Assembly (NCBI RefSeq): GCF_000014585.1
Contig: NC_008319.1
Span: 2,108,001-2,172,000 of the forward strand
Source of the DNA: Synechococcus sp. CC9311
GTDB lineage: Bacteria; Cyanobacteriota; Cyanobacteriia; PCC-6307; Cyanobiaceae
DNA length: 64,000 bases
Reading direction: 5' to 3'
Translations under genes and position numbers: made by a program
Shown: positions 1-64,000 of the stretch, piece by piece
Numbering within the stretch: the first letter of the stretch is position 1
How the letters are laid out: every line of letters starts with the position of its first letter
Notes under the pieces: model-generated
What the model saw: only the letters and a program-made list of their open reading frames with translations
What the model was told of the DNA's origin: nothing
The model's database searches: none

Positions 1-1013
1 CCTTGGTGATCATTACACCTCTTTCCATGCTGTTGTTTCAAGACGGCATCCCCCGAATCGGAACGATTCCGGAAGGGGGATTGAATTTCAGCATGCCTAA
101 TATCAAAGATCATTTTCCCGTCTTATTACGGGCTGGTCTTGTACTTGCGGTGCTTGGTGCCATTGACTCGCTGCTCACATCACTTGTGGCCGACAACATC
201 AGCCAAAGTCGTCACCAGTCCAATCGAGAGCTGATCGGGCAAGGCATTGCCAACAGCGTGGCTGGACTATTTAACGGACTCCCAGGTGCTGGAGCAACGA
301 TGCGAACAGTGATCAATATCAAATCAGGAGGCCGAACCCCCATCTCAGGGATGGCGCATTCAGTATTTTTACTTGTGCTGCTGCTGGGCGCGGGACCACT
401 TGCCGAGAGCATTCCAGAAGCGTTATTGGCCGGAATATTAATCAAAGTTGGCCTAGACATCATCGACTGGGGATTCCTATTAAGAGCGCACCGTCTCTCC
501 ATCAAGACAGCACTTGTGATGTGGGGTGTTTTGCTGATGACCGTGTTCTGGGATCTCATCGGCGCAGTGCTTGTTGGCATGTTCGTTGCCAACCTTCTAA
601 CCATTGAATCGATTACGACGCATCAGTTGGAAAGCATGAATTCAGAAGATAGTTCTCAGCTCGATCAAGAAGAACAACAATTCCTCAATCGTTGCGGAGA
701 TGCACTCATGCTGTTTCGCTTGCAGGGACCACTGAGTTTTGGGGCAGCAAAAGGAATCAGCGAACGCATGACCCAAATCAGGCAATATAAAATACTTTTA
801 CTCGACGTGACAGACGTTCCGCATCTTGGTATCACGGCCACGTTGGCGATCGAAAGAATGGTGGAGGAGGCAGAACACCACGAACGCCAAGTCCTGATCG
901 CGGGCGCCAATGCAAAGGTCAAAGCTCGACTGGAACAATTCCGAATCCATCAGCTAACCGGAAGCAGAAAAGAAGCCTTAGCGCATGCCGCTCATGAACT
1001 GAATCCGGCCTAA
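1..1013 (+). CDS. bicA: SulP-family bicarbonate transporter BicA, C-terminal part
   Basis: This is the 3' part of a SulP-family anion transporter; the reading frame is open to the left edge, so the true start lies outside. The first ~200 visible residues hold hydrophobic membrane segments and SulP-type motifs (a GAIDSLLTS stretch, then SNRELIGQGIAN, GAGATM and SGGRTPISG). They closely follow the cyanobacterial Na+-dependent bicarbonate transporter BicA as I remember it. The last ~110 residues form a cytoplasmic STAS domain (LLLDVTDVPHLGITATLAIE). The known role of BicA is low-affinity, high-flux HCO3- uptake at the plasma membrane to feed the carboxysome. A sulfate or other SulP permease is the alternative, but the wording around SGGRT and the STAS domain favours BicA. 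Confidence 0.85.
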   Translation, partial: LVIITPLSMLLFQDGIPRIGTIPEGGLNFSMPNIKDHFPVLLRAGLVLAVLGAIDSLLTSLVADNISQSRHQSNRELIGQGIANSVAGLFNGLPGAGATMRTVINIKSGGRTPISGMAHSVFLLVLLLGAGPLAESIPEALLAGILIKVGLDIIDWGFLLRAHRLSIKTALVMWGVLLMTVFWDLIGAVLVGMFVANLLTIESITTHQLESMNSEDSSQLDQEEQQFLNRCGDALMLFRLQGPLSFGAAKGISERMTQIRQYKILLLDVTDVPHLGITATLAIERMVEEAEHHERQVLIAGANAKVKARLEQFRIHQLTGSRKEALAHAAHELNPA

Positions 1014-1128
1014 CGGCATCGAAACAGCAGGCAAGACCCAGTATTTATACTCAACAAGCAGAGGCGGTAGCTGTGAATACGCGGAAGAGAGCGTTTGCCG
1101 GCAAAATGTAAATACTAGTTAATTTCCC

Positions 1129-1224
1129 ATGGAGATCCTCACCGCACTCGCTATCGCCCCATTCCTGGCAGCACTCGTACTCGGAGCAAGAGAAGCTGAA
1201 CTCGAAGAACAAAACAATCGATAA
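1129..1224 (+). CDS. possible 31-aa hydrophobic peptide
   Basis: An ATG-initiated ORF of 31 codons encodes a hydrophobic stretch of about 19 residues (MEILTALAIAPFLAALVLGA) followed by a charged tail rich in Glu and Arg. This is the usual shape of a single-pass membrane peptide. No clear Shine-Dalgarno sequence precedes it. I do not recognise the family. It could be chance, but the composition is convincing. Confidence 0.35.
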   Translation: MEILTALAIAPFLAALVLGAREAELEEQNNR

Positions 1225-1546
1225 AAGCAAGTTACAGCCACTCAGCAAGCAACAATTAATCGACTGGTCGACTGATTACACTTCGCGGATTCAATTGATC
1301 TACGCACAAAAAAAACCAGACCTGGAGCATTATTTGCACACACACTAATGCAACTCTTACCTTGCAAGACTAAACATCAAAATGGCCTCTTGGCCGTTTC
1401 GTCTTTCTTCAATACCAGATTAATCCCATACTTTTATTCAAACCTGCACATATCCCACACGCAAATAGGAGACAAATAGCCTTCAAATCTTGCTCGAATC
1501 GACGGACCAACTTATTCGTATTTCAGGAGTTGCAATGAAGCAATGA

Positions 1547-1729
1547 TCAAAAGAAAACCTGTCCTGAAAGCCAATGGCCATAGGGCCTCGACGAAGCCTC
1601 AGCGAGCGCCAAGAAGATCGTGATTCCAATACCGAGAAGGGTGATGGAAATGCCACCAGCAATGGCGATATCGTATGAAACACGTATTGCAGAAGAGCTA
1701 CGGCCAGGAAGGGAGGGACGTTGAGCCAT
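1547..1729 (-). CDS. small membrane protein, unknown function
   Basis: The 60-residue product has a polar N-terminus (MAQRPSLPGRSSSA) and one long hydrophobic segment around residues 22-43 (IAIAGGISITLLGIGITIFLAL), so it is probably a one-pass membrane protein. An AGGTGA sequence sits directly before the ATG, closer than is ideal for a ribosome binding site. No known family is recognised. Neighbours give no functional hint. Confidence 0.5.
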   Translation of the reverse strand: MAQRPSLPGRSSSAIRVSYDIAIAGGISITLLGIGITIFLALAEASSRPYGHWLSGQVFF

Positions 1730-2011
1730 TCACCTGAACAACAAGCTACAAATCAGTTATGAAGCACCAGAGACAATAAAACAGGCTGCATTGATGAAGC
1801 TCATCAATTCGTTTCATGACGCAACATACCTTGGCTCATCTTGCTGAAAAAAAGGGTGAGTCTAGGAAAAGCCAAGCCCTTGCAACGCTTATTTCAAATA
1901 GGACCTAGCCAAGAAACGAATCCCGGGCAAATACAACCATCAAAAACCAGCTGGATTCGAACATTGATGAACCAAAACTGGATTCACCGGAATACGAGAT
2001 AAGACCTTTTG

Positions 2012-2284
2012 CTAACGAACCGGGGGGTAACAGCGCTGCCAACCTGCCTCACGCATGGTGTCCCAGGTGTCGATCGCCTGATGACGCAGCATCCGACGAC
2101 GCGAAAGGGGCACTGGCGGATAGGGCGGCGTCCATTGAAACGTCCTTAACGCGATTAATTCGCCGTCAGCAGAGTTGCCAGCAGACTGAAAATGCACCAA
2201 TTGCTGTTGAAGCTCATTGGAAAGCCAACCCTCTCCACCAGGGATGTCCGGTAGGCGTTTTGAATCGGGACGAAGTCGTGGCAT
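2012..2284 (-). CDS. DUF1651-type small cyanobacterial protein
   Basis: The 90-residue soluble protein has the pattern I associate with DUF1651, a family confined mostly to marine picocyanobacteria. It has an N-terminal GWLS motif, a central segment ending in P-x-P-V-P, and a C-terminal R-x-x-A-I-D-T-W...GW motif (RHQAIDTWDTMREAGWQRC). Function is unknown; these proteins are often multi-copy and variable between strains. The frame is uninterrupted and starts with ATG. Confidence 0.65.
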   Translation of the reverse strand: MPRLRPDSKRLPDIPGGEGWLSNELQQQLVHFQSAGNSADGELIALRTFQWTPPYPPVPLSRRRMLRHQAIDTWDTMREAGWQRCYPPVR

Positions 2285-2427
2285 TAATTAATTATGACAG
2301 CCTCAAGCGAAAACGGCTGCATTAGTAAAGAGCAACAGATATTTGTACTGATTTGAGAACCACCCAACCAAGGCCGTAGAAAGCAGTGACTAAGAAAAGG
2401 CGAACTAAGTGGAAGTGGCAAAACCTC

Positions 2428-2916
2428 TCATCGAATCACAACAGGAGTGCCTACCTCAACCTGATTAAAGACTTCAATGACGTCACTGTTCAGCATTCTG
2501 ATACAACCCAAACTTGCAGCCGCACGAAGGTGAACCCACCGTGGCCAAGCCGTTCCATGGACGGCATAAACCTTTCCATCTGCTGCCGACTTCAAGTAAG
2601 GCATAAATCGAACACCAACTGGATCATTAGGCCCAGCAGGGAAAACTTTATGGTGAGACTTTGAATAATATGTAGGGTCTTTTACTTTTTTCAGAATGCT
2701 ATACACACCAGGGATCGTGGGCGATTCGGGTGCACCAATCGCAATTGGATATCTCTTGACGACAGTTCCTGCGTCTTTAAGCCAAAGGTAGCGTTCCTTA
2801 AGGCTTACCTCAATCTCAATCTCAGCTTTAGCCTCAGATAAAGCAACACAGTTGAAAGCAAAATAGCCCAAAGAAGCCGCCAAAAACACTTTCAGGAAAG
2901 GCTTTAGCTTAAACAT
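2428..2916 (-). CDS. L,D-transpeptidase (YkuD domain), exported
   Basis: The 162-residue protein starts with a signal peptide (residues ~1-32, ending ALSEAKA). A YkuD catalytic domain follows, with the signature H-G-T (residue ~119) through S-L-G-C-I-R-M near residue 140, which contains the catalytic cysteine. The family cross-links peptidoglycan through 3-3 bonds or attaches proteins to the wall in the periplasm. The domain is complete although the protein is short. It stands alone, with no cell-wall gene next to it. Confidence 0.85.
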   Translation of the reverse strand: MFKLKPFLKVFLAASLGYFAFNCVALSEAKAEIEIEVSLKERYLWLKDAGTVVKRYPIAIGAPESPTIPGVYSILKKVKDPTYYSKSHHKVFPAGPNDPVGVRFMPYLKSAADGKVYAVHGTAWPRWVHLRAAASLGCIRMLNSDVIEVFNQVEVGTPVVIR

Positions 2917-3456
2917 TGGTCAAATTAAAACTTTAAGCACTCTACATCAATCAACAGCAAAGAGAAGCCACAAGCGAACCCCGGAAGGCTTGCAACGCGA
3001 GAATTAAAAATTAACCGCTCAATCTCCTTCCACAAGATGCTAAGCATCCCCAAATTCCTGGACAATTGTTTTATCGATACTTGCCATCACTACGCCGTCT
3101 GCATTGCGAAAAACGAGAGATTCAATCCAAACACAGCTTTTAGACCAATCAACCTCATTCTCATGCTTGATTTCATCTTGAGATATTGCAATTTAATTTC
3201 CAGCTGAAATGAGAACGAGCTAGACATCAAGCGGTTATATCTTCGGCGAAGCTGACAGGCGAACAGAACACTGCCAGCACATGCAGTTTGAATGAAGACA
3301 GCAACAGTCAAGGCAGCTGAGTCAACCAGCTAGGCATTGATCAGCAATGACCACAGAGTTTTGTTGAAATAAAGACTCAAATCACGCCCTTTGCAGGGCT
3401 CATGCGAGCTGGAAGACCTGCAGCGCAATTGAGGAATCAAAAATGGGCAGTTATGC
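2917..3456. other. gene-poor stretch
   Basis: I see no convincing gene in this stretch. Short open frames on both strands lack ribosome binding sites and protein-like composition. Confidence 0.4.
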
Positions 3457-3723
3457 CTATCGCCGTAGGGATACTCGGCTCATTAGAACAATTAGGTGAT
3501 ACTTCCATGCAATGAAGCTCGATAGTGCCAACGCCCATCCAATGGGAAGCCTGATCCATGATGGAATCCATACACCTTTCCACGCCTTGGCCTGCCCCCT
3601 GAATCCGCGCGTGGTACGAATTGGCAAAAAAAGATAGGCGGCAAAGAAGGTGGAAAAGGCATCTTGCCCCTCAACAAAACAAAAGGTTTTCTGACCAAAA
3701 CCCTCGTTTTCAGCAGATTGCAT
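3457..3723 (-). CDS. possible small membrane protein
   Basis: An 88-residue frame encodes two hydrophobic patches (AFSTFFAAYLFLPI near residue 22 and LPIGWALALSSFIAW near residue 59) separated by a basic Arg/Trp-rich loop. It could be a two-helix membrane protein. The ribosome binding site is weak (AAGG eight bases before the ATG) and the family is unknown, so this remains uncertain. Confidence 0.35.
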   Translation of the reverse strand: MQSAENEGFGQKTFCFVEGQDAFSTFFAAYLFLPIRTTRGFRGQAKAWKGVWIPSWIRLPIGWALALSSFIAWKYHLIVLMSRVSLRR

Positions 3724-3792
3724 TCATAGCCTTAGGAGATGCAGAACTTCTTTGGTGCAAAACCGCCTGAGGGCTGGCTGTATTGAGCAAAC

Positions 3793-3816
3793 AAAAAAAC
3801 CCCGCTAAATGCGGGG
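3793..3816 (-). terminator. Rho-independent terminator
   Basis: On the minus strand a CCCCGC/GCGGGG stem with a five-base loop runs straight into seven U residues. It lies 25 bases downstream of the stop codon of the 48-aa ORF at 3841-3987, supporting that ORF as a transcribed gene. Confidence 0.85.
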
Positions 3817-3840
3817 TGGCTCTCAGAGATCGATACGAAG

Positions 3841-3987
3841 TTAACTGCCCACGGAAGCAAGCTTCGTTGGAGAAAGGTGCGCAGAGGTGTAATCAATGCC
3901 CTCTGAATGGGCAGCAAAACAACGCTGAGCATCCTGAAGGCGTTGTGCCTTCAGCTCTTTCTCTTTGATCAGGAGGAGGGTGTTCAT
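3841..3987 (-). CDS. 48-aa protein of unknown function
   Basis: An ATG-started frame of 48 codons encodes a charged, helical protein (MNTLLLIKEKELKAQRLQDA...) with no signal peptide or membrane segment. A strong Rho-independent terminator lies just after its stop codon. The combination of clean start, amphipathic N-terminal helix and terminator makes it a likely real small gene. I do not recognise the family. Confidence 0.55.
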   Translation of the reverse strand: MNTLLLIKEKELKAQRLQDAQRCFAAHSEGIDYTSAHLSPTKLASVGS

Positions 3988-4038
3988 GGGAACGACCGAC
4001 AGCGCCTCAAACCCCGTTGCTTGTTTGAGATCGGACTG

Positions 4039-4064
4039 CGTCCCCTACTGGGGACCAACGTTTT
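4039..4064 (+). terminator. terminator-like hairpin
   Basis: A perfect GTCCCC-tact-GGGGAC hairpin is followed after five bases by a run of five T residues. No gene lies directly upstream on this strand, so it may end an unannotated small RNA or be incidental. Confidence 0.3.
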
Positions 4065-4315
4065 TCAAATATAGGGGAGTGAACGCGGATTGAAAAGCCA
4101 ACAACCGAACGTCCGATGGCGTAACAACCGATCCTTCCTCACGCCACAGGGCTCCGAGCGATCAAAACCAACATCAGTTGGCGCATAGCGGATCAAAAGC
4201 AAAGCTCACTGCGGTCAAAGCGAATCGAGAAAGAACCTGGACTGCAGGCACACACAATCTGTGAAACGTGATCTGAACCCTGAGATACTTGGTAATGAAG
4301 GCAGGAGAACCTCTA

Positions 4316-4687
4316 ATGGCAGGAAAGTCTGGCTTCACTCAAAGAGAATTTGAAGAGATCAAGCGCCTCTATGTAGAGGAAGGAAGAACCTTTTCTCAAA
4401 TCGCCAAAGTCATCGGCAAAGGCAGCGAAAATTCAGTGCGAAATTCCCTATTAAAAGCACGAGTTAATCGAGCTTCTCTTGGAGACAAAAAACTCGAAAG
4501 ATTTAAGCCGGGACAAAAACATGGAAGGATTACCCTGCTCACAAGACTCACAAAATCGAAGAAGCTTAGGTACCATGTGGCATGTGATTGTGGTTATGAG
4601 TTCGACATAGATCCCTATTTCCTAACACTTCCCGATGGCCATAAAAACAACATCTCACAATGTCAAAGGTGTAGAGAAGGAAAATAA
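4316..4687 (+). CDS. HTH plus CDCG zinc-ribbon protein, phage-like
   Basis: The 123-residue protein has an N-terminal helix-turn-helix-like segment (FTQREFEEIKRLYVEEGRTFSQIAKVIG, residues ~6-33). A C-terminal zinc-ribbon-like domain follows, with C-D-C-G and a second C-x-x-C (CQRC) near the end. The G-R-I-T-L-L then C-D-C-G pattern recurs in the broken gene at 9700-10709 and is common in phage and mobile-element proteins linked to HNH or AP2 domains. The start at 4316 is preferred because AGGAGA lies at a good distance upstream. Binding of DNA is inferred; no nuclease motif is visible. Confidence 0.6.
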   Translation: MAGKSGFTQREFEEIKRLYVEEGRTFSQIAKVIGKGSENSVRNSLLKARVNRASLGDKKLERFKPGQKHGRITLLTRLTKSKKLRYHVACDCGYEFDIDPYFLTLPDGHKNNISQCQRCREGK

Positions 4688-4746
4688 AATCAATTTAGGA
4701 TGATTTTCAATCCAAAAGGGGACAACATGATCTGATTGCCGCTGGA

Positions 4747-5010
4747 TCACATCAAATGAAGGCGAAATGTCGCCCGATCAACCTGGCGGATATTGGCCTC
4801 AATCGTTTTCCGCCCCAGACGCTTATGTGCTGTGTATCGATGGCAGCCATTAAATCCATAGTACTTACCATCAAATTCGATGAGATCGACAGGTTCCTGA
4901 AGCCCAATCTCGCTGATACTTCTCATTAGTTCATCCACTTTGCCTTCATCGATCACGCTCTCATGAGGGCGATTAATCGACTCAATCGGCACTGTGACTC
5001 GCTTTTTCAT
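4747..5010 (-). CDS. srxA: sulfiredoxin
   Basis: The 87-residue protein is a complete sulfiredoxin of the ParB/Srx fold. The decisive motif is F-N-G-C-H-R-Y near residue 53, which carries the catalytic cysteine and the ATP-binding His-Arg, followed by AHKRLGRKTI. Sulfiredoxin uses ATP to reduce the sulfinic form of 2-Cys peroxiredoxins, restoring peroxidase activity after oxidative stress. It stands alone. A ParB-like function is unlikely given the short length and the active-site cysteine. Confidence 0.9.
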   Translation of the reverse strand: MKKRVTVPIESINRPHESVIDEGKVDELMRSISEIGLQEPVDLIEFDGKYYGFNGCHRYTAHKRLGRKTIEANIRQVDRATFRLHLM

Positions 5011-5101
5011 AGTTCAGCACTTTATTGCAATGAAGCTATCCATTACGCATCGGGAAATAAACCCAGCCAAGAGACTGAGGTTGCCATCATGTGGCGTGGC
5101 C

Positions 5102-5344
5102 TCACCGCCAAGATCGAACCAATCCAAATAGATTGCGGGCTTTGTAGACCAACTGCTCAAGAAAGCTGCGCTGCTGAGAATCAATGGGTCGTTGCAAGAC
5201 CATGGACTCCAGCACTGGCCCTGCGGATTTGAACCCGTCGAAGGCCGTCATGGCTTCACCAACCCCTTCCAGGTCATGCTGAAGAATACGCTGACTGACC
5301 TGAGGGCTTTCGCCTGACTGCGAGCGGTTGCGAGCGGAAGACAT
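5102..5344 (-). CDS. 80-aa protein of unknown function
   Basis: The start at 5344 is chosen because AGGAG lies a few bases upstream; an upstream in-frame ATG lacks a ribosome binding site. The product is soluble and mostly helical (SQRILQHDLEGVGEAMTAFD), ending in a basic segment. No known domain is recognised. Confidence 0.5.
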   Translation of the reverse strand: MSSARNRSQSGESPQVSQRILQHDLEGVGEAMTAFDGFKSAGPVLESMVLQRPIDSQQRSFLEQLVYKARNLFGLVRSWR

Positions 5345-5616
5345 TCTCTGCTCCTGAACTGACCCCTTTCTGACCCAAGGACAAGGGAACGACAAGCGGA
5401 AAGAGACTCTTCTTTAGATCAAATGCATTCACCGATCGGAGAAGTAGGTCATTCAAAATGGTGGTGCGGAGCTTGTGCGTAATCGGCTTTCAGCGATGTT
5501 TTCTAGTAGGCAGCCTTATGGGCTAAAACCTATTGCCTTCAGTGACTGATAAACACAAGACACTATGAATCAACAACCTCCACTTAATAGGGGAGGGGAT
5601 CACACCAGAAGTAGCA

Positions 5617-5775
5617 TTGCAGAAGTTCGAGGAAAGCCTTCTTCTAGACAAAGAACTGACGCTCTTATACCGAATCATCAAAGATGAGCATCAATACTTC
5701 CAAAACAAGCAGTCAAGCACTATCTACCCTCTAGATCTGCCAAGATGCGATTATGCTGCCGACCCAAATCCCTGA
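5617..5775 (+). CDS. possible small protein with TTG start
   Basis: The frame from 5569 to 5775 reads like a real protein (EESLLLDKELTLLYRIIKDE is a clear amphipathic helix) but contains no ATG. The first plausible start is TTG at 5617, giving 52 residues. The frame is closed on the left by TGA at 5566. It may be a small gene with a rare start or the remnant of a truncated one. Its 3' end overlaps the convergent gene at 5720-6070. Confidence 0.3.
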   Translation: MQKFEESLLLDKELTLLYRIIKDEHQYFQNKQSSTIYPLDLPRCDYAADPNP

Positions 5776-6070
5776 TTTCAGTAGCCATGTCTCTTATCGC
5801 AGACAGCGTTTCCCTATCAGTATCAGCCTGTTGAACAGCCACTTTACCTTGTATATTTTGACCAACAATAATTATTGGCAGCAAAACAAGCTGCAAAAAT
5901 GTTTGAGCAATCCACGAAACAATTTTAAGTGGATCATGACTCATAATCGCCTCAGGGAATGAGATCAACGCCAAGACAACAAATAAATAGGCGCAACCCA
6001 TTGTTCCCACCTTGTCAGTGATAAGCAAGGCAATTTTTCTATTTGCCAGTTGCAGCTTCCGCGCCAGCAT
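5720..6070 (-). CDS. two-helix membrane protein, DUF1003/iron-permease-like
   Basis: The product has two hydrophobic segments (CAYLFVVLALISF and WIAQTFLQLVLLPIIIVG) and a C-terminal acidic/basic helix rich in Asp, Glu and Arg (DTDRETLSAIRDMATEIRDL). This layout resembles the DUF1003 and low-affinity iron permease-like families. The start is placed at the internal Met at 6070; an extended form from 6118 is also open. The function is unknown. Confidence 0.5.
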   Translation of the reverse strand: MLARKLQLANRKIALLITDKVGTMGCAYLFVVLALISFPEAIMSHDPLKIVSWIAQTFLQLVLLPIIIVGQNIQGKVAVQQADTDRETLSAIRDMATEIRDLGRQHNRILADLEGR

Positions 6071-6379
6071 TTTGAAAACAACAACACAGTTGGAGCATAA
6101 GCGTAACCAAGTGAGCAAAACGTCGCTCTTGCTGCAAACCAGATCTTTCCACCAACCAAAACGGAAATTACCGCCCCATCAAAAAACTCAATTAATAGAC
6201 GGGAGAAACGGGGAGAGCCCCATTCAACATATATTTCTTTTTTTGATTGCGACAAACCGAAATGGTATTGTATGTTGACAAACAACAGAGGCGCCAGCAA
6301 GTGACTCCAGCCTCTTGGGAGATGAAATACACAAGCATATGTACCGCTACAAACAACTCGACTGGGTATATATTCATCT

Positions 6380-6592
6380 ATGTTTCAAGATTCGATGACT
6401 AGCAATAACAAAGCTCCCATTAATTCCATTGCAGTAGCACTGCTGGCATTAGCTGTCATTGCTCTTGCCATTAAAGAGCCGCGTTGCAACTGCGATCAAA
6501 AACCAGGATCAGCGGAAACACAAACATCTCCACAGTCTTCAGCACCGGTTAGACCTAGGACTCAGATCCAACGTGAACTAGGCAAGTTCTGA
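6380..6592 (+). CDS. possible 70-aa membrane-anchored protein
   Basis: One hydrophobic helix (residues ~17-30, IAVALLALAVIALAI) is followed by an RCNC motif and a Ser/Pro/Thr-rich polar tail. This suggests a membrane anchor with an exposed tail. Initiation at 6395 (second ATG) is equally possible; neither has a good ribosome binding site. The family is unknown. Confidence 0.4.
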   Translation: MFQDSMTSNNKAPINSIAVALLALAVIALAIKEPRCNCDQKPGSAETQTSPQSSAPVRPRTQIQRELGKF

Positions 6593-6689
6593 CCTCAGCA
6601 CCATTTTCAATCTAGCCACTGCTATTTGTGTCAGCGTAGGAGAGCGGTAACTATTCAGACTCCATCAACTTGGCATCCCACCCGTGCGC

Positions 6690-7190
6690 TTAGTGACCCA
6701 TTGCCTCAAGTAAGCGCTTTGGAGCGGTTGGATCAACAGGAAGACCATGGGGATTGAGCAGCCCGAGTTGAACGAGCAGTCCAGCTTGATCCCAATAAAT
6801 ATGCTCATAGGACACCTTTTCGTCTTGGAGACCCACAATCACAACCACGGCCATCGTCACTTTCCGCCCTGTGGGTTCCACTGCAGGGAGGAGGTGTCCG
6901 ATCGTCTGTGTATGGGTGAAATTGATGACGACTTCATCGACTAGGCGCTCACCGTCAATTGTTCGTGAGATTGGCACGAACTCTGCATCCGGTGGAAAAA
7001 ACTGTCCTATTAGCTGTTCCGCATAAAACTGACGAACACCTTCATGCCCCACACCTCCTAAGCCAGATCCAAGATTGATGAGGTGAGGGTTCTCAACCAT
7101 CGTTTCCATAGTGGCGTCCAAATCTCCAGCAAGCTCTGCCTGCATGTGCGCATCAAAAAGCTCAGAGGCATGGGTGTGAGCAGTTTTCAC
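6690..7190 (-). CDS. SnoaL-like / NTF2-fold protein
   Basis: The 166-residue protein has the NTF2-fold pattern of the SnoaL-like polyketide cyclase group. An N-terminal helix pair (ELFDAHMQAELAGDLDATMETM) comes first. A pocket-forming strand region follows with GVGHEGVRQFYAEQL, then EVVINFTHTQT and the C-terminal KVSYEHIYWDQAGLLVQLGLL. Members bind or transform small hydrophobic molecules; the substrate cannot be read from sequence. It is a single-gene unit. Confidence 0.75.
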   Translation of the reverse strand: MKTAHTHASELFDAHMQAELAGDLDATMETMVENPHLINLGSGLGGVGHEGVRQFYAEQLIGQFFPPDAEFVPISRTIDGERLVDEVVINFTHTQTIGHLLPAVEPTGRKVTMAVVVIVGLQDEKVSYEHIYWDQAGLLVQLGLLNPHGLPVDPTAPKRLLEAMGH

Positions 7191-7861
7191 AGCTTTGCTT
7201 ACATCTCCTTTGAGGATAGGAACTCAAAGACATTTCGCAAATCAATTACAGCGGCAATAGAAGACACATCTCATCACAACTTTGTATCGCGGTGATCTGA
7301 CCTGCAGCCTGTCGCCGAGTGCACATGAGCACGGTTAAATCATTTGCAGTGAAGATCAGCCAATTAACCGCAACATATCAATTGCATTCATTCTAAACAG
7401 TTTTAATTAGCAGCACAATTTGATCGAGCAAGAGCTGCTCAAATGCAGCGACAAGAGCAGGGCAAAGCATTAGAAACTCAAAAGAGGCGAACCATGGCCG
7501 TTACTGGCTACAACATTGACATTTAGGTCCATTTTAAAAGGCATAGAAGATCACTAGTGAGTCAAATAACAGCTCACTGCCAACAGAAATCGCAGACAAA
7601 CCAATAGTGATTAGCCTCTATTCTTCAATTATTTCTTCTAAAAGATGCTGTATAGCGCCGCAAGCACCCATTCATTTCGGCCAGCATGTCTTTGGGATTT
7701 TAATGACTTGCGTCTTAACGTGGCTCCAAGGTCATCTGCTCGACTGCGCTCAAGAAGGTAGTCAGCATCAGACAACTGTCCCTTTTTATGTCTGCCAAAG
7801 AAGCAATGAGTTTTTGAGGTCTTGCGACTATCTGCAGTTTCGAGGACACGAACCTTGAATC
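7191..7861. other. gene-poor stretch
   Basis: Only short frames with poor composition are present; one on the plus strand (7607-7858) and one on the minus strand (7715-7912) show no motif or ribosome binding site. I see nothing else supportable before the RNA element at 7862. Confidence 0.4.
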
Positions 7862-7927
7862 AAGCCACTCTGAAAAAGAGCCAACGTTGAGGAGCAGTGG
7901 CTTAAAGCTCACACCAAAGACAGAGGG
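7862..7927 (+). promoter_or_regulatory. structured 5' leader, homologous to the RNA element at 19593
   Basis: A perfect 8-bp stem (AAGCCACT at 7862-7869 with AGTGGCTT at 7896-7903) encloses a 26-base loop with GAGCCAACGTTGAGGAGC. It is followed by a single-stranded GCTCACACC and then ACAGAGGG, which acts as the Shine-Dalgarno sequence of the ORF at 7934. The same order of parts occurs at 19593-19680, where paired positions differ in compensating ways and the last part is a terminator. This suggests a cis-regulatory leader or a small-RNA gene captured as a leader. Confidence 0.5.
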
Positions 7928-7933
7928 TTAATC

Positions 7934-8080
7934 ATGTCCATGGTTTTGATTCGATGGCTTGAAGCTGGCCGACGTACTGAGGAAACCGTTCCCGTCTCCA
8001 TGGCCCGCCACAGGCGGACTGAACTTGAAGCTCAAGGAGCGGTTGTGTATTGGAGTGAACGACTAGTCAACGACTATTAA
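7934..8080 (+). CDS. 48-aa basic protein behind a structured leader
   Basis: The frame starts at ATG 7934 with AGAGGG six bases upstream. The product (MSMVLIRWLEAGRRTEETVP...GAVVYWSERLVNDY) is soluble and rich in Arg and Glu. I do not recognise a family. Its tight placement behind the folded leader at 7862-7927 suggests translational or transcriptional control by that RNA. Confidence 0.55.
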   Translation: MSMVLIRWLEAGRRTEETVPVSMARHRRTELEAQGAVVYWSERLVNDY

Positions 8081-8530
8081 CAAACGGAATTGACGTCATC
8101 CATAGATATTAAATGCAAAAAATCTTTTGGCTACACTCCGAGCCAACCTTCCATGAGTGGAAGTCGGAATATTAAAGACGCTACGACCAACATTTTTCTG
8201 ATAAATCCAACAAGTGAGAGCAGTTGGAATTATCAAATAGATGACGAACATCTAGAGATAGATCTCTATCTCTCAATTGTTTCTTTCCTGTTACTCGGCA
8301 AGCCTTGTCAATCTAAGCGGCCCTGTGATCTTGCTCACATGGCTTCTAAATCACTGCAGCGAAGCACCCCTATCTGAACATCCCCGATCGGGTGAGATTT
8401 GGTTGGTTCCCATCCCCCAACCGAGGCTTCCGCATGTGGTCAAGGCTGCGATGACATTACGGACAGACGACCACAGGCTTTCACTGTGTTTTCACCACGT
8501 CGTCGTAGTAGAACTCGTAGAACTAAGCCC
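8081..8530. other. stretch upstream of the integrase
   Basis: A 95-codon frame (8090-8377) has no motif and a Ser/Asn-rich composition. No intact tRNA or obvious attachment repeat lies here, which would have been expected next to an active integrase. Confidence 0.3.
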
Positions 8531-9686
8531 ATGGGCAGACCGAAGAAGCCACTACAGAGAAGACCGAATGGTATCTGGTGTGTTCAGCTCTGGATAGATG
8601 GCAAGCGCCGAGTGAAGTCCCTTGAGACACGGGACCCGGTCAAGGCAGCAGCAAGGGCACAGCAGGCAATGCAAGAGCTAGAGGCAGAGGCAGCAACAGC
8701 GAGAGGCGAGAGCAGGTGGAGAGCAGATACAGCGGTAACTGAGTGGGACATCCCGACGCTTCCAGACGGAAGAAACGACTACGCCCAAGCAGTTGCCAAG
8801 CAGAAAACCTGGGGAAAGGTTGCAGCCAACGATGACCTGATCAAGCAGACCGACTGGTTGGAGCTAGTGAGGGAAGCCGAGGGCGTGCTGAAGCGCAAGC
8901 ACAAGAAGACCTACTCAGCCTCATGGCACAGGAATGTCGGCATCGCGATCAAGCAGTGCCCGTTCACTCTTCAGGAGGCATCACCGACAACCATCAGGGG
9001 CATGGATCAAGACGATGGAAGGGGATGGGCTCAGTGGCCTGACCATCAACAGCAAGTGCTCCTTGCTCTCTGGGTTGGTGCACACCTGCATCAAGTCAGG
9101 ACTCCTAGCTGGACACTCGAACCCATTCGCCTTGGTGGACTACGCAGCAGGCGAGGCCAATCACATCCCACCTGCAGAGGAGCAGGACTACAGAGGATTG
9201 AAGGGACTGGTCCCAACTCTGTTGAAGAGACAGCTCATCCCGATCCTCATTCAGACCTACACGGGGTGTCGGATCTCAGAGGTGAGGAGACGCAAGGCGG
9301 AAGACTTCGACCTTGACGAGGGAACCATGGAGGTAGTGGTGGAAACAGCCAAGAACAAGGCAAGCGAGAGAACCATCCCTCTCCCTCCTGTTGTGTTGGA
9401 TCTACTGAGGGACTTCGACTTTGTCTGGGGCTCAGCTGCTCACATCAACAAACAGATCCAGACAATCAACCCTGATCTCTCATCACACTCGTTCAGGCAT
9501 GGGCTCACCAAGCTGGGCAGAGATCTCCAGTCGAATGAGATCGCTATCGAAGCAATGCTGGGTCACAGGCTCAGTCACTCCGATATGGCCAACAGGCATG
9601 GCGGCAAGTACGGAGCAGAGGCGATGAGGAAGGCTGTGGCTCCTGCCTGGGAACAGCTCGACGAGTGGGTAGGACCAGTCCAATGA
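8531..9686 (+). pseudogene. tyrosine recombinase (integrase), frameshifted
   Basis: Two overlapping frames together make one phage-type integrase. The first, from ATG 8531, gives the arm/core-binding part (MGRPKKPLQRRPNGIWCVQLW onward) and reads correctly to about 8996. The second carries on from there (AWIKTMEGDGLSGLTINSK) to 9686 and contains the catalytic domain: Arg in GCRISEVRRRK, His-x-x-Arg in HSFRHG, the LGHR box, and a Tyr in HGGKYG. The switch falls in the GGGG run at 8997-9000; removing one G restores a single frame. The enzyme would catalyse site-specific integration and excision; it is probably inactive now unless the shift is programmed or a sequencing error. Confidence 0.8.
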
Positions 9687-9699
9687 GGACAAACAAATA

Positions 9700-10709
9700 A
9701 TGCCCAAAAAGCCAAAGGATTAACAGGTAAACGCTTTGGGCTTCTTGTTGCCCGTGAGTATTTTGTAAAAGAGTTTGAGAAAAAGCCTACGCGGCGTGGT
9801 TATTGGAGATGCGATTGTGATTGCGGAGAGACCGTAGAAACCTCTGCATCAAGACTTCTAGCCAGAAGAGTCGAGTCGTGCGGGTGCCAGAAAGGAGGAG
9901 GTAAAACTGAAAAGATTGGTGAAAGATATGGGATGCTAACTGTAGTCAAGAGATCAGAAAGTCTTGCCTGGAGTGGACAGAAAAGACGAGCATGGCTTTG
10001 CAAATGCGATTGCGGAGGAGAGATTGTCGTAAGCGGGAAGCATTTACGCAGTGGTCACACTCAAAGTTGTGGCTGCAGAGTAGTAGAGGTACCCAGGCAA
10101 CTTCGCCTCCAGGACATCACAGGCAAAAGGTACGTAAGACTTGCTGCAGTAAGAAGGTTGCCAGATGAGGAGCAAAGGATTAGGAGAAATGGACGACCAA
10201 TTGGAGACTGGGAATGGTTATGTGATTGTGGAAATAGTGTTGTTCTTCCGATTGGAGCTGTCAAATCCGGAGCAACACAAAGCTGTGGCTGCCTTGGCTT
10301 AGAAACTCGACCACTTAACTTCCATAACGAAGGGCACAGAGCTTATGCAGGAGATCCTGAATATGCCGAGAGGTAAAGCCTTATCTACTTAGTTGAAATT
10401 GGGGGTCAATTCGACAAGATCTGGATCGCATTTGATCCACAGGCAAGATTCGAAAAGGGTGAGGTAAGTGATGTTTGGTGGACGAAAAGCTTGAAAAGAG
10501 GACAGTGCTGGGCAGTAGAGCAGGCCGCATTGAAAGCAACTCAGGATTTTCAGGCAAATGATTTACCCAAAGACTTATCTAGCGGCGGATTTACCGAGTT
10601 CAGGTTTGGCATGGTTATAGAAGAGACTATTGAGATGCTCGAGGAGATGTGCGATGAGGGTAAAAATATTGGATGGCGAGATTTCTATGACAAATATGTT
10701 TTGGATTAA
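9700..10709 (+). pseudogene. triple zinc-ribbon + GIY-YIG-like protein, broken
   Basis: One frame after the integrase encodes three tandem modules of the type G-K-R-F-G...C-D-C-G...S-C-G-C (about 9720-9890, 9912-10080, 10110-10300). After a TAA at 10374 the same frame continues with YLVEIGGQFDKIWIAFDP and WAVEQAALKAT, the layout of a GIY-YIG-like C-terminal domain. The frame has no start codon near its beginning. ATG 9700 would be in frame if the A run at 9706-9710 had one more A. So the gene carries a 5' frameshift and an internal stop. The family is typical of phages and mobile elements and probably binds or cuts DNA. A shorter product could start at ATG 9933. Confidence 0.6.
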
Positions 10710-10777
10710 CTAACTACATTTGCAGGACAAGGACTGGCCCCGAGGGTGCCTATGTCAGGCACAAGGTTGCACCTGCC

Positions 10778-10975
10778 GTGCAATCACACAGGCCTACACA
10801 GGCCGTTATTACTTACCAGGACCAGACCCAATCGATCTCTCATCACATGGTTGGTGGGATTGATAGTGGTATGACCGTCAACGATTTCATTGACACGTTC
10901 AGTCAACTTTCACCTAAACCCAAGCAGCTACTCACAGTCCGGTCCTTCATCGACAGCTATAAGGTGAGCTCATGA
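10778..10975 (+). CDS. doubtful 65-aa ORF
   Basis: This short open frame lies between the broken zinc-ribbon gene and a small membrane-protein gene. Its C-terminal half (NDFIDTFSQLSPKPKQLLTVRSFIDSY) looks protein-like, the N-terminal half does not. There is no clear ribosome binding site. It may be a remnant. Confidence 0.25.
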   Translation: MQSHRPTQAVITYQDQTQSISHHMVGGIDSGMTVNDFIDTFSQLSPKPKQLLTVRSFIDSYKVSS

Positions 10976-11006
10976 CTGAGTGACTAGACAAGGCGGGCTT
11001 TATTCG

Positions 11007-11231
11007 ATGAGGCAGTGGATTCTTTTCGTTGTTTCGCTTCTTGGTATTTCCGTTGCGGCCCTTAATTTCTTAAGACCTTACCTTCAGGCCAAGTACGAGA
11101 GAGAGTGCCCAATGGTCGAGCGAGACATACTTCATCCGGGAGGGGGAAAGGGCCGATTAGCTAAGTGGGAAAGGGCTAACCGCTGGTGGACTTGGCTGGT
11201 CGTCAAGCCTGTAAGGGACTATGTCGACTAA
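11007..11231 (+). CDS. small membrane protein, coupled to next gene
   Basis: From ATG 11007 the 74-residue product has an N-terminal hydrophobic helix (ILFVVSLLGISVAALNFL) and a basic, Trp-rich tail (ANRWWTWLVVKPVRDYVD). Its stop codon overlaps the start of the following gene by 11 bases, so the two are probably translated together. The function is unknown. Confidence 0.45.
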   Translation: MRQWILFVVSLLGISVAALNFLRPYLQAKYERECPMVERDILHPGGGKGRLAKWERANRWWTWLVVKPVRDYVD

Positions 11232-11670
11232 AACACTCCCCTGCCTCATCTGCGGAACGCCGGTAACGATCAAGCAGTACGCAGAACTAGCAAAAACTGC
11301 TGTGCGTGGAGACTCGGGATGCCAACGAGTTGCAAGAGGAGAACCTAGAGAGGCCCCTGGGATTGATCTCTACACGAAAGTTGGGGCTCTCAGAGCTGCT
11401 GCTGGCGTTGCACCGGGAGAAGCTCCAAACGAAGAGCAGATGGCCAAGATCCGTGATTCGTTTAAGACAAAGAAGGAAGAAGAGGCTTGCCCAAAGAACA
11501 AAAAGAGTGCTGCATACCGATTCGGCTATTGGGGAGGGATGGTGCTGTATGTCTTCGTTCTTCCTGAACGTTTCTTTTTTGCTTTGGATAAGCTCCCAGA
11601 AATAATTCTGTCGCCTACTCCCTCCGATTATGAATACTGCCCTCGAGATCACTTCGGACGAAACTGCTAA
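11221..11670 (+). CDS. protein with N-terminal CxxC and a membrane segment
   Basis: The 149-residue protein begins with a C-L-I-C-G knuckle (residues 8-12). A polar Lys/Glu-rich middle follows, then an aromatic hydrophobic stretch (GYWGGMVLYVFVLPERFFFAL), and Cys residues recur near the C-terminus (EYCPRDHFGRNC). The knuckle and later cysteines could bind zinc. No family is recognised. It overlaps the preceding gene by 11 bases. Confidence 0.45.
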   Translation: MSTKTLPCLICGTPVTIKQYAELAKTAVRGDSGCQRVARGEPREAPGIDLYTKVGALRAAAGVAPGEAPNEEQMAKIRDSFKTKKEEEACPKNKKSAAYRFGYWGGMVLYVFVLPERFFFALDKLPEIILSPTPSDYEYCPRDHFGRNC

Positions 11671-11883
11671 TCAAACAAGCTCGATAGCTTGGTGGGCGAA
11701 GATAAACAGATACGTCCTCTCTAAGGTGACTACGTGCCTCTGAAGCATGCTTTAATTACCTCATAGGCGAGATCTCTCATCCTTCGGCCAATCAGAGGCC
11801 TATTGTAGGCAATCCTGAGAGGAGCAAGGTTTAAAAGTGTCATTAACAATAGCTAGATACTGGTCCCGGGCAAACACAAAGAC

Positions 11884-12039
11884 TCACGCCTTCTTCTCCT
11901 CTACGTGGTCTTCACAGAGGTTTCTGAGGTAAGAGCCCAGAGGCCTGCGGTCCTTCTTCGCTAGCACCTCAAGCTCGGCCCTCGTCTCATGACTGACAAC
12001 GAAGACGATCCTGACATTCTTGGTCTCGTCGATTGGCAA
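11884..12039 (-). CDS. small ribbon-helix-helix protein (CopG-like)
   Basis: A 51-residue frame has the ribbon-helix-helix layout: a strand (VRIVFVVS), a helix (HETRAELEVLAKKDRR), a turn (PLGS) and a second helix (YLRNLCEDHVEEKK). Such proteins are dimeric DNA-binding repressors, often of plasmid, phage or toxin-antitoxin systems. The frame is closed upstream by TAG, and the only start is TTG at 12039 with AGGA nine bases before it. No toxin gene is evident beside it. Confidence 0.5.
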   Translation of the reverse strand: MPIDETKNVRIVFVVSHETRAELEVLAKKDRRPLGSYLRNLCEDHVEEKKA

Positions 12040-12155
12040 GGGTTGATCCTGCTAGTGGGATTGATGACCGGAGCATATCAACAGCGGATAGGGTAGCAAG
12101 GCTTAACACTTAGGTATGAACCAATGCAATACTGCGTGCATCCACGGGAGATCCA

Positions 12156-12407
12156 ATGGCGCAGATGTATCTAGTGACCCTTAGCAAGGCGATAGGTAAC
12201 GACCTAGACGCCCAGAAGTGGATGCTCGGGAAGGCATGCAATCGAGTGAGAAGCCTTGGGAAGGTCAGCCTGACAACCATGTATTCCTCAAGGGAGGACC
12301 TTGAGTCACTGGTCCTTACCTTCAACTTGATCATCAGCAAGATCCTGCTCATTCATCAGATTGTCTGCAATCGTTTGGATCAGCAGCAACTCATCAAGCT
12401 CATCTAA
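12156..12407 (+). CDS. doubtful 83-aa ORF
   Basis: The frame (MAQMYLVTLSKAIGNDLDAQ...) has fair composition but no ribosome binding site and no known motif. The C-terminal part is hydrophobic (SLVLTFNLIISKILLI). The surrounding 12040-12603 region otherwise shows no gene. Confidence 0.3.
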   Translation: MAQMYLVTLSKAIGNDLDAQKWMLGKACNRVRSLGKVSLTTMYSSREDLESLVLTFNLIISKILLIHQIVCNRLDQQQLIKLI

Positions 12408-12603
12408 TGATGTGAAAAGCCCTTTGACGTAGCGGAGCATCGTTATCAACAGAACGCCTCGCAGTCCGCCAAGTTCATAGGCGGGCTGCCTGTGTAGTGG
12501 TAACTCATTTAGGCGAAAGATGTGCTCACCTCCAGTCTTATGACGACTCTCTTGGCATTTGAGTTACCTTGATGACGTGAAACTTTCTGCCCGAAAATCT
12601 AAT

Positions 12604-14484
12604 TCACAGATCTTTATCATTAATTCTGGCTGAATTTAAAGTGCCAGAAAGTGCTGAAAATATTAAATTGCCACCATGAAATATTGCCGCTTGAGGGGTG
12701 TGAGTCTTAAACGCAAATAGTGTCTTAACATTTCCATTAGCGTCTATGGTTCTGATTGCATTATTAAACATATCGGTCACAATTAATTTCTGACCAGATA
12801 CACTAATATGCTGAATACCGTTAAAAGACGCGCTCATTCTAAAGCCATCAAGAAAAGATCCTCCATATTGGTTTTTAGAGGGAATGGGTCGCCCAGCGAA
12901 AAGGCAAACTTCATCCATATTAGAAAGAGGCAAAGAAACTAAGTAGTGACTGTAACTATTAGCGACTATCAATTTATCTTCAAATACTGCCAAAGACAAC
13001 GGTCGATTCAACGCCATATCCAGTGCAGGCATACACACATCAATGCCAACATTTTCATTGTAAATCTCATTCATGCCAGATCCTAGAATTGTTTTTACCA
13101 TGTCACTTTTAAGGTCGATTTGACGTACTTTGTCATTCCATGCATCTGCAATGTACAAACTCCCATCAAATAAAAGTAAATCTCGTATTACCGCAAATCT
13201 AGCCTCTAATCTTGAGGCATCTGAATTTCCATATTCAGATTCGGAGCCTGCGAACAAAGCAAATTCTCCATTTTGTAAGTTCAATTTAAATATGCCATGG
13301 TTTGAGGCCAAATATAAAAAATTATTTATTTCATCCAATGCAAAAGCTCTAAGAGATTCAAATTTATGTCCATTCAATAAATGGTTCCAAATGGCAGTTC
13401 TATTTGGATCTATCAAACGATGAAAAGATTTTGTTGATATGTTGTATCTAATAATAGATCCCGTAGGTGTCATTGCAAGCAATGTTTTCCCGTCAGCCAG
13501 TAGCTGAAACTGTGTAATTACTGATGACAAAAAAGCATTTTCTCTGGATATGACAACGTCTTTCCTTTTTGTTTCAAGATCAAAAAGACTTATCTCGTCT
13601 GAATCAGAGTCAGTGATGACGAAGGTATTTGCCTTGAGGCTATCTCGAATTGAGGAAATATGCACAAACCTATCAGACAATACAGATGTGGTGCCATTTT
13701 TAAACATTTTTAATTCCCATCGAGCACCATAAATGAAACCATTGTCGTCGATACACTTGATTCCATTGGAATAGGGTCTGTCTGAAAATAAATATTCGAC
13801 ACCATTTTTTGATTCACGATAAAATGTTACGTCTCCATTAATATTTTGAAGGGAAATTACTAACCTTTCGCCACAAATATCAAAACCCATTAAATTGCGA
13901 TTTAAAATTTCTCTGGATAAAAGCTTGGCTGGAATTAATAAGTTGTCTTGAAGCTTCAAGAAACGTTTTCTTCCGACTTCTCCATCAAAAACAAAAATTC
14001 CTCGTTCGGTTTTTTTCGCAAACTGTGGAAAATTCAGTACATAGTTCTCGTCATTAAGCGTATAACTATTTGCAATAAATTTAATTTTTTTAGGGCTATG
14101 AAGGCGTATTCCTTCTTTGCTAAATGACAGCCATTGAGAATGGTTTAACTTAATGACTCTGAAAGTTGTTAAATTTTCACTGGGGGTACTGATGGTTGAT
14201 AAATTTAATTTTGATGCTTGTCCACCGCTGCCGGCAACAACAGAAAGCTTCCCATCATAAAGGCGTTTAAGGTATTTATTGCCGGTGTCTGCAACAATAA
14301 ACTCATTTTTTGCTAATTGTATTGCATCTTCAGGCAGTAAGATATTGGCGGATAAGGCTTCTGTTGTCGCGCTGGGATCCTGGCCCAAGAGTATATTTAC
14401 TTTGCTATCGCTTGACTGATTGCTTCCCAAGAAATAAAATATCCATGAAAAGAATAAAAGCGAAAGATGGATGATTAGTGGCAT
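12604..14484 (-). CDS. exported NHL-repeat beta-propeller protein
   Basis: The 626-residue protein has an N-terminal hydrophobic leader (residues ~5-20, LSLLFFSWIFYFLG) and is then built of repeated strands typical of NHL/SMP-30 propellers. Examples are EFIVADTGNKYLKRL, SLYIADAWNDKVRQIDL and KLIVTDMFNNAIRTIDA. Such propellers serve as binding platforms; no catalytic residues are evident. The gene is noticeably AT-rich compared with the core half of the window, suggesting recent acquisition. It lies alone, just downstream of decayed mobile-element genes. Confidence 0.65.
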   Translation of the reverse strand: MPLIIHLSLLFFSWIFYFLGSNQSSDSKVNILLGQDPSATTEALSANILLPEDAIQLAKNEFIVADTGNKYLKRLYDGKLSVVAGSGGQASKLNLSTISTPSENLTTFRVIKLNHSQWLSFSKEGIRLHSPKKIKFIANSYTLNDENYVLNFPQFAKKTERGIFVFDGEVGRKRFLKLQDNLLIPAKLLSREILNRNLMGFDICGERLVISLQNINGDVTFYRESKNGVEYLFSDRPYSNGIKCIDDNGFIYGARWELKMFKNGTTSVLSDRFVHISSIRDSLKANTFVITDSDSDEISLFDLETKRKDVVISRENAFLSSVITQFQLLADGKTLLAMTPTGSIIRYNISTKSFHRLIDPNRTAIWNHLLNGHKFESLRAFALDEINNFLYLASNHGIFKLNLQNGEFALFAGSESEYGNSDASRLEARFAVIRDLLLFDGSLYIADAWNDKVRQIDLKSDMVKTILGSGMNEIYNENVGIDVCMPALDMALNRPLSLAVFEDKLIVANSYSHYLVSLPLSNMDEVCLFAGRPIPSKNQYGGSFLDGFRMSASFNGIQHISVSGQKLIVTDMFNNAIRTIDANGNVKTLFAFKTHTPQAAIFHGGNLIFSALSGTLNSARINDKDL

Positions 14485-14556
14485 ATTCTATTAAACAAAA
14501 AACGATTCACGATAGCGTGCAGCTTGCTACTTGGGCTCATTAATTATAACATTTAG

Positions 14557-14946
14557 CACCATGCCCGCCGCTTCGCAGAGGACTTCGACATAGAGCGGCT
14601 GGTCCTGCTGAAGATTCAGCTCGAAGATCTTCGCTTAATTCTTCGTCGATTCGATAAAGTCCTGGGCACCGTCATAGCGATGCAAGCCAGCAGCTTTCGC
14701 ACCGTCATCACGGATCGACCCATGTACGCATGGCGTCTGGAAGAGATCGAGAGAGTAAGGACTGGTCCTACGGGACATAACTCAAGTCTTACTCATATCG
14801 ACTCAGTCAATGACCTGATAGCTCACAACATGCTTGCTCAGCATCATGCTGTTGCTCAGCATCATGCTGTTGCTCAGGCGATTGGACGATATATCGAATC
14901 AAACAATGACCACTCAATCTTATTATCTGAAGTGTGCTCGATGTGA
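14557..14946 (+). pseudogene. 5'-truncated ORF with internal repeat
   Basis: A frame open from 14557 (after a TAG) has no ATG until 14680, yet the part before it is protein-like and helical (RFAEDFDIERLVLLKIQLEDL). I read it as a gene that lost its 5' end. Its 3' part contains an 18-bp tandem duplication that encodes AQHHAV repeats. The family is unknown. Confidence 0.35.
14836..14876 (+). repeat. 18-bp tandem direct repeat
   Basis: The unit GCTCAGCATCATGCTGTT occurs twice in perfect tandem (14836-14853 and 14854-14871), followed by the first five bases of a third. It falls inside a truncated ORF. Confidence 0.85.
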
Positions 14947-15064
14947 AGCTGAGGCTACACTGACTGCCACTGAATTACGTGCTGCTGAGATGCTTACAAG
15001 GCATCCAGGCTGGTGCCGTTGTTCTCAACCAAGCTATTCAATGATCCAGGGCAAGCTTAAGTAA
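14906..15064 (+). CDS. 52-aa putative zinc-ribbon protein
   Basis: An ATG frame of 52 codons carries two cysteine pairs, C-A-R-C near residue 10 and C-R-C near residue 38, separated by a helix (ATELRAAEMLTRH). This is compatible with a small zinc-binding fold. No ribosome binding site is obvious. The family is not recognised. It overlaps the tail of the truncated ORF before it. Confidence 0.45.
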   Translation: MTTQSYYLKCARCEAEATLTATELRAAEMLTRHPGWCRCSQPSYSMIQGKLK

Positions 15065-15835
15065 TAGCCCTGGGACCAGCAACCCTATCTAATTAATCCT
15101 GAGAGGCTCCTGCATGCCCCTGGAAGTCACCTTAAGTGTTAGCTACAGAGATGCATAAGGGATAACCTTTCGACGCTTACAGAGCCTCCTGAGTGTCACC
15201 TTCAAAAAGAAATGAGATATTTTTCTGAAGGGACTACCCATAACGCGACGGCGGCGATTCCCCCCGTGGCCGGCCTCCGTTCGAGAAATCGAAACCCCTC
15301 TTGCAATCGAAGCAGGCCCTGGGGGTAGGTGAAATCATTGGGGAGGACGGCCTGGCCCTCGGTGCCACAGCTACCGCTGCAGGCCGCTCACAGGCGATTC
15401 TGAGGGGGCATCATCACATCCATGACCGATGGCATGGCCAGATCCATTGGCATGACGGCAATCCCACTAGATGCTGTATCTAGCTGGCGACGACACCGTC
15501 GTAATACTCCACGGCTACGCCTGCTGATGGGCACTGGATAGTCATCACCTACCGCAGGTGATGGGACCAGTCCCTGCTCATGCGCACTGAGTAGATGTGC
15601 TTAGAAATAGATGTCCTCGTTTCTATTTTTGTGATCATCAGTCCGTCGGATTTTCTCTAGTGAGGGACTAGGGAGACTGGTCCACGTCCGTCGTAGAACC
15701 CCTCGCGGAAAGAGGGCTGAGTTCTACCTCGATCCAGTGAGGGACTTGACAGTGAGGCAAGGCAGAGATGCCAATCCCAGCGGCTACCCAAATGTGTTTT
15801 GTATAGCTAGACGTTGATAGTGATCTTCAAGCCCT
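15065..15835. other. gene-poor stretch
   Basis: No convincing gene is present. A frame at about 15633-15815 without a start codon reads plausibly (RAEFYLDPVRDLTVRQ) and may be a gene remnant. A 60-codon frame at 15301-15483 is His-rich but lacks any support. Confidence 0.35.
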
Positions 15836-16036
15836 ATGAGACCTGCACTCGCCACACTCGTTATAGCTCTTGCAGCACCCATGGCTGTTACAGCTGTTCC
15901 TGGGGTACCTGACTATGTCATGAGTGACATCACTGAGAAATGCCTCGAAGATGTTGCTGATGATGATCAAGCAACTGAATCTGACGAAGATTGCATTGCA
16001 ATAGCTGTAGAGAATTACAAGAAGGCCAACCCATAA
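15836..16036 (+). CDS. small exported protein
   Basis: The 66-residue product starts with a clear signal peptide (MRPALATLVIALAAPMAVTA). An acidic 45-residue mature part with two cysteines follows (KCLEDVADDDQATESDEDC). Cleavage would fall after VTA or thereabouts. The two cysteines may form a disulfide in the periplasm. The family is unknown. Confidence 0.55.
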   Translation: MRPALATLVIALAAPMAVTAVPGVPDYVMSDITEKCLEDVADDDQATESDEDCIAIAVENYKKANP

Positions 16037-16246
16037 AGCGACTCGTGGGCAAACATCACCGCCACCTGGCTACACCCGCAAACAAGACCTCAGAGCTTGG
16101 TCGCAAGCAAAGTATTGCCCCTAAATAGTCATTGATGCACTAGCAATTAAGCCCTAATCAGAAACTTACCCAATAAAATATTGAAATAAGAGCTGGCATG
16201 CCTGAGTAGAGCAGACCACACCCGAAACCCATCTAAATTTTATTTA

Positions 16247-17665
16247 ATGAATCAATCAGTCATTAAAGGCGATTTTCAAAGTACTCAGGGGAAGGCCATT
16301 CCAGCATTGTCAATGGCTCCCCATTGGCAGATGCTGGAGGCGATTCTCAGGCCGATCGCCTACTACCGACGCTGCTTTTTCCGCAACTCCGGTGTCGTTC
16401 GCGTGAGAATGTCTCCCACTCTGCCTCCCCAGCAGGTGCTCATCAGCGATCCATCTGTGATTAAAGAGCTGATTAATGAAGACGGGGGTCGCCATATCAC
16501 TGCACCAGGACAATTGAACGGATTGCTGTCTCAAGTTTTAGGCAAACACTCCATCATTTTGCTCGCACCCGCTACGCATCGTCAGAGAAGGAAGTTGCTT
16601 ACTCCTCCATTTCATGGAGAACGGCTGAAAGCCTATGGACAGTTGATTTCCTCCTTAGCTGATCAATCCCTGATAGATCTCAATGTTGGAGATGTCTTTG
16701 ACGCACGGGAACAAATGCAGGGCATCACCATGCGAGTGATTCTCACCGCAGTTTTTGGTCTGCATGAAGGGGATGCTTTTCGACAACTTGAACGGTCGCT
16801 CGCTTCGAGCATCAGCATCCGTTCCGGTCCACTTGGGTCTCTCCTGTTGTTCTTCCCTTTTCTTCGCAGGGATCTTGGGAGATGGAGTCCAGGAGGACGG
16901 ATTAAAGCAGCAGATGCCGCCATCCGGCGGTTGTTACTCGAACAGATCGCTTCACGACGCAGAGCGGTGGAACGATGCGGTGAAGAGAACATGTCAGCCG
17001 ATATTCTCAGCCTGTTGCTGTCCTGCAAAGATGATGAAGGACAGGGGCTCAGTGACGATGAATTACACGATGAATTGCTGACGCTTTTGTTTGCAGGTCA
17101 CGAGACCACCGCTACAGCTCTGACTTGGGCGTTCTACTGGATCCATCGCAATCCCTTAGTCCTAGAGCGGTTGATGAATGAACTCAATGGTTTACTTGAC
17201 CACTCCGATCCCGAAGCGATTGCAAGGCTCCCATACCTATCAGCAGTCGTAAATGAAGTTCTGCGCATCCATCCGGTAGCAATGCTGACGTTCCCTCGTC
17301 GCATCGAATCCGCCATCACATTGGGAGGATATGCCTTCCGCTCGGGTGATGTGGTGATGGCATGTATTCAGGCCGTCCATGAACGCCCTGATCTTTATCC
17401 CAAACCACTGCAATTTAATCCTGAACGTTTCATGAATCAGACCTACGGTCTCCATGAATTTCTTGCTTTCGGCGGAGGTTCTAGACGCTGCATTGGCGCA
17501 GCTCTAGCTCTCTATGAAATGAAATTAATTTTAGCCAAAATACTCCTAAACAATCAGTTCGAACTCACTCCTAAAAGCAATCGTTGGAACAAACCACGTC
17601 GGCGCGGCTTCACTCTTGGGCCTTCGATTCCTGTGAAGTTAAAGATGGTGTCGTTACGTCCTTGA
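16247..17665 (+). CDS. cytochrome P450 (CYP110-like)
   Basis: The 472-residue protein is a full-length P450. The I-helix oxygen-binding motif A-G-H-E-T-T-A is near residue 285, the K-helix E-x-x-R is in EVLRIHP near residue 331, the PERF motif is near residue 390, and the heme-binding loop F-G-G-G-S-R-R-C-I-G is near residue 410 with the cysteine ligand. Cyanobacterial CYP110-type enzymes hydroxylate fatty acids, alkanes or terpenes; the substrate here is unknown and no terpene synthase or ferredoxin gene is adjacent. The start at ATG 16247 gives the normal length. Confidence 0.88.
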   Translation: MNQSVIKGDFQSTQGKAIPALSMAPHWQMLEAILRPIAYYRRCFFRNSGVVRVRMSPTLPPQQVLISDPSVIKELINEDGGRHITAPGQLNGLLSQVLGKHSIILLAPATHRQRRKLLTPPFHGERLKAYGQLISSLADQSLIDLNVGDVFDAREQMQGITMRVILTAVFGLHEGDAFRQLERSLASSISIRSGPLGSLLLFFPFLRRDLGRWSPGGRIKAADAAIRRLLLEQIASRRRAVERCGEENMSADILSLLLSCKDDEGQGLSDDELHDELLTLLFAGHETTATALTWAFYWIHRNPLVLERLMNELNGLLDHSDPEAIARLPYLSAVVNEVLRIHPVAMLTFPRRIESAITLGGYAFRSGDVVMACIQAVHERPDLYPKPLQFNPERFMNQTYGLHEFLAFGGGSRRCIGAALALYEMKLILAKILLNNQFELTPKSNRWNKPRRRGFTLGPSIPVKLKMVSLRP

Positions 17666-17857
17666 TTGCCCGACATATCCTTGCCAATCACTTTCGCTGC
17701 TCAACAAGGTCCTCTATGGACAATTCACGAGGGCAGGGAGCTGAGACAACCGCCCTCAGTTGTACGGCTGGAGCTTTCAGGACATGATTTCACAAGCTAA
17801 TTGTCTCAGGGCTGATCAAGCAGATAGCAAGGACTCATAACCTCGGCTGCCAGAAGA

Positions 17858-17895
17858 TAAAAAGCATCACGCCCGTAGAAGCTGCAGGCGTGATG
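17858..17895 (-). terminator. Rho-independent terminator of the metallothionein gene
   Basis: On the minus strand a perfect 9-bp stem (CATCACGCC with GGCGTGATG, 13-base loop) is followed by C and UUUUUAUC. It begins six bases after the metallothionein stop codon. Confidence 0.85.
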
Positions 17896-17900
17896 ATTGG

Positions 17901-18074
17901 TTAACAGCCGCAACTACACTCGGTATGTTCTGCGCTGTTGGATGGTTCTTGATTGATGTGCGCAGTTGCACAAGCTTCTGAGCAGAAAAGCTTGTTCCCA
18001 TACATGGCTGCTGTTGCTTCCTCGATACTGCATGTACAAGGTGGGCAGTCGCACCGAACAAGATTTGTTGTCAT
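17901..18074 (-). CDS. bmtA: cyanobacterial metallothionein (SmtA/BmtA type)
   Basis: The 57-residue protein has nine cysteines in the SmtA spacing: C8, C10, C13, C15, then C31 and C35 around the C-S-E-A-C-A helix, and C53, C55 and C57 at the end, with His residues at 39 and 50. It starts MTTNLVRCDCPPC and has GGAGAT upstream of the ATG. Bacterial metallothioneins of this family hold about four Zn2+ ions through Cys and His ligands and buffer zinc or cadmium in the cytoplasm. A strong terminator follows directly. No smtB-like regulator is adjacent and I found no clear operator upstream. Confidence 0.9.
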   Translation of the reverse strand: MTTNLVRCDCPPCTCSIEEATAAMYGNKLFCSEACATAHINQEPSNSAEHTECSCGC

Positions 18075-18398
18075 GGGAATCTCCGAAATCGACCTCTTTG
18101 GTCTATGCCTGCTGCAGGCAGCTTGAAAGGTGTAACAGCCGTAATAAAAGGTTCGGTTTCAAGACTTGCCTAAGGAGGCTCTACGAAAGCGACTCTTCTT
18201 CTGATCAGTCAAGAATGTTCTTAGAGGTTATTTCATTTGATTGAAGAACCAGTTAATGGACACTCTTTAGTGAAGCAGCAGCGACATACATCTGATGCAA
18301 TATTTGAATTTCTTTTGGGGTCATGATTACTGGCTTCAATGTAACAAGCTGACTTCTTAATTTAAGCAATTACGTTTGATCCAACGACTGAGTTGTCA
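18075..18398. other. upstream region of the metallothionein gene
   Basis: This stretch must contain the metallothionein promoter. I searched by eye for a SmtB-type or FUR-type inverted repeat and did not find a convincing one. A frame over 17966-18244 on the plus strand is antisense to the metallothionein gene and is not supported. Confidence 0.35.
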
Positions 18399-18599
18399 AT
18401 GGATCACGCCAAAGAAGCCGACAAAGAGCCCACTGCGCGAAAACAGACAAGCATTTTTTCAATGAACGGAACAACACTGCCTACAGATCAAGTCAACGTA
18501 GCTTCGAGACCAAATAGGCCCACGACAACCAAAAGCAATCAGAATCAATCATCTAGGAAGAGCTTATTGGCAAACGCTATATATGGAGGACGTGGGTGA
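18399..18599 (+). CDS. doubtful polar 66-aa ORF
   Basis: An ATG frame encodes a hydrophilic, Asn/Ser/Thr/Lys-rich protein (MDHAKEADKEPTARKQ...) that would be largely disordered. There is no good ribosome binding site. It may be real but has no recognisable domain. Confidence 0.3.
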   Translation: MDHAKEADKEPTARKQTSIFSMNGTTLPTDQVNVASRPNRPTTTKSNQNQSSRKSLLANAIYGGRG

Positions 18600-18649
18600 C
18601 AGCTAAGCACTTGATATGGTGTTTGAATTTGTGAAAAGCAATGATGCAC

Positions 18650-18835
18650 CTACTTCCAAAAGATTTCGGCGTAGTCGCTTGCAACCATTACATGAAATTG
18701 GTTGGCGCTCTTGCCCCTCAGCTCGGGGGTGTCCATACAGGCCAACCGGATCTTTAACCGGTGGTTGTAGTGGGTATCCCCGCTGTAACAGCTTTTGATG
18801 GTCAAGATTTCGGGGCTGCAGTGAGAGGGAAGCAC
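18650..18835 (-). pseudogene. decayed thermonuclease (SNase-like) fragment
   Basis: The minus-strand frame contains the core of a staphylococcal-nuclease-like domain: EILTIKSCYSGDT, then K-I-R-L-A-C-M-D-T-P-E-L-R-G, which matches the family's G-D-T and I-R-L-x-x-x-D-x-P-E motifs. The continuation expected after ASDY is found in another frame (NLLEVGASLLFTNSN, about 18610-18670), and no signal peptide or proper N-terminus is joined. I take it as a frameshifted and truncated relic of an exported nuclease gene. Confidence 0.5.
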
Positions 18836-18848
18836 CCAACAGCATCAG

Positions 18849-19028
18849 TTGTGGTCTGCAACCGAGCGTGAGCACGCCATTACCACTATTGGAGGTTTTG
18901 CCATTGAAGGCAATGCGCGATTTGACCGATGGCAGGAAGCATGCAACGGATGGAAACTAAGTTCATCGAGATCGGAGGAGCTAATGACAGCCGACACTCC
19001 ACCAGCGCAGATCGCTGAAGCAGACTGA
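18849..19028 (+). CDS. possible 59-aa protein with TTG start
   Basis: A frame starting at TTG 18849 reads in a protein-like way (REHAITTIGGFAIEGNARFDRWQEACNGW) and ends at 19028. No ATG start and no ribosome binding site are present. It may be a fragment of a larger lost gene. Confidence 0.28.
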   Translation: MWSATEREHAITTIGGFAIEGNARFDRWQEACNGWKLSSSRSEELMTADTPPAQIAEAD

Positions 19029-19255
19029 CTTTCTGGCCCCTGCTCCAACAGTCTCAACAATGACCTGGGTTGGTCGATTGGTAGGTACACATCAGATACG
19101 TCACGCCATCGATGCTCCGCTTGCACCGCCCCAGGTGCCCTAGGAGAAACCGACCCAACACCTAGAGCAATAGCCCCAGGGCGCCTCTAGCCAGAAGCTT
19201 CGACCCCTCATCTTTACTGTCGTGATGGGTTCAACCATGCATGAACGAGCGAGTT

Positions 19256-19293
19256 AGGCCGTCTTTCCACTGGGGAGGGCGGCCTTCCTCTTT
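19256..19293 (+). terminator. Rho-independent terminator
   Basis: AGGCCGTC pairs with GGCGGCCT over 8 bp (one G-U) and is followed by TCCTCTTT. The transcript it ends is unclear; the possible ORF at 18849-19028 lies upstream. Confidence 0.55.
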
Positions 19294-19382
19294 GCATATC
19301 AGGAAGGTCAGGATCACTCTCAAGAAAAAACTCACAGTAAACAAGTGTTTCTACTTAGACCTGATTCATTCGCCTTAAGAGA

Positions 19383-19451
19383 ATGTTTGCAGCGCTCGGG
19401 GTCTTTCTAGTGATTGGAGTGGGGCTCTTTGTCCTCTCGATCGGGGAGTGA
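19383..19451 (+). CDS. possible 22-aa membrane peptide
   Basis: ATG 19383 opens a 22-codon frame that is almost wholly a hydrophobic helix (MFAALGVFLVIGVGLFVLSIGE begins the product). Single-helix peptides of this size are common in cyanobacterial membrane complexes. No conserved photosynthetic subunit is recognised and it could be chance. Confidence 0.3.
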   Translation: MFAALGVFLVIGVGLFVLSIGE

Positions 19452-19592
19452 TGCTCAATGATGAGATGATCAAGAACAACGGTCTGCTCTGAATCCACCG
19501 GCTGGAAAGCTCTAGTGGAAAGAATCTCGCTGATCATTGCGGCATTGAGGTCTTGCGCCTAACTGCTGATCCAAGGTCAGCAAACCAGTAGC

Positions 19593-19680
19593 GGAGCCAT
19601 CTTGAAAGGGAGCCAACGCTGGGGAGCAGTGGTTCCACCTCACACACCAAGGCAGAGGATTGGAGAACCTCTGCTTTTTT
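19593..19680 (+). ncRNA. Yfr1-like small RNA candidate
   Basis: The element has three parts. The first is an 8-bp stem (GGAGCCAT at 19593-19600 with GTGGTTCC at 19629-19636) around a 28-base loop. The second is a single-stranded segment with ACCTCACACACC. The third is a Rho-independent terminator (GCAGAGG at 19652-19658, CCTCTGC at 19668-19674, six Ts). The layout and the CCUCACAC core recall Yfr1, a cyanobacterial sRNA with an unpaired conserved ACUCCUCACAC segment between two hairpins. The match is partial (9 of 11). A homologous copy at 7862 shows compensating changes in the stem, supporting the fold. Confidence 0.5.
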
Positions 19681-20220
19681 GGTGCATAAGTGGTTTTGCG
19701 GGTATGTTTTCAACTGTCTTGTTCATTGACAATGATTAAATACAAACCATTCTTATGGTTCCCCATCACCCACCCCGTTGGACATCTGTCTTACGGGGCC
19801 TTTTTATAGCTGACTATATTGCCGCCTCCAGTCCATCTAAAACACAAACAATCCAGATCACCAAATCGGCGTAAACCCAGCTTATTTGATAAAAATCTCA
19901 CTCTTGGAGGGGCGACACACAAGCAGATATGAAAACCAGGCAATTAGCTAGCCATGCTTACCAAGAAAGCTTGTCTAGACAAAGTTGCACAGACGTGTCA
20001 TCCATGCATTCCGAAGATGAAACAGTCACAGCCTCGATCCATCAAGAAACAATATGAGAAAGCGGAACAAGAAGATGCAACGTGTCACTTTGTGATTGAT
20101 CTCGCAGAGACCTGCTACAAACTATCCCACAAATCAGCCTGGACAAAAGATTAACAAATCATGCGTCTTGACGGCATATTGCAAGGGCTTGAGTAAAGTT
20201 ATAAAGCGAAAAGGTATCAA
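19681..20220. other. gene-poor stretch before the exported protein
   Basis: A 66-codon frame at 19954-20154 is Lys/Cys-rich (ACLDKVAQTCHPCIPKMK) and might be real but lacks support. A weak CCCGT/ACGGG hairpin followed by TTTTT lies near 19772-19807. I see no other feature. Confidence 0.3.
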
Positions 20221-21276
20221 ATGACATATCAATTGAGCAAGGTACTGACTTTTGCTTTGCTCGCATGTGGCGCTGGAGCGATTTCACTGGCCACACCGGC
20301 TCGAGCTGAATTTTGCCCAGGCGAAGGGAGCCAGGCTTGGTGTGGCGGCGGTAGCACCGCAGGGAATGTTATTGATCAAATGAGTTGCTCGCCATTTGCT
20401 TACAAACCATGGAGCTATAACAATCAAACCGGAGTCGGAAACCGAAACAAGAAAAATAATTTTTGCATGTCAGATACGGTCAAAGACATAGCTGGTGGGC
20501 CATATCAATCTCAAGCTTGGATGTTTAACAAGGGGAATGGCTCTAAGGATACAAGTTATTGGGTCTTTCACGGCTGCGATGGAGCTGGCATTATGCCAGA
20601 TTGCAAAGGTGATGTTCTGTTCTTGGAGCGTTTTTACGGGTGGTCAAAAGACCAATCAACAGTCTGGTGCCAAGGTGAAAACGGTGAACACTCAATCACG
20701 ATCAACCAAGTGGCTTCGCGAAAAAACGATCCAAACTCCAACCGCAGACAATGCCAGTTCAAGCATCCAGGGACTGGCCATATTTACGAGAATTACGAAG
20801 CTGGCATGTGGCAATGGGGAGATCGTTCAACTCAAATTGATTTGACAAATTTTAGATCAGCGGCAACAGGAGCCTGGTCTCAACATGCAGAGAATGCGGT
20901 TCTCTCCATTCGAAATCCTTTTCCTAACAGCAGAGGACCGGTTCTTTATATGATGACATTTCCTTGGGTATGCACTGGTATTGGAAAGGGTGACGCCACG
21001 AATGGCTTGTTTACTCAAACCAATACTCCAGGCGTAAAGTGCTACTGGGATAATGAAAGTGGAGCCCCTGGTGAGGCCGAAGACCAGGCAAATAGTGGAG
21101 ACAAAAAAGCACTGGACCCATATTGGCCACCACAAATGAATCTTTATTGGATGAATCTCATAACAGACAACGAAAAGAAATATCTGGACGTCAGAGGCTA
21201 TACCTTAGACAACAACAGCATGACAATGAGATCATTAGGCCAATGGACTCTAGAGCCATACGGAAGCCCTTGGTAG
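20221..21276 (+). CDS. exported Cys-rich protein of unknown function
   Basis: The 351-residue protein opens with a signal peptide (residues ~1-29, ending TPARA). The mature part has about ten cysteines and many Trp, Tyr and Gly residues. It looks like a disulfide-stabilised secreted protein of mostly beta structure (for example WSYNNQTGVGNRN and DTSYWVFHGCDGAG). I do not recognise a family. It lies 248 bases before another exported Cys-rich gene, and both may act at the cell surface. The start is ATG 20221. Confidence 0.6.
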   Translation: MTYQLSKVLTFALLACGAGAISLATPARAEFCPGEGSQAWCGGGSTAGNVIDQMSCSPFAYKPWSYNNQTGVGNRNKKNNFCMSDTVKDIAGGPYQSQAWMFNKGNGSKDTSYWVFHGCDGAGIMPDCKGDVLFLERFYGWSKDQSTVWCQGENGEHSITINQVASRKNDPNSNRRQCQFKHPGTGHIYENYEAGMWQWGDRSTQIDLTNFRSAATGAWSQHAENAVLSIRNPFPNSRGPVLYMMTFPWVCTGIGKGDATNGLFTQTNTPGVKCYWDNESGAPGEAEDQANSGDKKALDPYWPPQMNLYWMNLITDNEKKYLDVRGYTLDNNSMTMRSLGQWTLEPYGSPW

Positions 21277-21524
21277 GATGAAAAGCAGATAGCAAAACAT
21301 CCTATCCCCCAAAATAAATTGAACAAGTTTATACATTTAAAGCAGAACTCTCATCGCCGATGTCTCTTTTGAGCTTTGGCCAAATGCCCTGCAATCATCT
21401 AGCCATCTAGCCTATACGTTGACGCATTAGTTAATGCAAATCATTTCAATCAGGAGTAATTCCAACTTTTTCTATTTTGCATACGTAGAATCAATAAACC
21501 ATCAATGAAATCTCATTTAGCACA

Positions 21525-22229
21525 ATGCGATCAATTCATTTAGCAGCCTGCTTGGCTCTTGGCGTTTTCAGCTTCACAGCAAGTCCCAAGGCTTTTGCTG
21601 AAATCGGAATTGATTTAAAGCTTGGAGGAGGGAAACCTAAGCTTGAAATTAAAGACGATAATTCAGACTCAAGCTTGAATAGCGATAATTCCGACTCAAA
21701 CACAAACGAGAACAGCTCTAACTCATATAACGACAATTCAGACTCAAACACAAACGACAACTCGAATTCGGGTTCGAATGACGACAACTCTAACTCCAAC
21801 ACCTCATCTACCGATGGGAATTACGACCCATGCTTCATCCATCCTGACTGCAAAGCTGGTGCTGGATATAGCAGCAACAGTGACAACAGCATGGGAGTAG
21901 GTTGGTATTGCACGGATGGAAAACCTGTCAATACAAATACTAGTTTTGACAAATGTAATATTCGCAAGGGCTGTACAAGCGACAAAAACTATGTAGGCTA
22001 TGTAATGGATAGCAAAAGCTGGGAATGCCTAGAGAAGGCATACATCCACAGGGGTTGCTCTAGCACTCCAGGCTTTTCAAGCACAGGATCCTTAGGTGCA
22101 GGGTGGTATTGCAGTGACAAAAAGCAAGTGAATCAAACAACTCAATTTGATCCAGCTGCGATTAAAACCGGCTGCTCCGAGCAAGGTTCAGGTATTAAAT
22201 TCACTGATGGAATCTGGCGATGCAATTAA
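21525..22229 (+). CDS. exported protein with Asn/Asp/Ser linker and Cys-rich modules
   Basis: The 234-residue protein has a signal peptide (residues ~1-25, ending KAFA). A low-complexity linker of repeated D-N-S-D-S-N-T-N units follows (about residues 44-97). The C-terminal domain is made of three or four similar Cys modules with Cys pairs and repeated G-W-Y-C or W-x-C motifs (GVGWYCTDGK, KSWECLEK, GAGWYCSDKK, GIWRC). The modules suggest a repeated disulfide-bonded binding domain displayed on a flexible stalk. The family is unknown. Confidence 0.6.
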   Translation: MRSIHLAACLALGVFSFTASPKAFAEIGIDLKLGGGKPKLEIKDDNSDSSLNSDNSDSNTNENSSNSYNDNSDSNTNDNSNSGSNDDNSNSNTSSTDGNYDPCFIHPDCKAGAGYSSNSDNSMGVGWYCTDGKPVNTNTSFDKCNIRKGCTSDKNYVGYVMDSKSWECLEKAYIHRGCSSTPGFSSTGSLGAGWYCSDKKQVNQTTQFDPAAIKTGCSEQGSGIKFTDGIWRCN

Positions 22230-22644
22230 ATCGTTGATCGTCGAAAACCTAGAATTGGGGAATGATCCTTGCCACACTCACCGCTGCTGCACTGGCCATC
22301 AGCAATGCCTTCATGAGCAATGGCAGATAAAGCAACAAATAGATGACAGAAGCCAGAAGCCCTAAAGAGAGGCGACTCAGCATAGAGCTTGATAAATTCC
22401 GCAAAAGATGTCCAGGCTTTGGTGCTGCTGACCACTACCGTGGGCAGTCTTAGCGTTGCCGGTGGTTCATAAATGGTGTGAGTATTGACCCAAATCACCC
22501 TGAATAGCCTTTCATACACATACTTCACACTGAACATACTGTCTTACAAAACATCTTTACTGCAATTCAATAACAACCAATGCTGCGCAATGCGGGGGAC
22601 ATTGGCGTGAGAAGCATCAGCAAAGCTGTGACTACCGCAATTGT
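22230..22644. other. gene-poor stretch
   Basis: The only item of note is a 22-codon frame at 22262-22330 with a GGGGA upstream and a hydrophobic product (MILATLTAAALAISNAF). Its reality is doubtful. Confidence 0.3.
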
Positions 22645-23001
22645 TTATCTACCCACTTTTACTAACACTGTTTTACCGACTCGGACTGATGCCTCACAAT
22701 CACCACTTCCAACATCTTCAATAACCCATAAGTGCGTGGCATATGACTGAATATCGGTATATCCTCCTGGTTCTATCACAGCCCATTCTTGGCGGTTCCC
22801 TTGGAAGTTGATCCACGATAGGCGCACTGGAGAATCACCGACATTTCCAACTTGAAGATTGGCAACTTGCTTAGAGCTCAAAGATGATCCTTGGACAATG
22901 CACTCTTCTGCTTTGAGTTCAGCTGGAGTAAATGCCGCCAACAAGCACAAGCCCGATAGAGCACCGACGGACTTCATTAAGCCTTTGAAGTTGTTATGCA
23001 T
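22645..23001 (-). CDS. exported VHL beta-domain-like protein
   Basis: The 118-residue product has a signal peptide (residues ~1-31, ending AELKA). The mature domain matches the von Hippel-Lindau beta domain pattern: VRLSWINFQGNRQEWAVIEPG, then IQSYATHLWVIED. In human VHL the equivalent parts read as a W-L-N-F-D-G strand, a P-P-G turn and an H-S-Y-R-G-H-L-W-L strand. In VHL this domain binds hydroxyproline in HIF. Bacterial examples are exported and of unknown ligand. Two cysteines (C34 and one near residue 102) may form a disulfide. It stands alone. Confidence 0.7.
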   Translation of the reverse strand: MHNNFKGLMKSVGALSGLCLLAAFTPAELKAEECIVQGSSLSSKQVANLQVGNVGDSPVRLSWINFQGNRQEWAVIEPGGYTDIQSYATHLWVIEDVGSGDCEASVRVGKTVLVKVGR

Positions 23002-23443
23002 TGGTTGAGGTGCCGATCTACAGGTTTAATAGCAACATTTCAGCCAAGTGGGAGATTTTTTATTGCCAACCAAATAGCAGAAAAGCCAAAACAGCCACTG
23101 CAGCAGAAACTCAAGAGCATGACGCACTATCGCTAAGACAGCAACTGGCCTGCTCGAGTTTATAAAACTCTGATTCGCGTTTTGCGATCCGGGCCTAGCA
23201 AGGACAAAGTCTGTGATTGGGAGCTGTTTAGATCGCTCACTACGGTCGCAAAAACCTAGACACCGGCATCCTCCGCAACCGATGCGAATACAACTCAACA
23301 ATCGTCAACTAATTCCCACCGAATAGACAAGTACAAGAACTCCAACCAAGGACTAGGATGAGAAGCAAGAAGCTTTGAGTCAATTGTATTGACATTAGAC
23401 GTGGGTTGAGGACAATTTGATTATTGATATCAAATGAGGTTCA
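23002..23443. other. gene-poor stretch
   Basis: I see no supported gene; a minus-strand frame at 23026-23301 has no motif or ribosome binding site. Confidence 0.35.
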
Positions 23444-23620
23444 GTGAACAAGAGCATAAAGAACTGGATTATTAAGCCCATCCGTGCCACTGTTTTCGCA
23501 GATAGAGACGCTTACTACTGGATTCAAAGTAAGCTTGGACTAGGCAACTATCAGATGGCAGCGCTTGTGTGGGCTAAAGGGCTAATCATTGGCTTATTAA
23601 TTGGAGCGTTCTTTCTCTGA
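23444..23620 (+). CDS. 58-aa single-helix membrane protein, paralogue of 31470
   Basis: A GTG start at 23444 with GAGG six bases upstream gives a 58-residue protein. It has the core ADRDAYYWIQSKLGLGNYQM followed by a membrane helix (LIIGLLIGAFFL). A second gene at 31470-31625 encodes the same core with conservative changes, which confirms that both are real. The family seems specific to marine picocyanobacteria as far as I can tell; the function is unknown. Confidence 0.65.
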   Translation: MNKSIKNWIIKPIRATVFADRDAYYWIQSKLGLGNYQMAALVWAKGLIIGLLIGAFFL

Positions 23621-24118
23621 TCTCAAGCATCAAGCAATCAATACTGCATGACTTGTGTCTATGACTAGTCGATCTAGTCATTATGCAGATTGAATTGAAC
23701 AAGTTGGATGAATAACTAAACCACACCCATAGCTCAGTGTGATTGAAGACGAAAACGCAGAAAACGTTACCGAAGATCGCTTGCACTTGATAGCAATGGG
23801 TAGGGAGGAACCGATCAGACTTCACTAAAAAGGCTGTCCACGCTGCTCAGAAGGGCCAGTCTTAGCCCTTAAAATGCCTTGACTCTGCGGGCCTGAATGT
23901 TGATAGGCGCACTGGCAGGACCTCGCCGGGATGGTACCCGGCACACGGCTGAAGAAGAACCAACATTGCGGTTGCGGGCACAGTCCAATGCTCCGCCGAC
24001 TCTTTGGCCTCAGCAATATCAGCAGCTATTGATGAAGGTACTGATTCCCTGAAACTCTCAAAACAAGTCTGCACGGTTGAATCAGCTCAAACAGGTTGAT
24101 TACAGATGAGAGCCAGAA
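23621..24118. other. gene-poor stretch
   Basis: A 70-codon minus-strand frame (23862-24074) has fair composition in its first half (SFRESVPSSIAADIAEAKES) but no other support. Nothing else is seen. Confidence 0.3.
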
Positions 24119-24847
24119 TTGGCAAAAGATGCTACACAAAAGAGACATCTACATAAACTCAATCCATTGAAAAAAACAAAATTAATTGTTGTCGGCTGCT
24201 GCTCAACAACTCTTTTTTCCCTATTGAGCAGCCCTAGCGCTTTTGCAGGGAATCCTGTCGAAAAATGCAAGCCCATCACTGAATCAGTCATTGCGATGTA
24301 CTTAATCCCTACCAACTGGAATCCATCAAAAAAACTATCTCAGATCGTAAAAAACAGATACTGGGGAGCACCCAAGGTGCCTGTACATATCACGTTGACG
24401 GGATTTGCTTTGCCATCGAATTCAAAGAAAAAGATAAGCTCAGGCTGCAAAAAACATAATGAGTCTATGACCAAAGGAGTAAGGAGTTTCAATAACAAGA
24501 TCTCACACTCGTATCACATAGGGTACTCCAACTGGGGCAAGCCTGAGGTTAGCGAAGGAAGCATTAAGTATGTAAAATATCCACTCGTCTGCAAATCAAA
24601 AAGTTGCTTCTCATTGCTGAAGTCAGCATTAAAACTCAACAGTCAATTTGTGGAGTTCGTAGACGAACCAACAAAACTCCATGTGAGTTTTGACAATCTT
24701 TCAGCATATAAAAATCAAGATGCCATTAAAAAGCTTTTGGGAGGCCTGAAGTGGAAAGCCTGCAAGGTTGAAGTTAAAGTGTCAGGCCACAATTCAAAAA
24801 CAGATCCAGGGAAAGGCTTGAAAATTCCTCACGATGGTTGCCCATAA
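24119..24847 (+). CDS. exported 2H-phosphoesterase-like protein
   Basis: The 242-residue protein has a basic N-terminus and a hydrophobic signal core ending PSAFA (about residue 43). The mature part has two H-x-[ST] motifs about 115 residues apart, H-I-T-L in KVPVHITLTGFA and H-V-S-F in KLHVSFDNLSA. They sit in the strand context of the 2H phosphoesterase superfamily (LigT-like, cyclic-nucleotide or RNA-end hydrolases). Cysteines at several positions suggest disulfides. An exported member is unusual. The start is TTG 24119, since no ATG lies upstream of the signal peptide. Confidence 0.55.
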   Translation: MAKDATQKRHLHKLNPLKKTKLIVVGCCSTTLFSLLSSPSAFAGNPVEKCKPITESVIAMYLIPTNWNPSKKLSQIVKNRYWGAPKVPVHITLTGFALPSNSKKKISSGCKKHNESMTKGVRSFNNKISHSYHIGYSNWGKPEVSEGSIKYVKYPLVCKSKSCFSLLKSALKLNSQFVEFVDEPTKLHVSFDNLSAYKNQDAIKKLLGGLKWKACKVEVKVSGHNSKTDPGKGLKIPHDGCP

Positions 24848-25318
24848 AGGACGTCAAAAAAAATTGTCGTATTGGTAGCTCCTGGCCTTCAGCACGCAAA
24901 CCCGATTTGCGTAAGTCCTTCATCAATACACAGGAGCTAGAGCACCCGGCTTCCGTCGTTAACAGCCGTCCGGCTCGTTCGGCTTCTTGCCGGATTGATA
25001 TACGGTCAATCGACAGTGTTCTACAGCTCGTAGGTCTTTCCCTGTTCAGCGGCAGGAAACTTAAACGCCCATCGGTTGCTGTCGGTGTAGACGTTGCCGT
25101 CCAGCTTCGTGAAGTCGCAGGGGAAGCCATCTATCAGGGTGGAGTCGTCATGGTGTGCATGCTTCTTCTGAACTCTTCACAGAAAATCAGACAAGAAGAT
25201 TTACATTAAGAGCAAGTGAGAAGTTCATGAAAATAGGATTAATTGGCCAAAAAAGCATGATAAATAGATGAGAAATCGATAAGTTGCTAATTGGATTCAT
25301 TCCGAAGAAAAAGCCTTC
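24848..25318. other. stretch with a minus-strand gene remnant
   Basis: On the minus strand between about 25183 and 25021 a frame without a start codon reads HHDDSTLIDGFPCDFTKL then TDSNRWAFKFPAA before a TAG. It looks like the C-terminus of a lost protein. The longer plus-strand frame over the same bases (24838-25209) is not supported. Confidence 0.3.
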
Positions 25319-25765
25319 ATGAAACTCCTGCTCACCGGATTCACTCTTACAACAGCGCTGCTAAGCACTGGCGTTGCCCACAGCCATTGCCAACTACCGT
25401 GCGGTATTTACGATGACCATGCACGCATTCACTCGATGCTTGAAGACGCTGATACCATTCAAAAGACAGTCATTCTGATTAAAGACAACTCAGGAAAGAA
25501 TGATCCCCAATCCAACAATCAGCTAGTAAGATCAATTGCCAACAAGGAATCTCACGCACAATCAATCATAGAAACAATTAGTGACTACTTTTTAACTCAA
25601 CGCGTCAAACCCAGTCAAGACGACTACACCGAGCGGCTCAAAAAGCATCATGCAGTGATCATTGCATCGATGAAAGCAAAACAAAATTCAGACTTACAAC
25701 ATGTTGACGACTTAAAAGCAACAATCGTTGAGCTGGAAGAATACTACCCAAAACAATCAAATTAG
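25319..25765 (+). CDS. sodN: nickel superoxide dismutase with Sec-like leader
   Basis: The 148-residue product contains the nickel hook H-C-Q-L-P-C-G-I-Y starting at residue 23. This is the N-terminal metal site of NiSOD after leader removal (His1, Cys2, Cys6, Tyr9). The rest is a four-helix bundle with a Y-F and K-K-H-H pattern in the expected places. NiSOD converts superoxide to hydrogen peroxide and oxygen. The leader (MKLLLTGFTLTTALLSTGVAHS) looks like a Sec signal peptide. That is unlike the short propeptide usually cut by SodX, and no sodX is next to it. Position 3 is Gln instead of the common Asp. Confidence 0.85.
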   Translation: MKLLLTGFTLTTALLSTGVAHSHCQLPCGIYDDHARIHSMLEDADTIQKTVILIKDNSGKNDPQSNNQLVRSIANKESHAQSIIETISDYFLTQRVKPSQDDYTERLKKHHAVIIASMKAKQNSDLQHVDDLKATIVELEEYYPKQSN

Positions 25766-25777
25766 ACTGATCAATAA

Positions 25778-25800
25778 GGGCGGCCAATATCTAGCCGCCC
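25778..25800 (+). terminator. hairpin downstream of sodN
   Basis: A perfect GGGCGGC/GCCGCCC stem with a nine-base loop lies 12 bases after the sodN stop codon. It lacks a U run, so termination would be imperfect. Confidence 0.45.
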
Positions 25801-26456
25801 TGTAAAGAATTGCATCGGCAAAGAAGTGATGCTTACCGAGACCAATCTAATCCTTTGAGTCTATCCCTTGGTTTTCAAAATGCACTATTATTTAAAGCTT
25901 GAATCCTTAACGGACTGCACGGCATCAATTAGTCAGGAACGTGAATAACAATGCCGAGGTGATCAACTGATGATTGTTCCAGCAACATTGGTGTAGATGA
26001 TGATGATGCTGTCATTGCTGTAATCAGCGAAGTTGACGTTCTCCAGTGCATCAAAGAAGAAGACGCTGTTGTCGCGAACTGACAGCGACATGCCTGCCGA
26101 TACCGACTTGATTGTGTGTTCCTGCTCGTTGCAATGCGCCTTGAAGACCAAAGGCAGTGGGGTGATGGCCATAACAGAGGCTAGGAGATCAATGCCATCA
26201 CCACTGAGAACGGCCCAGAAATTCTTTTAAGCCCAGCGAATAATTGCCCCGTTAGAGCTGTCCGTGGTGTCTCTGGTATCTCTGGTGTCAGTCAATCGAG
26301 TCACGAAGGAATCCTCGGACACAGCTGACAGAGGTGAAAGAAAAGAGGTCAAAGTCTCTCTTTGGAACCATGAAACACCCCAGCTTTGAATACCGCAATG
26401 CGGAGAAGAACTTCAACTACAAATATCTGCAGGAGATTGTTAGGCAAACACTAATG
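25801..26456. other. gene-poor stretch
   Basis: Apart from the doubtful ORF at 25963-26172 on the minus strand, I see no feature. Frames on the plus strand lack motifs. Confidence 0.3.
25963..26172 (-). CDS. doubtful 69-aa ORF
   Basis: The frame (MAITPLPLVFKAHCNEQEHT...) has strand-like composition resembling a small beta protein or a cupin fragment (SAGMSLSVRDNSVFFFDALENV). There is no clear ribosome binding site and no recognised family. Confidence 0.35.
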   Translation of the reverse strand: MAITPLPLVFKAHCNEQEHTIKSVSAGMSLSVRDNSVFFFDALENVNFADYSNDSIIIIYTNVAGTIIS

Positions 26457-27077
26457 CTAATAGTTGCAGTCGGGCGACGGAGTTATTCCTTGTTTACTGA
26501 TATCCAATGCAGCTTTACCGTTTTTGAAAGTGATGGCCCAAATACTATCGAAATCTTTACCACTCCATTGTGGTGGATTTTTCACCCCGAGGTCTCGAGC
26601 GATATGTTGAATCTCACTGTGATTCCAAACCAGTAGGACTGTGCCATCTTTTTTAAGTATGTGTTTAACCATACCATCATGATCTTTTGAGCCAAACTTA
26701 CTATTGATTAGCAATTTGTTCTTAATCGCAAATGGAGAAACTGTCTGAAACATTCTTGCGTGACTTGTATATTTGTCGCGACCCAAGGCAGGAACGAACG
26801 CATGGTCAATTTTTGGAAATCTCTTGTCAAGCACTGCCGGGAGTTGCAGGGCGCGATTCAGCCCCTTGCATGACAGGTTGTGGTTACTTGATGCTCTCTC
26901 TCCGTGCCGAATAATCACCACAATTAAACTATTATCAGGAGTGGCCTTACCAACACTTTGAAATGAAATAGCCGATACAGAGATACCAGCGACAATAAAC
27001 AGTAGAGATTGAATCCTCTTCTTCTGGAACTTTTCAGCAAATAGCATCTCACCCACAACTGGCCAAATTCTGTGCAT
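26457..27077 (-). CDS. exported histidine phosphatase family protein
   Basis: The product has an N-terminal hydrophobic segment (residues ~22-38, LLFIVAGISVSAISF) that anchors or exports it. A histidine phosphatase fold follows, with the catalytic R-H-G-E motif near residue 57 and a second His in NHSEIQHIARDLG. Members transfer phosphate through a phosphohistidine; the substrate is not readable from sequence. The second ATG (27047) may be the true start because the first ten residues precede the basic n-region. Confidence 0.7.
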   Translation of the reverse strand: MHRIWPVVGEMLFAEKFQKKRIQSLLFIVAGISVSAISFQSVGKATPDNSLIVVIIRHGERASSNHNLSCKGLNRALQLPAVLDKRFPKIDHAFVPALGRDKYTSHARMFQTVSPFAIKNKLLINSKFGSKDHDGMVKHILKKDGTVLLVWNHSEIQHIARDLGVKNPPQWSGKDFDSIWAITFKNGKAALDISKQGITPSPDCNY

Positions 27078-27286
27078 ATATGATGAAAGCAGTATAAGAG
27101 TATCTTAACAACATTTTCTTCGATGACGTTATGCCTGAAAATGACGTACACAAAGCTCACAGCCAAGAGCGGTTAAGGCCTAGCCCGGCAAAACGAAAAA
27201 GCCTTGGACTCCAAAGAAAATCGCTGCAAATTAGCAAAAAGCCACAGATGCTGCTAATCAATAGGGAGACATAACTAATTTATTTC

Positions 27287-28036
27287 ATGAGTATTTTGGC
27301 GATGATTTCACTATTGGCAGGTGGAGCTATTGCTGGAGCACTGAACACACTTGCTAGCAGTGGATCAGCGATTACTCTGCCCCTTTTAATTTTATTAGGC
27401 ATTCCACCTGGAATCGCTAATGGCACTAACAGGTTATCAGTTTTGTTAGGATCATTTTCAGCTGTGATAAGTTTTCAGCAGACTGGATCTATCCCTTGGA
27501 AGAAGACACTTAGGCTATCAATACCTCTTGCAGCAGGAGCAATTCTCGGAGCTGGCATTGCCACTCAGCTAAATGACAACAACATTCAAATGATAATCAA
27601 TATTGCGATAGGGCTTGCATTGGCTGTACTTGTAATTGGCTCTAAACGTTTTATTAGCGAAAAAAGTACAAATCAAGAGCCTGAAAGTCTTTACATAGCT
27701 CCTGCTTTGGCTTTGGTTGGATTTTGGACCGGCTTTATAGTTCTAGATTCTGCAACATACATGATACTTGCCTTGGTAATGCTTGGGTCCATGGATGTAA
27801 CTCAGGCCAATCCAATCAAGGCCGTATTCCTATTAATAGCCTGTGTGCTATCTATACCAATCTTTTTTTTGCAGGGGCAAATTGCATGGACTCCTGGCAT
27901 CATTCTGGCCATCGGGAGTTCTGCTGGCTCATGGTGGGCAGCCAGAATTGCCATTCAGCCATGGATTAAGCGATGGGTGTACTCGCTCTTAGTCGGAATA
28001 GTAATCCTTGAATTAACTATAATGCTTGCATTGTAA
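27287..28036 (+). CDS. TauE/SafE family membrane transporter
   Basis: The 249-residue integral membrane protein has about eight hydrophobic segments in two halves. Each half has the N-[RT]-x-[SG]-V type repeat of the TauE/SafE (DUF81) family (IANGTNRLSVLLGSFSA in the first half, QANPIKAVFLLIACVL in the second). The family exports sulfite, sulfoacetate and related organosulfur anions across the plasma membrane. No sulfonate-metabolism gene is adjacent, so the substrate is unknown. Confidence 0.8.
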   Translation: MSILAMISLLAGGAIAGALNTLASSGSAITLPLLILLGIPPGIANGTNRLSVLLGSFSAVISFQQTGSIPWKKTLRLSIPLAAGAILGAGIATQLNDNNIQMIINIAIGLALAVLVIGSKRFISEKSTNQEPESLYIAPALALVGFWTGFIVLDSATYMILALVMLGSMDVTQANPIKAVFLLIACVLSIPIFFLQGQIAWTPGIILAIGSSAGSWWAARIAIQPWIKRWVYSLLVGIVILELTIMLAL

Positions 28037-28442
28037 TCAATAGGTTTGTTCTGTGACTAAGCACTATTCAGCCAACCGAAAAGTTTTAAGACTTTGAAAG
28101 CACTCATGGGCTTTTTAGAACATTACTTCTCAAAGTAGAAAGGAAGTTCAAGCAGAGCTTTGGCAGATCGGGATCGTTGAGCTTGCGCTCTTAGAGAAGT
28201 AGCTTCGGGAAGACCTAATGGTGGTTGGAGACGTAGTTAACTCCGCAAACAGCTATGGAGGCTCACTCGTAGCGGCTAATCCATCAATTTGTCTTTCTCT
28301 ACTTCAACCAACAAGGAAGCCACCCATTCCGACTCGACCTCTGTACCTACATCTCTTCCAAGCTCTTCAACAGAGAGTGCAAGCCAACACTTGTAGCCAT
28401 GAGAGCATTAGCCCTCAGTGGCATCATAAAAAGACAACATAC
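28037..28442. other. gene-poor stretch
   Basis: A plus-strand frame of 89 codons (28218-28487) overlaps the next minus-strand gene and has unprotein-like composition. I see nothing else. Confidence 0.35.
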
Positions 28443-28901
28443 TCATCTAGGTACTGGCTTATTAAGGACATAGAACTCACGATTTAAATGCAACAAACCG
28501 CCACTCTTATTGGTACATGTAAGTCCAATCTTTTCGGAAATGCAGGTAATTTTCCCATCTTCAGGACGAAGTTCAAAGGTAAGCTTACTTCCATATTGCA
28601 AAACAGTACCTGCACTATCAACCAAAGTATCTGAACTCCCTATGGCTTCTGCAGGGCCATTGCCTGGGATCATAAACCTATTCCCATGAGAACCATCATG
28701 ATCTCCTTGAATCCAATTCTTCCAGGCATGATTGGCAACATCGCATTCGACAGACAGGGGGATGTTGCTCGAAAGGTCATACCTTCTAACACACCAAATA
28801 TTTTTAGATGGCATAGTGAAAAATTCATACTCATCATCCGCAAAAGCAGGCATGGCAGAAATACATATTGAAGCTGTAGCAAGTGCTGTGAATAGTTTCA
28901 T
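28443..28901 (-). CDS. exported DUF6636-like protein
   Basis: The 152-residue product has a signal peptide (residues ~1-21, ending PAFA). The mature domain has an F-x-x-P-S-x-N-I-W-C motif near residue 29, V-E-C-D-V, and later G-L-T-C-T-N-K-S-G-G followed by L-N-R-E-F-Y. This is the four-cysteine pattern I associate with DUF6636 and similar secreted bacterial proteins. The function is unknown. It is monocistronic. Confidence 0.65.
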   Translation of the reverse strand: MKLFTALATASICISAMPAFADDEYEFFTMPSKNIWCVRRYDLSSNIPLSVECDVANHAWKNWIQGDHDGSHGNRFMIPGNGPAEAIGSSDTLVDSAGTVLQYGSKLTFELRPEDGKITCISEKIGLTCTNKSGGLLHLNREFYVLNKPVPR

Positions 28902-29190
28902 TGGATAGATTATGTCTTGGCAAGATTGCTATCTGCCATTAATTCATCAAAAAAAATTAGTGTCAAATGCTTTTAAGTGCATCCACCTTCTCCGTGCCTA
29001 AGTCCTGCTTCATGCAGTACTAAATAACATAAAAAACGATCTTACAACCAACCTCATAACATTCATCATCAAAGCCTACAAAACAATGAATCGTAGCCCG
29101 AGAGTCCTGTCCCATTCACGACGGCCTCTTCGCGTACGTGCTCACGCGATCTACTGCGTTGTCCTGTAGCGATTTAAAATTGATATGAGA

Positions 29191-29214
29191 ACACACTCTC
29201 TGAAAAGAGTGTGT
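29191..29214 (-). terminator. hairpin downstream of the 66-aa gene
   Basis: ACACACTCT and AGAGTGTGT form a perfect 9-bp stem with a six-base loop, 10 bases beyond the stop codon at 29224 on the minus strand. The following bases are only moderately U-rich. Confidence 0.5.
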
Positions 29215-29223
29215 CCTATTGAT

Positions 29224-29424
29224 TCAGTGGCTTGAGCTGAGGGACAAAGCAGCATTCATCCGCTTTTCTTCTCTTGAAAGGAAATCAGCCCACATACCAA
29301 CTAAGAAGCTCAGGGTATTCAGTGCGCGAACCTGCTCCTTTGAACCAGGACTCGTGTATTTGAAATCCATGAACATCTGATCAGAGATGCGAAGCTGCTC
29401 CTTGCATCGGCTGTCGATTGACAT
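29224..29424 (-). CDS. 66-aa protein downstream of an hli gene
   Basis: The product is soluble and helical (SIDSRCKEQLRISDQMFMDF, then RALNTLSFLVGMWADFLSREE). It follows the high-light-inducible gene by ten bases on the same strand, so the two are probably one transcript, and a hairpin closes the unit. The family is not recognised. A role linked to light stress is only inferred from the neighbour. Confidence 0.6.
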   Translation of the reverse strand: MSIDSRCKEQLRISDQMFMDFKYTSPGSKEQVRALNTLSFLVGMWADFLSREEKRMNAALSLSSSH

Positions 29425-29434
29425 CTTTCAGCCC

Positions 29435-29632
29435 TCAGCTGGCACCAAATATTCCGAAAGTGATCTGGCTCACGATTCCATGGCCAGTGATGGCTTCTGT
29501 GAGAACCCCGATAACAAAGCCGAGCATCGCAGCACGTCCATTCAGAAGCTCCGCTTTTAGAAAGCGCTCAGAACGGATTTGTGCAGCAGCGGCTTCCTGA
29601 AACCAACTGTCGGTTGAGGTCGAAGACGTCAT
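29435..29632 (-). CDS. hli: high-light-inducible protein
   Basis: The 65-residue protein has the one-helix chlorophyll-binding signature E-L-L-N-G-R-A-A-M-L-G-F-V-I-G at residues ~28-42, including the Glu and Asn-Gly-Arg of the LHC-type helix. Hli proteins sit in the thylakoid membrane, bind chlorophyll and carotenoid, and protect photosystem assembly during high light. The polar N-terminal 25 residues are typical. It is followed by a 66-aa gene in the same direction. Confidence 0.88.
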   Translation of the reverse strand: MTSSTSTDSWFQEAAAAQIRSERFLKAELLNGRAAMLGFVIGVLTEAITGHGIVSQITFGIFGAS

Positions 29633-29693
29633 CTTGATTGAATCGAATGACGAAATGTTACACCCTTTGTAACGAGATGTAAAGCATCCTCTT

Positions 29694-29912
29694 CCTTGGT
29701 GGGCTTCTCAGCTATCAAGCCACAGCAAAGGAAGGCCTTGGCACTCTGATGTTGTAGCTGCGGCCATCGATTGCAGTAAGGAGAACGACCAAAGTATTGC
29801 CAATGTCATGAGGGCGCTTGGTTTTGCCCACGAGCGCAAGGCCGTCAACGGAGATCGTCAGCGTGGATGGTGGCGTTCCGGCCAGCCTGCCCAGCCGAAA
29901 CTCCCGTCCTGA
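29694..29912 (+). pseudogene. C-terminal remnant, VapE/primase-like
   Basis: A frame without a start codon ends at TGA 29912 and reads DVVAAAIDCSKENDQSIANV, then MRALGFAHERKAVNGDRQRGWWR. This resembles the C-terminal winged-helix part of virulence-associated E (D5/primase-like) proteins found on phages and islands. Only the tail remains. It abuts a 57-bp repeat copy on its 3' side. Confidence 0.4.
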
Positions 29913-29967
29913 TTCTGTGGAAGTGGTGCCACCCCACTACTTCCATATAACTTTCTCTAAATCGGGT
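29911..29967 (+). repeat. 57-bp imperfect direct repeat, copy A
   Basis: This copy matches 30360-30416 at 46 of 57 positions without gaps. It contains a 10-bp hairpin (GGAAGTGGTG with CACTACTTCC, one G-U). The second copy keeps most pairs, with compensating change at one position. Confidence 0.75.
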
Positions 29968-30044
29968 GGGCAGTAAAGCAGTTATTACAAACCTTGCTAA
30001 CAGTAAAAATGGATACAGAATGAGATGTGTTCGCCAAGCTTGCA

Positions 30045-30347
30045 ATGCTTGATTTTTATCCTCAGTTCTGGACGAAAGCCTTTGATTTCGAAGGGCGTAC
30101 AAAGCGAATTGATTTTTGGAAGATACTGCTTGTAAACATAGTTCTTGGGTTTGTTACTGCGAAATTCGTTGAGCCTCTCTATTACCTATTTGTGATTGCT
30201 TCAATCTGCCCAGGCATAGCAATGAATGTTCGCCGTATTCGTGACACTGGTCGTCAATGGCAATGGATTTTTATAGGATTTATTCCAATTATTGGAGCCC
30301 TTTGGCTTCTTTGGATTGAATGTCAGCCATCTTCTGTTCCAGAATAA
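30045..30347 (+). CDS. DUF805 family membrane protein
   Basis: The product (101 residues from ATG 30045) has the DUF805 pattern: an N-terminal aromatic segment with F-E-G-R-T-K-R-I-D-F-W, membrane helices, and the conserved R-R-I-R-D-T-G-R-Q-W motif before the last helix. The family is widespread in bacteria and phages and its function is unknown. An upstream GTG start at 30027 is possible. The gene lies between two copies of a 57-bp repeat. Confidence 0.75.
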   Translation: MLDFYPQFWTKAFDFEGRTKRIDFWKILLVNIVLGFVTAKFVEPLYYLFVIASICPGIAMNVRRIRDTGRQWQWIFIGFIPIIGALWLLWIECQPSSVPE

Positions 30348-30359
30348 TTTTTTATATCT

Positions 30360-30416
30360 GATTCGCTGGAGGTAGCGCCAATCCACTACTTCCACACAAC
30401 TTTTTCTAAATCTGGT
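30360..30416 (+). repeat. 57-bp imperfect direct repeat, copy B
   Basis: This copy starts 13 bases after the DUF805 stop codon and corresponds to 29911-29967. The hairpin GGAGGTAGCG with CACTACTTCC keeps nine of ten pairs. Confidence 0.75.
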
Positions 30417-30447
30417 AGACAGGCTTTGAAGTAAAACAATCGTTTTA

Positions 30448-31203
30448 TTATGTCCATATAGCAACAACTGCCATAACGACAAATCCAGCAACAGCTCCAA
30501 CAAATTCCCTCTGATTACAGCAACGAACAATCATTGGACTGGTTGCCAAACCATGCAATGTTCCAAAAAATAAAAATGTTCCAGCTGCTACAGCACTAAT
30601 CGAGGCTTCAACTAATGGATGCGTTTCTGATGCACCGCTGACTGACTGGCCGAGCAAGACACCAAGTGGAAACATTGCAACAAATATCAAAAACAAGTAC
30701 ATGGCAGATGATGTAGAAAATTTGGATCTACTTAGCTCAAGACCTAAGGCAAAACTTGCAGAGCCTTAATGAGCAAGAACTGCAATAAAAATTACAATTG
30801 TCAATGTGACTGATGTTGAAATTCCGAAAGCAGCCCCCATCAACAACGAGTGAATAGAAAGCATTAGTACAGCTGAAAAAGCTACAAGCTTTTTGTTACC
30901 TGCTGGGTTTTCACTTCTCTGATTAGCTAGATGTTCGATCCAAAGTAGTAGTAACATCACCGCCCCACAGGTCACCATCGCGAAGGGATAGTTGACGTTT
31001 GCAGCATCAAAAGCACTTTGAGCATCTCCAAGCATATGGATAAGTCCAGCTCCAAGAAAAATCCCAGCAGCGAAAGCTTCTCCAAAACCAAGGGCTGCTT
31101 TGTGAAGATCGGAAGGTTTAGTTCGTAGAGCAGGTCTTCCAGTCGCAAGAGAAACAAGGACGACAATTCCCACCAATCCCGCTTTTAAGGCAATACTTGG
31201 CAT
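30448..31203 (-). pseudogene. ZIP family metal transporter interrupted by a stop codon
   Basis: Two in-frame segments form one ZIP-family transporter. The first part (31203 to 30766) holds the first helices, a G-A-G-L-I-H-M-L-G-D motif and HSLLMGAAFGIS, and stops at TAA after VLAH. The second part (ending 30448) resumes in the same frame with GSASFALGLEL and three more helices. In ZIP proteins the metal-site motif reads H-K-x-x-x-x-F-A-L-G, so the TAA stands where Lys is expected (AAG to TAA). ZIP proteins import Zn2+ or other divalent metals. The start at 31203 is chosen because the upstream ATG lies inside a FUR-type operator. Confidence 0.75.
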
Positions 31204-31211
31204 TTGAATTA

Positions 31212-31226
31212 TGAGAACGATTCTCA
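31212..31226. promoter_or_regulatory. FUR-family (Zur/Fur) box upstream of the ZIP gene
   Basis: TGAGAACGATTCTCA is a 7-1-7 inverted repeat that fits the FUR-family consensus TGAtAATnATTaTCA at most positions. It lies 9-23 bases before the ZIP start codon. Given a ZIP gene, regulation by Zur is the most likely reading; Fur cannot be excluded. Confidence 0.65.
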
Positions 31227-31297
31227 TTATTGCAAATAACTCCCCGCGTCCCTTATGCAGCCAGGCAGTACAGCTGTACCGCTATTCAGTAGGTATT

Positions 31298-31319
31298 AAA
31301 AAACCCTCACTTAGCGGGG
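31298..31319 (-). terminator. terminator after a tRNA-like RNA segment
   Basis: On the minus strand CCC-CGC pairs with GTG-A-GGG (one bulged A) and is followed by six U residues. It lies 20 bases beyond a CCA-like end at 31339. Confidence 0.55.
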
Positions 31320-31338
31320 CTTACTGGATTGCGAAGTG

Positions 31339-31424
31339 GAGAGGGACGGATCGAACCGATGGTTTTCTTACAGACACGCAGGTTCTAGCCCCGAAGGGCA
31401 GAGCTGATGGCTACCTCTGGCATC
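31339..31424 (-). ncRNA. tRNA-like remnant or structured RNA
   Basis: The minus strand here ends CGGTTCGATCCGTCCCTCTCCA, shortened here to its key parts: a GGTTCGATCC T-loop-like segment and a TCTCCA end. Upstream are CAGAGGTAGCC, a UUCG-capped GCCC/GGGC hairpin, and CTGTAAG that resembles a tRNA-Tyr anticodon loop. The T-stem and acceptor stem do not pair properly, so a functional tRNA is doubtful. A terminator follows. It may be a degenerate tRNA, perhaps an old integration site. Confidence 0.3.
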
Positions 31425-31469
31425 CATTGTCTGGATGTGCAAGTATCTGAACAGTTGAACCTAAATTGC

Positions 31470-31625
31470 ATGGCTAAAAACCCCTTAACGTCAATTATTG
31501 GCGCAGATCGTGATGCTTATTTCTGGATCAAAAAGAAGCTTGGTCTTAGCGAGTACCAGATGGGAGCCCTTGTCTGGTTTTCGGCATTGATCATAGGAAT
31601 CCTGCTTGGAATTTGGATCGGCTGA
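31470..31625 (+). CDS. 51-aa single-helix membrane protein, paralogue of 23444
   Basis: The product (MAKNPLTSIIGADRDAYFWI...) shares the core ADRDAY[FY]WI-x-x-KLGL-x-x-YQM with the gene at 23444 and ends in a membrane helix (ALIIGILLGIWIG). ATG 31470 is chosen by alignment with that paralogue. No good ribosome binding site is visible. The function is unknown. Confidence 0.65.
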   Translation: MAKNPLTSIIGADRDAYFWIKKKLGLSEYQMGALVWFSALIIGILLGIWIG

Positions 31626-32346
31626 ATAAATATCGTGTCAGCGGCTGAAGATCAAGAATGCTTATCATCATTTTCGACTCAGCTAAAAAAAGTCCATCCC
31701 ACACCTTCTGCAATTTCCACTCAACACTCACCGTTGAGCTTCTCCTTGTGTCGGGAGTGGTTAGGATGTTGCTATCAAATCAAAGCAGTTTGGCGAAATT
31801 GCCTATTGGGCTGAGACCCATAACGCTAGAAGACTAATCAAGACATAAAGAAAGAAGGCGACTAAGCCTTCTTTGGGGGGCGTGAAGAGCCAACCTTGTG
31901 AGAAGGTAGCTGAGCAAATGTTGAGGAAATTCCGCAGAACAGTCAATCGACTGAAACTAAGGGACTTGCTCAGCCGGATTTCTGCGGAACTTGAAATTGG
32001 GATAGTTGCTTGTTGCATTGATATCTTTGGAGGGGGTTTTCTTTATGGTGATCTGCGAGATTTGCCAAACAATCTTTTAACTTTGTTCGCTGTGGTGATA
32101 ATCGACTCCCACAATTCATTAGCATTTGCAATGTTTGGGCCGTGACATTATTCTGCAAAATACAACTTCATTCAAGCATTGCATGTTTCAGATATTTTAG
32201 AAATAAAATTTAATCATCTACGAATTAGCCTACTAGATTATTCCAGCTAGTTCAACAGGCTTATTGAGGCTATTGAGCGTTTTAAGGGTTAGAAATGATT
32301 TTTTGATGCAAATTTCATGTAAGCTGATAGAAATTGCTCTAGTTGT
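31626..32346. other. gene-poor stretch with one hairpin
   Basis: An AAGAAGGC/GCCTTCTT stem near 31852-31874 could terminate a minus-strand transcript (U-rich tail TTTCTTTA). On that strand a 62-codon frame (31970-32158) and an overlapping frame without a start (ANELWESIITTANKVKRLFG) compete, so no gene can be fixed. Confidence 0.3.
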
Positions 32347-32706
32347 GTGAAATCTCTGCCTTCTCTTGCTCTCATCACTTCTACTTTGGTAGTTTGCTCT
32401 GCAGGAGCATTGCATGCACAGGATTCAAAGAGCATGCCTGCTCAGAGAGCGCAAGATGAAAAACTCTATCGCCAAAAAGTTTTTCAAGCTGTATTTGAAA
32501 CTTGCAATCGCACAGCACCAGTAAAAAACAAAAAAGACAAGGCCATTGCCTGCCAATGTTATGCAAAAGCCTACGATAATCGATACACTATTACGGAGTT
32601 GATTGCTATTAACAAGTGGTCTGCAGAATTCAATGATAGTAATGGTATTATTGCGTTGTTGCTAAGTCCGGAAGCGGCCAAATGCAAGGTTATCGTTCGT
32701 CGATAA
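32347..32706 (+). CDS. exported protein with four cysteines
   Basis: From GTG 32347 the 119-residue product has a signal peptide (residues ~1-24, ending ALHA). A helical mature domain follows with cysteines in FETCNR, ACQCYAKAY and the C-terminal AKCKV. The spacing suggests two disulfides or a metal site. The family is unknown. The gene is AT-rich like its neighbours. Confidence 0.55.
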   Translation: MKSLPSLALITSTLVVCSAGALHAQDSKSMPAQRAQDEKLYRQKVFQAVFETCNRTAPVKNKKDKAIACQCYAKAYDNRYTITELIAINKWSAEFNDSNGIIALLLSPEAAKCKVIVRR

Positions 32707-32803
32707 ATTTCAACAGAACAAATTATTTATTCTCTAAGTACAATTGGTTGGCTACAATTTAGCTGGCGTCGAATCGAAGGTTGAGTTCGACTGTGCTCAT
32801 GAC

Positions 32804-33760
32804 TCACTGATTGTTCAGATTGGCAATCATATTTGAGACTTTTGCGTATTCTTCGGTTTTTCCATTAATGAGATATAGTTGTTCAGCTTTTTCTAGATAA
32901 CTTATTGCTGCTTTGGTCTTACCTGCTTCGGCCAGGATTGATCCGATACTTTCTAGAGTGAAAGCATTATTCTTGTCTAATGATGCTGCTTTAATTAAAT
33001 CTTTAAGGGCTTGATCCCTTTTGTTTAGCTTTGAAGCACATAGCCCTTTTTGTAGAAAGATTCCTGGGTAGGTTTGTTCTGACTTCTCTAGATTTGATAG
33101 CAGCTCATAGCAGCTTTGATAGTTTTCTTTTTTCTTTTCAAGAACAGCTAAATTATAAATCGTTGAGGGTGTTGGATTTAGTTTCAAAGACAATTGCAAG
33201 TCTTTGAATGCTGCTTGTAAATTACCTTTAGATTGGTACGCCACTGCTCTGTTTGAGTATGCAGAAGCCTGATTTGGAACTAATGTGATTGAATCTGTTA
33301 GCCATTTAATTGCCAAGTCGTAACTTTTTAGTTGGATGAAGCAAACGCCTAATACTAAATCTTTCTTGCTTTGTTCTTCCTTTTCATCGGGGGTATACTC
33401 TATCTTTTTTAGGTCTGAGATAGCTAAGGCTGGCTGTTTGACGACCAAATAGGCTTGTGCTCTTCCAAGTAAGGCTTTGTTTTTGACTTTTCGTGGAGAG
33501 TCTGTTGTGATTACTCTGCTGAATGATGAAATTGCGTCTGTATATTTTCCTGCGTTGAAGAGTGAGATACCCTCTTCAAGATCTTTGCTTTTTTTGGATT
33601 GAGCAATCAGACCATTGATGCTTTTCGGACTCTGATCGCTCTTGAGGTTTGTAGGCAGTGATTTAGAGCGTTGGTTACGTACTGCTGATTTCGTTGCAAG
33701 TGGAGACAATAAAATCAAGCTTATGCTTAAAGCTGCGATGAGTGTTCGTTTCTTTTTCAT
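32804..33760 (-). CDS. TPR repeat protein, exported or membrane-anchored
   Basis: From ATG 33760 (an upstream GTG at 33790 is less likely) the product has a basic n-region and hydrophobic leader (KKKRTLIAALSISLILLSPLA). About six tetratricopeptide repeats follow, for example EEGISLFNAGKYTDAISSF, ASAYSNRAVAYQSKGNLQAA and AFTLESIGSILAEAGKTKAA. TPR proteins mediate protein contacts. It lies next to and in the same direction as the autotransporter gene, 143 bases downstream, and might assist its export or assembly; this is inference. Confidence 0.75.
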   Translation of the reverse strand: MKKKRTLIAALSISLILLSPLATKSAVRNQRSKSLPTNLKSDQSPKSINGLIAQSKKSKDLEEGISLFNAGKYTDAISSFSRVITTDSPRKVKNKALLGRAQAYLVVKQPALAISDLKKIEYTPDEKEEQSKKDLVLGVCFIQLKSYDLAIKWLTDSITLVPNQASAYSNRAVAYQSKGNLQAAFKDLQLSLKLNPTPSTIYNLAVLEKKKENYQSCYELLSNLEKSEQTYPGIFLQKGLCASKLNKRDQALKDLIKAASLDKNNAFTLESIGSILAEAGKTKAAISYLEKAEQLYLINGKTEEYAKVSNMIANLNNQ

Positions 33761-33933
33761 TGCGTGCTGCTTCAACCTCTTTCTCGCCACTAATTTAACA
33801 TCCGCTAATATTAATTTATTTTTAAATGATCGTTCTGTCTAGTGAAAAAGCAAAAAACATGTCGAAGCATTTTTTGTCTAAAGAGAGTCATATCATCTAA
33901 AATCGTATTTTATGTCTATTAAACGAACTTATG

Positions 33934-35307
33934 TTAGAACTGCCAGAATGCGCCAAGTCTCCCACCAACGGAAGGAGTGGAGTAATAGTCAGTGTTCGTA
34001 CCTGGGGTGTAAGAGATCGCAGCATTGATCCAAATGTCTTGATTAACCTTGGCTACGCAACCAGCAGCTCCAGCCCATTTTGACCCGAAAACACCCGTGC
34101 CAAGGCCACAACCATACTTCTTGTTGCCAGTTGTGAGGTTGGGAATAGCAGATACTGCTAAAGCCAAAGCACCCACTGATTCAACTGCGGAATCAACTTC
34201 TTTCAAAGATCTTTCGATATCATTGACTTTTGATTCAAGTTTGCGAATGCTGGGTATGATGGGTAATTGTGCTTTACCGACTACTCCGTTGGGATCAATA
34301 GTTAAGACCTCAGTTTCGTCTCCACCTGCAAGTCCAGGAATACTCACCGTAGAAGATCCATCAGATGCACCAAGTACAACATCTGGTGCGGCGAGGGTTG
34401 CACTTTGATCTGTAAGTGTAAGTGTTCCTGAGTTAGTTCCAGCTCGTAGAGTAATTGAGCCATTTGGAGCGATGATTTCTACATTACGCCCAGAATTTAA
34501 GCTTACATCATTGTTAGCGGTAACATTAAAGTCATTGCCCGCAACATTATCAATATCCTGTTGAGAATTTAAGCTTACATCATTGTTAGCGGTAACATTA
34601 AAGTCATTGCCCGCAACATTATTAATATCCTGTTGAGAATCTATGATAACATTGTCGTCAGAAGTTAAATTAAGTGCTGCGTTTGTGCCGATAGCTTCTA
34701 AAGTAATTTGCCCATCTGAAGAAATTTCTATTTCGCCGTTGCCAGTAGGGCTGTTAGCTTCGAGGCTTATGGAGGAAGATTGAAGTCCGTCAGAAAGTAT
34801 ATCTATGTTGCTATCAGAGAGCGAATCAGACTGAATATCTATATTTGACTCTACGTCGCTTATAGCTAATAGCCTAGTTGAAGCAACCCCATCAGCGTCT
34901 GAAACTAGGCTGGATTGTGCAATGCCAGCAGCTTCTGCAGAGACTTGTGTTACCGCATCAAGAATTGAAACTGCTTGAACCTCTGTGAACGCACCAGCTG
35001 CTCCTTCAGACCTGAATATTGCTTCTGCTCCCACAGATGGGTCGCCATCAGTTGCAAATTCAATAGAGTTAAAGGCATCGCCGGTGATGTTTCCGTTATC
35101 TTCAATTGTAAGAACAGTCCCAGATGAACCAATGATTGAGAAATCGCCTGGGCCGCCGGTTGAGAGGACAATGCCAAGAGGAAGGTCTACATCTACCTGA
35201 GCGTGTGCTGAATTAATTCCAATTAATCCAAGACTTACTGCAACAAAAGTTACTTCTCTAAGTCTTACAAGGTACCTAAACCTTTGAAAGTGTTTTTGTT
35301 TTGACAT
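33934..35307 (-). CDS. YadA-like trimeric autotransporter (type Vc)
   Basis: The 457-residue protein has an extended signal peptide (residues ~1-36, ending INSAHA). A beta-rich passenger of short repeated strands follows, including two nearly identical 24-residue units with DVSLNSQQDI and AGNDFNVTANN. A coiled-coil stalk comes next (IRKLESKVNDIERSLKEVDSA), and then a C-terminal YadA-type anchor (AVSAIPNLTTGNKKYGCGLGTG to RLGAFWQF, ending in aromatic Phe). Such proteins form trimers with a 12-strand outer-membrane barrel and act as adhesins. The anchor has two cysteines that could form a disulfide. The gene is AT-rich compared with the core genome. Confidence 0.8.
   Translation of the reverse strand: MSKQKHFQRFRYLVRLREVTFVAVSLGLIGINSAHAQVDVDLPLGIVLSTGGPGDFSIIGSSGTVLTIEDNGNITGDAFNSIEFATDGDPSVGAEAIFRSEGAAGAFTEVQAVSILDAVTQVSAEAAGIAQSSLVSDADGVASTRLLAISDVESNIDIQSDSLSDSNIDILSDGLQSSSISLEANSPTGNGEIEISSDGQITLEAIGTNAALNLTSDDNVIIDSQQDINNVAGNDFNVTANNDVSLNSQQDIDNVAGNDFNVTANNDVSLNSGRNVEIIAPNGSITLRAGTNSGTLTLTDQSATLAAPDVVLGASDGSSTVSIPGLAGGDETEVLTIDPNGVVGKAQLPIIPSIRKLESKVNDIERSLKEVDSAVESVGALALAVSAIPNLTTGNKKYGCGLGTGVFGSKWAGAAGCVAKVNQDIWINAAISYTPGTNTDYYSTPSVGGRLGAFWQF
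34492..34635 (-). repeat. 72-bp tandem duplication inside the autotransporter gene
   Basis: Two adjacent 72-bp copies (34492-34563 and 34564-34635) differ at only one base that I can see (CAATAT versus TAATAT near the ends). They encode the repeated 24-residue passenger unit. The near identity points to a recent duplication. Confidence 0.9.
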
Positions 35308-35516
35308 CGAGCGAGCATTACATTAATTAATGATGATGGGGGGGAGGGGCATTCTGCTATTGAGCGTGTGACGCCTTTGTTACTGGAATTCATAACGCGG
35401 GTCTCCATTCCAGTCTCATCACAACTTGGTTACCTTTGCCAAAATGGTGACCGCTTTTGGATGTATGGGCTGAACGCCGGTTATGACAGCCGCCCGATGC
35501 ATACAGGTGCCTGAGC

Positions 35517-35544
35517 AATAAAAAGCGGACCCTTTAGATCCGCT
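35517..35544 (-). terminator. Rho-independent terminator of the tmRNA gene
   Basis: On the minus strand AGCGGA pairs with TCCGCT around a nine-base loop and is followed by UUUUAUU. It lies about 85 bases beyond the tag stop codon. Confidence 0.8.
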
Positions 35545-35835
35545 GCGCTGGAATGATTTAAGGGGGCATTCCACCCCCACGAGTCACTTGGGTGATAAGG
35601 CTGACTTCACCCCATCTCCCTTAATAGGGTCAGGCAGCAACAGGGGCTGCTTGACGGGAGAAACGTACGATGTTGTTCGCAGTTACGGGATTTGCTCTTA
35701 CCGAGCAGGCTTCAGTCACCCTCCTTATGCCCCGTCGAAACCATTGCAGCCCCGAAGGGAGAATGGAGCTGAGCGGAATCGAACCGCTGTCCGAAACACC
35801 GGTGTGGACCACCTAGTCCGTTCAAGAACGGACTT
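35545..35835 (-). ncRNA. ssrA: permuted two-piece tmRNA
   Basis: The tRNA 3' half comes first. It has the T-arm GCGGTTCGATTCCGC and ends CAGCTCCA at 35764. Ten bases later the 5' half begins GGGGCTGCAATGG at 35753. GGGGCTG pairs with CAGCTCC as the acceptor stem, which is the circularly permuted layout known from marine picocyanobacteria. The tag reading frame (resume codon GCG at 35680, stop at 35630) encodes ANNIVRFSRQAAPVAA. tmRNA rescues stalled ribosomes and tags the product for proteolysis. The outer ends are approximate. Confidence 0.9.
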
Positions 35836-35887
35836 TGTCATTCTGGCATCAAGAGCGATGCAATGCTTGACCAAGCGATCCTCAGAT

Positions 35888-36380
35888 GCAACAAGTTATT
35901 GCACAAAACTGTTAGGGGACTATCGAAGAAGGCGCTGAAACCTCTTCATAGATCCCAGCTGAGTGAGCACTAACACAACACCTCATCCCCGCCTAAGAAA
36001 CGAGGAACGCGCAGCTAATGACCTCGAACCATTAGCGAAGAAGGCCTGGACGCACAAACTTGCAGGCGACTAGGACCATCACTGACCTCCCCTCGAATCA
36101 TCCTGGCAGCCTTAACGAATTCGCCGTCAAAACCAAATAAAGAGTCAGCAATACACTTTTCGATCCCGATGTCACAACTAAAAACAACCAAAATGCGCAT
36201 CATCTCAAAGAAAAAGCATGAGATCAAAAGAGAATATGAACACCAAATGTATCAATCAAAAACAAAGCCTAGGGCTCTACTTCAAAGGAAAACTTTTGGC
36301 AACACACAAAATAGAAAATCCAAAGAAAATCCCACAACTGGCTACCCCCTCAACACAAGTGATTATTCTAAGAGCACTGA
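35888..36380. other. gene-poor junction between accessory and core regions
   Basis: Frames here (for example 36169-36384, Lys/Thr-rich) are low-complexity and lack support. The GC content and gene density change after this point. Confidence 0.35.
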
Positions 36381-36863
36381 TTGACAACGCATTTGACCAG
36401 ATTTAGTCGGTTCTATCTACGAGTCGTTATTTGGCTTATGGGAACCGGGTACCTCTTCATTGAAGCCCGCGAATTCGTAGCAACCAAGCAACTCTCAAAC
36501 ATAGCAATATTTGCTATTTTATTCATCCTAGCAAGCTACCAATCAAGCGTTTCACGACTTTACATCTCTCTCAAGAAATTTGCACCAGCATGTCGCTGTT
36601 ACCGGGCATCAAGCATGATGTTTACAGCTTCATTAATGGCAGTATTCGATGCTTCTCTTGACTTTTTAAAAAGCTCCATTTCACCCGAATCCCTCGCACC
36701 GATCGCCCTTACCTTGCTCTTCATCCTAGGGTGGAGTGTGAATTTAACGGCAGTGATTTTTACCCTGATCTCAATGGAATTGTTTCTGCCGATCATCATC
36801 TCTGGACCAAGCACAAAACCTGCCGATTGGGATTCGAATACTGTTTCAAACATTGGTGATTAA
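36381..36863 (+). CDS. membrane protein with about four helices, unknown function
   Basis: The 160-residue frame starts at TTG 36381 (first ATG is 57 bases in). It encodes four hydrophobic segments (YLRVVIWLMGTGYLFI, IAIFAILFILASY, PIALTLLFILGW, VIFTLISMELFLPIII) with a basic loop in the middle. No family is recognised. It runs into the 5' end of the next gene, so the two may be cotranscribed. Confidence 0.5.
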   Translation: MTTHLTRFSRFYLRVVIWLMGTGYLFIEAREFVATKQLSNIAIFAILFILASYQSSVSRLYISLKKFAPACRCYRASSMMFTASLMAVFDASLDFLKSSISPESLAPIALTLLFILGWSVNLTAVIFTLISMELFLPIIISGPSTKPADWDSNTVSNIGD

Positions 36864-36876
36864 ACAAGAACACACA

Positions 36877-38028
36877 GTGAAGAAGCAAGCAAAATCTGAT
36901 CGCATCAAAGGCGTATCCGTGCTTCCTCAAGGATTAGAGGAAGCAGGGGTGGCTGAGCTTGTGGCCCTCGGCGCCAAAGCGGTTAAACCGCTGCGCAGGG
37001 CCGCTTCATTTGAGGCCGATATGGCTTGTTTGTATCGGCTTCATTTGCAATGCCGTCTTCCTTTTCGATTGCTTCGAGAAATGGCTCGATTCCCATGCGA
37101 TGGACGCGAGACGCTGTATTCAGGGATTCAGGAAGGACTGAACTGGGAACGCTGGCTGCATCCTTCAATGAGTTTTCGGGTGGATGTCACCGGCACGGCT
37201 CCAGGCCTCAATCACAGCCACTACACCGCGCTACAAATTAAGAACGCGATCGTTGATCGACAGCGCGATATCTGGGGGCAACGATCCTCAATCGATCTCG
37301 AAGAACCTGATGTTTCACTGCATGTGCATCTCGATCGAGAGGGTGGGGTCCTGAGTCTCGATGGATCAGGCGGCAGTCTCCACCGCCGCGGCTATCGCGC
37401 AGAAATGGGGGATGCTCCGCTCAAAGAGAATCTTGCTGCTGGTTTGATCCGCCTGAGCGGATGGACAGGAACAACTCCTCTGATCGATCCACTGTGTGGT
37501 TCAGGGACGCTCGTGATCGAGGCGGCCTCATTGGCTGCAGGCCATGCCCCGGGACTGAACCGCAGCTTTGCCCTTGAAGGTTGGGCTGATTTTGATGACG
37601 ACCTTTGGAGAGACGAGAAAGAACGCGCGCTCAAACGCCAAGAGCAGAACCAATTCCAGCCCATCATCATTGGCTGCGAACAGGATCCATCGATTGCCAA
37701 CCAGGCTCGCAACAACGTCGAGGCCGCTGGTCTTTCCCACTTGATCTCTATTCAGACGGGAGATTTCAGAGATCTTCAGCTTCCAGACGGACCAGGCACG
37801 ATCGTTTGCAATCCTCCTTATGGATTACGCATCGGAGCCGATCAGGATCTTGAGGCGCTGTATGGCGATCTCGGTGTCATGGTGAAAACCCAGGCCTCAG
37901 GATGGGATTTTTGGTTGCTCAGCGGCAATGCTGGCGTCACGGGAGCCCTCCGAATGAGAGCGTCCCGACGTATCCCGATCAACAATGGTGGAATCGACTG
38001 CCGCTGGTTGCACTACCAGGTGCGTTAA
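36877..38028 (+). CDS. RlmL/RlmKL-type 23S rRNA guanine-N2 methyltransferase
   Basis: The N-terminal half is a THUMP RNA-binding domain (VLPQGLEEAGVAELVALGAK onward). The C-terminal half is a class I methyltransferase with the SAM motif D-P-L-C-G-S-G-T near residue 207 and the catalytic N-P-P-Y-G motif near residue 314. Members modify a guanine in 23S rRNA using S-adenosylmethionine. GTG 36877 is the chosen start; a TTG at 36853 overlapping the previous gene is possible. It lacks the second (RlmK) domain of the E. coli fusion. Confidence 0.8.
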   Translation: MKKQAKSDRIKGVSVLPQGLEEAGVAELVALGAKAVKPLRRAASFEADMACLYRLHLQCRLPFRLLREMARFPCDGRETLYSGIQEGLNWERWLHPSMSFRVDVTGTAPGLNHSHYTALQIKNAIVDRQRDIWGQRSSIDLEEPDVSLHVHLDREGGVLSLDGSGGSLHRRGYRAEMGDAPLKENLAAGLIRLSGWTGTTPLIDPLCGSGTLVIEAASLAAGHAPGLNRSFALEGWADFDDDLWRDEKERALKRQEQNQFQPIIIGCEQDPSIANQARNNVEAAGLSHLISIQTGDFRDLQLPDGPGTIVCNPPYGLRIGADQDLEALYGDLGVMVKTQASGWDFWLLSGNAGVTGALRMRASRRIPINNGGIDCRWLHYQVR

Positions 38029-38038
38029 CCGCAATCGA

Positions 38039-38437
38039 TCAACGCCCCATCACGGCACGGGTGGTTTTGGACAAGCCTTCAAGGGTCTGCGGCAAATAAG
38101 GGCCCTTCGCCAGCTGTCCTCCAATTCGCAAGCTCGCACCCGCAACCACCACATTCAAAACAGCCAGGGTGAGCAACGACTGCATCAATGTCCAGTTGAA
38201 AGCGGTTTGCGACCAAACAACAAAAGCCGTTTCAACAGCCACCAGAGCCAAGAGCATCAAGGTTCCGCCCATGGCCAAAAACACACCCCCGCTGATCAGG
38301 CGACGCTTCTCGCGACCAACCTCCTGCAAAGCAATTCGAACATGCAGGTCCATCACTGACCCAGCTAATGCTGTGACTCGAGCCGCCGCTCCGAGGCCCC
38401 TTGGGCGGCTCTCTTGAGATCCTGGAAGTTCACTCAT
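38039..38437 (-). CDS. holin-X-like (PF07332-type) membrane protein
   Basis: The 132-residue protein has an N-terminal helix (LGAAARVTALAGSVMDLHVRIALQEVGREKRR), then two membrane helices (GGVFLAMGGTLMLLALVAVETAF and TLAVLNVVVAGASL). This is the phage-holin superfamily III/PF07332 pattern found in many non-phage genomes. It overlaps the preceding DUF883-like gene by one base. The pair resembles a common membrane-associated stress-related couple in bacteria (inferred). Confidence 0.6.
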   Translation of the reverse strand: MSELPGSQESRPRGLGAAARVTALAGSVMDLHVRIALQEVGREKRRLISGGVFLAMGGTLMLLALVAVETAFVVWSQTAFNWTLMQSLLTLAVLNVVVAGASLRIGGQLAKGPYLPQTLEGLSKTTRAVMGR

Positions 38438-38862
38438 CAGGAACGACGACCTCCCGTTAGCAGGGCACCCACCAGCACGCCAACCCCAGCAGCAATGGCC
38501 AACGCCATCAGCGGCCGCTCCCGCACGGGGCGTTCAATCTTGGGTCGCAAGGTGGCATTGAGATCATCAAGGAGCTGCTCGAGTTGCTCCTCGAGGGGCT
38601 CAAGGGTGTCCGCAAAACGACGCACACCATCACCGGGCTGATGCATCAGATCTTCCAGCTGTTGCTGCACGGTTTGCACCGCTCGATCGCCTTTGGAGGC
38701 AATCAAGTGCACAACCTCATCAAAACTGCCCCGGGTGGCCTCTAAGGCTTGATGCGTCACCTCGGGCCAACGACGCTGGATTTCAGGAACGAGAGACTCA
38801 AAATGATCCCGAAACCGTTGCGCAAAATCCTTGTCTTCCTCTTGGGATGGAGCTGAGTCCAT
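38437..38862 (-). CDS. DUF883-like membrane-anchored helical protein
   Basis: From ATG 38862 the product has long amphipathic helices (residues ~25-100) ending with R-P-V-R-E-R-P-L-M-A-L-A-I-A-A-G-V-G-V-L-V-G-A-L-L. This is the typical C-terminal anchor of ElaB/YqjD/DUF883 proteins. Related E. coli proteins bind ribosomes and attach them to the membrane in stationary phase. It is directly upstream of and overlaps the holin-X-like gene. Confidence 0.6.
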   Translation of the reverse strand: MDSAPSQEEDKDFAQRFRDHFESLVPEIQRRWPEVTHQALEATRGSFDEVVHLIASKGDRAVQTVQQQLEDLMHQPGDGVRRFADTLEPLEEQLEQLLDDLNATLRPKIERPVRERPLMALAIAAGVGVLVGALLTGGRRS

Positions 38863-38907
38863 GGATAGGGGTAACGCCTTTCTCAGCCTAGAGATGGTGT
38901 CCAGAAG

Positions 38908-39309
38908 ATGACACCCATCAAAGAGCAACTGTCTCGATATCTATTCCTGGAACACACGAATGCTCCAGATGATCCAACTTGCCGACATGTGGATTTACTC
39001 CTCGAAGATGGCGAAAGCTGCCGCACCTGGCGGCTGAGCAGTGTGCCCCTTCCAAACGGCCCCAGCCTCCAGGCCATCCCATTGCCAAGGCACCGCCTGA
39101 TCTGGCTTGAGCGAACCTCAGCGGCTGTGTCTGGAGGACGCGGCTGGGGGCGCCGCATTGTGGGAGGCACTTTTCAAGGGGTCTTGCCGGACAACCCAAA
39201 GGAGCTGATCAAGGTTGAACTACTGGGCACTGCCGCTATCCACTTACCAGACCCTTTAACCCTTGAACTGGCCAATGGCGAATGCCGGCTACACACATCG
39301 ACTGGATAA
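38908..39309 (+). CDS. stand-alone LigD-phosphoesterase-like domain protein
   Basis: The 133-residue protein matches the small-domain pattern of the DNA polymerase-ligase (LigD) phosphoesterase family. It reads R-Y-L-F-L-E-H-T, then H-V-D-L-L-L-E-D-G with T-W-R-L, L-P-x-H-R-L-I-W-L-E and S-G-G-R-G-W-G-R-R, followed by G-G-T-F. In LigD this domain trims 3' phosphate ends. Here the histidine context is altered and no ligase or Ku is near, so enzymatic activity is uncertain. Confidence 0.5.
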   Translation: MTPIKEQLSRYLFLEHTNAPDDPTCRHVDLLLEDGESCRTWRLSSVPLPNGPSLQAIPLPRHRLIWLERTSAAVSGGRGWGRRIVGGTFQGVLPDNPKELIKVELLGTAAIHLPDPLTLELANGECRLHTSTG

Positions 39310-39381
39310 CAGACCAGCACAAAGCCCTTGAGCTTTTCAGAAGCTTCGCTAGTTTTGGTTTGCTGACAGCTGTGTCACCTG

Positions 39382-42300
39382 TTGGTCCATATCAATCAGG
39401 TCGGACTGACCCATTTCAAGTCCTTCGGTGGGGCGATGACCATCCCCCTCGAGACCGGGTTCACTGTGGTGACCGGTCCCAATGGGTCTGGAAAAAGCAA
39501 TATTCTCGATGGAGTCCTTTTTTGTCTCGGCTTAGCCAATAGCCGAGGCATGCGTGCCGATCGCTTACCCGATCTGGTCAATAGCGGCATGCTCAAAGCT
39601 GGCAAGTCGGCTGAGACCACTGTCAGTGTGCGTTTTGACCTGAGCGACTGGCAGCCAGACACAGCAGAAGAGGGGATTGAGCCTCCTGAGGAGGGTCCCT
39701 GGATACAAGCTGATGCCAATGAGTGGACGGTGACACGCAAGCTTCGCGTGATGCCTGGTGGCTCGTACAGCAGCACCTACAGCTCAGATGGTGAACCGTG
39801 CAATCTGCAGCAGCTGCAAACCCAGCTCCGCCGATTACGAATCGATCCTGAAGGCAGCAATGTCGTGATGCAGGGCGACGTGACTCGGATTGTCTCGATG
39901 AGCAATCGGGACCGCCGCGGCCTCATTGACGAGCTGGCTGGTGTGGCACTCTTCGACACTCGAATCGAACAAAGCCGCCGCAAGCTCGACGATGTGCAAG
40001 AGCGACAAGATCGCTGCCGCATCGTTGAACAAGAACTGCTCACAGCGCGACAACGTCTTGAAAAAGACTGCGCAAAAGCACGGGCTTATCAAGATTTACG
40101 CGATCAAGTTCAGCGTGGCCGACAGCAAGAGCTGGTGCTGGCCTTTGAAGCGGCTGAAGCGGAGCTGAAGCAGCTCAAAACCCGCCAACAACACCTCAGC
40201 GAACAGGAGGTCCGCGACAGCACAGCAATTAAGGAGAAAGAGAGCACCCTGTCGGAGCAGGCCACACGACTCCAAACCCTTCAGGAGAGCGTGAAAGCTC
40301 TAGGCGAAGACCAACTAATCAGCGTGCAGGCTGAATTGGCCGGTCTCGACCCCCAGAACCGGGCACTTGAACGTCAAGCCACGCAACATCAGCAAGAAGG
40401 CGAACGCCTACAAGGACTGCGACACAACCTCACCACCCGCCGTCAACAACTTCAAGCAGACAGCGAAGGACTCAAACAAGCCAACAACCCAGAGGTCCTC
40501 CAGGCAGCAGAGCAAGCCTGCCGCGATGCCGAAGCTGCGGTTGAAATCTCGCGCAGACGCCTCGGCGATGTTGCCGGGCGATCTGGAGCCTGGCTGGATG
40601 AGCAACGCCAACGGGCAGCACGCCGCTCAGACCTACAGACCACGCTCAAACCTCTTCAAGAGGAGCAACAGCAATTACAAGAGCGTTTGCGTCAGGACGA
40701 AGCCCGTCAATCCGAGCTGAAGCTGGAACGTGACGAAGCCGGCGCAGAAGACCGTGAAGTCCAAGACCAGCTGGAACAACTGGAACAGGAGTGGCAATCG
40801 CTTCTGGAAAGCCTGCGAAGCGGCAAAGAACAGCTTCAAGAACGCGCTGAAGCCGTTGCGATTCAACAACGCACCCGCACCAGGCTTGAAGAGGAACAGA
40901 CCCGTCTGGAACGGGAAATTGCCCGTTTAGAGAGTCGACGGGAAGCCTTACAGGAAACACGAGGGACGGGAGCCTTGCGCCTCTTGCTGGAAGCGGGACT
41001 GGATGGAATCCATGGAGCGGTGGCCCAACTTGGCGAAGTGGAAGATCGTCATCGCCTAGCCCTAGAGGTCGCAGCCGGAGCACGCATGGCCCAGGTGGTC
41101 GTTGACGACGACCGGATTGCAGCCCGTGCCATCGACTTACTGAAGAGCCGGCGTGCGGGCCGTTTAACGTTTTTACCCCTCAACAAAATTCGATCCCAGG
41201 CCGCTGGTGGGGGCGCTGCGATGGCCCGTGGCCGCCGACCGGAGGGAGCCGATGGCGCCGGCCTCATCGGTCGCGCTGTGGAATTAATCCGCTATGAGCC
41301 GATCTACGGCGATGTGTTCGGGTATGTGTTTGGCGACACTCAGGTGTTCAGCGACTTAGGCAGTGCTCGACAACAACTCGGGCGTTTCCGAGCCGTGACC
41401 CTCGAAGGCGAACTGCTCGAAAAAAGTGGCGCGATGACGGGAGGAAGCTTCAGCCAACGCGGTGGTGGACTGAGTTTTGGTGTCAGCAGTGACAGCGATG
41501 AGGCCGAGCCCCTGCGGCAGCGACTGCTCGAGCTCGGCGAGACCCTGGCGGCTTGTAGACGCGAAGAAAGCCGGCTGCTTCAATCTCTCGAGCAAGAACG
41601 TCCACTCCTTCGTCAGCTGGAGCAGAGGCAAGCGGCTCTCGATGCGGAGAGAACGGCAGCCAAGCGAGCCCATGGACCGTTGCTGGAGCGGTGCCGCCAA
41701 CGCAGTGAGCGTCTCCACAGCCTCCAAGTCAACCGCACGGAACAAGAACAGCGGCTCCAAGTTCTCAAAACCACCGTCACGCCTCTGCTGGACGAACTCG
41801 AGAGAATCTCCACCGAGGAACGAGAAGTTCAAGCCGAGGCCGATGCAGGGAATTGGCAACAACTCCAGGCCGAACTCGAACAGTCGGATAACGCCCTGGA
41901 ACAGGCCCGCCGCAATCGTGATGAGCGTCTTCAACATCAGCGTGACCGCGAGCTCGCACAAACCCGAATCGGTGACCAACAACAGGCCATCGAAGAGGAA
42001 GAAAACAGTCTTCAACTAGCCGTCACAGCGCTCGCTGAAGCGCATCAACGCTGGCGTGACGAACAAAAGGAGTTGGAGGAACGCCGCCAAACCCTGGAAA
42101 GCCAGCAACAAATCCTCCAAACCAAGTTTGGGGAGGAGCGTCGCGCTCGGGATGCAGCAGAAGCTTCCGTGGCCGAGCTGCGTCAGAACCTCCAGCAAGC
42201 CCGCTGGGAACTTGAACGGTTACAGGAGGAGCGCCTAGCGATTCAAGAGCAACTGCGCAGCGGTGGAATCCGCCTAGAGGAGCTCAAGCCAACACTGCCC

Positions 42301-42987
42301 AACCCCCTTCCAGAGATCCCAGAAGAAATCCGCCATGCCGGCCTTGAGGCACTGCAAGACCAGCTGCAGCAACTTCTGAAACGGATGGAAGCCCTCGAAC
42401 CGGTCAACATGCTTGCCCTCGAGGAACTAACCGCGCTGGAAGAAAGGTTGGGAGACCTGGGCGAACGCCTTGATGTGCTCAGCCAGGAGCGCGAAGAACT
42501 GCTCCTGAGGATTGAAACAGTGGCCACACTCAGGCAAGAGGCGTTTATGGAGGCCTTTCAAGCCGTGGATGGACATTTTTCAGAGATCTTTGCAAGCCTC
42601 TCCGAAGGCGATGGCAAGCTGCAACTGGACAATCCGGATGACCCACTCGAGGGAGGGCTCACCCTGGTTGCTCACCCGAAAGGCAAGGCCGTGCGCCGCC
42701 TGGCCGCCATGTCTGGTGGTGAGAAATCACTGACAGCACTTAGTTTTTTGTTTGCACTGCAACGCTTCCGTCCCTCACCCTTCTACGCCCTTGATGAGGT
42801 CGACAGCTTCCTGGATGGCGTGAATGTGGAACGGCTTGCAGCGTTGATTGCCCGTCAAGCCGAGCAAGCCCAATTCCTTGTCGTGAGCCACAGGCGACCG
42901 ATGATTGGCGCCTCTCAGCGCACCATTGGTGTCACCCAGGCTCGTGGCGCTCACACCCAGGTTGTGGGATTACCCGATGCAGCTTGA
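39382..42987 (+). CDS. smc: chromosome segregation ATPase SMC
   Basis: The 1201-residue protein has the full SMC layout. The N-terminal ATPase half carries Walker A G-P-N-G-S-G-K-S (residues ~33-40). Coiled coils (about 170-500 and 690-1030) flank a hinge near residues 520-680 with GAVAQLGEVEDRHRLALEVAAG and GGSFSQRGGG. The C-terminal half carries the signature M-S-G-G-E-K-S-L-T and Walker B FYALDEVDSFLD. SMC with ScpA/ScpB condenses and segregates the chromosome. The start is TTG 39382, which gives the usual opening VHINQVGLTHFKSFG. Confidence 0.95.
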   Translation: MVHINQVGLTHFKSFGGAMTIPLETGFTVVTGPNGSGKSNILDGVLFCLGLANSRGMRADRLPDLVNSGMLKAGKSAETTVSVRFDLSDWQPDTAEEGIEPPEEGPWIQADANEWTVTRKLRVMPGGSYSSTYSSDGEPCNLQQLQTQLRRLRIDPEGSNVVMQGDVTRIVSMSNRDRRGLIDELAGVALFDTRIEQSRRKLDDVQERQDRCRIVEQELLTARQRLEKDCAKARAYQDLRDQVQRGRQQELVLAFEAAEAELKQLKTRQQHLSEQEVRDSTAIKEKESTLSEQATRLQTLQESVKALGEDQLISVQAELAGLDPQNRALERQATQHQQEGERLQGLRHNLTTRRQQLQADSEGLKQANNPEVLQAAEQACRDAEAAVEISRRRLGDVAGRSGAWLDEQRQRAARRSDLQTTLKPLQEEQQQLQERLRQDEARQSELKLERDEAGAEDREVQDQLEQLEQEWQSLLESLRSGKEQLQERAEAVAIQQRTRTRLEEEQTRLEREIARLESRREALQETRGTGALRLLLEAGLDGIHGAVAQLGEVEDRHRLALEVAAGARMAQVVVDDDRIAARAIDLLKSRRAGRLTFLPLNKIRSQAAGGGAAMARGRRPEGADGAGLIGRAVELIRYEPIYGDVFGYVFGDTQVFSDLGSARQQLGRFRAVTLEGELLEKSGAMTGGSFSQRGGGLSFGVSSDSDEAEPLRQRLLELGETLAACRREESRLLQSLEQERPLLRQLEQRQAALDAERTAAKRAHGPLLERCRQRSERLHSLQVNRTEQEQRLQVLKTTVTPLLDELERISTEEREVQAEADAGNWQQLQAELEQSDNALEQARRNRDERLQHQRDRELAQTRIGDQQQAIEEEENSLQLAVTALAEAHQRWRDEQKELEERRQTLESQQQILQTKFGEERRARDAAEASVAELRQNLQQARWELERLQEERLAIQEQLRSGGIRLEELKPTLPNPLPEIPEEIRHAGLEALQDQLQQLLKRMEALEPVNMLALEELTALEERLGDLGERLDVLSQEREELLLRIETVATLRQEAFMEAFQAVDGHFSEIFASLSEGDGKLQLDNPDDPLEGGLTLVAHPKGKAVRRLAAMSGGEKSLTALSFLFALQRFRPSPFYALDEVDSFLDGVNVERLAALIARQAEQAQFLVVSHRRPMIGASQRTIGVTQARGAHTQVVGLPDAA

Positions 42988-43047
42988 ACAGCGAGCTCCC
43001 GTGTCTTGCGTCAAAATGATTCGAATTGCTCCGGCTGAGGCCTGCGT

Positions 43048-44250
43048 TTGAGCTCGTCCCCGTCCCCCAACGACCCACTGGCAACCGTCCCCAGCGACAG
43101 GCTGTGGCTTCGGTCGGAATTAATGGGGACCCAAGTCATCACCCGCGATTCCGGCAGACGCTTGGGTGTTGTCGGCGAAGTGGTTGTGGATATCGACCGC
43201 CGCGAAGTGGTCGCCCTCGGGTTGAGAGACAACCCGCTCACCCGTTTCTTACCGGGACTCCCCCGTTGGATGCCCCTTGATCGCATTCGCCAAGTGGGCG
43301 ATGTGATTCTTGTTGATTCCGCAGACTCTCTCAGCGAGGCCTTTTCTCCAGACCGCTATAGCCGGGTCATCAACTGCCAGGTGATCACAGAATCGGGGCA
43401 AACGCTCGGCCGCGTGTTGGGCTTCTCCTTCGACATTGAAACAGGCGAACTCACCACGCTTGTCATGGGAGCCGTTGGTGTTCCCCTTCTAGGGGAAGGC
43501 GTGCTCAGCACCTGGGAAATCCCTGTCGATGAAATCGTTAGCAGTGGCGCCGACCGAATCATTGTTTACGAGGGTGCCGAAGACAAACTCAAACAACTGA
43601 GCAGTGGGGTGCTGGAAAAACTGGGCGTCGGAGGACCGAGTTGGGAAGAGCAAGAGCGGGAGCGTTACAGGATGAACATCGTCCCTGTCGAAAACCAGCT
43701 CAGTTCAGGGCAAGCGGTGGAAGAGGCACCGCGAATGCTGGAGGCCTCGGAATCACAACGCTTCGAAACGGAACGGGAGCTCGAGTACGTCGAACTCGAA
43801 GATCGGCGCAGTGACAGCACGCGTGAGCGTCGCTACCTCGATGAAGCACCGATGCAGGAGCGAGAGAGCTCCTATCGAGAGCCCTATCGCGAACCCGAGA
43901 GATACAACGAGCCCCCGTCGTATCGCGAGCCCGAACCGTTCAATGGGCGTCGGTCGTTCGATGAGAGACAGCCACTGGATCAGCCACAACGATTCAATGA
44001 ACAACAGCTCTACAACGAACCAGAGCGTTTTCGCGAACCCGAGTCTTTCCAGGACGAAGACCGCTATCCAACGCCTCAGCGCACATCACCTCCACCTCAG
44101 GAACTCGATGCAGCTCCACGCTTCGAGCAACGTCCAAGACCGGCTTCACGTCGTCCAATCGAACGGCCAGGCGAACCCCTTGATGTTGAACCCATCGAGC
44201 TTCACTCTCACCAAGACCAAGAGAGCCAGCCCCTTGATGATCCCTGGTAA
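43048..44250 (+). CDS. PRC-barrel domain protein with disordered C-terminus
   Basis: The 400-residue protein has two PRC-barrel domains in the first ~200 residues (SELMGTQVITRDSGRRLGVVGEVVVDID and QVITESGQTLGRVLGFSF). The rest is a long charged tail rich in Arg, Glu and Pro with repeated Y-R-E-P and F-N-E type motifs. PRC barrels occur in photosynthetic reaction-centre H subunits and in RNA-processing proteins; in cyanobacteria two-domain forms are conserved and of unknown role. It follows smc in the same direction. Confidence 0.75.
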   Translation: MSSSPSPNDPLATVPSDRLWLRSELMGTQVITRDSGRRLGVVGEVVVDIDRREVVALGLRDNPLTRFLPGLPRWMPLDRIRQVGDVILVDSADSLSEAFSPDRYSRVINCQVITESGQTLGRVLGFSFDIETGELTTLVMGAVGVPLLGEGVLSTWEIPVDEIVSSGADRIIVYEGAEDKLKQLSSGVLEKLGVGGPSWEEQERERYRMNIVPVENQLSSGQAVEEAPRMLEASESQRFETERELEYVELEDRRSDSTRERRYLDEAPMQERESSYREPYREPERYNEPPSYREPEPFNGRRSFDERQPLDQPQRFNEQQLYNEPERFREPESFQDEDRYPTPQRTSPPPQELDAAPRFEQRPRPASRRPIERPGEPLDVEPIELHSHQDQESQPLDDPW

Positions 44251-44276
44251 GTCCAAGGATCAATCCGCACCTCAAC

Positions 44277-44702
44277 TCAAGTGATGGCTTTCTTTTTGAA
44301 GTCGAGGGAAGCACTGTTCGTGCAGTAGCGCTGACCTGTAGGTGCCGGTCCGTCGTTGAACACATGTCCCAGATGGGCATCACAGCGCGCGCAAAGGATC
44401 TCTGTTCGCACCATTCCATGGCTGCGATCCTCATGAGTGCGAATCGCACCCTCGGTCACACCATTCCAGAAGCTTGGCCAGCCCGTGCCCGACTCAAATT
44501 TTGTGCTGGAGCTAAAGAGGGGTGCATCACAACAGACGCAGTGATACATGCCATCTTCCTTGTGATTCCAGTAGGCACCGGTAAAAGCAGCTTCGGTTCC
44601 GCCCTGACGCGCCACTTGAAACTGGGTGGGGCTGAGTTTCTCCTTCCATTCCTCAGGAGTGCGTTCCACCCGATCTCCACCTGCTATGGGTGCGCTTGTC
44701 AT
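44277..44702 (-). CDS. msrB: peptide-methionine (R)-S-oxide reductase
   Basis: The 141-residue protein has the complete MsrB pattern. Zinc-binding C-x-x-C pairs lie at CVCCDA and CARCDA. The substrate pocket is GTGWPSFW, with H-L-G-H-V-F-N-D-G, and the catalytic cysteine lies in R-Y-C-T-N-S-A-S-L near the C-terminus. It reduces the R epimer of methionine sulfoxide in proteins. Together with sulfiredoxin and NiSOD elsewhere in the window it belongs to oxidative-damage repair. Confidence 0.95.
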
Positions 44703-44729
44703 GACTAAAACATTGGACTGGCGGGGACG

Positions 44730-46016
44730 CTAGTCGGAAAGAGCCAAGGGCAAGAGTCCCTGAACTTCCTCAGCAAGTGCCCTAACAGCACCAGGTTCAC
44801 CGCGAAGGCCGCGCAAATCATCGCGTTGACCCCGCAACCTATCGGGTGTCGCAAGCCAGGACTCAGCCTCAAGTGCAATTTGCTCGGGCGTGATCGGACC
44901 CACGCGTTCAGGAACCACCATGCGACCAGCGCTGATGTTCGGCCAAGCCATGAATCCATGGTTTCGAAGACGCCAAGCGCTCAGCAGCAAGCCGATCAGA
45001 CGCCGCAGACCTGGCAGACGGGCCAACAGCCCGAGCCAACCATCCCAAGCCTGCATCACACCCAGATGCTGGGTAGGCACCAACACGATCATGGGCACAC
45101 CCAGAGCGCCAAGTTCAGCCGTATTGGCTCCCACGGTGGTGAGCGCAAGCTTGCACTGGCTCAAGGCGCCGTGGGCTGGAGGATTTTCCTGCAAGTGAAT
45201 CTCTGTGCCATTGCGCGTGATCAAGCGCCTCAATCCCTCGCCCGCACGAGCCGGTTCAATCGAGGCAACATCGGTGTCGTAGGAGGCAGCAATGGGATTC
45301 GAGCGACTTGCGTAACGTTCCAAGTCTTCGACGGTGGTGGTGGGTGCCACCGGCAACAAAAAGCGGCAGCCAGGGCGTTGAGCAGCCAAACGGTCTGCAG
45401 TTTCCAGCAAGAAAGGAACACCCACGCTGAGTTTGGCTGGTTTCGATCCGGGTAACAAAGCCACCCACTCACCCGATGGCAGCGGAGCCTCTTCTTTGGC
45501 ATGGCTGGAGAGATCCGCCATCAAGTCACCCACCACGCGGCAGCGAGAGCGAAAGCGTCTGGGCAGCTGGTCACGCACCGTTGGTGCCATAGCGGCGATT
45601 CGATCGTTCCAGCGCGGCCAACGCGCCACCCACTCGGCGTAGGTGATGTGGCGATAGCCCAGCCGAGCCGACAACAACACACTCCAAAATTGATCCCCAC
45701 CCAAAAAGACCACCACACCCCTGTCTGGCCAGATCCCAAACCGAGAAGGCTTCAACAGCAGCAACCAAAACTGCCGAGCCAGAGTGATGCGATCAAACAA
45801 TCCCCAACGGGAAGCTGCGGCGGCTTCCGTGCCAGTGGCATTGGGACAAGGGACCAAGACGAGCCGCAGGCTCAACAAAGACCCAGGAGCTCGAGGCCGC
45901 ATCAGCAGACGGCGATGCAGCTGCTCCGCAAGGGGACGAACCCAGGTCGTGAGTTCACCAGGGCCGTTGGAAACGAAGACCACAGCCAGGGTTTGGTCCT
46001 TGGTGGGTAACGTCAC
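44730..46016 (-). CDS. LpxB-like glycosyltransferase
   Basis: The 428-residue protein has the two-domain GT-B layout of lipid-A-disaccharide synthase relatives. It has an N-terminal VVFVSNGPGELTTW (the S-x-G-P-G-E loop), W-V-A-L-L-P-G-S-K linking the domains, and a C-terminal donor-binding part with ALTTVGANTAELGALGVPMIVLVP. True LpxB joins UDP-diacylglucosamine to lipid X. This divergent cyanobacterial form is shared by picocyanobacteria and its acceptor is unknown. Confidence 0.7.
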   Translation of the reverse strand: MTLPTKDQTLAVVFVSNGPGELTTWVRPLAEQLHRRLLMRPRAPGSLLSLRLVLVPCPNATGTEAAAASRWGLFDRITLARQFWLLLLKPSRFGIWPDRGVVVFLGGDQFWSVLLSARLGYRHITYAEWVARWPRWNDRIAAMAPTVRDQLPRRFRSRCRVVGDLMADLSSHAKEEAPLPSGEWVALLPGSKPAKLSVGVPFLLETADRLAAQRPGCRFLLPVAPTTTVEDLERYASRSNPIAASYDTDVASIEPARAGEGLRRLITRNGTEIHLQENPPAHGALSQCKLALTTVGANTAELGALGVPMIVLVPTQHLGVMQAWDGWLGLLARLPGLRRLIGLLLSAWRLRNHGFMAWPNISAGRMVVPERVGPITPEQIALEAESWLATPDRLRGQRDDLRGLRGEPGAVRALAEEVQGLLPLALSD

Positions 46017-46045
46017 TCAGTGCCGGTGGGGCTTGGAAAGAATGA

Positions 46046-46127
46046 TGCGGATGGCGAGACTTGAACTCGCAAGGCCGAAGCCACACGCTCCTTAGACGTG
46101 CGTGTCTACCAATTCCACCACATCCGC
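46046..46127 (-). tRNA. tRNA-Leu, anticodon read as AAG
   Basis: The minus strand folds as a class II tRNA. The acceptor stem is GCGGATG with CATCCGC (perfect) and the D-stem is GTG with CAC. The anticodon arm is CACGT-CTAAGGA-GCGTG, the variable arm is GGC-TTCG-GCC, and the T-arm is GCGAG-TTCAAGT-CTCGC with discriminator A. With U33 in CTAAGGA the anticodon is AAG, which fits leucine. CCA is not encoded. Confidence 0.92.
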
Positions 46128-46227
46128 GTGGCGACGTTGCCGATAGGGTTCGTCGATGGATGAGTATACCGACAGACCTAAAAAGCCGAACCGCTGATAC
46201 GATCCGCGCTGGCTCGGATGCTGAGGA

Positions 46228-47571
46228 ATGCCCATCGGCAAGGTGCTGATCGCCAACCGCGGCGAGATTGCCCTAAGAATCCTGAGGAGTTGCCGTGAAC
46301 TCGGCATCAGCACAGTTGCGGTGTACAGCACCGTGGATCGCACTGCACTGCACGTGCAACTCGCGGATGAAGCGGTCTGCGTAGGCGAAGGCCCTAGCAA
46401 CAAGAGCTACCTCAACATCCCCAACATCCTGGCCGCAGCAACCTCCCGAGGTGTGGATGCCATTCACCCCGGCTATGGATTTTTGGCGGAAAACGACCGC
46501 TTCGCCGAGATGTGCCGCGACCACGGCATCACTTTTATCGGTCCGTCTCCCCATGCCATCCGCTCGATGGGAGACAAGTCAACGGCGAAATCAACCATGC
46601 AGGCCGTTGGCGTGCCAACGGTGCCTGGTAGCGAAGGCCTCTTACCCAACCCGGAGGCAGCTGCTGAGCTCGCTGCTGCCATGGGCTATCCCGTCATGAT
46701 CAAGGCCACCGCTGGAGGCGGCGGCCGTGGGATGCGGCTCGTCCCCAGTCCTGATCAGTTGGTGAAGCTGTACAAAGCGGCTCAAGGGGAAGCCGATGCA
46801 GCGTTTGGGAATCCAGGGCTGTACATGGAAAAATTCATCGACCGGCCCCGGCACGTTGAAGTGCAGATTCTGGCGGACCGTCATGGCAACGTGGTCCATC
46901 TCGGCGAAAGAGACTGCTCGATCCAACGACGTCATCAGAAACTCCTCGAGGAAGCACCAAGCCCGGCACTTGACCCAGAGCTGCGACGTCGCATGGGAGA
47001 AGCGGCGGTTGCAGCAGCGCGCAGCATCAATTACGAGGGGGCCGGAACGGTGGAATTCCTGCTGGACCGAAGTGGGGGGTTCTATTTCATGGAAATGAAC
47101 ACCCGCATCCAGGTGGAGCATCCAGTCACGGAAATGGTGACGGGTATCGACCTGATTGCTGAGCAGCTACGCATCGCCGGCGGAGAGCCGATCAGCGTGC
47201 GCCAAGAAGACATCCAAATGAGAGGTCATGCAATCGAGTGCAGGATCAATGCCGAAGATGCACAGCACAATTTCCGGCCAGCTCCCGGACGGATCACAGG
47301 ATGGTTGCCGCCTGGAGGCCCTGGAGTTCGCGTTGATAGTCACGTGTACACGGGCTACGACATCCCACCCTTCTATGACTCCTTGATTGGCAAGCTGATC
47401 ATCTGGGCCCCCAATCGCCCAGCTGCACTTGAACGCATGAAGCGAGCTCTCAACGAGTGCGCAATCACCGGAATCCCAACAACGGTGGACTTCCATCTGC
47501 GCATGCTCGACCGCCCTGAATTCCAAAGGGGCGACGTGCACACCAAATTTGTCGAAGAAGAGATGCTCTAG
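46228..47571 (+). CDS. accC: acetyl-CoA carboxylase, biotin carboxylase subunit
   Basis: The 447-residue protein is a complete biotin carboxylase. The N-terminal domain opens [19 protein letters not shown]. The ATP-grasp domain has G-G-G-G-R-G-M-R near residue 166 and [14 protein letters not shown]. The catalytic region has [12 protein letters not shown] and [10 protein letters not shown]. It carboxylates biotin on BCCP with ATP and bicarbonate, the first step of fatty-acid synthesis. The other subunits are not in the window, as is usual in cyanobacteria. Confidence 0.97.
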
Positions 47572-47610
47572 ATCAGCTCAACGATGGTGCACCGTGCTCT
47601 CCAAAAGTGC

Positions 47611-47931
47611 TTAGGCAATGGACTGGGCGCGGAGCAGCACCAATGAGAGCAATCCCTGCTGACCGACCAACAGTTCGCGCAGCAAACTGAGCAGCCCAAC
47701 CCAGATCACTGGAGTGACATCCACGCCCCCGATCGGAGAAACAACCCGGCGGGTCAACCCCAGAATCGACTCAGTGGGCCAGGCCACAAGGGGCCAAAAG
47801 CCTTTGGAAAGATCCACCTGGGGGTACCAAGTGAGCACGATGCGCGCCAGGAAGGTGAGGGTCCATGCGGCCAACAGCAAGCCCAGTACCAAGTTGAGAA
47901 GAGGGAGGATGGCGACAAGCGTTGGCGTCAC
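47611..47931 (-). CDS. YggT family membrane protein
   Basis: The 106-residue protein has two membrane segments and the YggT repeat motifs (LARIVLTWYPQVDLSKGFWPL and PTESILGLTRRVVSPIGGVDVTPV). In cyanobacteria and plastids YggT/CCB3-like proteins take part in heme attachment to cytochrome b6 or in nucleoid and thylakoid organisation; the exact role here is not fixed by sequence. It lies convergent to accC. Confidence 0.8.
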   Translation of the reverse strand: MTPTLVAILPLLNLVLGLLLAAWTLTFLARIVLTWYPQVDLSKGFWPLVAWPTESILGLTRRVVSPIGGVDVTPVIWVGLLSLLRELLVGQQGLLSLVLLRAQSIA

Positions 47932-48031
47932 AAAGCCCTAAGCAATGGGAGCTGTCATCGTAGAAACTTGACCCTGATCCCTAAGATCGCAGCGAATCAG
48001 GCCTCTCTGAACGCATTCGGTCCTAACCCCT

Positions 48032-48154
48032 ATGACGCCTTCCCTCTCCAATTTTCTGACCAGCCTCGTTGCTGGTGTCGCGATCGTTGTGATCCCTGCC
48101 TCTATCGGACTCTTTTTTCTCAGCCAAACCGACCAGGTTGATCGCAAACTTTGA
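48032..48154 (+). CDS. psbX: photosystem II subunit PsbX
   Basis: The 40-residue protein (MTPSLSNFLTSLVAGVAIVV...) has one membrane helix followed by the short polar end SQTDQVDRKL, matching PsbX. It is a small peripheral subunit of photosystem II near cytochrome b559 and the quinone channel. It sits just upstream of ycf66, a pairing I have seen often in this group. Confidence 0.92.
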   Translation: MTPSLSNFLTSLVAGVAIVVIPASIGLFFLSQTDQVDRKL

Positions 48155-48234
48155 AGACCCTTTCACGCTCCGTAGACTGAGCTCACTCGACCCGAGCTTC
48201 GGTTCCACGCAGGTCGTTATCAGAGAGCTTCACT

Positions 48235-49206
48235 GTGGTTAATGCCAGTCTGAATTGGGCCAGCATTGTTGGCATTGTGCTGGCTGTAGGTGGAGCACTG
48301 CTCTACTTCATGCGCAGTTTCAAACCAGCTCTAGCCCGTGATTACGACGTGTTCTTTGCGGCGATCGGCTTGCTCTGCGGAGGAATTCTTTTCTTCCAAG
48401 GCTGGAGGCTCGATCCAATCCTCCAGTTTGGGCAATTTTTGCTGGCTGGAACCACCGTGTTTTTTGCTTACGAGAGCGTTCGACTTCGGGGGATTTCAGC
48501 GGAACAGGCCAGACGCTCAGCCTATTTCGATGATGAACCTGAAGTCGGAAGCCCCGCCGGAGGTTTGCGAGGTGGGTATGACGATCCCTATGAGCGTTTC
48601 GACGAACCTCAGCCGATTCGACGCAGGTTTGGCGGCCAAGGCCCGGATGAGGGAGAAAGACCTGAACAAGATTTTTATCGCCCACGTCGCACCTCAAGAG
48701 CTGCAATCCCTGAACAGGCAGCGAGTCGGAGCCGTCAGCGTTCCGATCCCGCCTCAGATTGGTCAGACAGCAGCGAACGAGATCGACGCATGGCTCGATT
48801 CGGTCGCAGTGAGGACTCTGCACCGAGTGGCCCAAGTTTTGGAGAGCGCCGCAGCCAACGCCAGGATCAGCGCAGAGGGTCCAGGCCTACACCAGTTGCA
48901 TCATCTAGACCTGAACCCTCATCCCGCGCCTCTGCTGGGGCGGCTGGGTTAAGCCAACGCGCTCCAGGGTCAGCGCGTAGCGCTAGCGGTCTTGATGGGA
49001 AACCCGGCATTCCTCAAGGCAGTCCTCTGAGACGCGAGCCCGAAGATGCCGCTTACTCCCCAAGCACGCGTCAAACCTCCTCCACTCCCCCGGTGAGCAG
49101 ACGCAATTCCACTCCTGAAGACAGGCCTGCAACGGCTAGGGACACCAATCGCACCCCTCCCCGCAGCTCCCGCCCAAGGGATAACAGTTCTCGCTTCGAC
49201 GACTGA
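48235..49206 (+). CDS. ycf66: Ycf66 family protein with long polar tail
   Basis: The first ~105 residues form the Ycf66 domain with three hydrophobic segments (ASIVGIVLAVGGALLYFMRSF, VFFAAIGLLCGGILFFQGWR, FLLAGTTVFFAYESVRLRG). The other ~215 residues are a disordered Arg/Ser/Pro-rich tail. The start is GTG 48235. Ycf66 is conserved in cyanobacteria and some plastids; its function is unknown. It follows psbX in the same direction. Confidence 0.88.
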   Translation: MVNASLNWASIVGIVLAVGGALLYFMRSFKPALARDYDVFFAAIGLLCGGILFFQGWRLDPILQFGQFLLAGTTVFFAYESVRLRGISAEQARRSAYFDDEPEVGSPAGGLRGGYDDPYERFDEPQPIRRRFGGQGPDEGERPEQDFYRPRRTSRAAIPEQAASRSRQRSDPASDWSDSSERDRRMARFGRSEDSAPSGPSFGERRSQRQDQRRGSRPTPVASSRPEPSSRASAGAAGLSQRAPGSARSASGLDGKPGIPQGSPLRREPEDAAYSPSTRQTSSTPPVSRRNSTPEDRPATARDTNRTPPRSSRPRDNSSRFDD

Positions 49207-49229
49207 TCAGGCTGAGCATTCCCTCCCGT

Positions 49230-49757
49230 ATGACCCGACGCCTCCTCCTGGTGCTGCTTGCACTAGGACTCGTCGCTTGTGAAGGTCGTTCGACCCGAGC
49301 ACCATCTGGCCTGCTTGCACCACAACAACAAGACCCTGCTCTCAGCGGCAATGGTCGGTTGTTAGCCGTGATCGAAGACCAAAACGGAAGACCGACCGTT
49401 CAGTTGCGCGACGTACAAGGAGGTGGCTCATTGCGTTTGCGCCATCTCTCACGTCATCAGCCCCACAGCTCACCGTCCTTGAGCTGGAACGGCCGTTATT
49501 TGGCTGTGATTACCCAACGCGGCAATCACAGGCTGGTCTTGATTGAAGACCGCCTGACCGGCAAAGCCCACCCCTTGCATTTGCCCTCCGGTCGAGATCC
49601 CGTTCAGGTCAGCCTGGCTCCTGATGCACGCAAGCTCGCCATACAAACCGCGGATCAAGGGCGTTGGCGCGTGGAAGTGATTGACCTGAGCGGAATGCTG
49701 GAGCCCGACGGACCGGGAGGCCAGCGACGCACCACACCCAGCGAAGCCAACCGATGA
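49230..49757 (+). CDS. TolB-like beta-propeller lipoprotein
   Basis: The 175-residue product has a lipobox (L-V-A-C near residue 17). TolB/WD40-like blades follow (ALSGNGRLLAVIEDQNGRPTV, SLSWNGRYLAVITQRGNHRL, SLAPDARKLAIQT). Only about three blades are present, so the propeller would be partial or assembled with its neighbour. It overlaps the next gene, a similar lipoprotein, by four bases (ATGA). Confidence 0.7.
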   Translation: MTRRLLLVLLALGLVACEGRSTRAPSGLLAPQQQDPALSGNGRLLAVIEDQNGRPTVQLRDVQGGGSLRLRHLSRHQPHSSPSLSWNGRYLAVITQRGNHRLVLIEDRLTGKAHPLHLPSGRDPVQVSLAPDARKLAIQTADQGRWRVEVIDLSGMLEPDGPGGQRRTTPSEANR

Positions 49758-50239
49758 GAAAGGGATTCATCACATCGGGCCTACTGCTTTGTTTCGTCGT
49801 TTTGGGTTGCAGTCAAAATGGCATCCGTCCCATGTCCCGGGTCGGGGCATCGCTACGTCGCAGCGCCGAAAGCAGGCGCCTTCCATCGATGGGACAACGC
49901 TGGCTGGCGAGCCTCGCCAGTCGCAACGGAAGAGAGCGCGTGGAGCTGATTGACCTGAGCAACGACACACCGGTGCCCCTGAATGGGATTCATCAGGCCG
50001 ACTCCCAGACCATCAGCCTCAGCGTGAGTGGGGATGGTCAGAGGATCGCCCTGATCCGCCAACGCGAAGAACGCACCGAGTTGATGCTCTATCGACGCAA
50101 TGTCAGCGCTTTGCAACGACTGCCCATCAATCCGCCTGGAGTACCCCGTTCCGTAAGCCTGAATGGAAATGGTCGACTGCTCGCCGTTCAAGTGAGCCGC
50201 AGAGGGCGTTGGGATGTGGACTTAATTCGCCTCCCTTAG
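49754..50239 (+). CDS. TolB-like lipoprotein, partner of the preceding gene
   Basis: The 161-residue product has a lipobox (V-L-G-C near residue 19) and three TolB-like blades (LASLASRNGRERVELIDL, SLSVSGDGQRIALIRQREERTEL, SLNGNGRLLAVQVSRRGRW). It overlaps the preceding gene by four bases, so the two are translationally coupled and probably arose by duplication. Together they could supply a six-bladed propeller in the periplasm. Confidence 0.7.
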   Translation: MRKGFITSGLLLCFVVLGCSQNGIRPMSRVGASLRRSAESRRLPSMGQRWLASLASRNGRERVELIDLSNDTPVPLNGIHQADSQTISLSVSGDGQRIALIRQREERTELMLYRRNVSALQRLPINPPGVPRSVSLNGNGRLLAVQVSRRGRWDVDLIRLP

Positions 50240-50240
50240 T

Positions 50241-50465
50241 TCAGGGAATCAGGCCTGCCCAATGCAAAAAAGTATCCCGACTGAGGGCTTCCGTGAGCAA
50301 GACAGCTACAAATCCGATCATGGCGAAACGTCCATTGATCCGCTCTGCGTAGGCGCTCCAACCAAAGTCAGGCACATCTTTGGTTGTGGCACTGGTCTCT
50401 GGAGCGGTCGACGCCTTGGAGGGCTCCTCCGGAGTGAGATCAATTGTTTGATCAGATTTGTTCAT
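50241..50465 (-). CDS. hli: high-light-inducible protein
   Basis: The 74-residue protein has a polar N-terminus and the chlorophyll-binding one-helix signature A-E-R-I-N-G-R-F-A-M-I-G-F-V at residues ~40-53. It would lie in the thylakoid membrane and protect photosystems. Its start codon overlaps the stop codon of the upstream ABC transporter gene by four bases, so the two are cotranscribed. Confidence 0.88.
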   Translation of the reverse strand: MNKSDQTIDLTPEEPSKASTAPETSATTKDVPDFGWSAYAERINGRFAMIGFVAVLLTEALSRDTFLHWAGLIP

Positions 50466-52450
50466 GGTTGATAGCTACTGGCAGGGATCAGGCTCCAATC
50501 GCCATCCCCACGCAGTTCAAGCACGTTGTCATGGAAGTGCTTGAGGGAAGGACGATGGCCAACACTAATAAAGGAGAGATCTCGATCTACAAGCAACGCA
50601 TAAAGCTGCTTCTCTGTCTTCACATCAAGAGCGCTGGTCGCCTCATCCAGGACCACAAAACTCGGAGAGTTCAACAACAACCGTCCAAATGCCAATCGCT
50701 GCTGCTCCCCAAGGGAAAGGATTCGAGGCCAATCCTGCTTGATGTCCAAGTCTGGATATCGCGTTACTAGCTTCTGCAAGCTGACTTGTTCAAGCACACT
50801 TCGGAGCTGCTCATCACTAAAGCGATTTTCATCTGCTGGATAACAAAGCTGTTCTCTTAACGACCCCAACAACATATAAGGCTTCTGAGGGATGAATAAG
50901 AGATCGCCCATCGACGGCCTCTCAACACTGCCCCGACTTGGCTCCCAAAGGCCACTAATCATGCGCAACAGTGACGTCTTTCCACATCCGGAAGGCCCCA
51001 CCACCAAGAGTTTGTCGTGATCACTGATATTGATCGTGAGATCTTCAATCACTGGATTCTTTCCATTGGGAGGGTAAAGATCAGCAGACCGAATCACGAT
51101 GCCGTTACTTCCAGGGACAACACGACTGTTACTACTGGGAGCCTGCTTACTCACCTGCTCAACCTTGGTTTGGAATCCTTCAAGACGACTGATACCGGCA
51201 GCAAACTGAGCAAGTTGCTCAATTCGAGCCACGATGAAGAACAACGATCCCTCCACCATGTTGAAGGCGAAGTTGGCTTGATTGAACACGCCGAAATCAA
51301 TTTCACCCGCAAAATACACAGGCGCCATAACCAAGAAGGGAAGAAAAACTCCTGCATACGAAACGGACCTGCGCATAACATCGATAATCACCTGCCAGAT
51401 AATGAGGAGATTGAAGTTTTTAACAACCGAGCCGAGACGCCGGAACGACTCTTGCTTTTCTTGACCCTCCCCCGAGTAAAAAGCAATTGATTCTGCGTTG
51501 TCCCTGATATGAACCAAGCCATAGCGAAAATCAGCCTCATAGCGAAGCTGGTCATAATTAATCCTAACCAAATTGCGCCCTGAAACAATGAGCAAAGTAG
51601 TCGCGACTGCTGCATAGCCAAACAAGGCAAAAGTAAGCCTTGAGCTAATGCTCCAGAGCACCAAAATATTGAGCGAAAACGTTAAAAGCGCATCAAAGAG
51701 GCCTAGCGCAAGACTTAAACTTTGCGCCGTAAATGATTCCGTATCCTGAGTGATACGCTGATCAGGGTTATCAATATCTGTTTCGTCTTCACTGTTTGGA
51801 TTAAGAACATAATACGCCCTATTTTTCATATAATCGCCAATTAATGACTTAGACAGCCACTCTCTCCAAATAATCCCCAGCTTTGCGGTGATATAAACCT
51901 GAGTCACCCGGATAGGAAGAGCGATCACAAAACAAGCACCGTAAATCGCTAATCGCCCATAAAAGCCACCTTGATCTTTATCGACCAAGGCATTCGTAAT
52001 GTCTCGGTAAATAAACCCAATCCCTGTATTAATCCCGTTAACAGCAAGCAACATGAACACAATCGTTGCCAGCAGGCCCCAATTAAGCCACCGCCTATGG
52101 CGCAATTGCTGACGAAAAGCAACGAAGCTGGCCAAACCAACCAGAAACAGAGCGACAAAAGCCACTCCCCACCAACTCGACCAAATCGTGGCGATCGTGC
52201 CGGAAACACCAGAAAGATATTTCTCAGTTAAGTCCGGCTGAAACCGATCCAGGCTTCGGATCAGTGCGGTAAGAACCGCAAGCACCAATCCGCCAACACA
52301 AAACAGAAGGCACACCAACAGCCAGATGAACTGCCATCCGCTGGCCTGATCGAGCGGTAAGAAAAAGGGTTGGGCCAGGTGACGCAGCTTCGCGAGCTGA
52401 TTACGCAGATTTGAAATCGGGCCGCTGCTGCCGGAAGTAGACGCTGTCAT
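50462..52450 (-). CDS. ABC transporter, SbmA/BacA (ABCD) type, half-transporter
   Basis: The protein (about 662 residues from ATG 52450) fuses a six-helix membrane domain of the SbmA/BacA-ABC_membrane_2 type to a C-terminal ATPase. The membrane domain includes the E-E-x-x-x-x-Y type loop (RVTQVYITAKLGIIWREWL). The ATPase has Walker A GPSGCGKTS near residue 490, signature L-S-L-G-E-Q-Q-R, and Walker B VVLDEATSALD. Relatives import peptides, cobalamin or very-long-chain acyl compounds. Its operon partner is an hli gene, which suggests a thylakoid or photosynthesis link by inference only. Confidence 0.82.
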   Translation of the reverse strand: MTASTSGSSGPISNLRNQLAKLRHLAQPFFLPLDQASGWQFIWLLVCLLFCVGGLVLAVLTALIRSLDRFQPDLTEKYLSGVSGTIATIWSSWWGVAFVALFLVGLASFVAFRQQLRHRRWLNWGLLATIVFMLLAVNGINTGIGFIYRDITNALVDKDQGGFYGRLAIYGACFVIALPIRVTQVYITAKLGIIWREWLSKSLIGDYMKNRAYYVLNPNSEDETDIDNPDQRITQDTESFTAQSLSLALGLFDALLTFSLNILVLWSISSRLTFALFGYAAVATTLLIVSGRNLVRINYDQLRYEADFRYGLVHIRDNAESIAFYSGEGQEKQESFRRLGSVVKNFNLLIIWQVIIDVMRRSVSYAGVFLPFLVMAPVYFAGEIDFGVFNQANFAFNMVEGSLFFIVARIEQLAQFAAGISRLEGFQTKVEQVSKQAPSSNSRVVPGSNGIVIRSADLYPPNGKNPVIEDLTINISDHDKLLVVGPSGCGKTSLLRMISGLWEPSRGSVERPSMGDLLFIPQKPYMLLGSLREQLCYPADENRFSDEQLRSVLEQVSLQKLVTRYPDLDIKQDWPRILSLGEQQRLAFGRLLLNSPSFVVLDEATSALDVKTEKQLYALLVDRDLSFISVGHRPSLKHFHDNVLELRGDGDWSLIPASSYQP

Positions 52451-52475
52451 GACGCCATTCTCACAAGCCAAGCCT

Positions 52476-52817
52476 TCATCCGGGAGGCCAATCCAGGGAA
52501 CGCCCACCGATCACATGCACATGCAAGTGGAACACGGTCTGTCCTGCACCCTCTCCGCTGTTAATCACCGTCCTCCAATCACTTAATCCTTCTTGCTTAG
52601 CAACCCTCGCAGCCACCAACAACAAATGCCCCAGAAGCTCCTCATCCCCTGCCTCCGCCTCGAGCAAGCTCTCTAATGGCTTGCGAGGAATGACCAGAAG
52701 ATGAACAGGAGCAACCGGCGCAACGTCACGAAACGCCAAACAGCTCTCATCGCTATAAACCTCATCGCATGGAATCTCTCCTCGCAAGATGCGGGCAAAA
52801 ATCGTGTCACCAGCCAT
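52476..52817 (-). CDS. HIT family nucleotide hydrolase
   Basis: From ATG 52817 the 113-residue protein opens AGDTIFARILRGEIPCDEVY. It ends in the histidine triad H-L-H-V-H-V-I-G-G near residue 96. HIT (HINT-type) proteins hydrolyse purine nucleoside phosphoramidates and related compounds. It is the first gene of a minus-strand run that continues into the ABC transporter 26 bases later. Confidence 0.92.
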   Translation of the reverse strand: MAGDTIFARILRGEIPCDEVYSDESCLAFRDVAPVAPVHLLVIPRKPLESLLEAEAGDEELLGHLLLVAARVAKQEGLSDWRTVINSGEGAGQTVFHLHVHVIGGRSLDWPPG

Positions 52818-52886
52818 GGTCACAACCCTGGGCAAAACAGTGCATGAGACGGGTGGGGCATCAGATGCTTACCCCGCAACCATCCA

Positions 52887-54473
52887 ATGCTGGCACGCTG
52901 CTCCAGCGCATCCCTTCAAGGCATGGAGGCGCTCCCTGTCACGGTGGAAGTGGATCTGGCCCCAGGACTTCCCGGCCTTCAACTTGTGGGGCTTCCAGAT
53001 ACCGCAATTCAAGAGTCGCGCGAACGCGTTCGTGCAGCGCTTCGCAACAGCGGCTTTCGCGGGCCCCTCGTTCGAGTCATCGTGAATCTGGCACCAGCTG
53101 ATCGACGCAAAGAGGGACCAGCCTTCGATCTCCCGATCGCCCTGGCCTTGCTCGTCGCCAGTGGTCAGCTAGATCCCAAAAAGCTGGAAGGGCTCTGCTG
53201 TGCAGGAGAACTTGGCCTGGACGGAAGCTTGAGGTCCTGCCGCGGCATTCTGGCCATGGCCTGCCAAGCAAAGATCCAGCAAGCCAAGGCGTTTGTGGTG
53301 CCATCAGACAACGCGGCAGAAGCGTCTCTGGTGGCCGGACTCACCATCATTAGCGCCAAGACGCTTAGGCAACTGGTTGAGCAATTACGGCATGGGATCC
53401 AGCACAACTGTTGCCCTCAACCCAAAAGGACAGAGCCTGCAACAACAATCAGCCCTGCCAGCGCATCCGAGCCACTGTCTGCAGCACCCCTAACGATTCA
53501 GCATTTCGCTCGAAAAGCACTGGCGATTGCTGCCGCTGGGGGACACCACCTCCTGATGGTGGGGCCTCCTGGCTGTGGCAAAACGATGTTGGCGCGCCAG
53601 CTCCCCAAGATTCTTCCACCGTTGAGCGATGCAGAGGCTCTGGAGCTCACACGCCTGCAATCCATTGCGGGCACACTCGGCAGCGTGACAAGCCTGGTTC
53701 GGCAACGACCATTCCGCGCACCGCATCACAGCACCACGGCCGCAGGACTTCTTGGCGGAGGCGTCAATCCTCGGCCCGGTGAATTGAGCCTGGCCCATGG
53801 AGGCGTGCTGTTTTTGGATGAACTCACTGAATTTCCGAGATCCATCCTCGATCAGTTACGTCAGCCTCTGGAGGAGGGAGTTCTTTGGATCAGCCGAGCC
53901 CGATTGCGCTGCGCCTTCCCCTGTCGGGTAACCCTGGTGGCTGCCACCAATCCCTGCCCTTGCGGCTGGCATGGTGATCCTTCCAATCGCTGCCGTTGTT
54001 CGGAGCTTCAACGGCAGCGCTACTGGAATCGTTTATCAGGTCCATTTTTAGATCGTCTTGATCTTCAATGCCGCCTCGAACCCGTACCGACAGGCCAACT
54101 ACGCCGTTGCTTCAAGACAACGGATGATCCAAGAGAAAATCAATTGGAAGGAAGTTTCTCACCCGAAGCCATCCAGACCGCGCGCATCAGAATGAGTCAA
54201 CGCAACCCGGGCGGCCAACTCAACAGCCAACTCAGTGCGCTAGAGCTTGGGCGATACGCCCAGATTGAAGAACGAGCCTTTCAATGCTGGGAGCAGGTGG
54301 TGTCGAAACGCCAGCTGAGCATGCGCAGCAGCTTGAGACTTCTGCGCGTTGCCCGAACCATTGCCGACTTAGAAGCTCTGCCAAAGGTGGGCGAACAACA
54401 GCTGGCAGATGCGATCTGCTTCCGTAGCTATGACCACACACCTTCAGCAAACACTTCTGCTAATCCCCACTAA
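52887..54473 (+). CDS. comM: YifB/ComM family Mg-chelatase-like ATPase
   Basis: The 528-residue protein has the N-terminal Lon-like ChlI domain (EALPVTVEVDLAPGLPGLQLVGLPD). An AAA+ ATPase follows with Walker A G-P-P-G-C-G-K-T near residue 225, Walker B VLFLDELTEF, a cysteine cluster (NPCPCGWHGDPSNRCRC) and a C-terminal helical domain. ComM promotes branch migration of DNA during natural transformation. Its presence fits competence genes found in many marine Synechococcus, though no other com gene is here. Confidence 0.88.
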   Translation: MLARCSSASLQGMEALPVTVEVDLAPGLPGLQLVGLPDTAIQESRERVRAALRNSGFRGPLVRVIVNLAPADRRKEGPAFDLPIALALLVASGQLDPKKLEGLCCAGELGLDGSLRSCRGILAMACQAKIQQAKAFVVPSDNAAEASLVAGLTIISAKTLRQLVEQLRHGIQHNCCPQPKRTEPATTISPASASEPLSAAPLTIQHFARKALAIAAAGGHHLLMVGPPGCGKTMLARQLPKILPPLSDAEALELTRLQSIAGTLGSVTSLVRQRPFRAPHHSTTAAGLLGGGVNPRPGELSLAHGGVLFLDELTEFPRSILDQLRQPLEEGVLWISRARLRCAFPCRVTLVAATNPCPCGWHGDPSNRCRCSELQRQRYWNRLSGPFLDRLDLQCRLEPVPTGQLRRCFKTTDDPRENQLEGSFSPEAIQTARIRMSQRNPGGQLNSQLSALELGRYAQIEERAFQCWEQVVSKRQLSMRSSLRLLRVARTIADLEALPKVGEQQLADAICFRSYDHTPSANTSANPH

Positions 54474-54605
54474 CGCGATCCGTGATGAGGAATATCCCTG
54501 TAGGGCTGGACTCCAATCGGAGGAGGGACCGTTTTCTTCTCCTCACTTGGATTGCCAACAGCATGCGACAGGGTTTCTGCAAACCAGTCACGAAGGGAAT
54601 TAAAC

Positions 54606-54719
54606 ATGAATGCCATAAGAGATCTCATTCGAGATGCTTCAAGTCTCGGAAGGCATTCAGAAAAAAGAAACAGTCGAAATACCGATTATTCGATATTTCG
54701 ACACGGCTTAGGGAGCTAA
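54606..54719 (+). CDS. 37-aa basic peptide of unknown function
   Basis: ATG 54606 with GAAGGGA eight bases upstream opens a 37-codon frame (MNAIRDLIRDASSLGRHSEK...). The product is basic and starts with an amphipathic helix. The good ribosome binding site and clean boundaries favour a real gene. It is convergent with rpsU, ending 19 bases from its stop. The family is not recognised. Confidence 0.5.
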   Translation: MNAIRDLIRDASSLGRHSEKRNSRNTDYSIFRHGLGS

Positions 54720-54738
54720 AACTAAAAATGCAGACCGA

Positions 54739-54909
54739 TCAACGACGACGACGACGCTGCTGAGCTTTGCGCTTGTACTTCTCGATTGGAGTCTCGTGAT
54801 GGCGCAGGCGCTTGAGATCTGCAAAGATCCCGGCCTTGGAGACCTGACGCTTAAAGCGACGTAAGGCAGATTCGATGCCTTCGTTTTCTCCAACCGTGAC
54901 CTGAGTCAT
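54739..54909 (-). CDS. rpsU: 30S ribosomal protein S21
   Basis: The 56-residue protein ([20 protein letters not shown]...) has the S21 motif [10 protein letters not shown] at the start and the basic end QQRRRRR. S21 binds the 30S platform near the anti-Shine-Dalgarno sequence. The gene is short and often missed. Confidence 0.95.
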
Positions 54910-54962
54910 TCAACAAGCGAGGATTTCCAGCTAAGCAATGTAGCAAGCGATGGGCAATGAGC

Positions 54963-55541
54963 TCAGAGAGCATCGGGGGATCCGGGCATGCCCTCCCGGT
55001 ACACATAAAGATGTCCCAGCGTGCGCTTGCCGTATTGACGCCTCATCAGCTTCCAGCCTGGTTCAAGATTCAACTTGAGGAAACCGTTTCCAGGACCTCC
55101 AGAACGAGCCACCACCATGGTGGGGCGGGAGGGATCACGCGTCGGGACGGCTAAGAGCTCGATATCGGAGCCGGTTTTGACCACGGACAGGCGGTAATGC
55201 GTTCCAAGGTCATCTCCACCAATTCGCAAGGAATATCCATTCCCATCGATGTAGCGGTTACAGATTCCGGTGAAGTCAAAGCTGGCCAACAGGGGATCAA
55301 CCACTGCAGGGGAAGCTCCCGAAACGGCAAAACATGGTCGAGCACTGGTGCGCTGCTCGTAAATGTTCAGCTGGGAACTCTCACCTTTACCGATGGGAGC
55401 CGACACCATCACGAACTGGCTTTCGTCCACGTCTGCAGCAGTAAAGACAGAACCTTGAGCATTCGCTGCTTGCGGGAGACCTGTGGCCAAAGCGGAGGCA
55501 AACACAGCAAAAGCGACAGCAGCGTTCCAAGGACGGCCCAT
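54963..55541 (-). CDS. exported DUF3747 protein
   Basis: The 192-residue product has a signal peptide (residues ~1-29, ending ANA). The cyanobacterial DUF3747 domain follows with TAADVDESQFVMVSAPIG, RPCFAVSG, VVDPLLASFDFTGICNRY and D-x-N-G-Y-S-L-R-I-G-G-D-D-L-G. Two conserved cysteines may bond. Function is unknown; the family is restricted to cyanobacteria. Initiation at 55544 or 55541 is equivalent (two adjacent Met codons). Confidence 0.85.
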   Translation of the reverse strand: MGRPWNAAVAFAVFASALATGLPQAANAQGSVFTAADVDESQFVMVSAPIGKGESSQLNIYEQRTSARPCFAVSGASPAVVDPLLASFDFTGICNRYIDGNGYSLRIGGDDLGTHYRLSVVKTGSDIELLAVPTRDPSRPTMVVARSGGPGNGFLKLNLEPGWKLMRRQYGKRTLGHLYVYREGMPGSPDAL

Positions 55542-55600
55542 CAATCAAATCCGATCATTAAGGAGATCGTATTAGTCCCTTTGGATCCGAGCACGTGCAC

Positions 55601-55792
55601 TCAGGCCGGTTTGTTGAGGCGAATCGCGACTAAAAGTGACCCAAGCGTTGCCGGAAGACTCAACCCCAGGATCCATCGCGTTGGATTCACGCCTAGATCA
55701 GGATCGCCGTATGCCAATTCAAAAACAGAGCCTGTGGCTGCAATTCCGAGCACGCACGCCAGGGCCAAGAACAGGCCAGCAAGGGGTTTCAT
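55601..55792 (-). CDS. small membrane protein downstream of def
   Basis: The 63-residue product from ATG 55792 has two hydrophobic helices (LAGLFLALACVLGIAATG and WILGLSLPATLGSLLVAI) with a short acidic loop. It follows def by ten bases in the same direction, so the two are likely cotranscribed. No family is recognised. Confidence 0.6.
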   Translation of the reverse strand: MKPLAGLFLALACVLGIAATGSVFELAYGDPDLGVNPTRWILGLSLPATLGSLLVAIRLNKPA

Positions 55793-55802
55793 TGGCATCG
55801 GT

Positions 55803-56411
55803 TTAAGGCGTGATGGGGCGGACGTCCGTTGCGAGGAAACCATGATCCTTTAGCTCCTTCTTGAGCCCCCCCGCATCGGTCACACGATCCACAAACAACA
55901 CCCCACGAAGGTGGTCCATCTCATGCTGGATGCACCGCGCCATCAACCCATCAGCCTTCATGGTGCGGGGTCGCCCCATCTCGTCCCTGAAACTCAATTG
56001 AATAGCCGTTGGACGGACCACATCGAGATACACACCTGGGATGCTTAAGCAACCCTCCTCGTACGTATCAACCGATGCGCTGCAGGTTGTGATTTCAGGA
56101 TTAATCAGCACGAGAGGTGGGGTGCTCGGTGTCTCAAAGTCAAGGTCGATCACCAGCAATTGCTGATGCACCCCAACCTGAGGAGCCGCCAAGCCAATGC
56201 CACTGGCGGTGTACATGCTGCGCAACATGTCGCGAGCCAAGTCGCGCACGCGCTCATCAACCTTGCCGATTCGGCGAGCATCCCCGCGTAACGCATCGTC
56301 GCCAAGAGTATGGATATCAAGAGGAGCCGTTTCTAAAGGCTCCTTTGGCACAGCGATGGAGGAGCTGCTCTTCTCAGCCGATCGTGCCAACTGGGCAAAG
56401 CTCCTAGCCAA
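55803..56411 (-). CDS. def: peptide deformylase
   Basis: The 202-residue protein has all three deformylase motifs: G-I-G-L-A-A-P-Q-V-G, E-G-C-L-S-I-P-G and Q-H-E-M-D-H-L-R-G. The Cys of motif 2 and two His of motif 3 bind the catalytic Fe2+. It removes the formyl group from new proteins. The ~30 extra N-terminal residues before the core are polar and typical of cyanobacterial forms. Confidence 0.95.
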   Translation of the reverse strand: MARSFAQLARSAEKSSSSIAVPKEPLETAPLDIHTLGDDALRGDARRIGKVDERVRDLARDMLRSMYTASGIGLAAPQVGVHQQLLVIDLDFETPSTPPLVLINPEITTCSASVDTYEEGCLSIPGVYLDVVRPTAIQLSFRDEMGRPRTMKADGLMARCIQHEMDHLRGVLFVDRVTDAGGLKKELKDHGFLATDVRPITP

Positions 56412-56476
56412 ACCCCCTCCTACCTTGAAGTTGTCCTGATCTTAGGCAGACCTGATCTCTGCCTGATCTGTTCGAC

Positions 56477-58390
56477 ATGTCTCTGCAACAGCCCCTGCCC
56501 GCAACAACCGCTCTCGGACGCAGTCCAGTGCTGCGAGCGCCGCAACTACTTGGGGATTGGGTGCTCTGGCTCGAGCAGCGCCCCCACGAGAAAGGACGCA
56601 CCACAGCATTGATCCGCCGCTGGAAGGAGACAGCCAACACACCCCTGGAACTCACACCAGCCCCCATCAATTTGCGCAGCAGAGTGCACGACTACGGGGG
56701 GGCTCCGTTCACAGCGACCCTGAAGGAGGGAACACTCCAGTTGGTTTGGGTCGATGACAATGACGGTTGTCTCTGGTTCCAAGCCTGGACAGGAATTAAT
56801 GGGGCTAGCGCCCAATCACTGAATGCCCTGGCACCCCCCCATCGGCTGACCTCTCCCAGCGATAGCGCCCTGGGGGGAGGAGTGATCGACCATGCCCGCT
56901 CTCGCTGGTTGGGCGTGATGGAGGAAGCCGGTTGTGATCGCTTAGTGAGCGTTGCCCTCGATCAACAGGAGCAAACCCCGGTCATCATTCATAAGCCGGC
57001 TGATTTCGCGGGCTATCTCGCCCTTAGTTCAGACGGCGTCCAGCTTGCTTGGGTGGAATGGCAGCAACCCTTCATGCCCTGGGATTGTTCCCAGCTTGTT
57101 GTGGCGCAACTGACGGCCACTGGAGCACTGAAGGATTGCCATGTAATTGCCGGCGGCGAACAATCACAAGCTCAGGGAATCTCAGTCTTTCAGCCCCAAT
57201 GGCTGCCGGATGGAAGCCTTGTCGTTGCAGAGGACAGCAGTGGCTGGTGGAATCTGATGCGCCATCCCGGCGCCGAAAGCTTCAGCAACCACTGGCAACG
57301 CCTTTGGCCAATGACCAAGGAGACGGCCATGCCCCAGTGGGTGCTTGGGATGAGTACCACCGCTTGGGATGGAGAAAAGCTGTTAGCGGCGGTTTGTGAT
57401 CAGGGTGAGTGGCGGTTGCAACGGCTTGGACTCGATGGCTCCACAGAGTGTGTGGAACAACCCTTCAACGATCTCGCCGATCTCAACGCAGCAAATGGCA
57501 GAGCCGTCGCCATCGCGAGCAACAGCACCACAGGCCAAGGGCTTCTTGAGCTCGACTTGGACTTGGGAACCTGGCAACACACTCCAGCAGCAACAGCCGT
57601 CATGGAGGTCAATGCGATCAGCGTGGCCAACGCGTTGTGGTTTGAAGGATCGAGCGGGCAGCGCACCCATGCCTGGTTCTACCCCCCCGTTGGCGGCGCC
57701 GATGCCTCGTCCCCTCTGCTGGTGAAGAGTCATAGCGGCCCGTCGTCGATGGCCCGCCGTGGCCTAAGCCTCGCCATTCAGTTCTGGACTTCGCGGGGCT
57801 GGGGTGTCGTGGACGTGAATTACGGAGGCTCCACAGGATTTGGGCGGACCTACCGCGACCGGCTCCAAGGGGGCTGGGGTGTGGTGGATGTTGACGATTG
57901 CGCCGCCGCAGCCAAAACCTTGATTGCCAAGAACTGTGCCGATCCGAACCGCATCGCCATCGAAGGGGGAAGCGCCGGTGGCTTCACCACTCTGGCCTGC
58001 CTCTGCTTCACCGATGTATTCCGCGCCGGAGCCTGCCGTTATGCCGTGAGCGATCCCAGCGCTTTAGCCACAGAAACCCATCGCTTTGAAGCCCGCTATC
58101 TGGATGGACTCATCGGCTCCTGGCCCGACGAGCAGGATCTCTATGAACAGCGATCGCCGCTACGGCATGTGGAACAGATCCGCTGTCCCGTGATCTTTTT
58201 TCAGGGCCTCCAAGACAAGGTCGTCCTGCCTCAGCAAACCGAACGCATGGCTGATGCCTTACGCCGCAATGCCATCCCCGTGGAAGTGCATACCTTCCCT
58301 GAGGAAGGCCATGGATTCCGAGACAGCGAGGTGCAGGTTGCCGTTCTTGAATCGACAGAGCGCTTTTTCCGTCAACACCTCAATCTTTAG
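56477..58390 (+). CDS. prolyl oligopeptidase family (S9) serine peptidase
   Basis: The 637-residue protein has an N-terminal beta-propeller (for example YLALSSDGVQLAWVEWQQP). A C-terminal alpha/beta-hydrolase domain follows with the nucleophile Ser in G-G-S-A-G-G-F, the acidic residue in QGLQDKVVLPQQ, and His in EEGHGFRD. These mark an S9-type acylaminoacyl- or dipeptidyl-peptidase. No signal peptide is seen, so it is probably cytoplasmic. The 3' end overlaps the convergent aldolase gene by 11 bases. Confidence 0.88.
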   Translation: MSLQQPLPATTALGRSPVLRAPQLLGDWVLWLEQRPHEKGRTTALIRRWKETANTPLELTPAPINLRSRVHDYGGAPFTATLKEGTLQLVWVDDNDGCLWFQAWTGINGASAQSLNALAPPHRLTSPSDSALGGGVIDHARSRWLGVMEEAGCDRLVSVALDQQEQTPVIIHKPADFAGYLALSSDGVQLAWVEWQQPFMPWDCSQLVVAQLTATGALKDCHVIAGGEQSQAQGISVFQPQWLPDGSLVVAEDSSGWWNLMRHPGAESFSNHWQRLWPMTKETAMPQWVLGMSTTAWDGEKLLAAVCDQGEWRLQRLGLDGSTECVEQPFNDLADLNAANGRAVAIASNSTTGQGLLELDLDLGTWQHTPAATAVMEVNAISVANALWFEGSSGQRTHAWFYPPVGGADASSPLLVKSHSGPSSMARRGLSLAIQFWTSRGWGVVDVNYGGSTGFGRTYRDRLQGGWGVVDVDDCAAAAKTLIAKNCADPNRIAIEGGSAGGFTTLACLCFTDVFRAGACRYAVSDPSALATETHRFEARYLDGLIGSWPDEQDLYEQRSPLRHVEQIRCPVIFFQGLQDKVVLPQQTERMADALRRNAIPVEVHTFPEEGHGFRDSEVQVAVLESTERFFRQHLNL

Positions 58391-59048
58391 AGGCTTGGCC
58401 ATATCCCAACCCGCGAAACTGACGATGCACCTCTTCCATTTGTGCTGCCGACAAAAGCGGGGGCTCCCCCAGCTGAAGAGCTTGTAAATACATCTGTGCC
58501 AGCGTCTCCACCTCAATGGCAATCTTCAGCGCCTGATCAAGATCTCGACCCAAACTGACCAATCCGTGGTGAGCCAGCAAACAGGCCTGCCTGTTCTGCA
58601 GGGCCTGCACCGTATGGGCCGATAGCGCCTCGGTGCCGAAGGTCGCATAGGGAGCACAGCGAATGTCATCACCACCAGCCACCGCGGTCATGTAGTGGAA
58701 CGGTGGAATGCCGCGGTCATGGCATGCAAGCGCAGTTGCATGAATGGGATGGCAATGAAACACCGCCATGGCATCGGGCCGATCAGCTAAGACATCGGCA
58801 TGCAGGCGCCACTCCGAAGAGGGTCTCCGTTTGTCGCCAGACAACCCTGTTTGCAAAGGTTGGCCGCAAAAATCGATCGCCACCAGATCCTCCGGCTCCA
58901 TCTGGTCGTAGGCCAAGGAGCTGGGGGTCACCAACAACCCCCCCTCAATCCGCAACGACAGGTTGCCTGATGTGCCCTGATTCAAACCAGTGCTGTTCAT
59001 CGCACGGGCCACGTCCACCAGCTCGCAACGCAACCCTCGATCATTCAT
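58380..59048 (-). CDS. class II aldolase, FucA-like, coupled to mtnA
   Basis: The product has the FucA/Ald2 pattern: G-T-S-G-N-L-S-L-R, T-P-S-S-L-A-Y-D, P-S-S-E-W-R-L-H, zinc-binding H-C-H-P-I-H, and A-H-H-G-L-V. The start at 59048 is preferred because GGAGG lies four bases upstream; an earlier ATG at 59069 overlaps mtnA. FucA-like enzymes cleave deoxypentulose or methylthioribulose 1-phosphate into DHAP and an aldehyde, whereas MtnB dehydrates it. The wording is closer to FucA than to MtnB. Confidence 0.85.
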   Translation of the reverse strand: MNDRGLRCELVDVARAMNSTGLNQGTSGNLSLRIEGGLLVTPSSLAYDQMEPEDLVAIDFCGQPLQTGLSGDKRRPSSEWRLHADVLADRPDAMAVFHCHPIHATALACHDRGIPPFHYMTAVAGGDDIRCAPYATFGTEALSAHTVQALQNRQACLLAHHGLVSLGRDLDQALKIAIEVETLAQMYLQALQLGEPPLLSAAQMEEVHRQFRGLGYGQASKD

Positions 59049-59061
59049 CTCTCCTCCAGGA

Positions 59062-60174
59062 TCAGACACGGTTGTAAAGCTCCTTCAGTCCAACTTCACT
59101 GGCCTTGGCCACACCACGGTCGGTGATCAGAGCCGTGACAAGTCGAGCCGGGGTGACGTCAAACGCCGGATTAAACCCAGCAGAACCATCCGGCGTGAGC
59201 TGCACGCGCACGATGTCACCAGCCGACGTTCCAGCGATCACCCTGCCTTGAATGGCGGTCACTTCCTCCTTGGAGCGCGCCTCAATCGGGATTTCTGCCA
59301 CTCCATCTGCAAGGCGCCAGTCGATGGTGGACGAAGGCAGTGCAACGTAGAAAGGCACGTTGTTGTCGTGAGCTGCCAGAGCTTTGAGGTAGGTGCCAAT
59401 TTTGTTGCACACATCGCCGCATCGCGTCGTGCGATCAGTCCCAACAATCACAGCATCCACCTGTCCGTGCTGCATCAGGTGACCACCTGCGTTGTCCACA
59501 ATCACGGTGTGCGGCACTCCCTCACGCGCTAACTCGTAGGCCGTGAGCGATGCCCCTTGATTGCGCGGCCGGGTTTCATCCACCCAAACATGAATATTCA
59601 GCCCAGCTCGATGGGCCTTATAAATCGGCGCCAACGCCGTACCCCAGTCAACGGTCGCCAACCAGCCCGCATTGCAGTGGGTGAGCACCTGAAAGGGCTC
59701 GTTCTGGCGTGCATTGGGACGCTGCTCTACAAGCGCCCGGAATCGAGCGAGACCATGCTCACCAATCGCCTCGCACATCGCTACATCTTCATCAGCGATC
59801 AGTGCCGCCTCCCGCCGAGCCGCCGCCGCTCGCTCTGCTTCTGGCAAAGGCTGCACCAGATCACGCACTCGCTCCAAAGCCCAACGCAAGTTCACTGCGG
59901 TGGGTCGACTTGCGTTGAGCTGATTAAAGGCTTGGCGCAAGCCAGCATCACTTGCATCGTCTTGAAGGGCGAGCATCAAGCCATAGGCACCGGTCACACC
60001 AATCAATGGCGCACCTCGCACCACCATGGTGCTGATTGCATCTGCCGCCTGATCACAACTCGTCAGCGTTCGGGTGATCAAGCGATGGGGCAACAGGGTT
60101 TGATCAATCACACCCACGGAGCGCTGATCAGCTTCTAGCCAAATCGTCCGCCAGGCCTGGCCATCAATGTTCAT
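59062..60174 (-). CDS. mtnA: methylthioribose-1-phosphate isomerase
   Basis: The 370-residue protein is a complete MtnA. It has an N-terminal DQTLLPHR, V-R-G-A-P-L-I-G-V, catalytic Cys in T-H-C-N-A-G, and the Asp in V-G-T-D-R-T with G-D-V-C-N-K-I-G-T-Y. It converts 5-methylthioribose 1-phosphate (and 5-deoxyribose 1-phosphate) to the ribulose form in methionine salvage. It directly precedes the aldolase gene on the minus strand, with the coding ends touching. Confidence 0.93.
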   Translation of the reverse strand: MNIDGQAWRTIWLEADQRSVGVIDQTLLPHRLITRTLTSCDQAADAISTMVVRGAPLIGVTGAYGLMLALQDDASDAGLRQAFNQLNASRPTAVNLRWALERVRDLVQPLPEAERAAAARREAALIADEDVAMCEAIGEHGLARFRALVEQRPNARQNEPFQVLTHCNAGWLATVDWGTALAPIYKAHRAGLNIHVWVDETRPRNQGASLTAYELAREGVPHTVIVDNAGGHLMQHGQVDAVIVGTDRTTRCGDVCNKIGTYLKALAAHDNNVPFYVALPSSTIDWRLADGVAEIPIEARSKEEVTAIQGRVIAGTSAGDIVRVQLTPDGSAGFNPAFDVTPARLVTALITDRGVAKASEVGLKELYNRV

Positions 60175-60290
60175 GGTCGAATCAACGGCAAGCGCCGTAT
60201 GGCTTCTTCCATTCTCTGATGTGCACGATCCATGAAGTTAATCGGCCAAATCGCAACCGTTCTCCCTGTTGTAGCGGTCACATCGGCCGA

Positions 60291-60842
60291 TCAAATCGGG
60301 CGATATCCAAACCAGTCAGGCACCTGGTTTTGACTGTCACCATCGAGCTGGCGATGGAGATGCACGTAAACACTGTTGTTCTCTGTCAACGACAACTGCT
60401 CAATCAGCAAGCAATCATCCACGGCGCTTAGATCATCCTTGTGCTGCTGAAGCGCATCCAACAACCAGCGCTTCTTGGCCATTGCTTTGGCGCTCTGCAG
60501 CGAAGGGGCCACCACGAGTCCAAAGCGATGCAATTCCGCAAGGGAGTCGGGCTGATAAGCCCCAAGGTTGACGAACCACAGCCGCTGCTTTTCCGAAGAA
60601 GGCTCCGGCTCAAGAGTGACGCGCCAACCATCAATGCAATGGACGGCCATGTAGCTGTCGAGATGCAACCCACGACGGCGACCGAACCACTGACGGCGAA
60701 GCTCGGGGTAGGTGTCCTCGATGCAACGACCGACGACAAAGCGCACATCGTGAAGCTCGATCAAACTTTGATCCGTGCGGCCTCCAAGTACCACCAGAAA
60801 TAAAGTTGGGAGTTGCAAACGCGAGGCGTGGAAAGGGCTCAT
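60291..60842 (-). CDS. DUF1543 domain protein
   Basis: The 183-residue protein contains the DUF1543 signature early: L-F-L-V-V-L-G-G-R and L-I-E-L-H-D-V-R-F-V-V-G, then R-R-Q-W-F-G-R-R-R-G-L-H-L-D-S-Y. The function is unknown; the fold may bind a small molecule. Unlike shorter bacterial members it has one copy plus a C-terminal extension. Confidence 0.75.
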   Translation of the reverse strand: MSPFHASRLQLPTLFLVVLGGRTDQSLIELHDVRFVVGRCIEDTYPELRRQWFGRRRGLHLDSYMAVHCIDGWRVTLEPEPSSEKQRLWFVNLGAYQPDSLAELHRFGLVVAPSLQSAKAMAKKRWLLDALQQHKDDLSAVDDCLLIEQLSLTENNSVYVHLHRQLDGDSQNQVPDWFGYRPI

Positions 60843-60879
60843 TCACGGTGCCATCGTGTGGTTCAGATGTGAACCATGC

Positions 60880-61623
60880 GTGGATCTGTTCGAAAGGCAA
60901 TGGGCCACATACCAAATCCTGGTTGAACACAACCTGATGGAGCACCGTGAAATCACGGATGCAACAACCAGTGCGATCCATGAATGGCTGGCCCAGCGCG
61001 ATGAGCAGACTCAAGCAGTTGACATGGTTGATTTGGGCTGTGGAGATCTCGGCCAGCTTGCGCCCCTGCTTCGCAACCTTCCACTCAAAAACTACGTCGG
61101 TTTAGACCTCACCAAAGCAGTTCTACCGCTCGCTCAAAGCAATCTGGGATCCGTTCCCTACCCCTGTATCTGGGAGCACGGCGACCTCTTCAAATGGGCC
61201 TGTTCCATGCAGAACAACCGTGTTGACCTCATCCATTCATCCTTCGCTCTACACCATCTCAATCAAGACCAAAAGCTGCTGTTTCTCAAGGGTGCGAGGA
61301 AGCGCATAAAGCCCAATGGACTGTTTGTTTGGGCCGATGTCTTTCGTCCCAATCAAGAATCACGAATGGAATACCTCAGAAGATATTGCAAACGAATCAA
61401 CCAATGGCCTGGTCTCTCTCAGACCCACAGAGACTCCATCTCTCAACACATCCAAACCTATGACTTTCCCGCCAACCGCGACTGGCTCGAGCTGCAAGCC
61501 CAAGCCACGGGTTGGTCATTCCGCTGGGCTTGGACCGGTCGACACAATGCTGAAGCCGTGGCGCTGCTTCAACCCATAGAAGGAATCGCTAGCCGTTTTC
61601 ACGAAAAAAGTCGATCACGCTGA
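60880..61623 (+). CDS. SAM-dependent class I methyltransferase
   Basis: The product has the methyltransferase motif I VDLGCGDLGQLAPLL, motif II in YVGLDLTKAVLPLA, and motif IV DLIHSSFALHHL, followed by a C-terminal cap. The start is uncertain: GTG 60880, GTG 60856 and an earlier one are open; 60880 gives the most compact protein. The substrate is unknown. The 3' end overlaps sufS on the opposite strand by about 35 bases. Confidence 0.75.
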   Translation: MDLFERQWATYQILVEHNLMEHREITDATTSAIHEWLAQRDEQTQAVDMVDLGCGDLGQLAPLLRNLPLKNYVGLDLTKAVLPLAQSNLGSVPYPCIWEHGDLFKWACSMQNNRVDLIHSSFALHHLNQDQKLLFLKGARKRIKPNGLFVWADVFRPNQESRMEYLRRYCKRINQWPGLSQTHRDSISQHIQTYDFPANRDWLELQAQATGWSFRWAWTGRHNAEAVALLQPIEGIASRFHEKSRSR

Positions 61624-62857
61624 CGAGTTCATCAGCAAAACGATCAATCTCGGCATGAGTTGTACAAAAACTGAGGCTCGCACGGGCTGATCCGGTAACG
61701 CCATAGAGCCGATGCAGTGGTTGGCAGCAATGATGACCACTGCGAATACAGACGCCGGCCAGATCAAGCATCGCCGCGATGTCGTTGGCATGAACACCCT
61801 CCACCACAAACGTGGCAAGAGCTCCTCGCTCAGGCTGCTGCTCTGGCGTGGGGCCAAGAATACGCAGGCCGTTAATCGATTGAAGCCGACTAAACAAATG
61901 GGTGGTGAGCTCTGCCTCCCACGCCTGAATCGCATCGAGTCCCAGCGTTTGCAAATAAGTAATCGCAGCACCCATGCCAATCGCCTCACCAATGGCTGGG
62001 GTGCCCGCCTCAAACTTGTGGGGGAGTTCCGCCCAGGTGCTGTGATCCAAGAACACCTCCTGAATCATCTCGCCACCACCGAGGAAGGGTGGCATCGCCA
62101 TCAAAATTTCTTCCGAAGCCCATAGAAACCCCATTCCGGTGGGGCCACACAGCTTGTGAGAGGAGCCCACAAGGAAATCGGCCCCGAGAGTCTTCACGGC
62201 AATGGATTTGTGAGCCAGGCTTTGGCAAGCGTCCACCAAAACTTTGGCACCCACAGCATGGGCAAGGACTGCAATCTCTTCGATCGGGTTACAGCACCCC
62301 AGGGTGTTGCTGATGTGGACCAAGCTCACCAAGCGCGTTTTCTCCGAGAGCTGTTCGCGCAAGTCGGCTAGGTCAAGGGTGCCGTCTGGGGTCACACCCA
62401 CATGCCTGAGCACACAACCGGTGCGATCAGCGAGCAATTGCCATGGCACCAAATTGCTGTGGTGCTCCATCACGGTGAGCAGCACTTCATCACCAGCCTT
62501 CAGCTGAGCATCCCCCCAACTGCGAGCCACCAGATTGATGGCTTCGGTTGCATTGCGCGTGAACACAATCTCTTTCGAGCTCGATGCACCGATCAATCCA
62601 GCGGTCGTGGCACGCGCCGCTTCAAACGACTCCGTGGCACGCGCGCTGAGCTGGTGGGCACCGCGATGCACATTGGCGTTATCGCAGGCGTAGTAGTGCT
62701 GAATCGCATCGAGCACGACACGAGGCTTCTGACTGGTCGCCGCATGATCCAAATAAATCAGGGGCTGACCAGAACTTGAAACCTGATCGAATATCGGGAA
62801 GTCGGCACGCACCCGTTCCGCAAGGGTAACGGCAGCGTTACGATTAAGTGTTGTCAT
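61589..62857 (-). CDS. sufS: cysteine desulfurase SufS
   Basis: The 422-residue protein is a group II cysteine desulfurase. It has D-H-A-A-T-S-Q-K-P early, T-R-N-A-T-E-A-I-N, the PLP lysine in S-S-H-K-L-C-G-P-T-G, and the catalytic Cys in R-S-G-H-H-C-C-Q-P. It passes sulfur from cysteine to SufE/SufBCD for iron-sulfur cluster assembly. Its start overlaps the stop of sufD by four bases (ATGA), as expected of the suf operon. Confidence 0.95.
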   Translation of the reverse strand: MTTLNRNAAVTLAERVRADFPIFDQVSSSGQPLIYLDHAATSQKPRVVLDAIQHYYACDNANVHRGAHQLSARATESFEAARATTAGLIGASSSKEIVFTRNATEAINLVARSWGDAQLKAGDEVLLTVMEHHSNLVPWQLLADRTGCVLRHVGVTPDGTLDLADLREQLSEKTRLVSLVHISNTLGCCNPIEEIAVLAHAVGAKVLVDACQSLAHKSIAVKTLGADFLVGSSHKLCGPTGMGFLWASEEILMAMPPFLGGGEMIQEVFLDHSTWAELPHKFEAGTPAIGEAIGMGAAITYLQTLGLDAIQAWEAELTTHLFSRLQSINGLRILGPTPEQQPERGALATFVVEGVHANDIAAMLDLAGVCIRSGHHCCQPLHRLYGVTGSARASLSFCTTHAEIDRFADELVSVIDFFRENG

Positions 62858-64000
62858 GATGCCGTTCCTCCTACTTGCAAGTTGCCTCCTAACCAGCGCT
62901 GCGAGCCATCGAGAGGCAGGCGATCCAGCACGTCTTGGCAGTAGCCACGCAGGAGCAGAGCGGCTGCTGAGGACTGCGTAATGCCACGGCTACGCAGATA
63001 AAAGAGTTGATCCTCCTGAAGCTGGCTCACGGTGGCCCCATGGGTACATCGCACATCATCAGCAACGATTTCCAACTCAGGCTTGGCATCAACGCGGGCG
63101 CGTCCCGAGAGCAACAAGCTCCTGCTGAGCTGGGAGGCGTTGGTGCGCTGTGCCGGCCTCGGCACTTGAATCGCTCCGTTAAAAATGCTGTGAGAGCGGT
63201 CGGCTGCAATCGTTTTTTGAACTTGATCCAGCGTGCCTTCAGGACCCTCAAAACGCATGGCTGTATGAACCGCAAACTGCTCATCAGCAGCGGTGACGGA
63301 AAGACCATGAATCGAAGCAGAAGCCTGACCATCCACCTGCACAAGGCTCGGCTCCAGTCGCCCAAACAACCAGCCCTGCGACACCGAAACCAGGGAATAG
63401 TGACTTCGTGACTCTTGCTCCACAGCAAGATTGGCAAGCAGAGCCTCTTGGCCATCTCCCAAGGCAAGCAGGCCATGATTCACCTTGGATTCCTGGCCAA
63501 GGTGAATTTCGAGAAGATGGCTATGGGCAGCCTGGCCCTTAGCGCTCAAAACCTGGAGACAATCGAGCTCTGCTTTTTCCTCAACCAGCAACAGAACACG
63601 GGTTGGAACCAACATGGCGTCGGCTGCAACCATGACCAACTCAACCGGAGGAACCTTGCCGCGGATGCGTAACGCCAGAATCTGCTGGCTCACCCCGTGA
63701 TTGAGCTCAACGGGCCAATCCGACGCGCAGCGACAGCGCGACAAGGTGTGGCCCAGGGCTTGCTCCAACTCAGCACCCTCAAGCAGCGAAATCCCTGCTG
63801 GCAAGCTCACCCCCTGCAACGGATCCTGGCTGCCATCAATCACAAGCCTCAGGGCCTGCTCAGGAACGCTCGGCCAGCTGTCAGCACTGGAGCGATGTGG
63901 CCTTTGATCAGCCAATGACAGCTGAAACAAAGCCTCTAGTCGCCTGAGATCAGTAAGCCTCCACGACTCCTGCCTCCGACTGGGAAAACTGTGCTCGGAC
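62854..64000 (-). CDS. sufD: Fe-S cluster assembly protein SufD, N-terminus cut by window edge
   Basis: The reading frame is open to the right edge: codons up to 64000 give FPSRRQESWRLTDLRRLEAL, the typical SufB/SufD opening before the beta-helix, so the gene continues beyond. The body has SufD-type beta-helix repeats and the C-terminal D-D-V-R-C-T-H-G-A-T-V-S-Q-L with A-R-A. SufD works with SufB and SufC as the scaffold complex. It is followed by sufS in the same operon. Confidence 0.93.
   Translation of the reverse strand, partial: SEHSFPSRRQESWRLTDLRRLEALFQLSLADQRPHRSSADSWPSVPEQALRLVIDGSQDPLQGVSLPAGISLLEGAELEQALGHTLSRCRCASDWPVELNHGVSQQILALRIRGKVPPVELVMVAADAMLVPTRVLLLVEEKAELDCLQVLSAKGQAAHSHLLEIHLGQESKVNHGLLALGDGQEALLANLAVEQESRSHYSLVSVSQGWLFGRLEPSLVQVDGQASASIHGLSVTAADEQFAVHTAMRFEGPEGTLDQVQKTIAADRSHSIFNGAIQVPRPAQRTNASQLSRSLLLSGRARVDAKPELEIVADDVRCTHGATVSQLQEDQLFYLRSRGITQSSAAALLLRGYCQDVLDRLPLDGSQRWLGGNLQVGGTAS

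Follow-up and report, generated by a model that had tools for sequence, protein, structure and literature searches.

Two homologous elements of the window, the 64,000-nt stretch of Synechococcus sp. CC9311 DNA analysed here, probably both belong to a multicopy small-RNA family of marine Synechococcus whose RNAs are structured and trans-encoded. This assessment applies to the explanation as a whole, including the fusion of one member to a gene as its leader and a part in the Yfr network. The two members are referred to below as W1 and W2 (Table 1).

Homology and extent of the two elements

The earlier note had aligned the segments 7862–7927 and 19593–19680, and their homology is borne out: 7814–7929 matches 19545–19661 over 118 bp with 73.7% identity (E 1.4e-9). 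The similarity therefore stands, but not the starts, since the common block begins at ~7814 and ~19545, about 45 bases further upstream than had been stated. In a fold of nine copies, this additional 5' part forms two small hairpins with double changes. Over the 278 bp of 19545–19822, identity with the orthologous region of the relative G014 is 86%. A decayed protein gene, the alternative set by the same note, is disfavoured because the reading frame is not kept among the copies, 1-base indels being found in the tail. Three models (R1, R2 and R3) were used for searching; W1 is matched by R1 (7817–7949, 127.3 bits) and by R2 (125.1 bits), both of which contain it, and W2 is itself part of the three models that match it.

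Table 1. Features of the two window elements and of the adjoining gene
Feature	Position	Strand	Basis
W2, terminator-ended member (~134 nt; conserved block from ~19545)	19548..19681	+	R1/R2/R3 matches
5' hairpin H2 of W2 (UGCUGAUC...GGUCAGCA)	19564..19582	+	RNAalifold on 9 copies
Conserved linker GAGCCAUCUUGAAA of W2	19594..19607	+	alignment, letters of arms, pair counts
Core hairpin H3 of W2, tip CUGGGGAG (19619-19626)	19609..19636	+	covariation in 17 members
Tail CCUCACAC between H3 and terminator, W2	19638..19645	+	sequence
Rho-independent terminator of W2, GCAGAGG-(9 nt)-CCUCUGC-U6	19652..19680	+	sequence, script
W1, terminator-less member, probable leader	7817..7932	+	R1, R2 matches
Core hairpin H3 of W1, tip UUGAGGAG	7878..7903	+	alignment A3, pair counts
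Tail GCUCACAC of W1	7907..7914	+	alignment
CAGAGGG, counterpart of terminator 5' arm, now SD-like	7921..7927	+	sequence
48-aa ORF, second copy of conserved small protein	7934..8080	+	paralogue identity, homology start

Family size and distribution

The homologues with covariation that the earlier note had looked to in other marine Synechococcus genomes were found. Four strong copies are present in this genome (G000) and five in G014; at E<1e-3, a further five genomes of the genus contain diverged members, and a sixth does so marginally, giving 8 of the 31 genomes in total. R1 recovered a diverged copy in the same genome (G000:1324756), R2 recovered members in G013 and G030, and R3 members in G007, G020 and G005 and a second one in G030, all of them absent from the model concerned. 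The 17-member set includes two members from G026 (L138 and L139; E 0.16 and 0.37), which were retained on account of their tip and an end resembling a terminator, and of which a strict terminator script is positive in G026a only; excluding them leaves 15 members in 7 genomes, and the 11-row pair count given below does not contain them. Two weak rows, L136 (no such hairpin and no terminator) and L033, were dropped before alignment A6 and the 17-row count.

When R1 was run against 400 genomes of the family, 20 gave a match at E<=1, G000 and G014 among them. The other 18 genomes contribute 19 places; among the 18 places inspected by eye, a similar hairpin was seen in L033 (G266) alone. R3 within the genus of G266 returned a single genome out of 34 (E 0.04), which was L033 again. 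The exact family pattern had no match in viral contigs or in the phage collection, and none in genome contigs, a collection from which near records were possibly left out. Rfam gave no match at the element in the 11 of 17 members scanned, and 401-base slices at E<=10 yielded only unrelated-family matches far below gathering scores (7 and 2 matches). Conserved structure together with an own terminator, a general mark of trans-encoded bacterial small RNAs, is found in W2; W1 has no terminator. A sigma-70-like promoter was sought on the + strand in 19300–19860 and 7500–8150, and none was found.

Conserved structure

The core of both elements is H3, a two-part hairpin with an inner 3-bp stem. Its outer stem, described in the earlier note as 8 bp long, comprises 7 bp in W2 (GGAGCCA/UGGUUCC, 19609–19615 with 19630–19636) and 6 bp in W1 (GAGCCA/UGGCUU, 7878–7883 with 7898–7903). 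Selection on an RNA fold, as also proposed there, is supported by the comparison of 17 sequences: 6 of the 10 H3 pairs are changed on both sides, with 17 double-changed cells, and the covariation score is reached by none of 500 shuffles (note that alignments A3–A6 were fitted to models already holding H3). On 11 sequences the score is again reached by 0/500 shuffles and the count of double-changed pairs by 90/500. Taken alone on the nine close copies, H3 is weak (score reached by 19/500, double-changed pairs by 93/500); on the same copies, H1–H3 together give seven double-changed pairs, a count that 9/500 shuffles reach, and a score reached by 0/500, slid controls scoring far lower. Of the seven H2 pairs, three show double changes in the nine copies; H2 was not recovered on the 17-row alignment, on which RNAalifold returned H3 only and found neither H1, H2 nor the terminator. 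Single-sequence folding is unexceptional (z -1.34 and -1.05; 17 and 31 of 200 shuffles fold as well). As judged from the aligned sequences, the support for the structure is comparative, and does not come from single-sequence folding.

W2 ends in the Rho-independent terminator that the earlier note had recognized from CAGAGG as its 5' arm. One terminator scan misses it, as that scan allows loops of 3–8 nt and the loop here has 9; a script with wider limits finds it. The script reports a terminator in 12 of the 17 members, and none in W1 or its orthologue. The outer terminator pair is G-C in W2 and A-U in copies G14c and G14d. Terminator pairs fit 67.9% of the cells on alignment A2, which is misaligned there and includes two terminator-less rows.

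G-U pairs occupy 16 of 167 H3 cells and are possible on the + strand only; these pairs and the U tracts on the + strand give the orientation of the RNA. The family could instead be a non-RNA element, a small repeat of mobile or recombination type with its dyads being sites on the DNA, as its multicopy nature, its variable location and the local repeats found near the copies might suggest. Against such a repeat are the position-by-position covariation of pairs, the G-U pairs that favour one strand and the different terminator stem that diverged members carry at the same place, and no inverted repeats of at least 12 bases were found around either window copy; we consider it very improbable.

The GAGCCA of the linker repeats the 5' arm of H3 and could alternatively pair with the 3' arm. 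In the close copies, 96.3% of cells are compatible with this rival pairing, which some fragments are also predicted to adopt; across the 17 members it displays no covariation (79% paired, 370/500 shuffles). The tail contains UCACAC in 8/8 close copies and CUCACAC in 7/8, and diverged members are without it. The consensus of the tip is [C/U]UGRGGAG.

Relation to Yfr1, Yfr10, Yfr2 and Yfr103

The stretch before the terminator had been described as resembling that of Yfr1 (RF01116). The layout does: a hairpin is followed by a C/U-rich stretch with CUCACAC and then by a Rho-independent terminator. The letters do not, the stretch reading CCACCUCACAC in W2 and AAAGCUCACAC in W1 instead of the undecamer ACUCCUCACAC. 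Membership in Yfr1 itself did not hold up: the undecamer is absent, and the Rfam Yfr1 covariance model found no match in the window above its gathering cut-off (38), the positive controls L061, which is the Yfr1 of this genome, and L060 scoring 65.8 and 67.7 bits, respectively. Exact ACUCCUCACAC sites lie at 772947, 875843 and 1026254 in G000, all outside the window. The family further differs from Yfr1 in being multicopy, in lying away from L061 and in its longer conserved block (~134 nt). The length of the RNA itself depends on its true 5' end; counted from 19593 it would be 88 nt, vs 54–69 nt for Yfr1. Between H3 and the terminator, W2 has 13–15 nt, and Yfr1 has 16–20 unpaired nt between its two stem-loops; W1 is without a second stem-loop there.

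As described in PMC6778093, Yfr10 is a cyanobacterial small RNA with a Yfr1-type motif and otherwise little conservation; its motif is that of Yfr1, intact and exposed in the loop capping a stem, and it lies near Yfr2 genes in some strains. Compared with Yfr10, the present family is similar in that a Cyano-1-like gene (32.1 bits, below threshold) is found 280 nt upstream of copy G0b, and different in that its motif is degenerate and placed after the hairpin rather than in the loop. The members might still be true homologues of Yfr1 or Yfr10 whose motif has decayed, given the same order of parts and the weak R2 matches to Yfr10-like RNAs, one in G000 (E 0.06) and one in G007 (E 0.17). This reading is disfavoured and we hold it to be quite unlikely: none of the 17 members has an intact undecamer, Rfam Yfr1 has no match in the window, and Yfr1 and Yfr10-like RNAs are present elsewhere in the genome.

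With Yfr2/Cyano-1 (RF01701), the family shares multicopy occurrence in marine picocyanobacteria and a purine-rich stretch able to pair with the Yfr1 motif, but this stretch belongs to the 5' part in Yfr2 and to the hairpin tip here. The Cyano-1 model, which does find L059, L063, L087, L128 and L130, has no match in the window at E 0.3; a full Cyano-1 is encoded on the opposite strand, 2.5 kb away from G14c. Yfr103 is also a multicopy non-coding RNA of marine Synechococcus, of 290–328 nt and unknown function, with homologues reported in WH7803 and many strains (PMC5069720). From this description the present family differs in size and in having no match in WH7803 (G010).

A family member as probable leader of a 48-aa gene

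The 48-aa ORF downstream of W1 encodes a protein 89% identical to its paralogue over residues 3–47, with relatives in 159 of 300 family genomes and no Pfam family at E 0.01. The canonical copy of the gene (G000:C1:2093257) is divergent to psbA; the two copies differ mostly at third positions, and their DNA homology starts at 7941, the expected site of the terminator 3' arm. Since the homology begins at this position and neither orthologue contains a terminator, W1 appears to have been fused to the small gene, in line with the earlier suggestion of a small RNA duplicated into a gene leader. At the sequence level, W1 and its sister-genome orthologue are without the terminator 3' arm and run into the duplicated small gene, and CAGAGG, the terminator 5' arm in other copies, is placed as the putative ribosome-binding site of the 48-aa gene; the SD-like AGAGGG proposed for this function is indeed present at 7922–7927, six bases before the ATG. 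Recombination or duplication may have joined the small-RNA gene to the small gene, and the one-time small RNA would now be a 5' leader that has kept its pairing elements.

In the two leader copies, ACUCUG of the linker can pair with CAGAG of the SD arm (P 0.97–1.0 in W1 for an RNA that stops at the start codon). With at least 22 additional bases, the probability drops to <=0.18 for W1 and to 0 for the orthologue; for the latter it does not exceed 0.25 when the complete 5' part is present, not even in an RNA cut at the start codon. An SD-sequestering helix, high in cut leaders and gone in longer ones, is therefore not claimed. The pairing seen in cut leaders, the leader position of W1 and the competition of linker and H3 arm for one 3' arm in close copies would all fit a family of cis-acting leaders or attenuators, in which terminator versions would keep transcription from entering downstream genes and the SD version would be the regulatory switch in its open state. 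We regard such a family as improbable, not only given the behaviour of longer leaders: by eye, ORFs of at least 90 aa around G0b and G14b (orthologous loci), G14d and L089 include no common downstream gene, and the known ORF leaders, 2 of the 17 members, are orthologues of each other and thus represent one event.

Proposed role

The tip sequence UGRGGAG can pair with the core CUCCUCA of Yfr1 and Yfr10. All seven pairs are possible in 15 of 17 members (mostly with one G-U) and six in the other two, with the caveat that CUCCUCA would pair with any purine run of the Shine-Dalgarno type; when the inner stem is closed, only four tip bases are unpaired. Whole-length duplexes with two Cyano-1 RNAs (2 of 4 Cyano-1 sequences) clearly beat shuffles in 1 of 18 cases (G14d, 4/300), W1 being borderline (17/300), and the Yfr1 control failed.

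From these complementarities, a role in the Yfr1/Yfr2/Yfr10 network is plausible. The family RNAs would act by base pairing within it, the tip with CUCCUCA of Yfr1 and Yfr10 and the CUCACA tail with the GUGAG that Yfr2 (Cyano-1) RNAs contain; they could thereby be decoys or competitors for Yfr1, Yfr2 and Yfr10, the fused small gene coming under the same control. A considerable, though minority, share of the probability goes to a new small-RNA family with a function unrelated to Yfr1 and Yfr2. There, the linker, which contains the complement of AAGAUGG, would be a seed for mRNA start regions, and H3 a stability element or a competitor of the linker for the 3' arm. The linker is strongly conserved among close copies, and the tail is lost in diverged members, whereas GCCAUCUU persists in G013 and G030; across the 17 members, however, the H3 tip is more widely conserved than the linker.

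Within the network reading, we tentatively put forward, as a rather unlikely reading, a lineage-specific family that would be a sponge, combining a Yfr2-like UGRGGAG tip with a Yfr1-like CUCACAC tail. It might perhaps switch between two folds, since its linker competes with the hairpin arm for one partner; one of its genes would have become a leader through terminator loss and capture of the duplicated psbA-adjacent gene. If this sponge reading is true, a small RNA has been caught turning into a cis-regulatory leader, bringing a psbA-adjacent duplicate under the network. For most known bacterial small RNAs with sequence in common with an mRNA, an origin from mRNAs is assumed. A documented case of the opposite direction, with terminator-ended paralogues in the same genome, would make this family a clean system for the question of how a small RNA becomes a leader. 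The family being multicopy in Synechococcus sp. CC9311 and its relative, it would also extend the small catalogue of regulators of these globally important phototrophs.

Two elements of one RNA family

Inspection of the sequence confirmed that the leader copy (W1) and the terminator-ended copy (W2) exist as the earlier note read them. The alignment of about 65 bases drawn between them is genuine but falls short by about 45 bases on the 5' side: on comparison of the window, G000:C1:2108001-2172000, with itself, 19545-19661 matched 7814-7929 over 118 bp (73.7% identity, E 1.4e-9). With W2 as query against 60 genomes (the source genome, G000, of 2,606,748 bases, and 59 relatives), one further copy was found in G000 (at 973012) and four in the relative G014. 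A covariance model (R1) was built from eight sequences, namely W2, these copies, W1 and its orthologue. Among 400 genomes of the taxonomic family its strong matches were limited to G000 and G014, in a run with stricter filters and eight candidates scored per genome that diverged members can escape. R1 also picked up a diverged copy in G000 (1324756, minus strand, E 0.009), whose addition (R2) brought in G013 (E 1e-4) and G030 (3e-4); adding these (R3) brought in G007, G020, G005 and a second G030 site (E 2e-5 to 5e-4). Altogether 8 of the 31 genus genomes match at E<=0.5, and seven of them hold 15 members at E<1e-3. G026 gave marginal hits only (three, E 0.06-0.37, one of which was rejected). 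A weak match in 1 of 34 genomes of a neighbouring genus was not accepted as a member. We conclude that the elements form a family of structured small RNAs whose general kind is known and which was not found in Rfam; no description of it turned up in the open-licence literature searched.

Conserved structure

In the close copies the predicted layout is two 5' hairpins (H1 and H2), a linker, a core hairpin (H3), a CUCACAC tail and usually a terminator. For H1, H2 and H3 together in nine close copies, 87.2% of cells are paired, the covariation score is equalled by 0 of 500 shuffles and seven pairs show double changes (equalled by 9/500). H1 and H2 could be DNA dyads, but their pairs covary. H3 alone is weak in the close copies (score equalled by 19/500). 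With 11 sequences it shows six double-changed cells, the score being equalled by 0/500 shuffles and the count of double-changed pairs by 90/500. With 17 sequences 91.6% is paired (score equalled by 0/500), and 17 double-changed cells fall in six of ten pairs (equalled by 2/500), these pair counts being taken on alignments fitted to models that contain H3 and against a control that does not preserve relatedness. Slid controls brought pairing down to 25-47%. Because RNAalifold recovered H3 alone from the 17 rows, support for H1 and H2 is confined to the close copies. The H3 tip is near-invariant: 14 of 17 rows have CUGGGGAG, UUGAGGAG or CUGAGGAG, whereas the other three have CAGGGGAG, CUGGGAAG or UUGAGGGG, each one base off. 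Folding energies of single sequences were ordinary.

The linker starts with GAGCCA, the same letters as the 5' arm of H3, so that either can pair with UGGYUC, and fragment folds favour the linker pairing in W2 and in two other members, G0b (in G000) and G14d (in G014). This pairing fits 96.3% of cells in the nine close copies, which is not above shuffles (196/500), and 79% in the 17 members, worse than most shuffles (370/500); H3 is therefore the ancestral, selected pairing. In the close copies the linker pairing may represent a second state, or it may simply remain from duplication. Since scans around both elements recognised no promoter, the 5' end could lie near 19545 or near 19593.

Terminators

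By a strict script, 12 of the 17 members end in a terminator, and weaker ones were seen by eye in G0b, G14b and G026b; W1 and its G014 orthologue have none. In diverged members another stem (GACGGUC/GACCGUU and similar) occupies this position, which suggests that it is important for the RNA to stop at this point. A second terminator begins 45-65 bases upstream in 7/17 members by script, with a weak one by eye in G005, so that several family genes stand behind another short transcription unit.

Several members also have, upstream or close by, a second repeated unit that carries the terminator UGGGAGG...CCUCCCAUUUUU, an arrangement that looks like a tandem stack of short RNA genes. Part of this unit, including the terminator, is found again in G013, G023 and G030. 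Another short unit follows G0b and G14b by about 100 bases, with a family-like terminator CCAAAGACAGAGG (R2 E 0.015 and 0.004) and, behind G0b, a promoter-like TTGACC...TATAAA seen by eye.

Features of the window and of related loci (G000, source genome; G014, relative; L numbers, sequence slices)
Feature	Location	Remark
W1, leader copy	window 7817-7932 (+)	
W2, terminator-ended copy	window 19548-19681 (+)	
Glutamine-II riboswitch	window 4006-4063 (-)	surrounding 3850-4076 matches two G014 places, each with its own Glutamine-II hit
Phage-type integrase	window 8399-9686	adjoins fused copy; PF00589 in 8934-9686 frame; overlapping ORF 8399-9316, other frame, resembles first part by eye; gene may be broken
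Prokaryotic metallothionein (PF02069)	window 17901-18074 (-)	
Region with nuclease-like ORF pieces (by eye)	window 18374-18624	first 250 bp also present about 1.7 kb before G14c
Two overlapping 110-bp copies	window 34492-34673	88% identity, 72-base offset; about 0.9 kb from tmRNA gene, on its 3' side
Second repeated unit	L089 (G000:C1:1320000-1329000) 1222-1558 and 4394-4729	
Second repeated unit	L087 4994-5092	upstream of G14c
Second repeated unit	L088 5878-5932	upstream of G14d
Short unit behind G0b	L084 5150-5250	
Short unit behind G14b	L085 5250-5350	
Yfr10-like RNAs with CUCCUCACAC	G000:C1:785347 (L130), 772947 (L059), 1026254 (L063)	adjoining Rfam Cyano-1 (Yfr2) genes

A member fused to a small gene

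The proposal that a small RNA was duplicated into a gene leader is supported: one member appears to have been converted to the leader of a duplicated small gene. The 48-aa ORF begins at 7934; its protein has no Pfam family, and of 300 sampled genomes of the taxonomic family 159 encode relatives of it. The canonical gene in G000 (at 2093257) is divergent to a gene that we take to be psbA, from the D1 sequence and the association with PhotoRC-I RNA (RF01716), which lies in between. WH7803 has the same arrangement. PhotoRC-I RNAs are described as accompanying probable psbA genes (PMC2864571).

At the DNA level the window copy is homologous to the canonical gene from 7941, the site of the terminator 3' arm in the terminator copies, onward. 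The G014 orthologue has the identical junction, so the fusion probably took place before the two species diverged. In the 42 codons compared, window copy and canonical gene differ at 4, 1 and 13 sites by codon position (12 synonymous and four other changed codons), a mostly third-position pattern that points to coding selection. Between the fused orthologues four of nine changed codons are non-synonymous, and the C-terminal residues, excluded from this count, also differ, so constraint is weaker between these two. The ribosome-binding site of the leader copy pairs strongly with the linker in short fragments; as this predicted pairing vanishes when ORF sequence is added, we claim no switch.

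Relation to known cyanobacterial RNAs and proposed mode of action

The order of parts is that of Yfr1, to which W2 had been likened, but what defines Yfr1 is a perfectly conserved ACUCCUCACAC with a stem-loop on either side (PMC2190773), and this is in neither element. The Rfam Yfr1 model misses both and finds G000's own Yfr1 (L061, 65.8 bits). Both also lack the motif's UCCU; with UCCU exchanged, the target ppa was no longer bound (PMC6778093). The elements are not Yfr1. G000 also contains RNAs of the Yfr10 type, with the motif of Yfr1, beside genes with the Cyano-1 motif, characteristic of the Yfr2 family (PMC8400943). A Cyano-1-like gene that scores 32.1 bits, below cut-off, precedes G0b by 280 bases, and a full Cyano-1 is 2.5 kb away from G14c. 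Yfr103, a multicopy RNA of marine Synechococcus, is described as 290-328 nt long in CC9605, with homologues in WH7803 (PMC5069720). Since no family member was found in WH7803 (G010), the family is, going by that description, probably a different RNA.

For the tail, a possible partner is the GUGAG within the 5' part of Cyano-1 RNAs; of the three such RNAs taken from G000, two read GUGAGGAG there and the third GUGAGGAA. Whole-length duplex energies with Cyano-1 were mostly no better than shuffles and did not work for the Yfr1 control, so that they weigh neither for nor against this pairing. Of the 17 members, 15 allow all seven pairs between the H3 tip and Yfr1's CUCCUCA, 13 of them by way of one G-U, and the other two allow six; the change of GGGG to GAGG in W1 and in G000's diverged copy maintains this pairing. 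The RNAs of the family, we infer, would act by base pairing.
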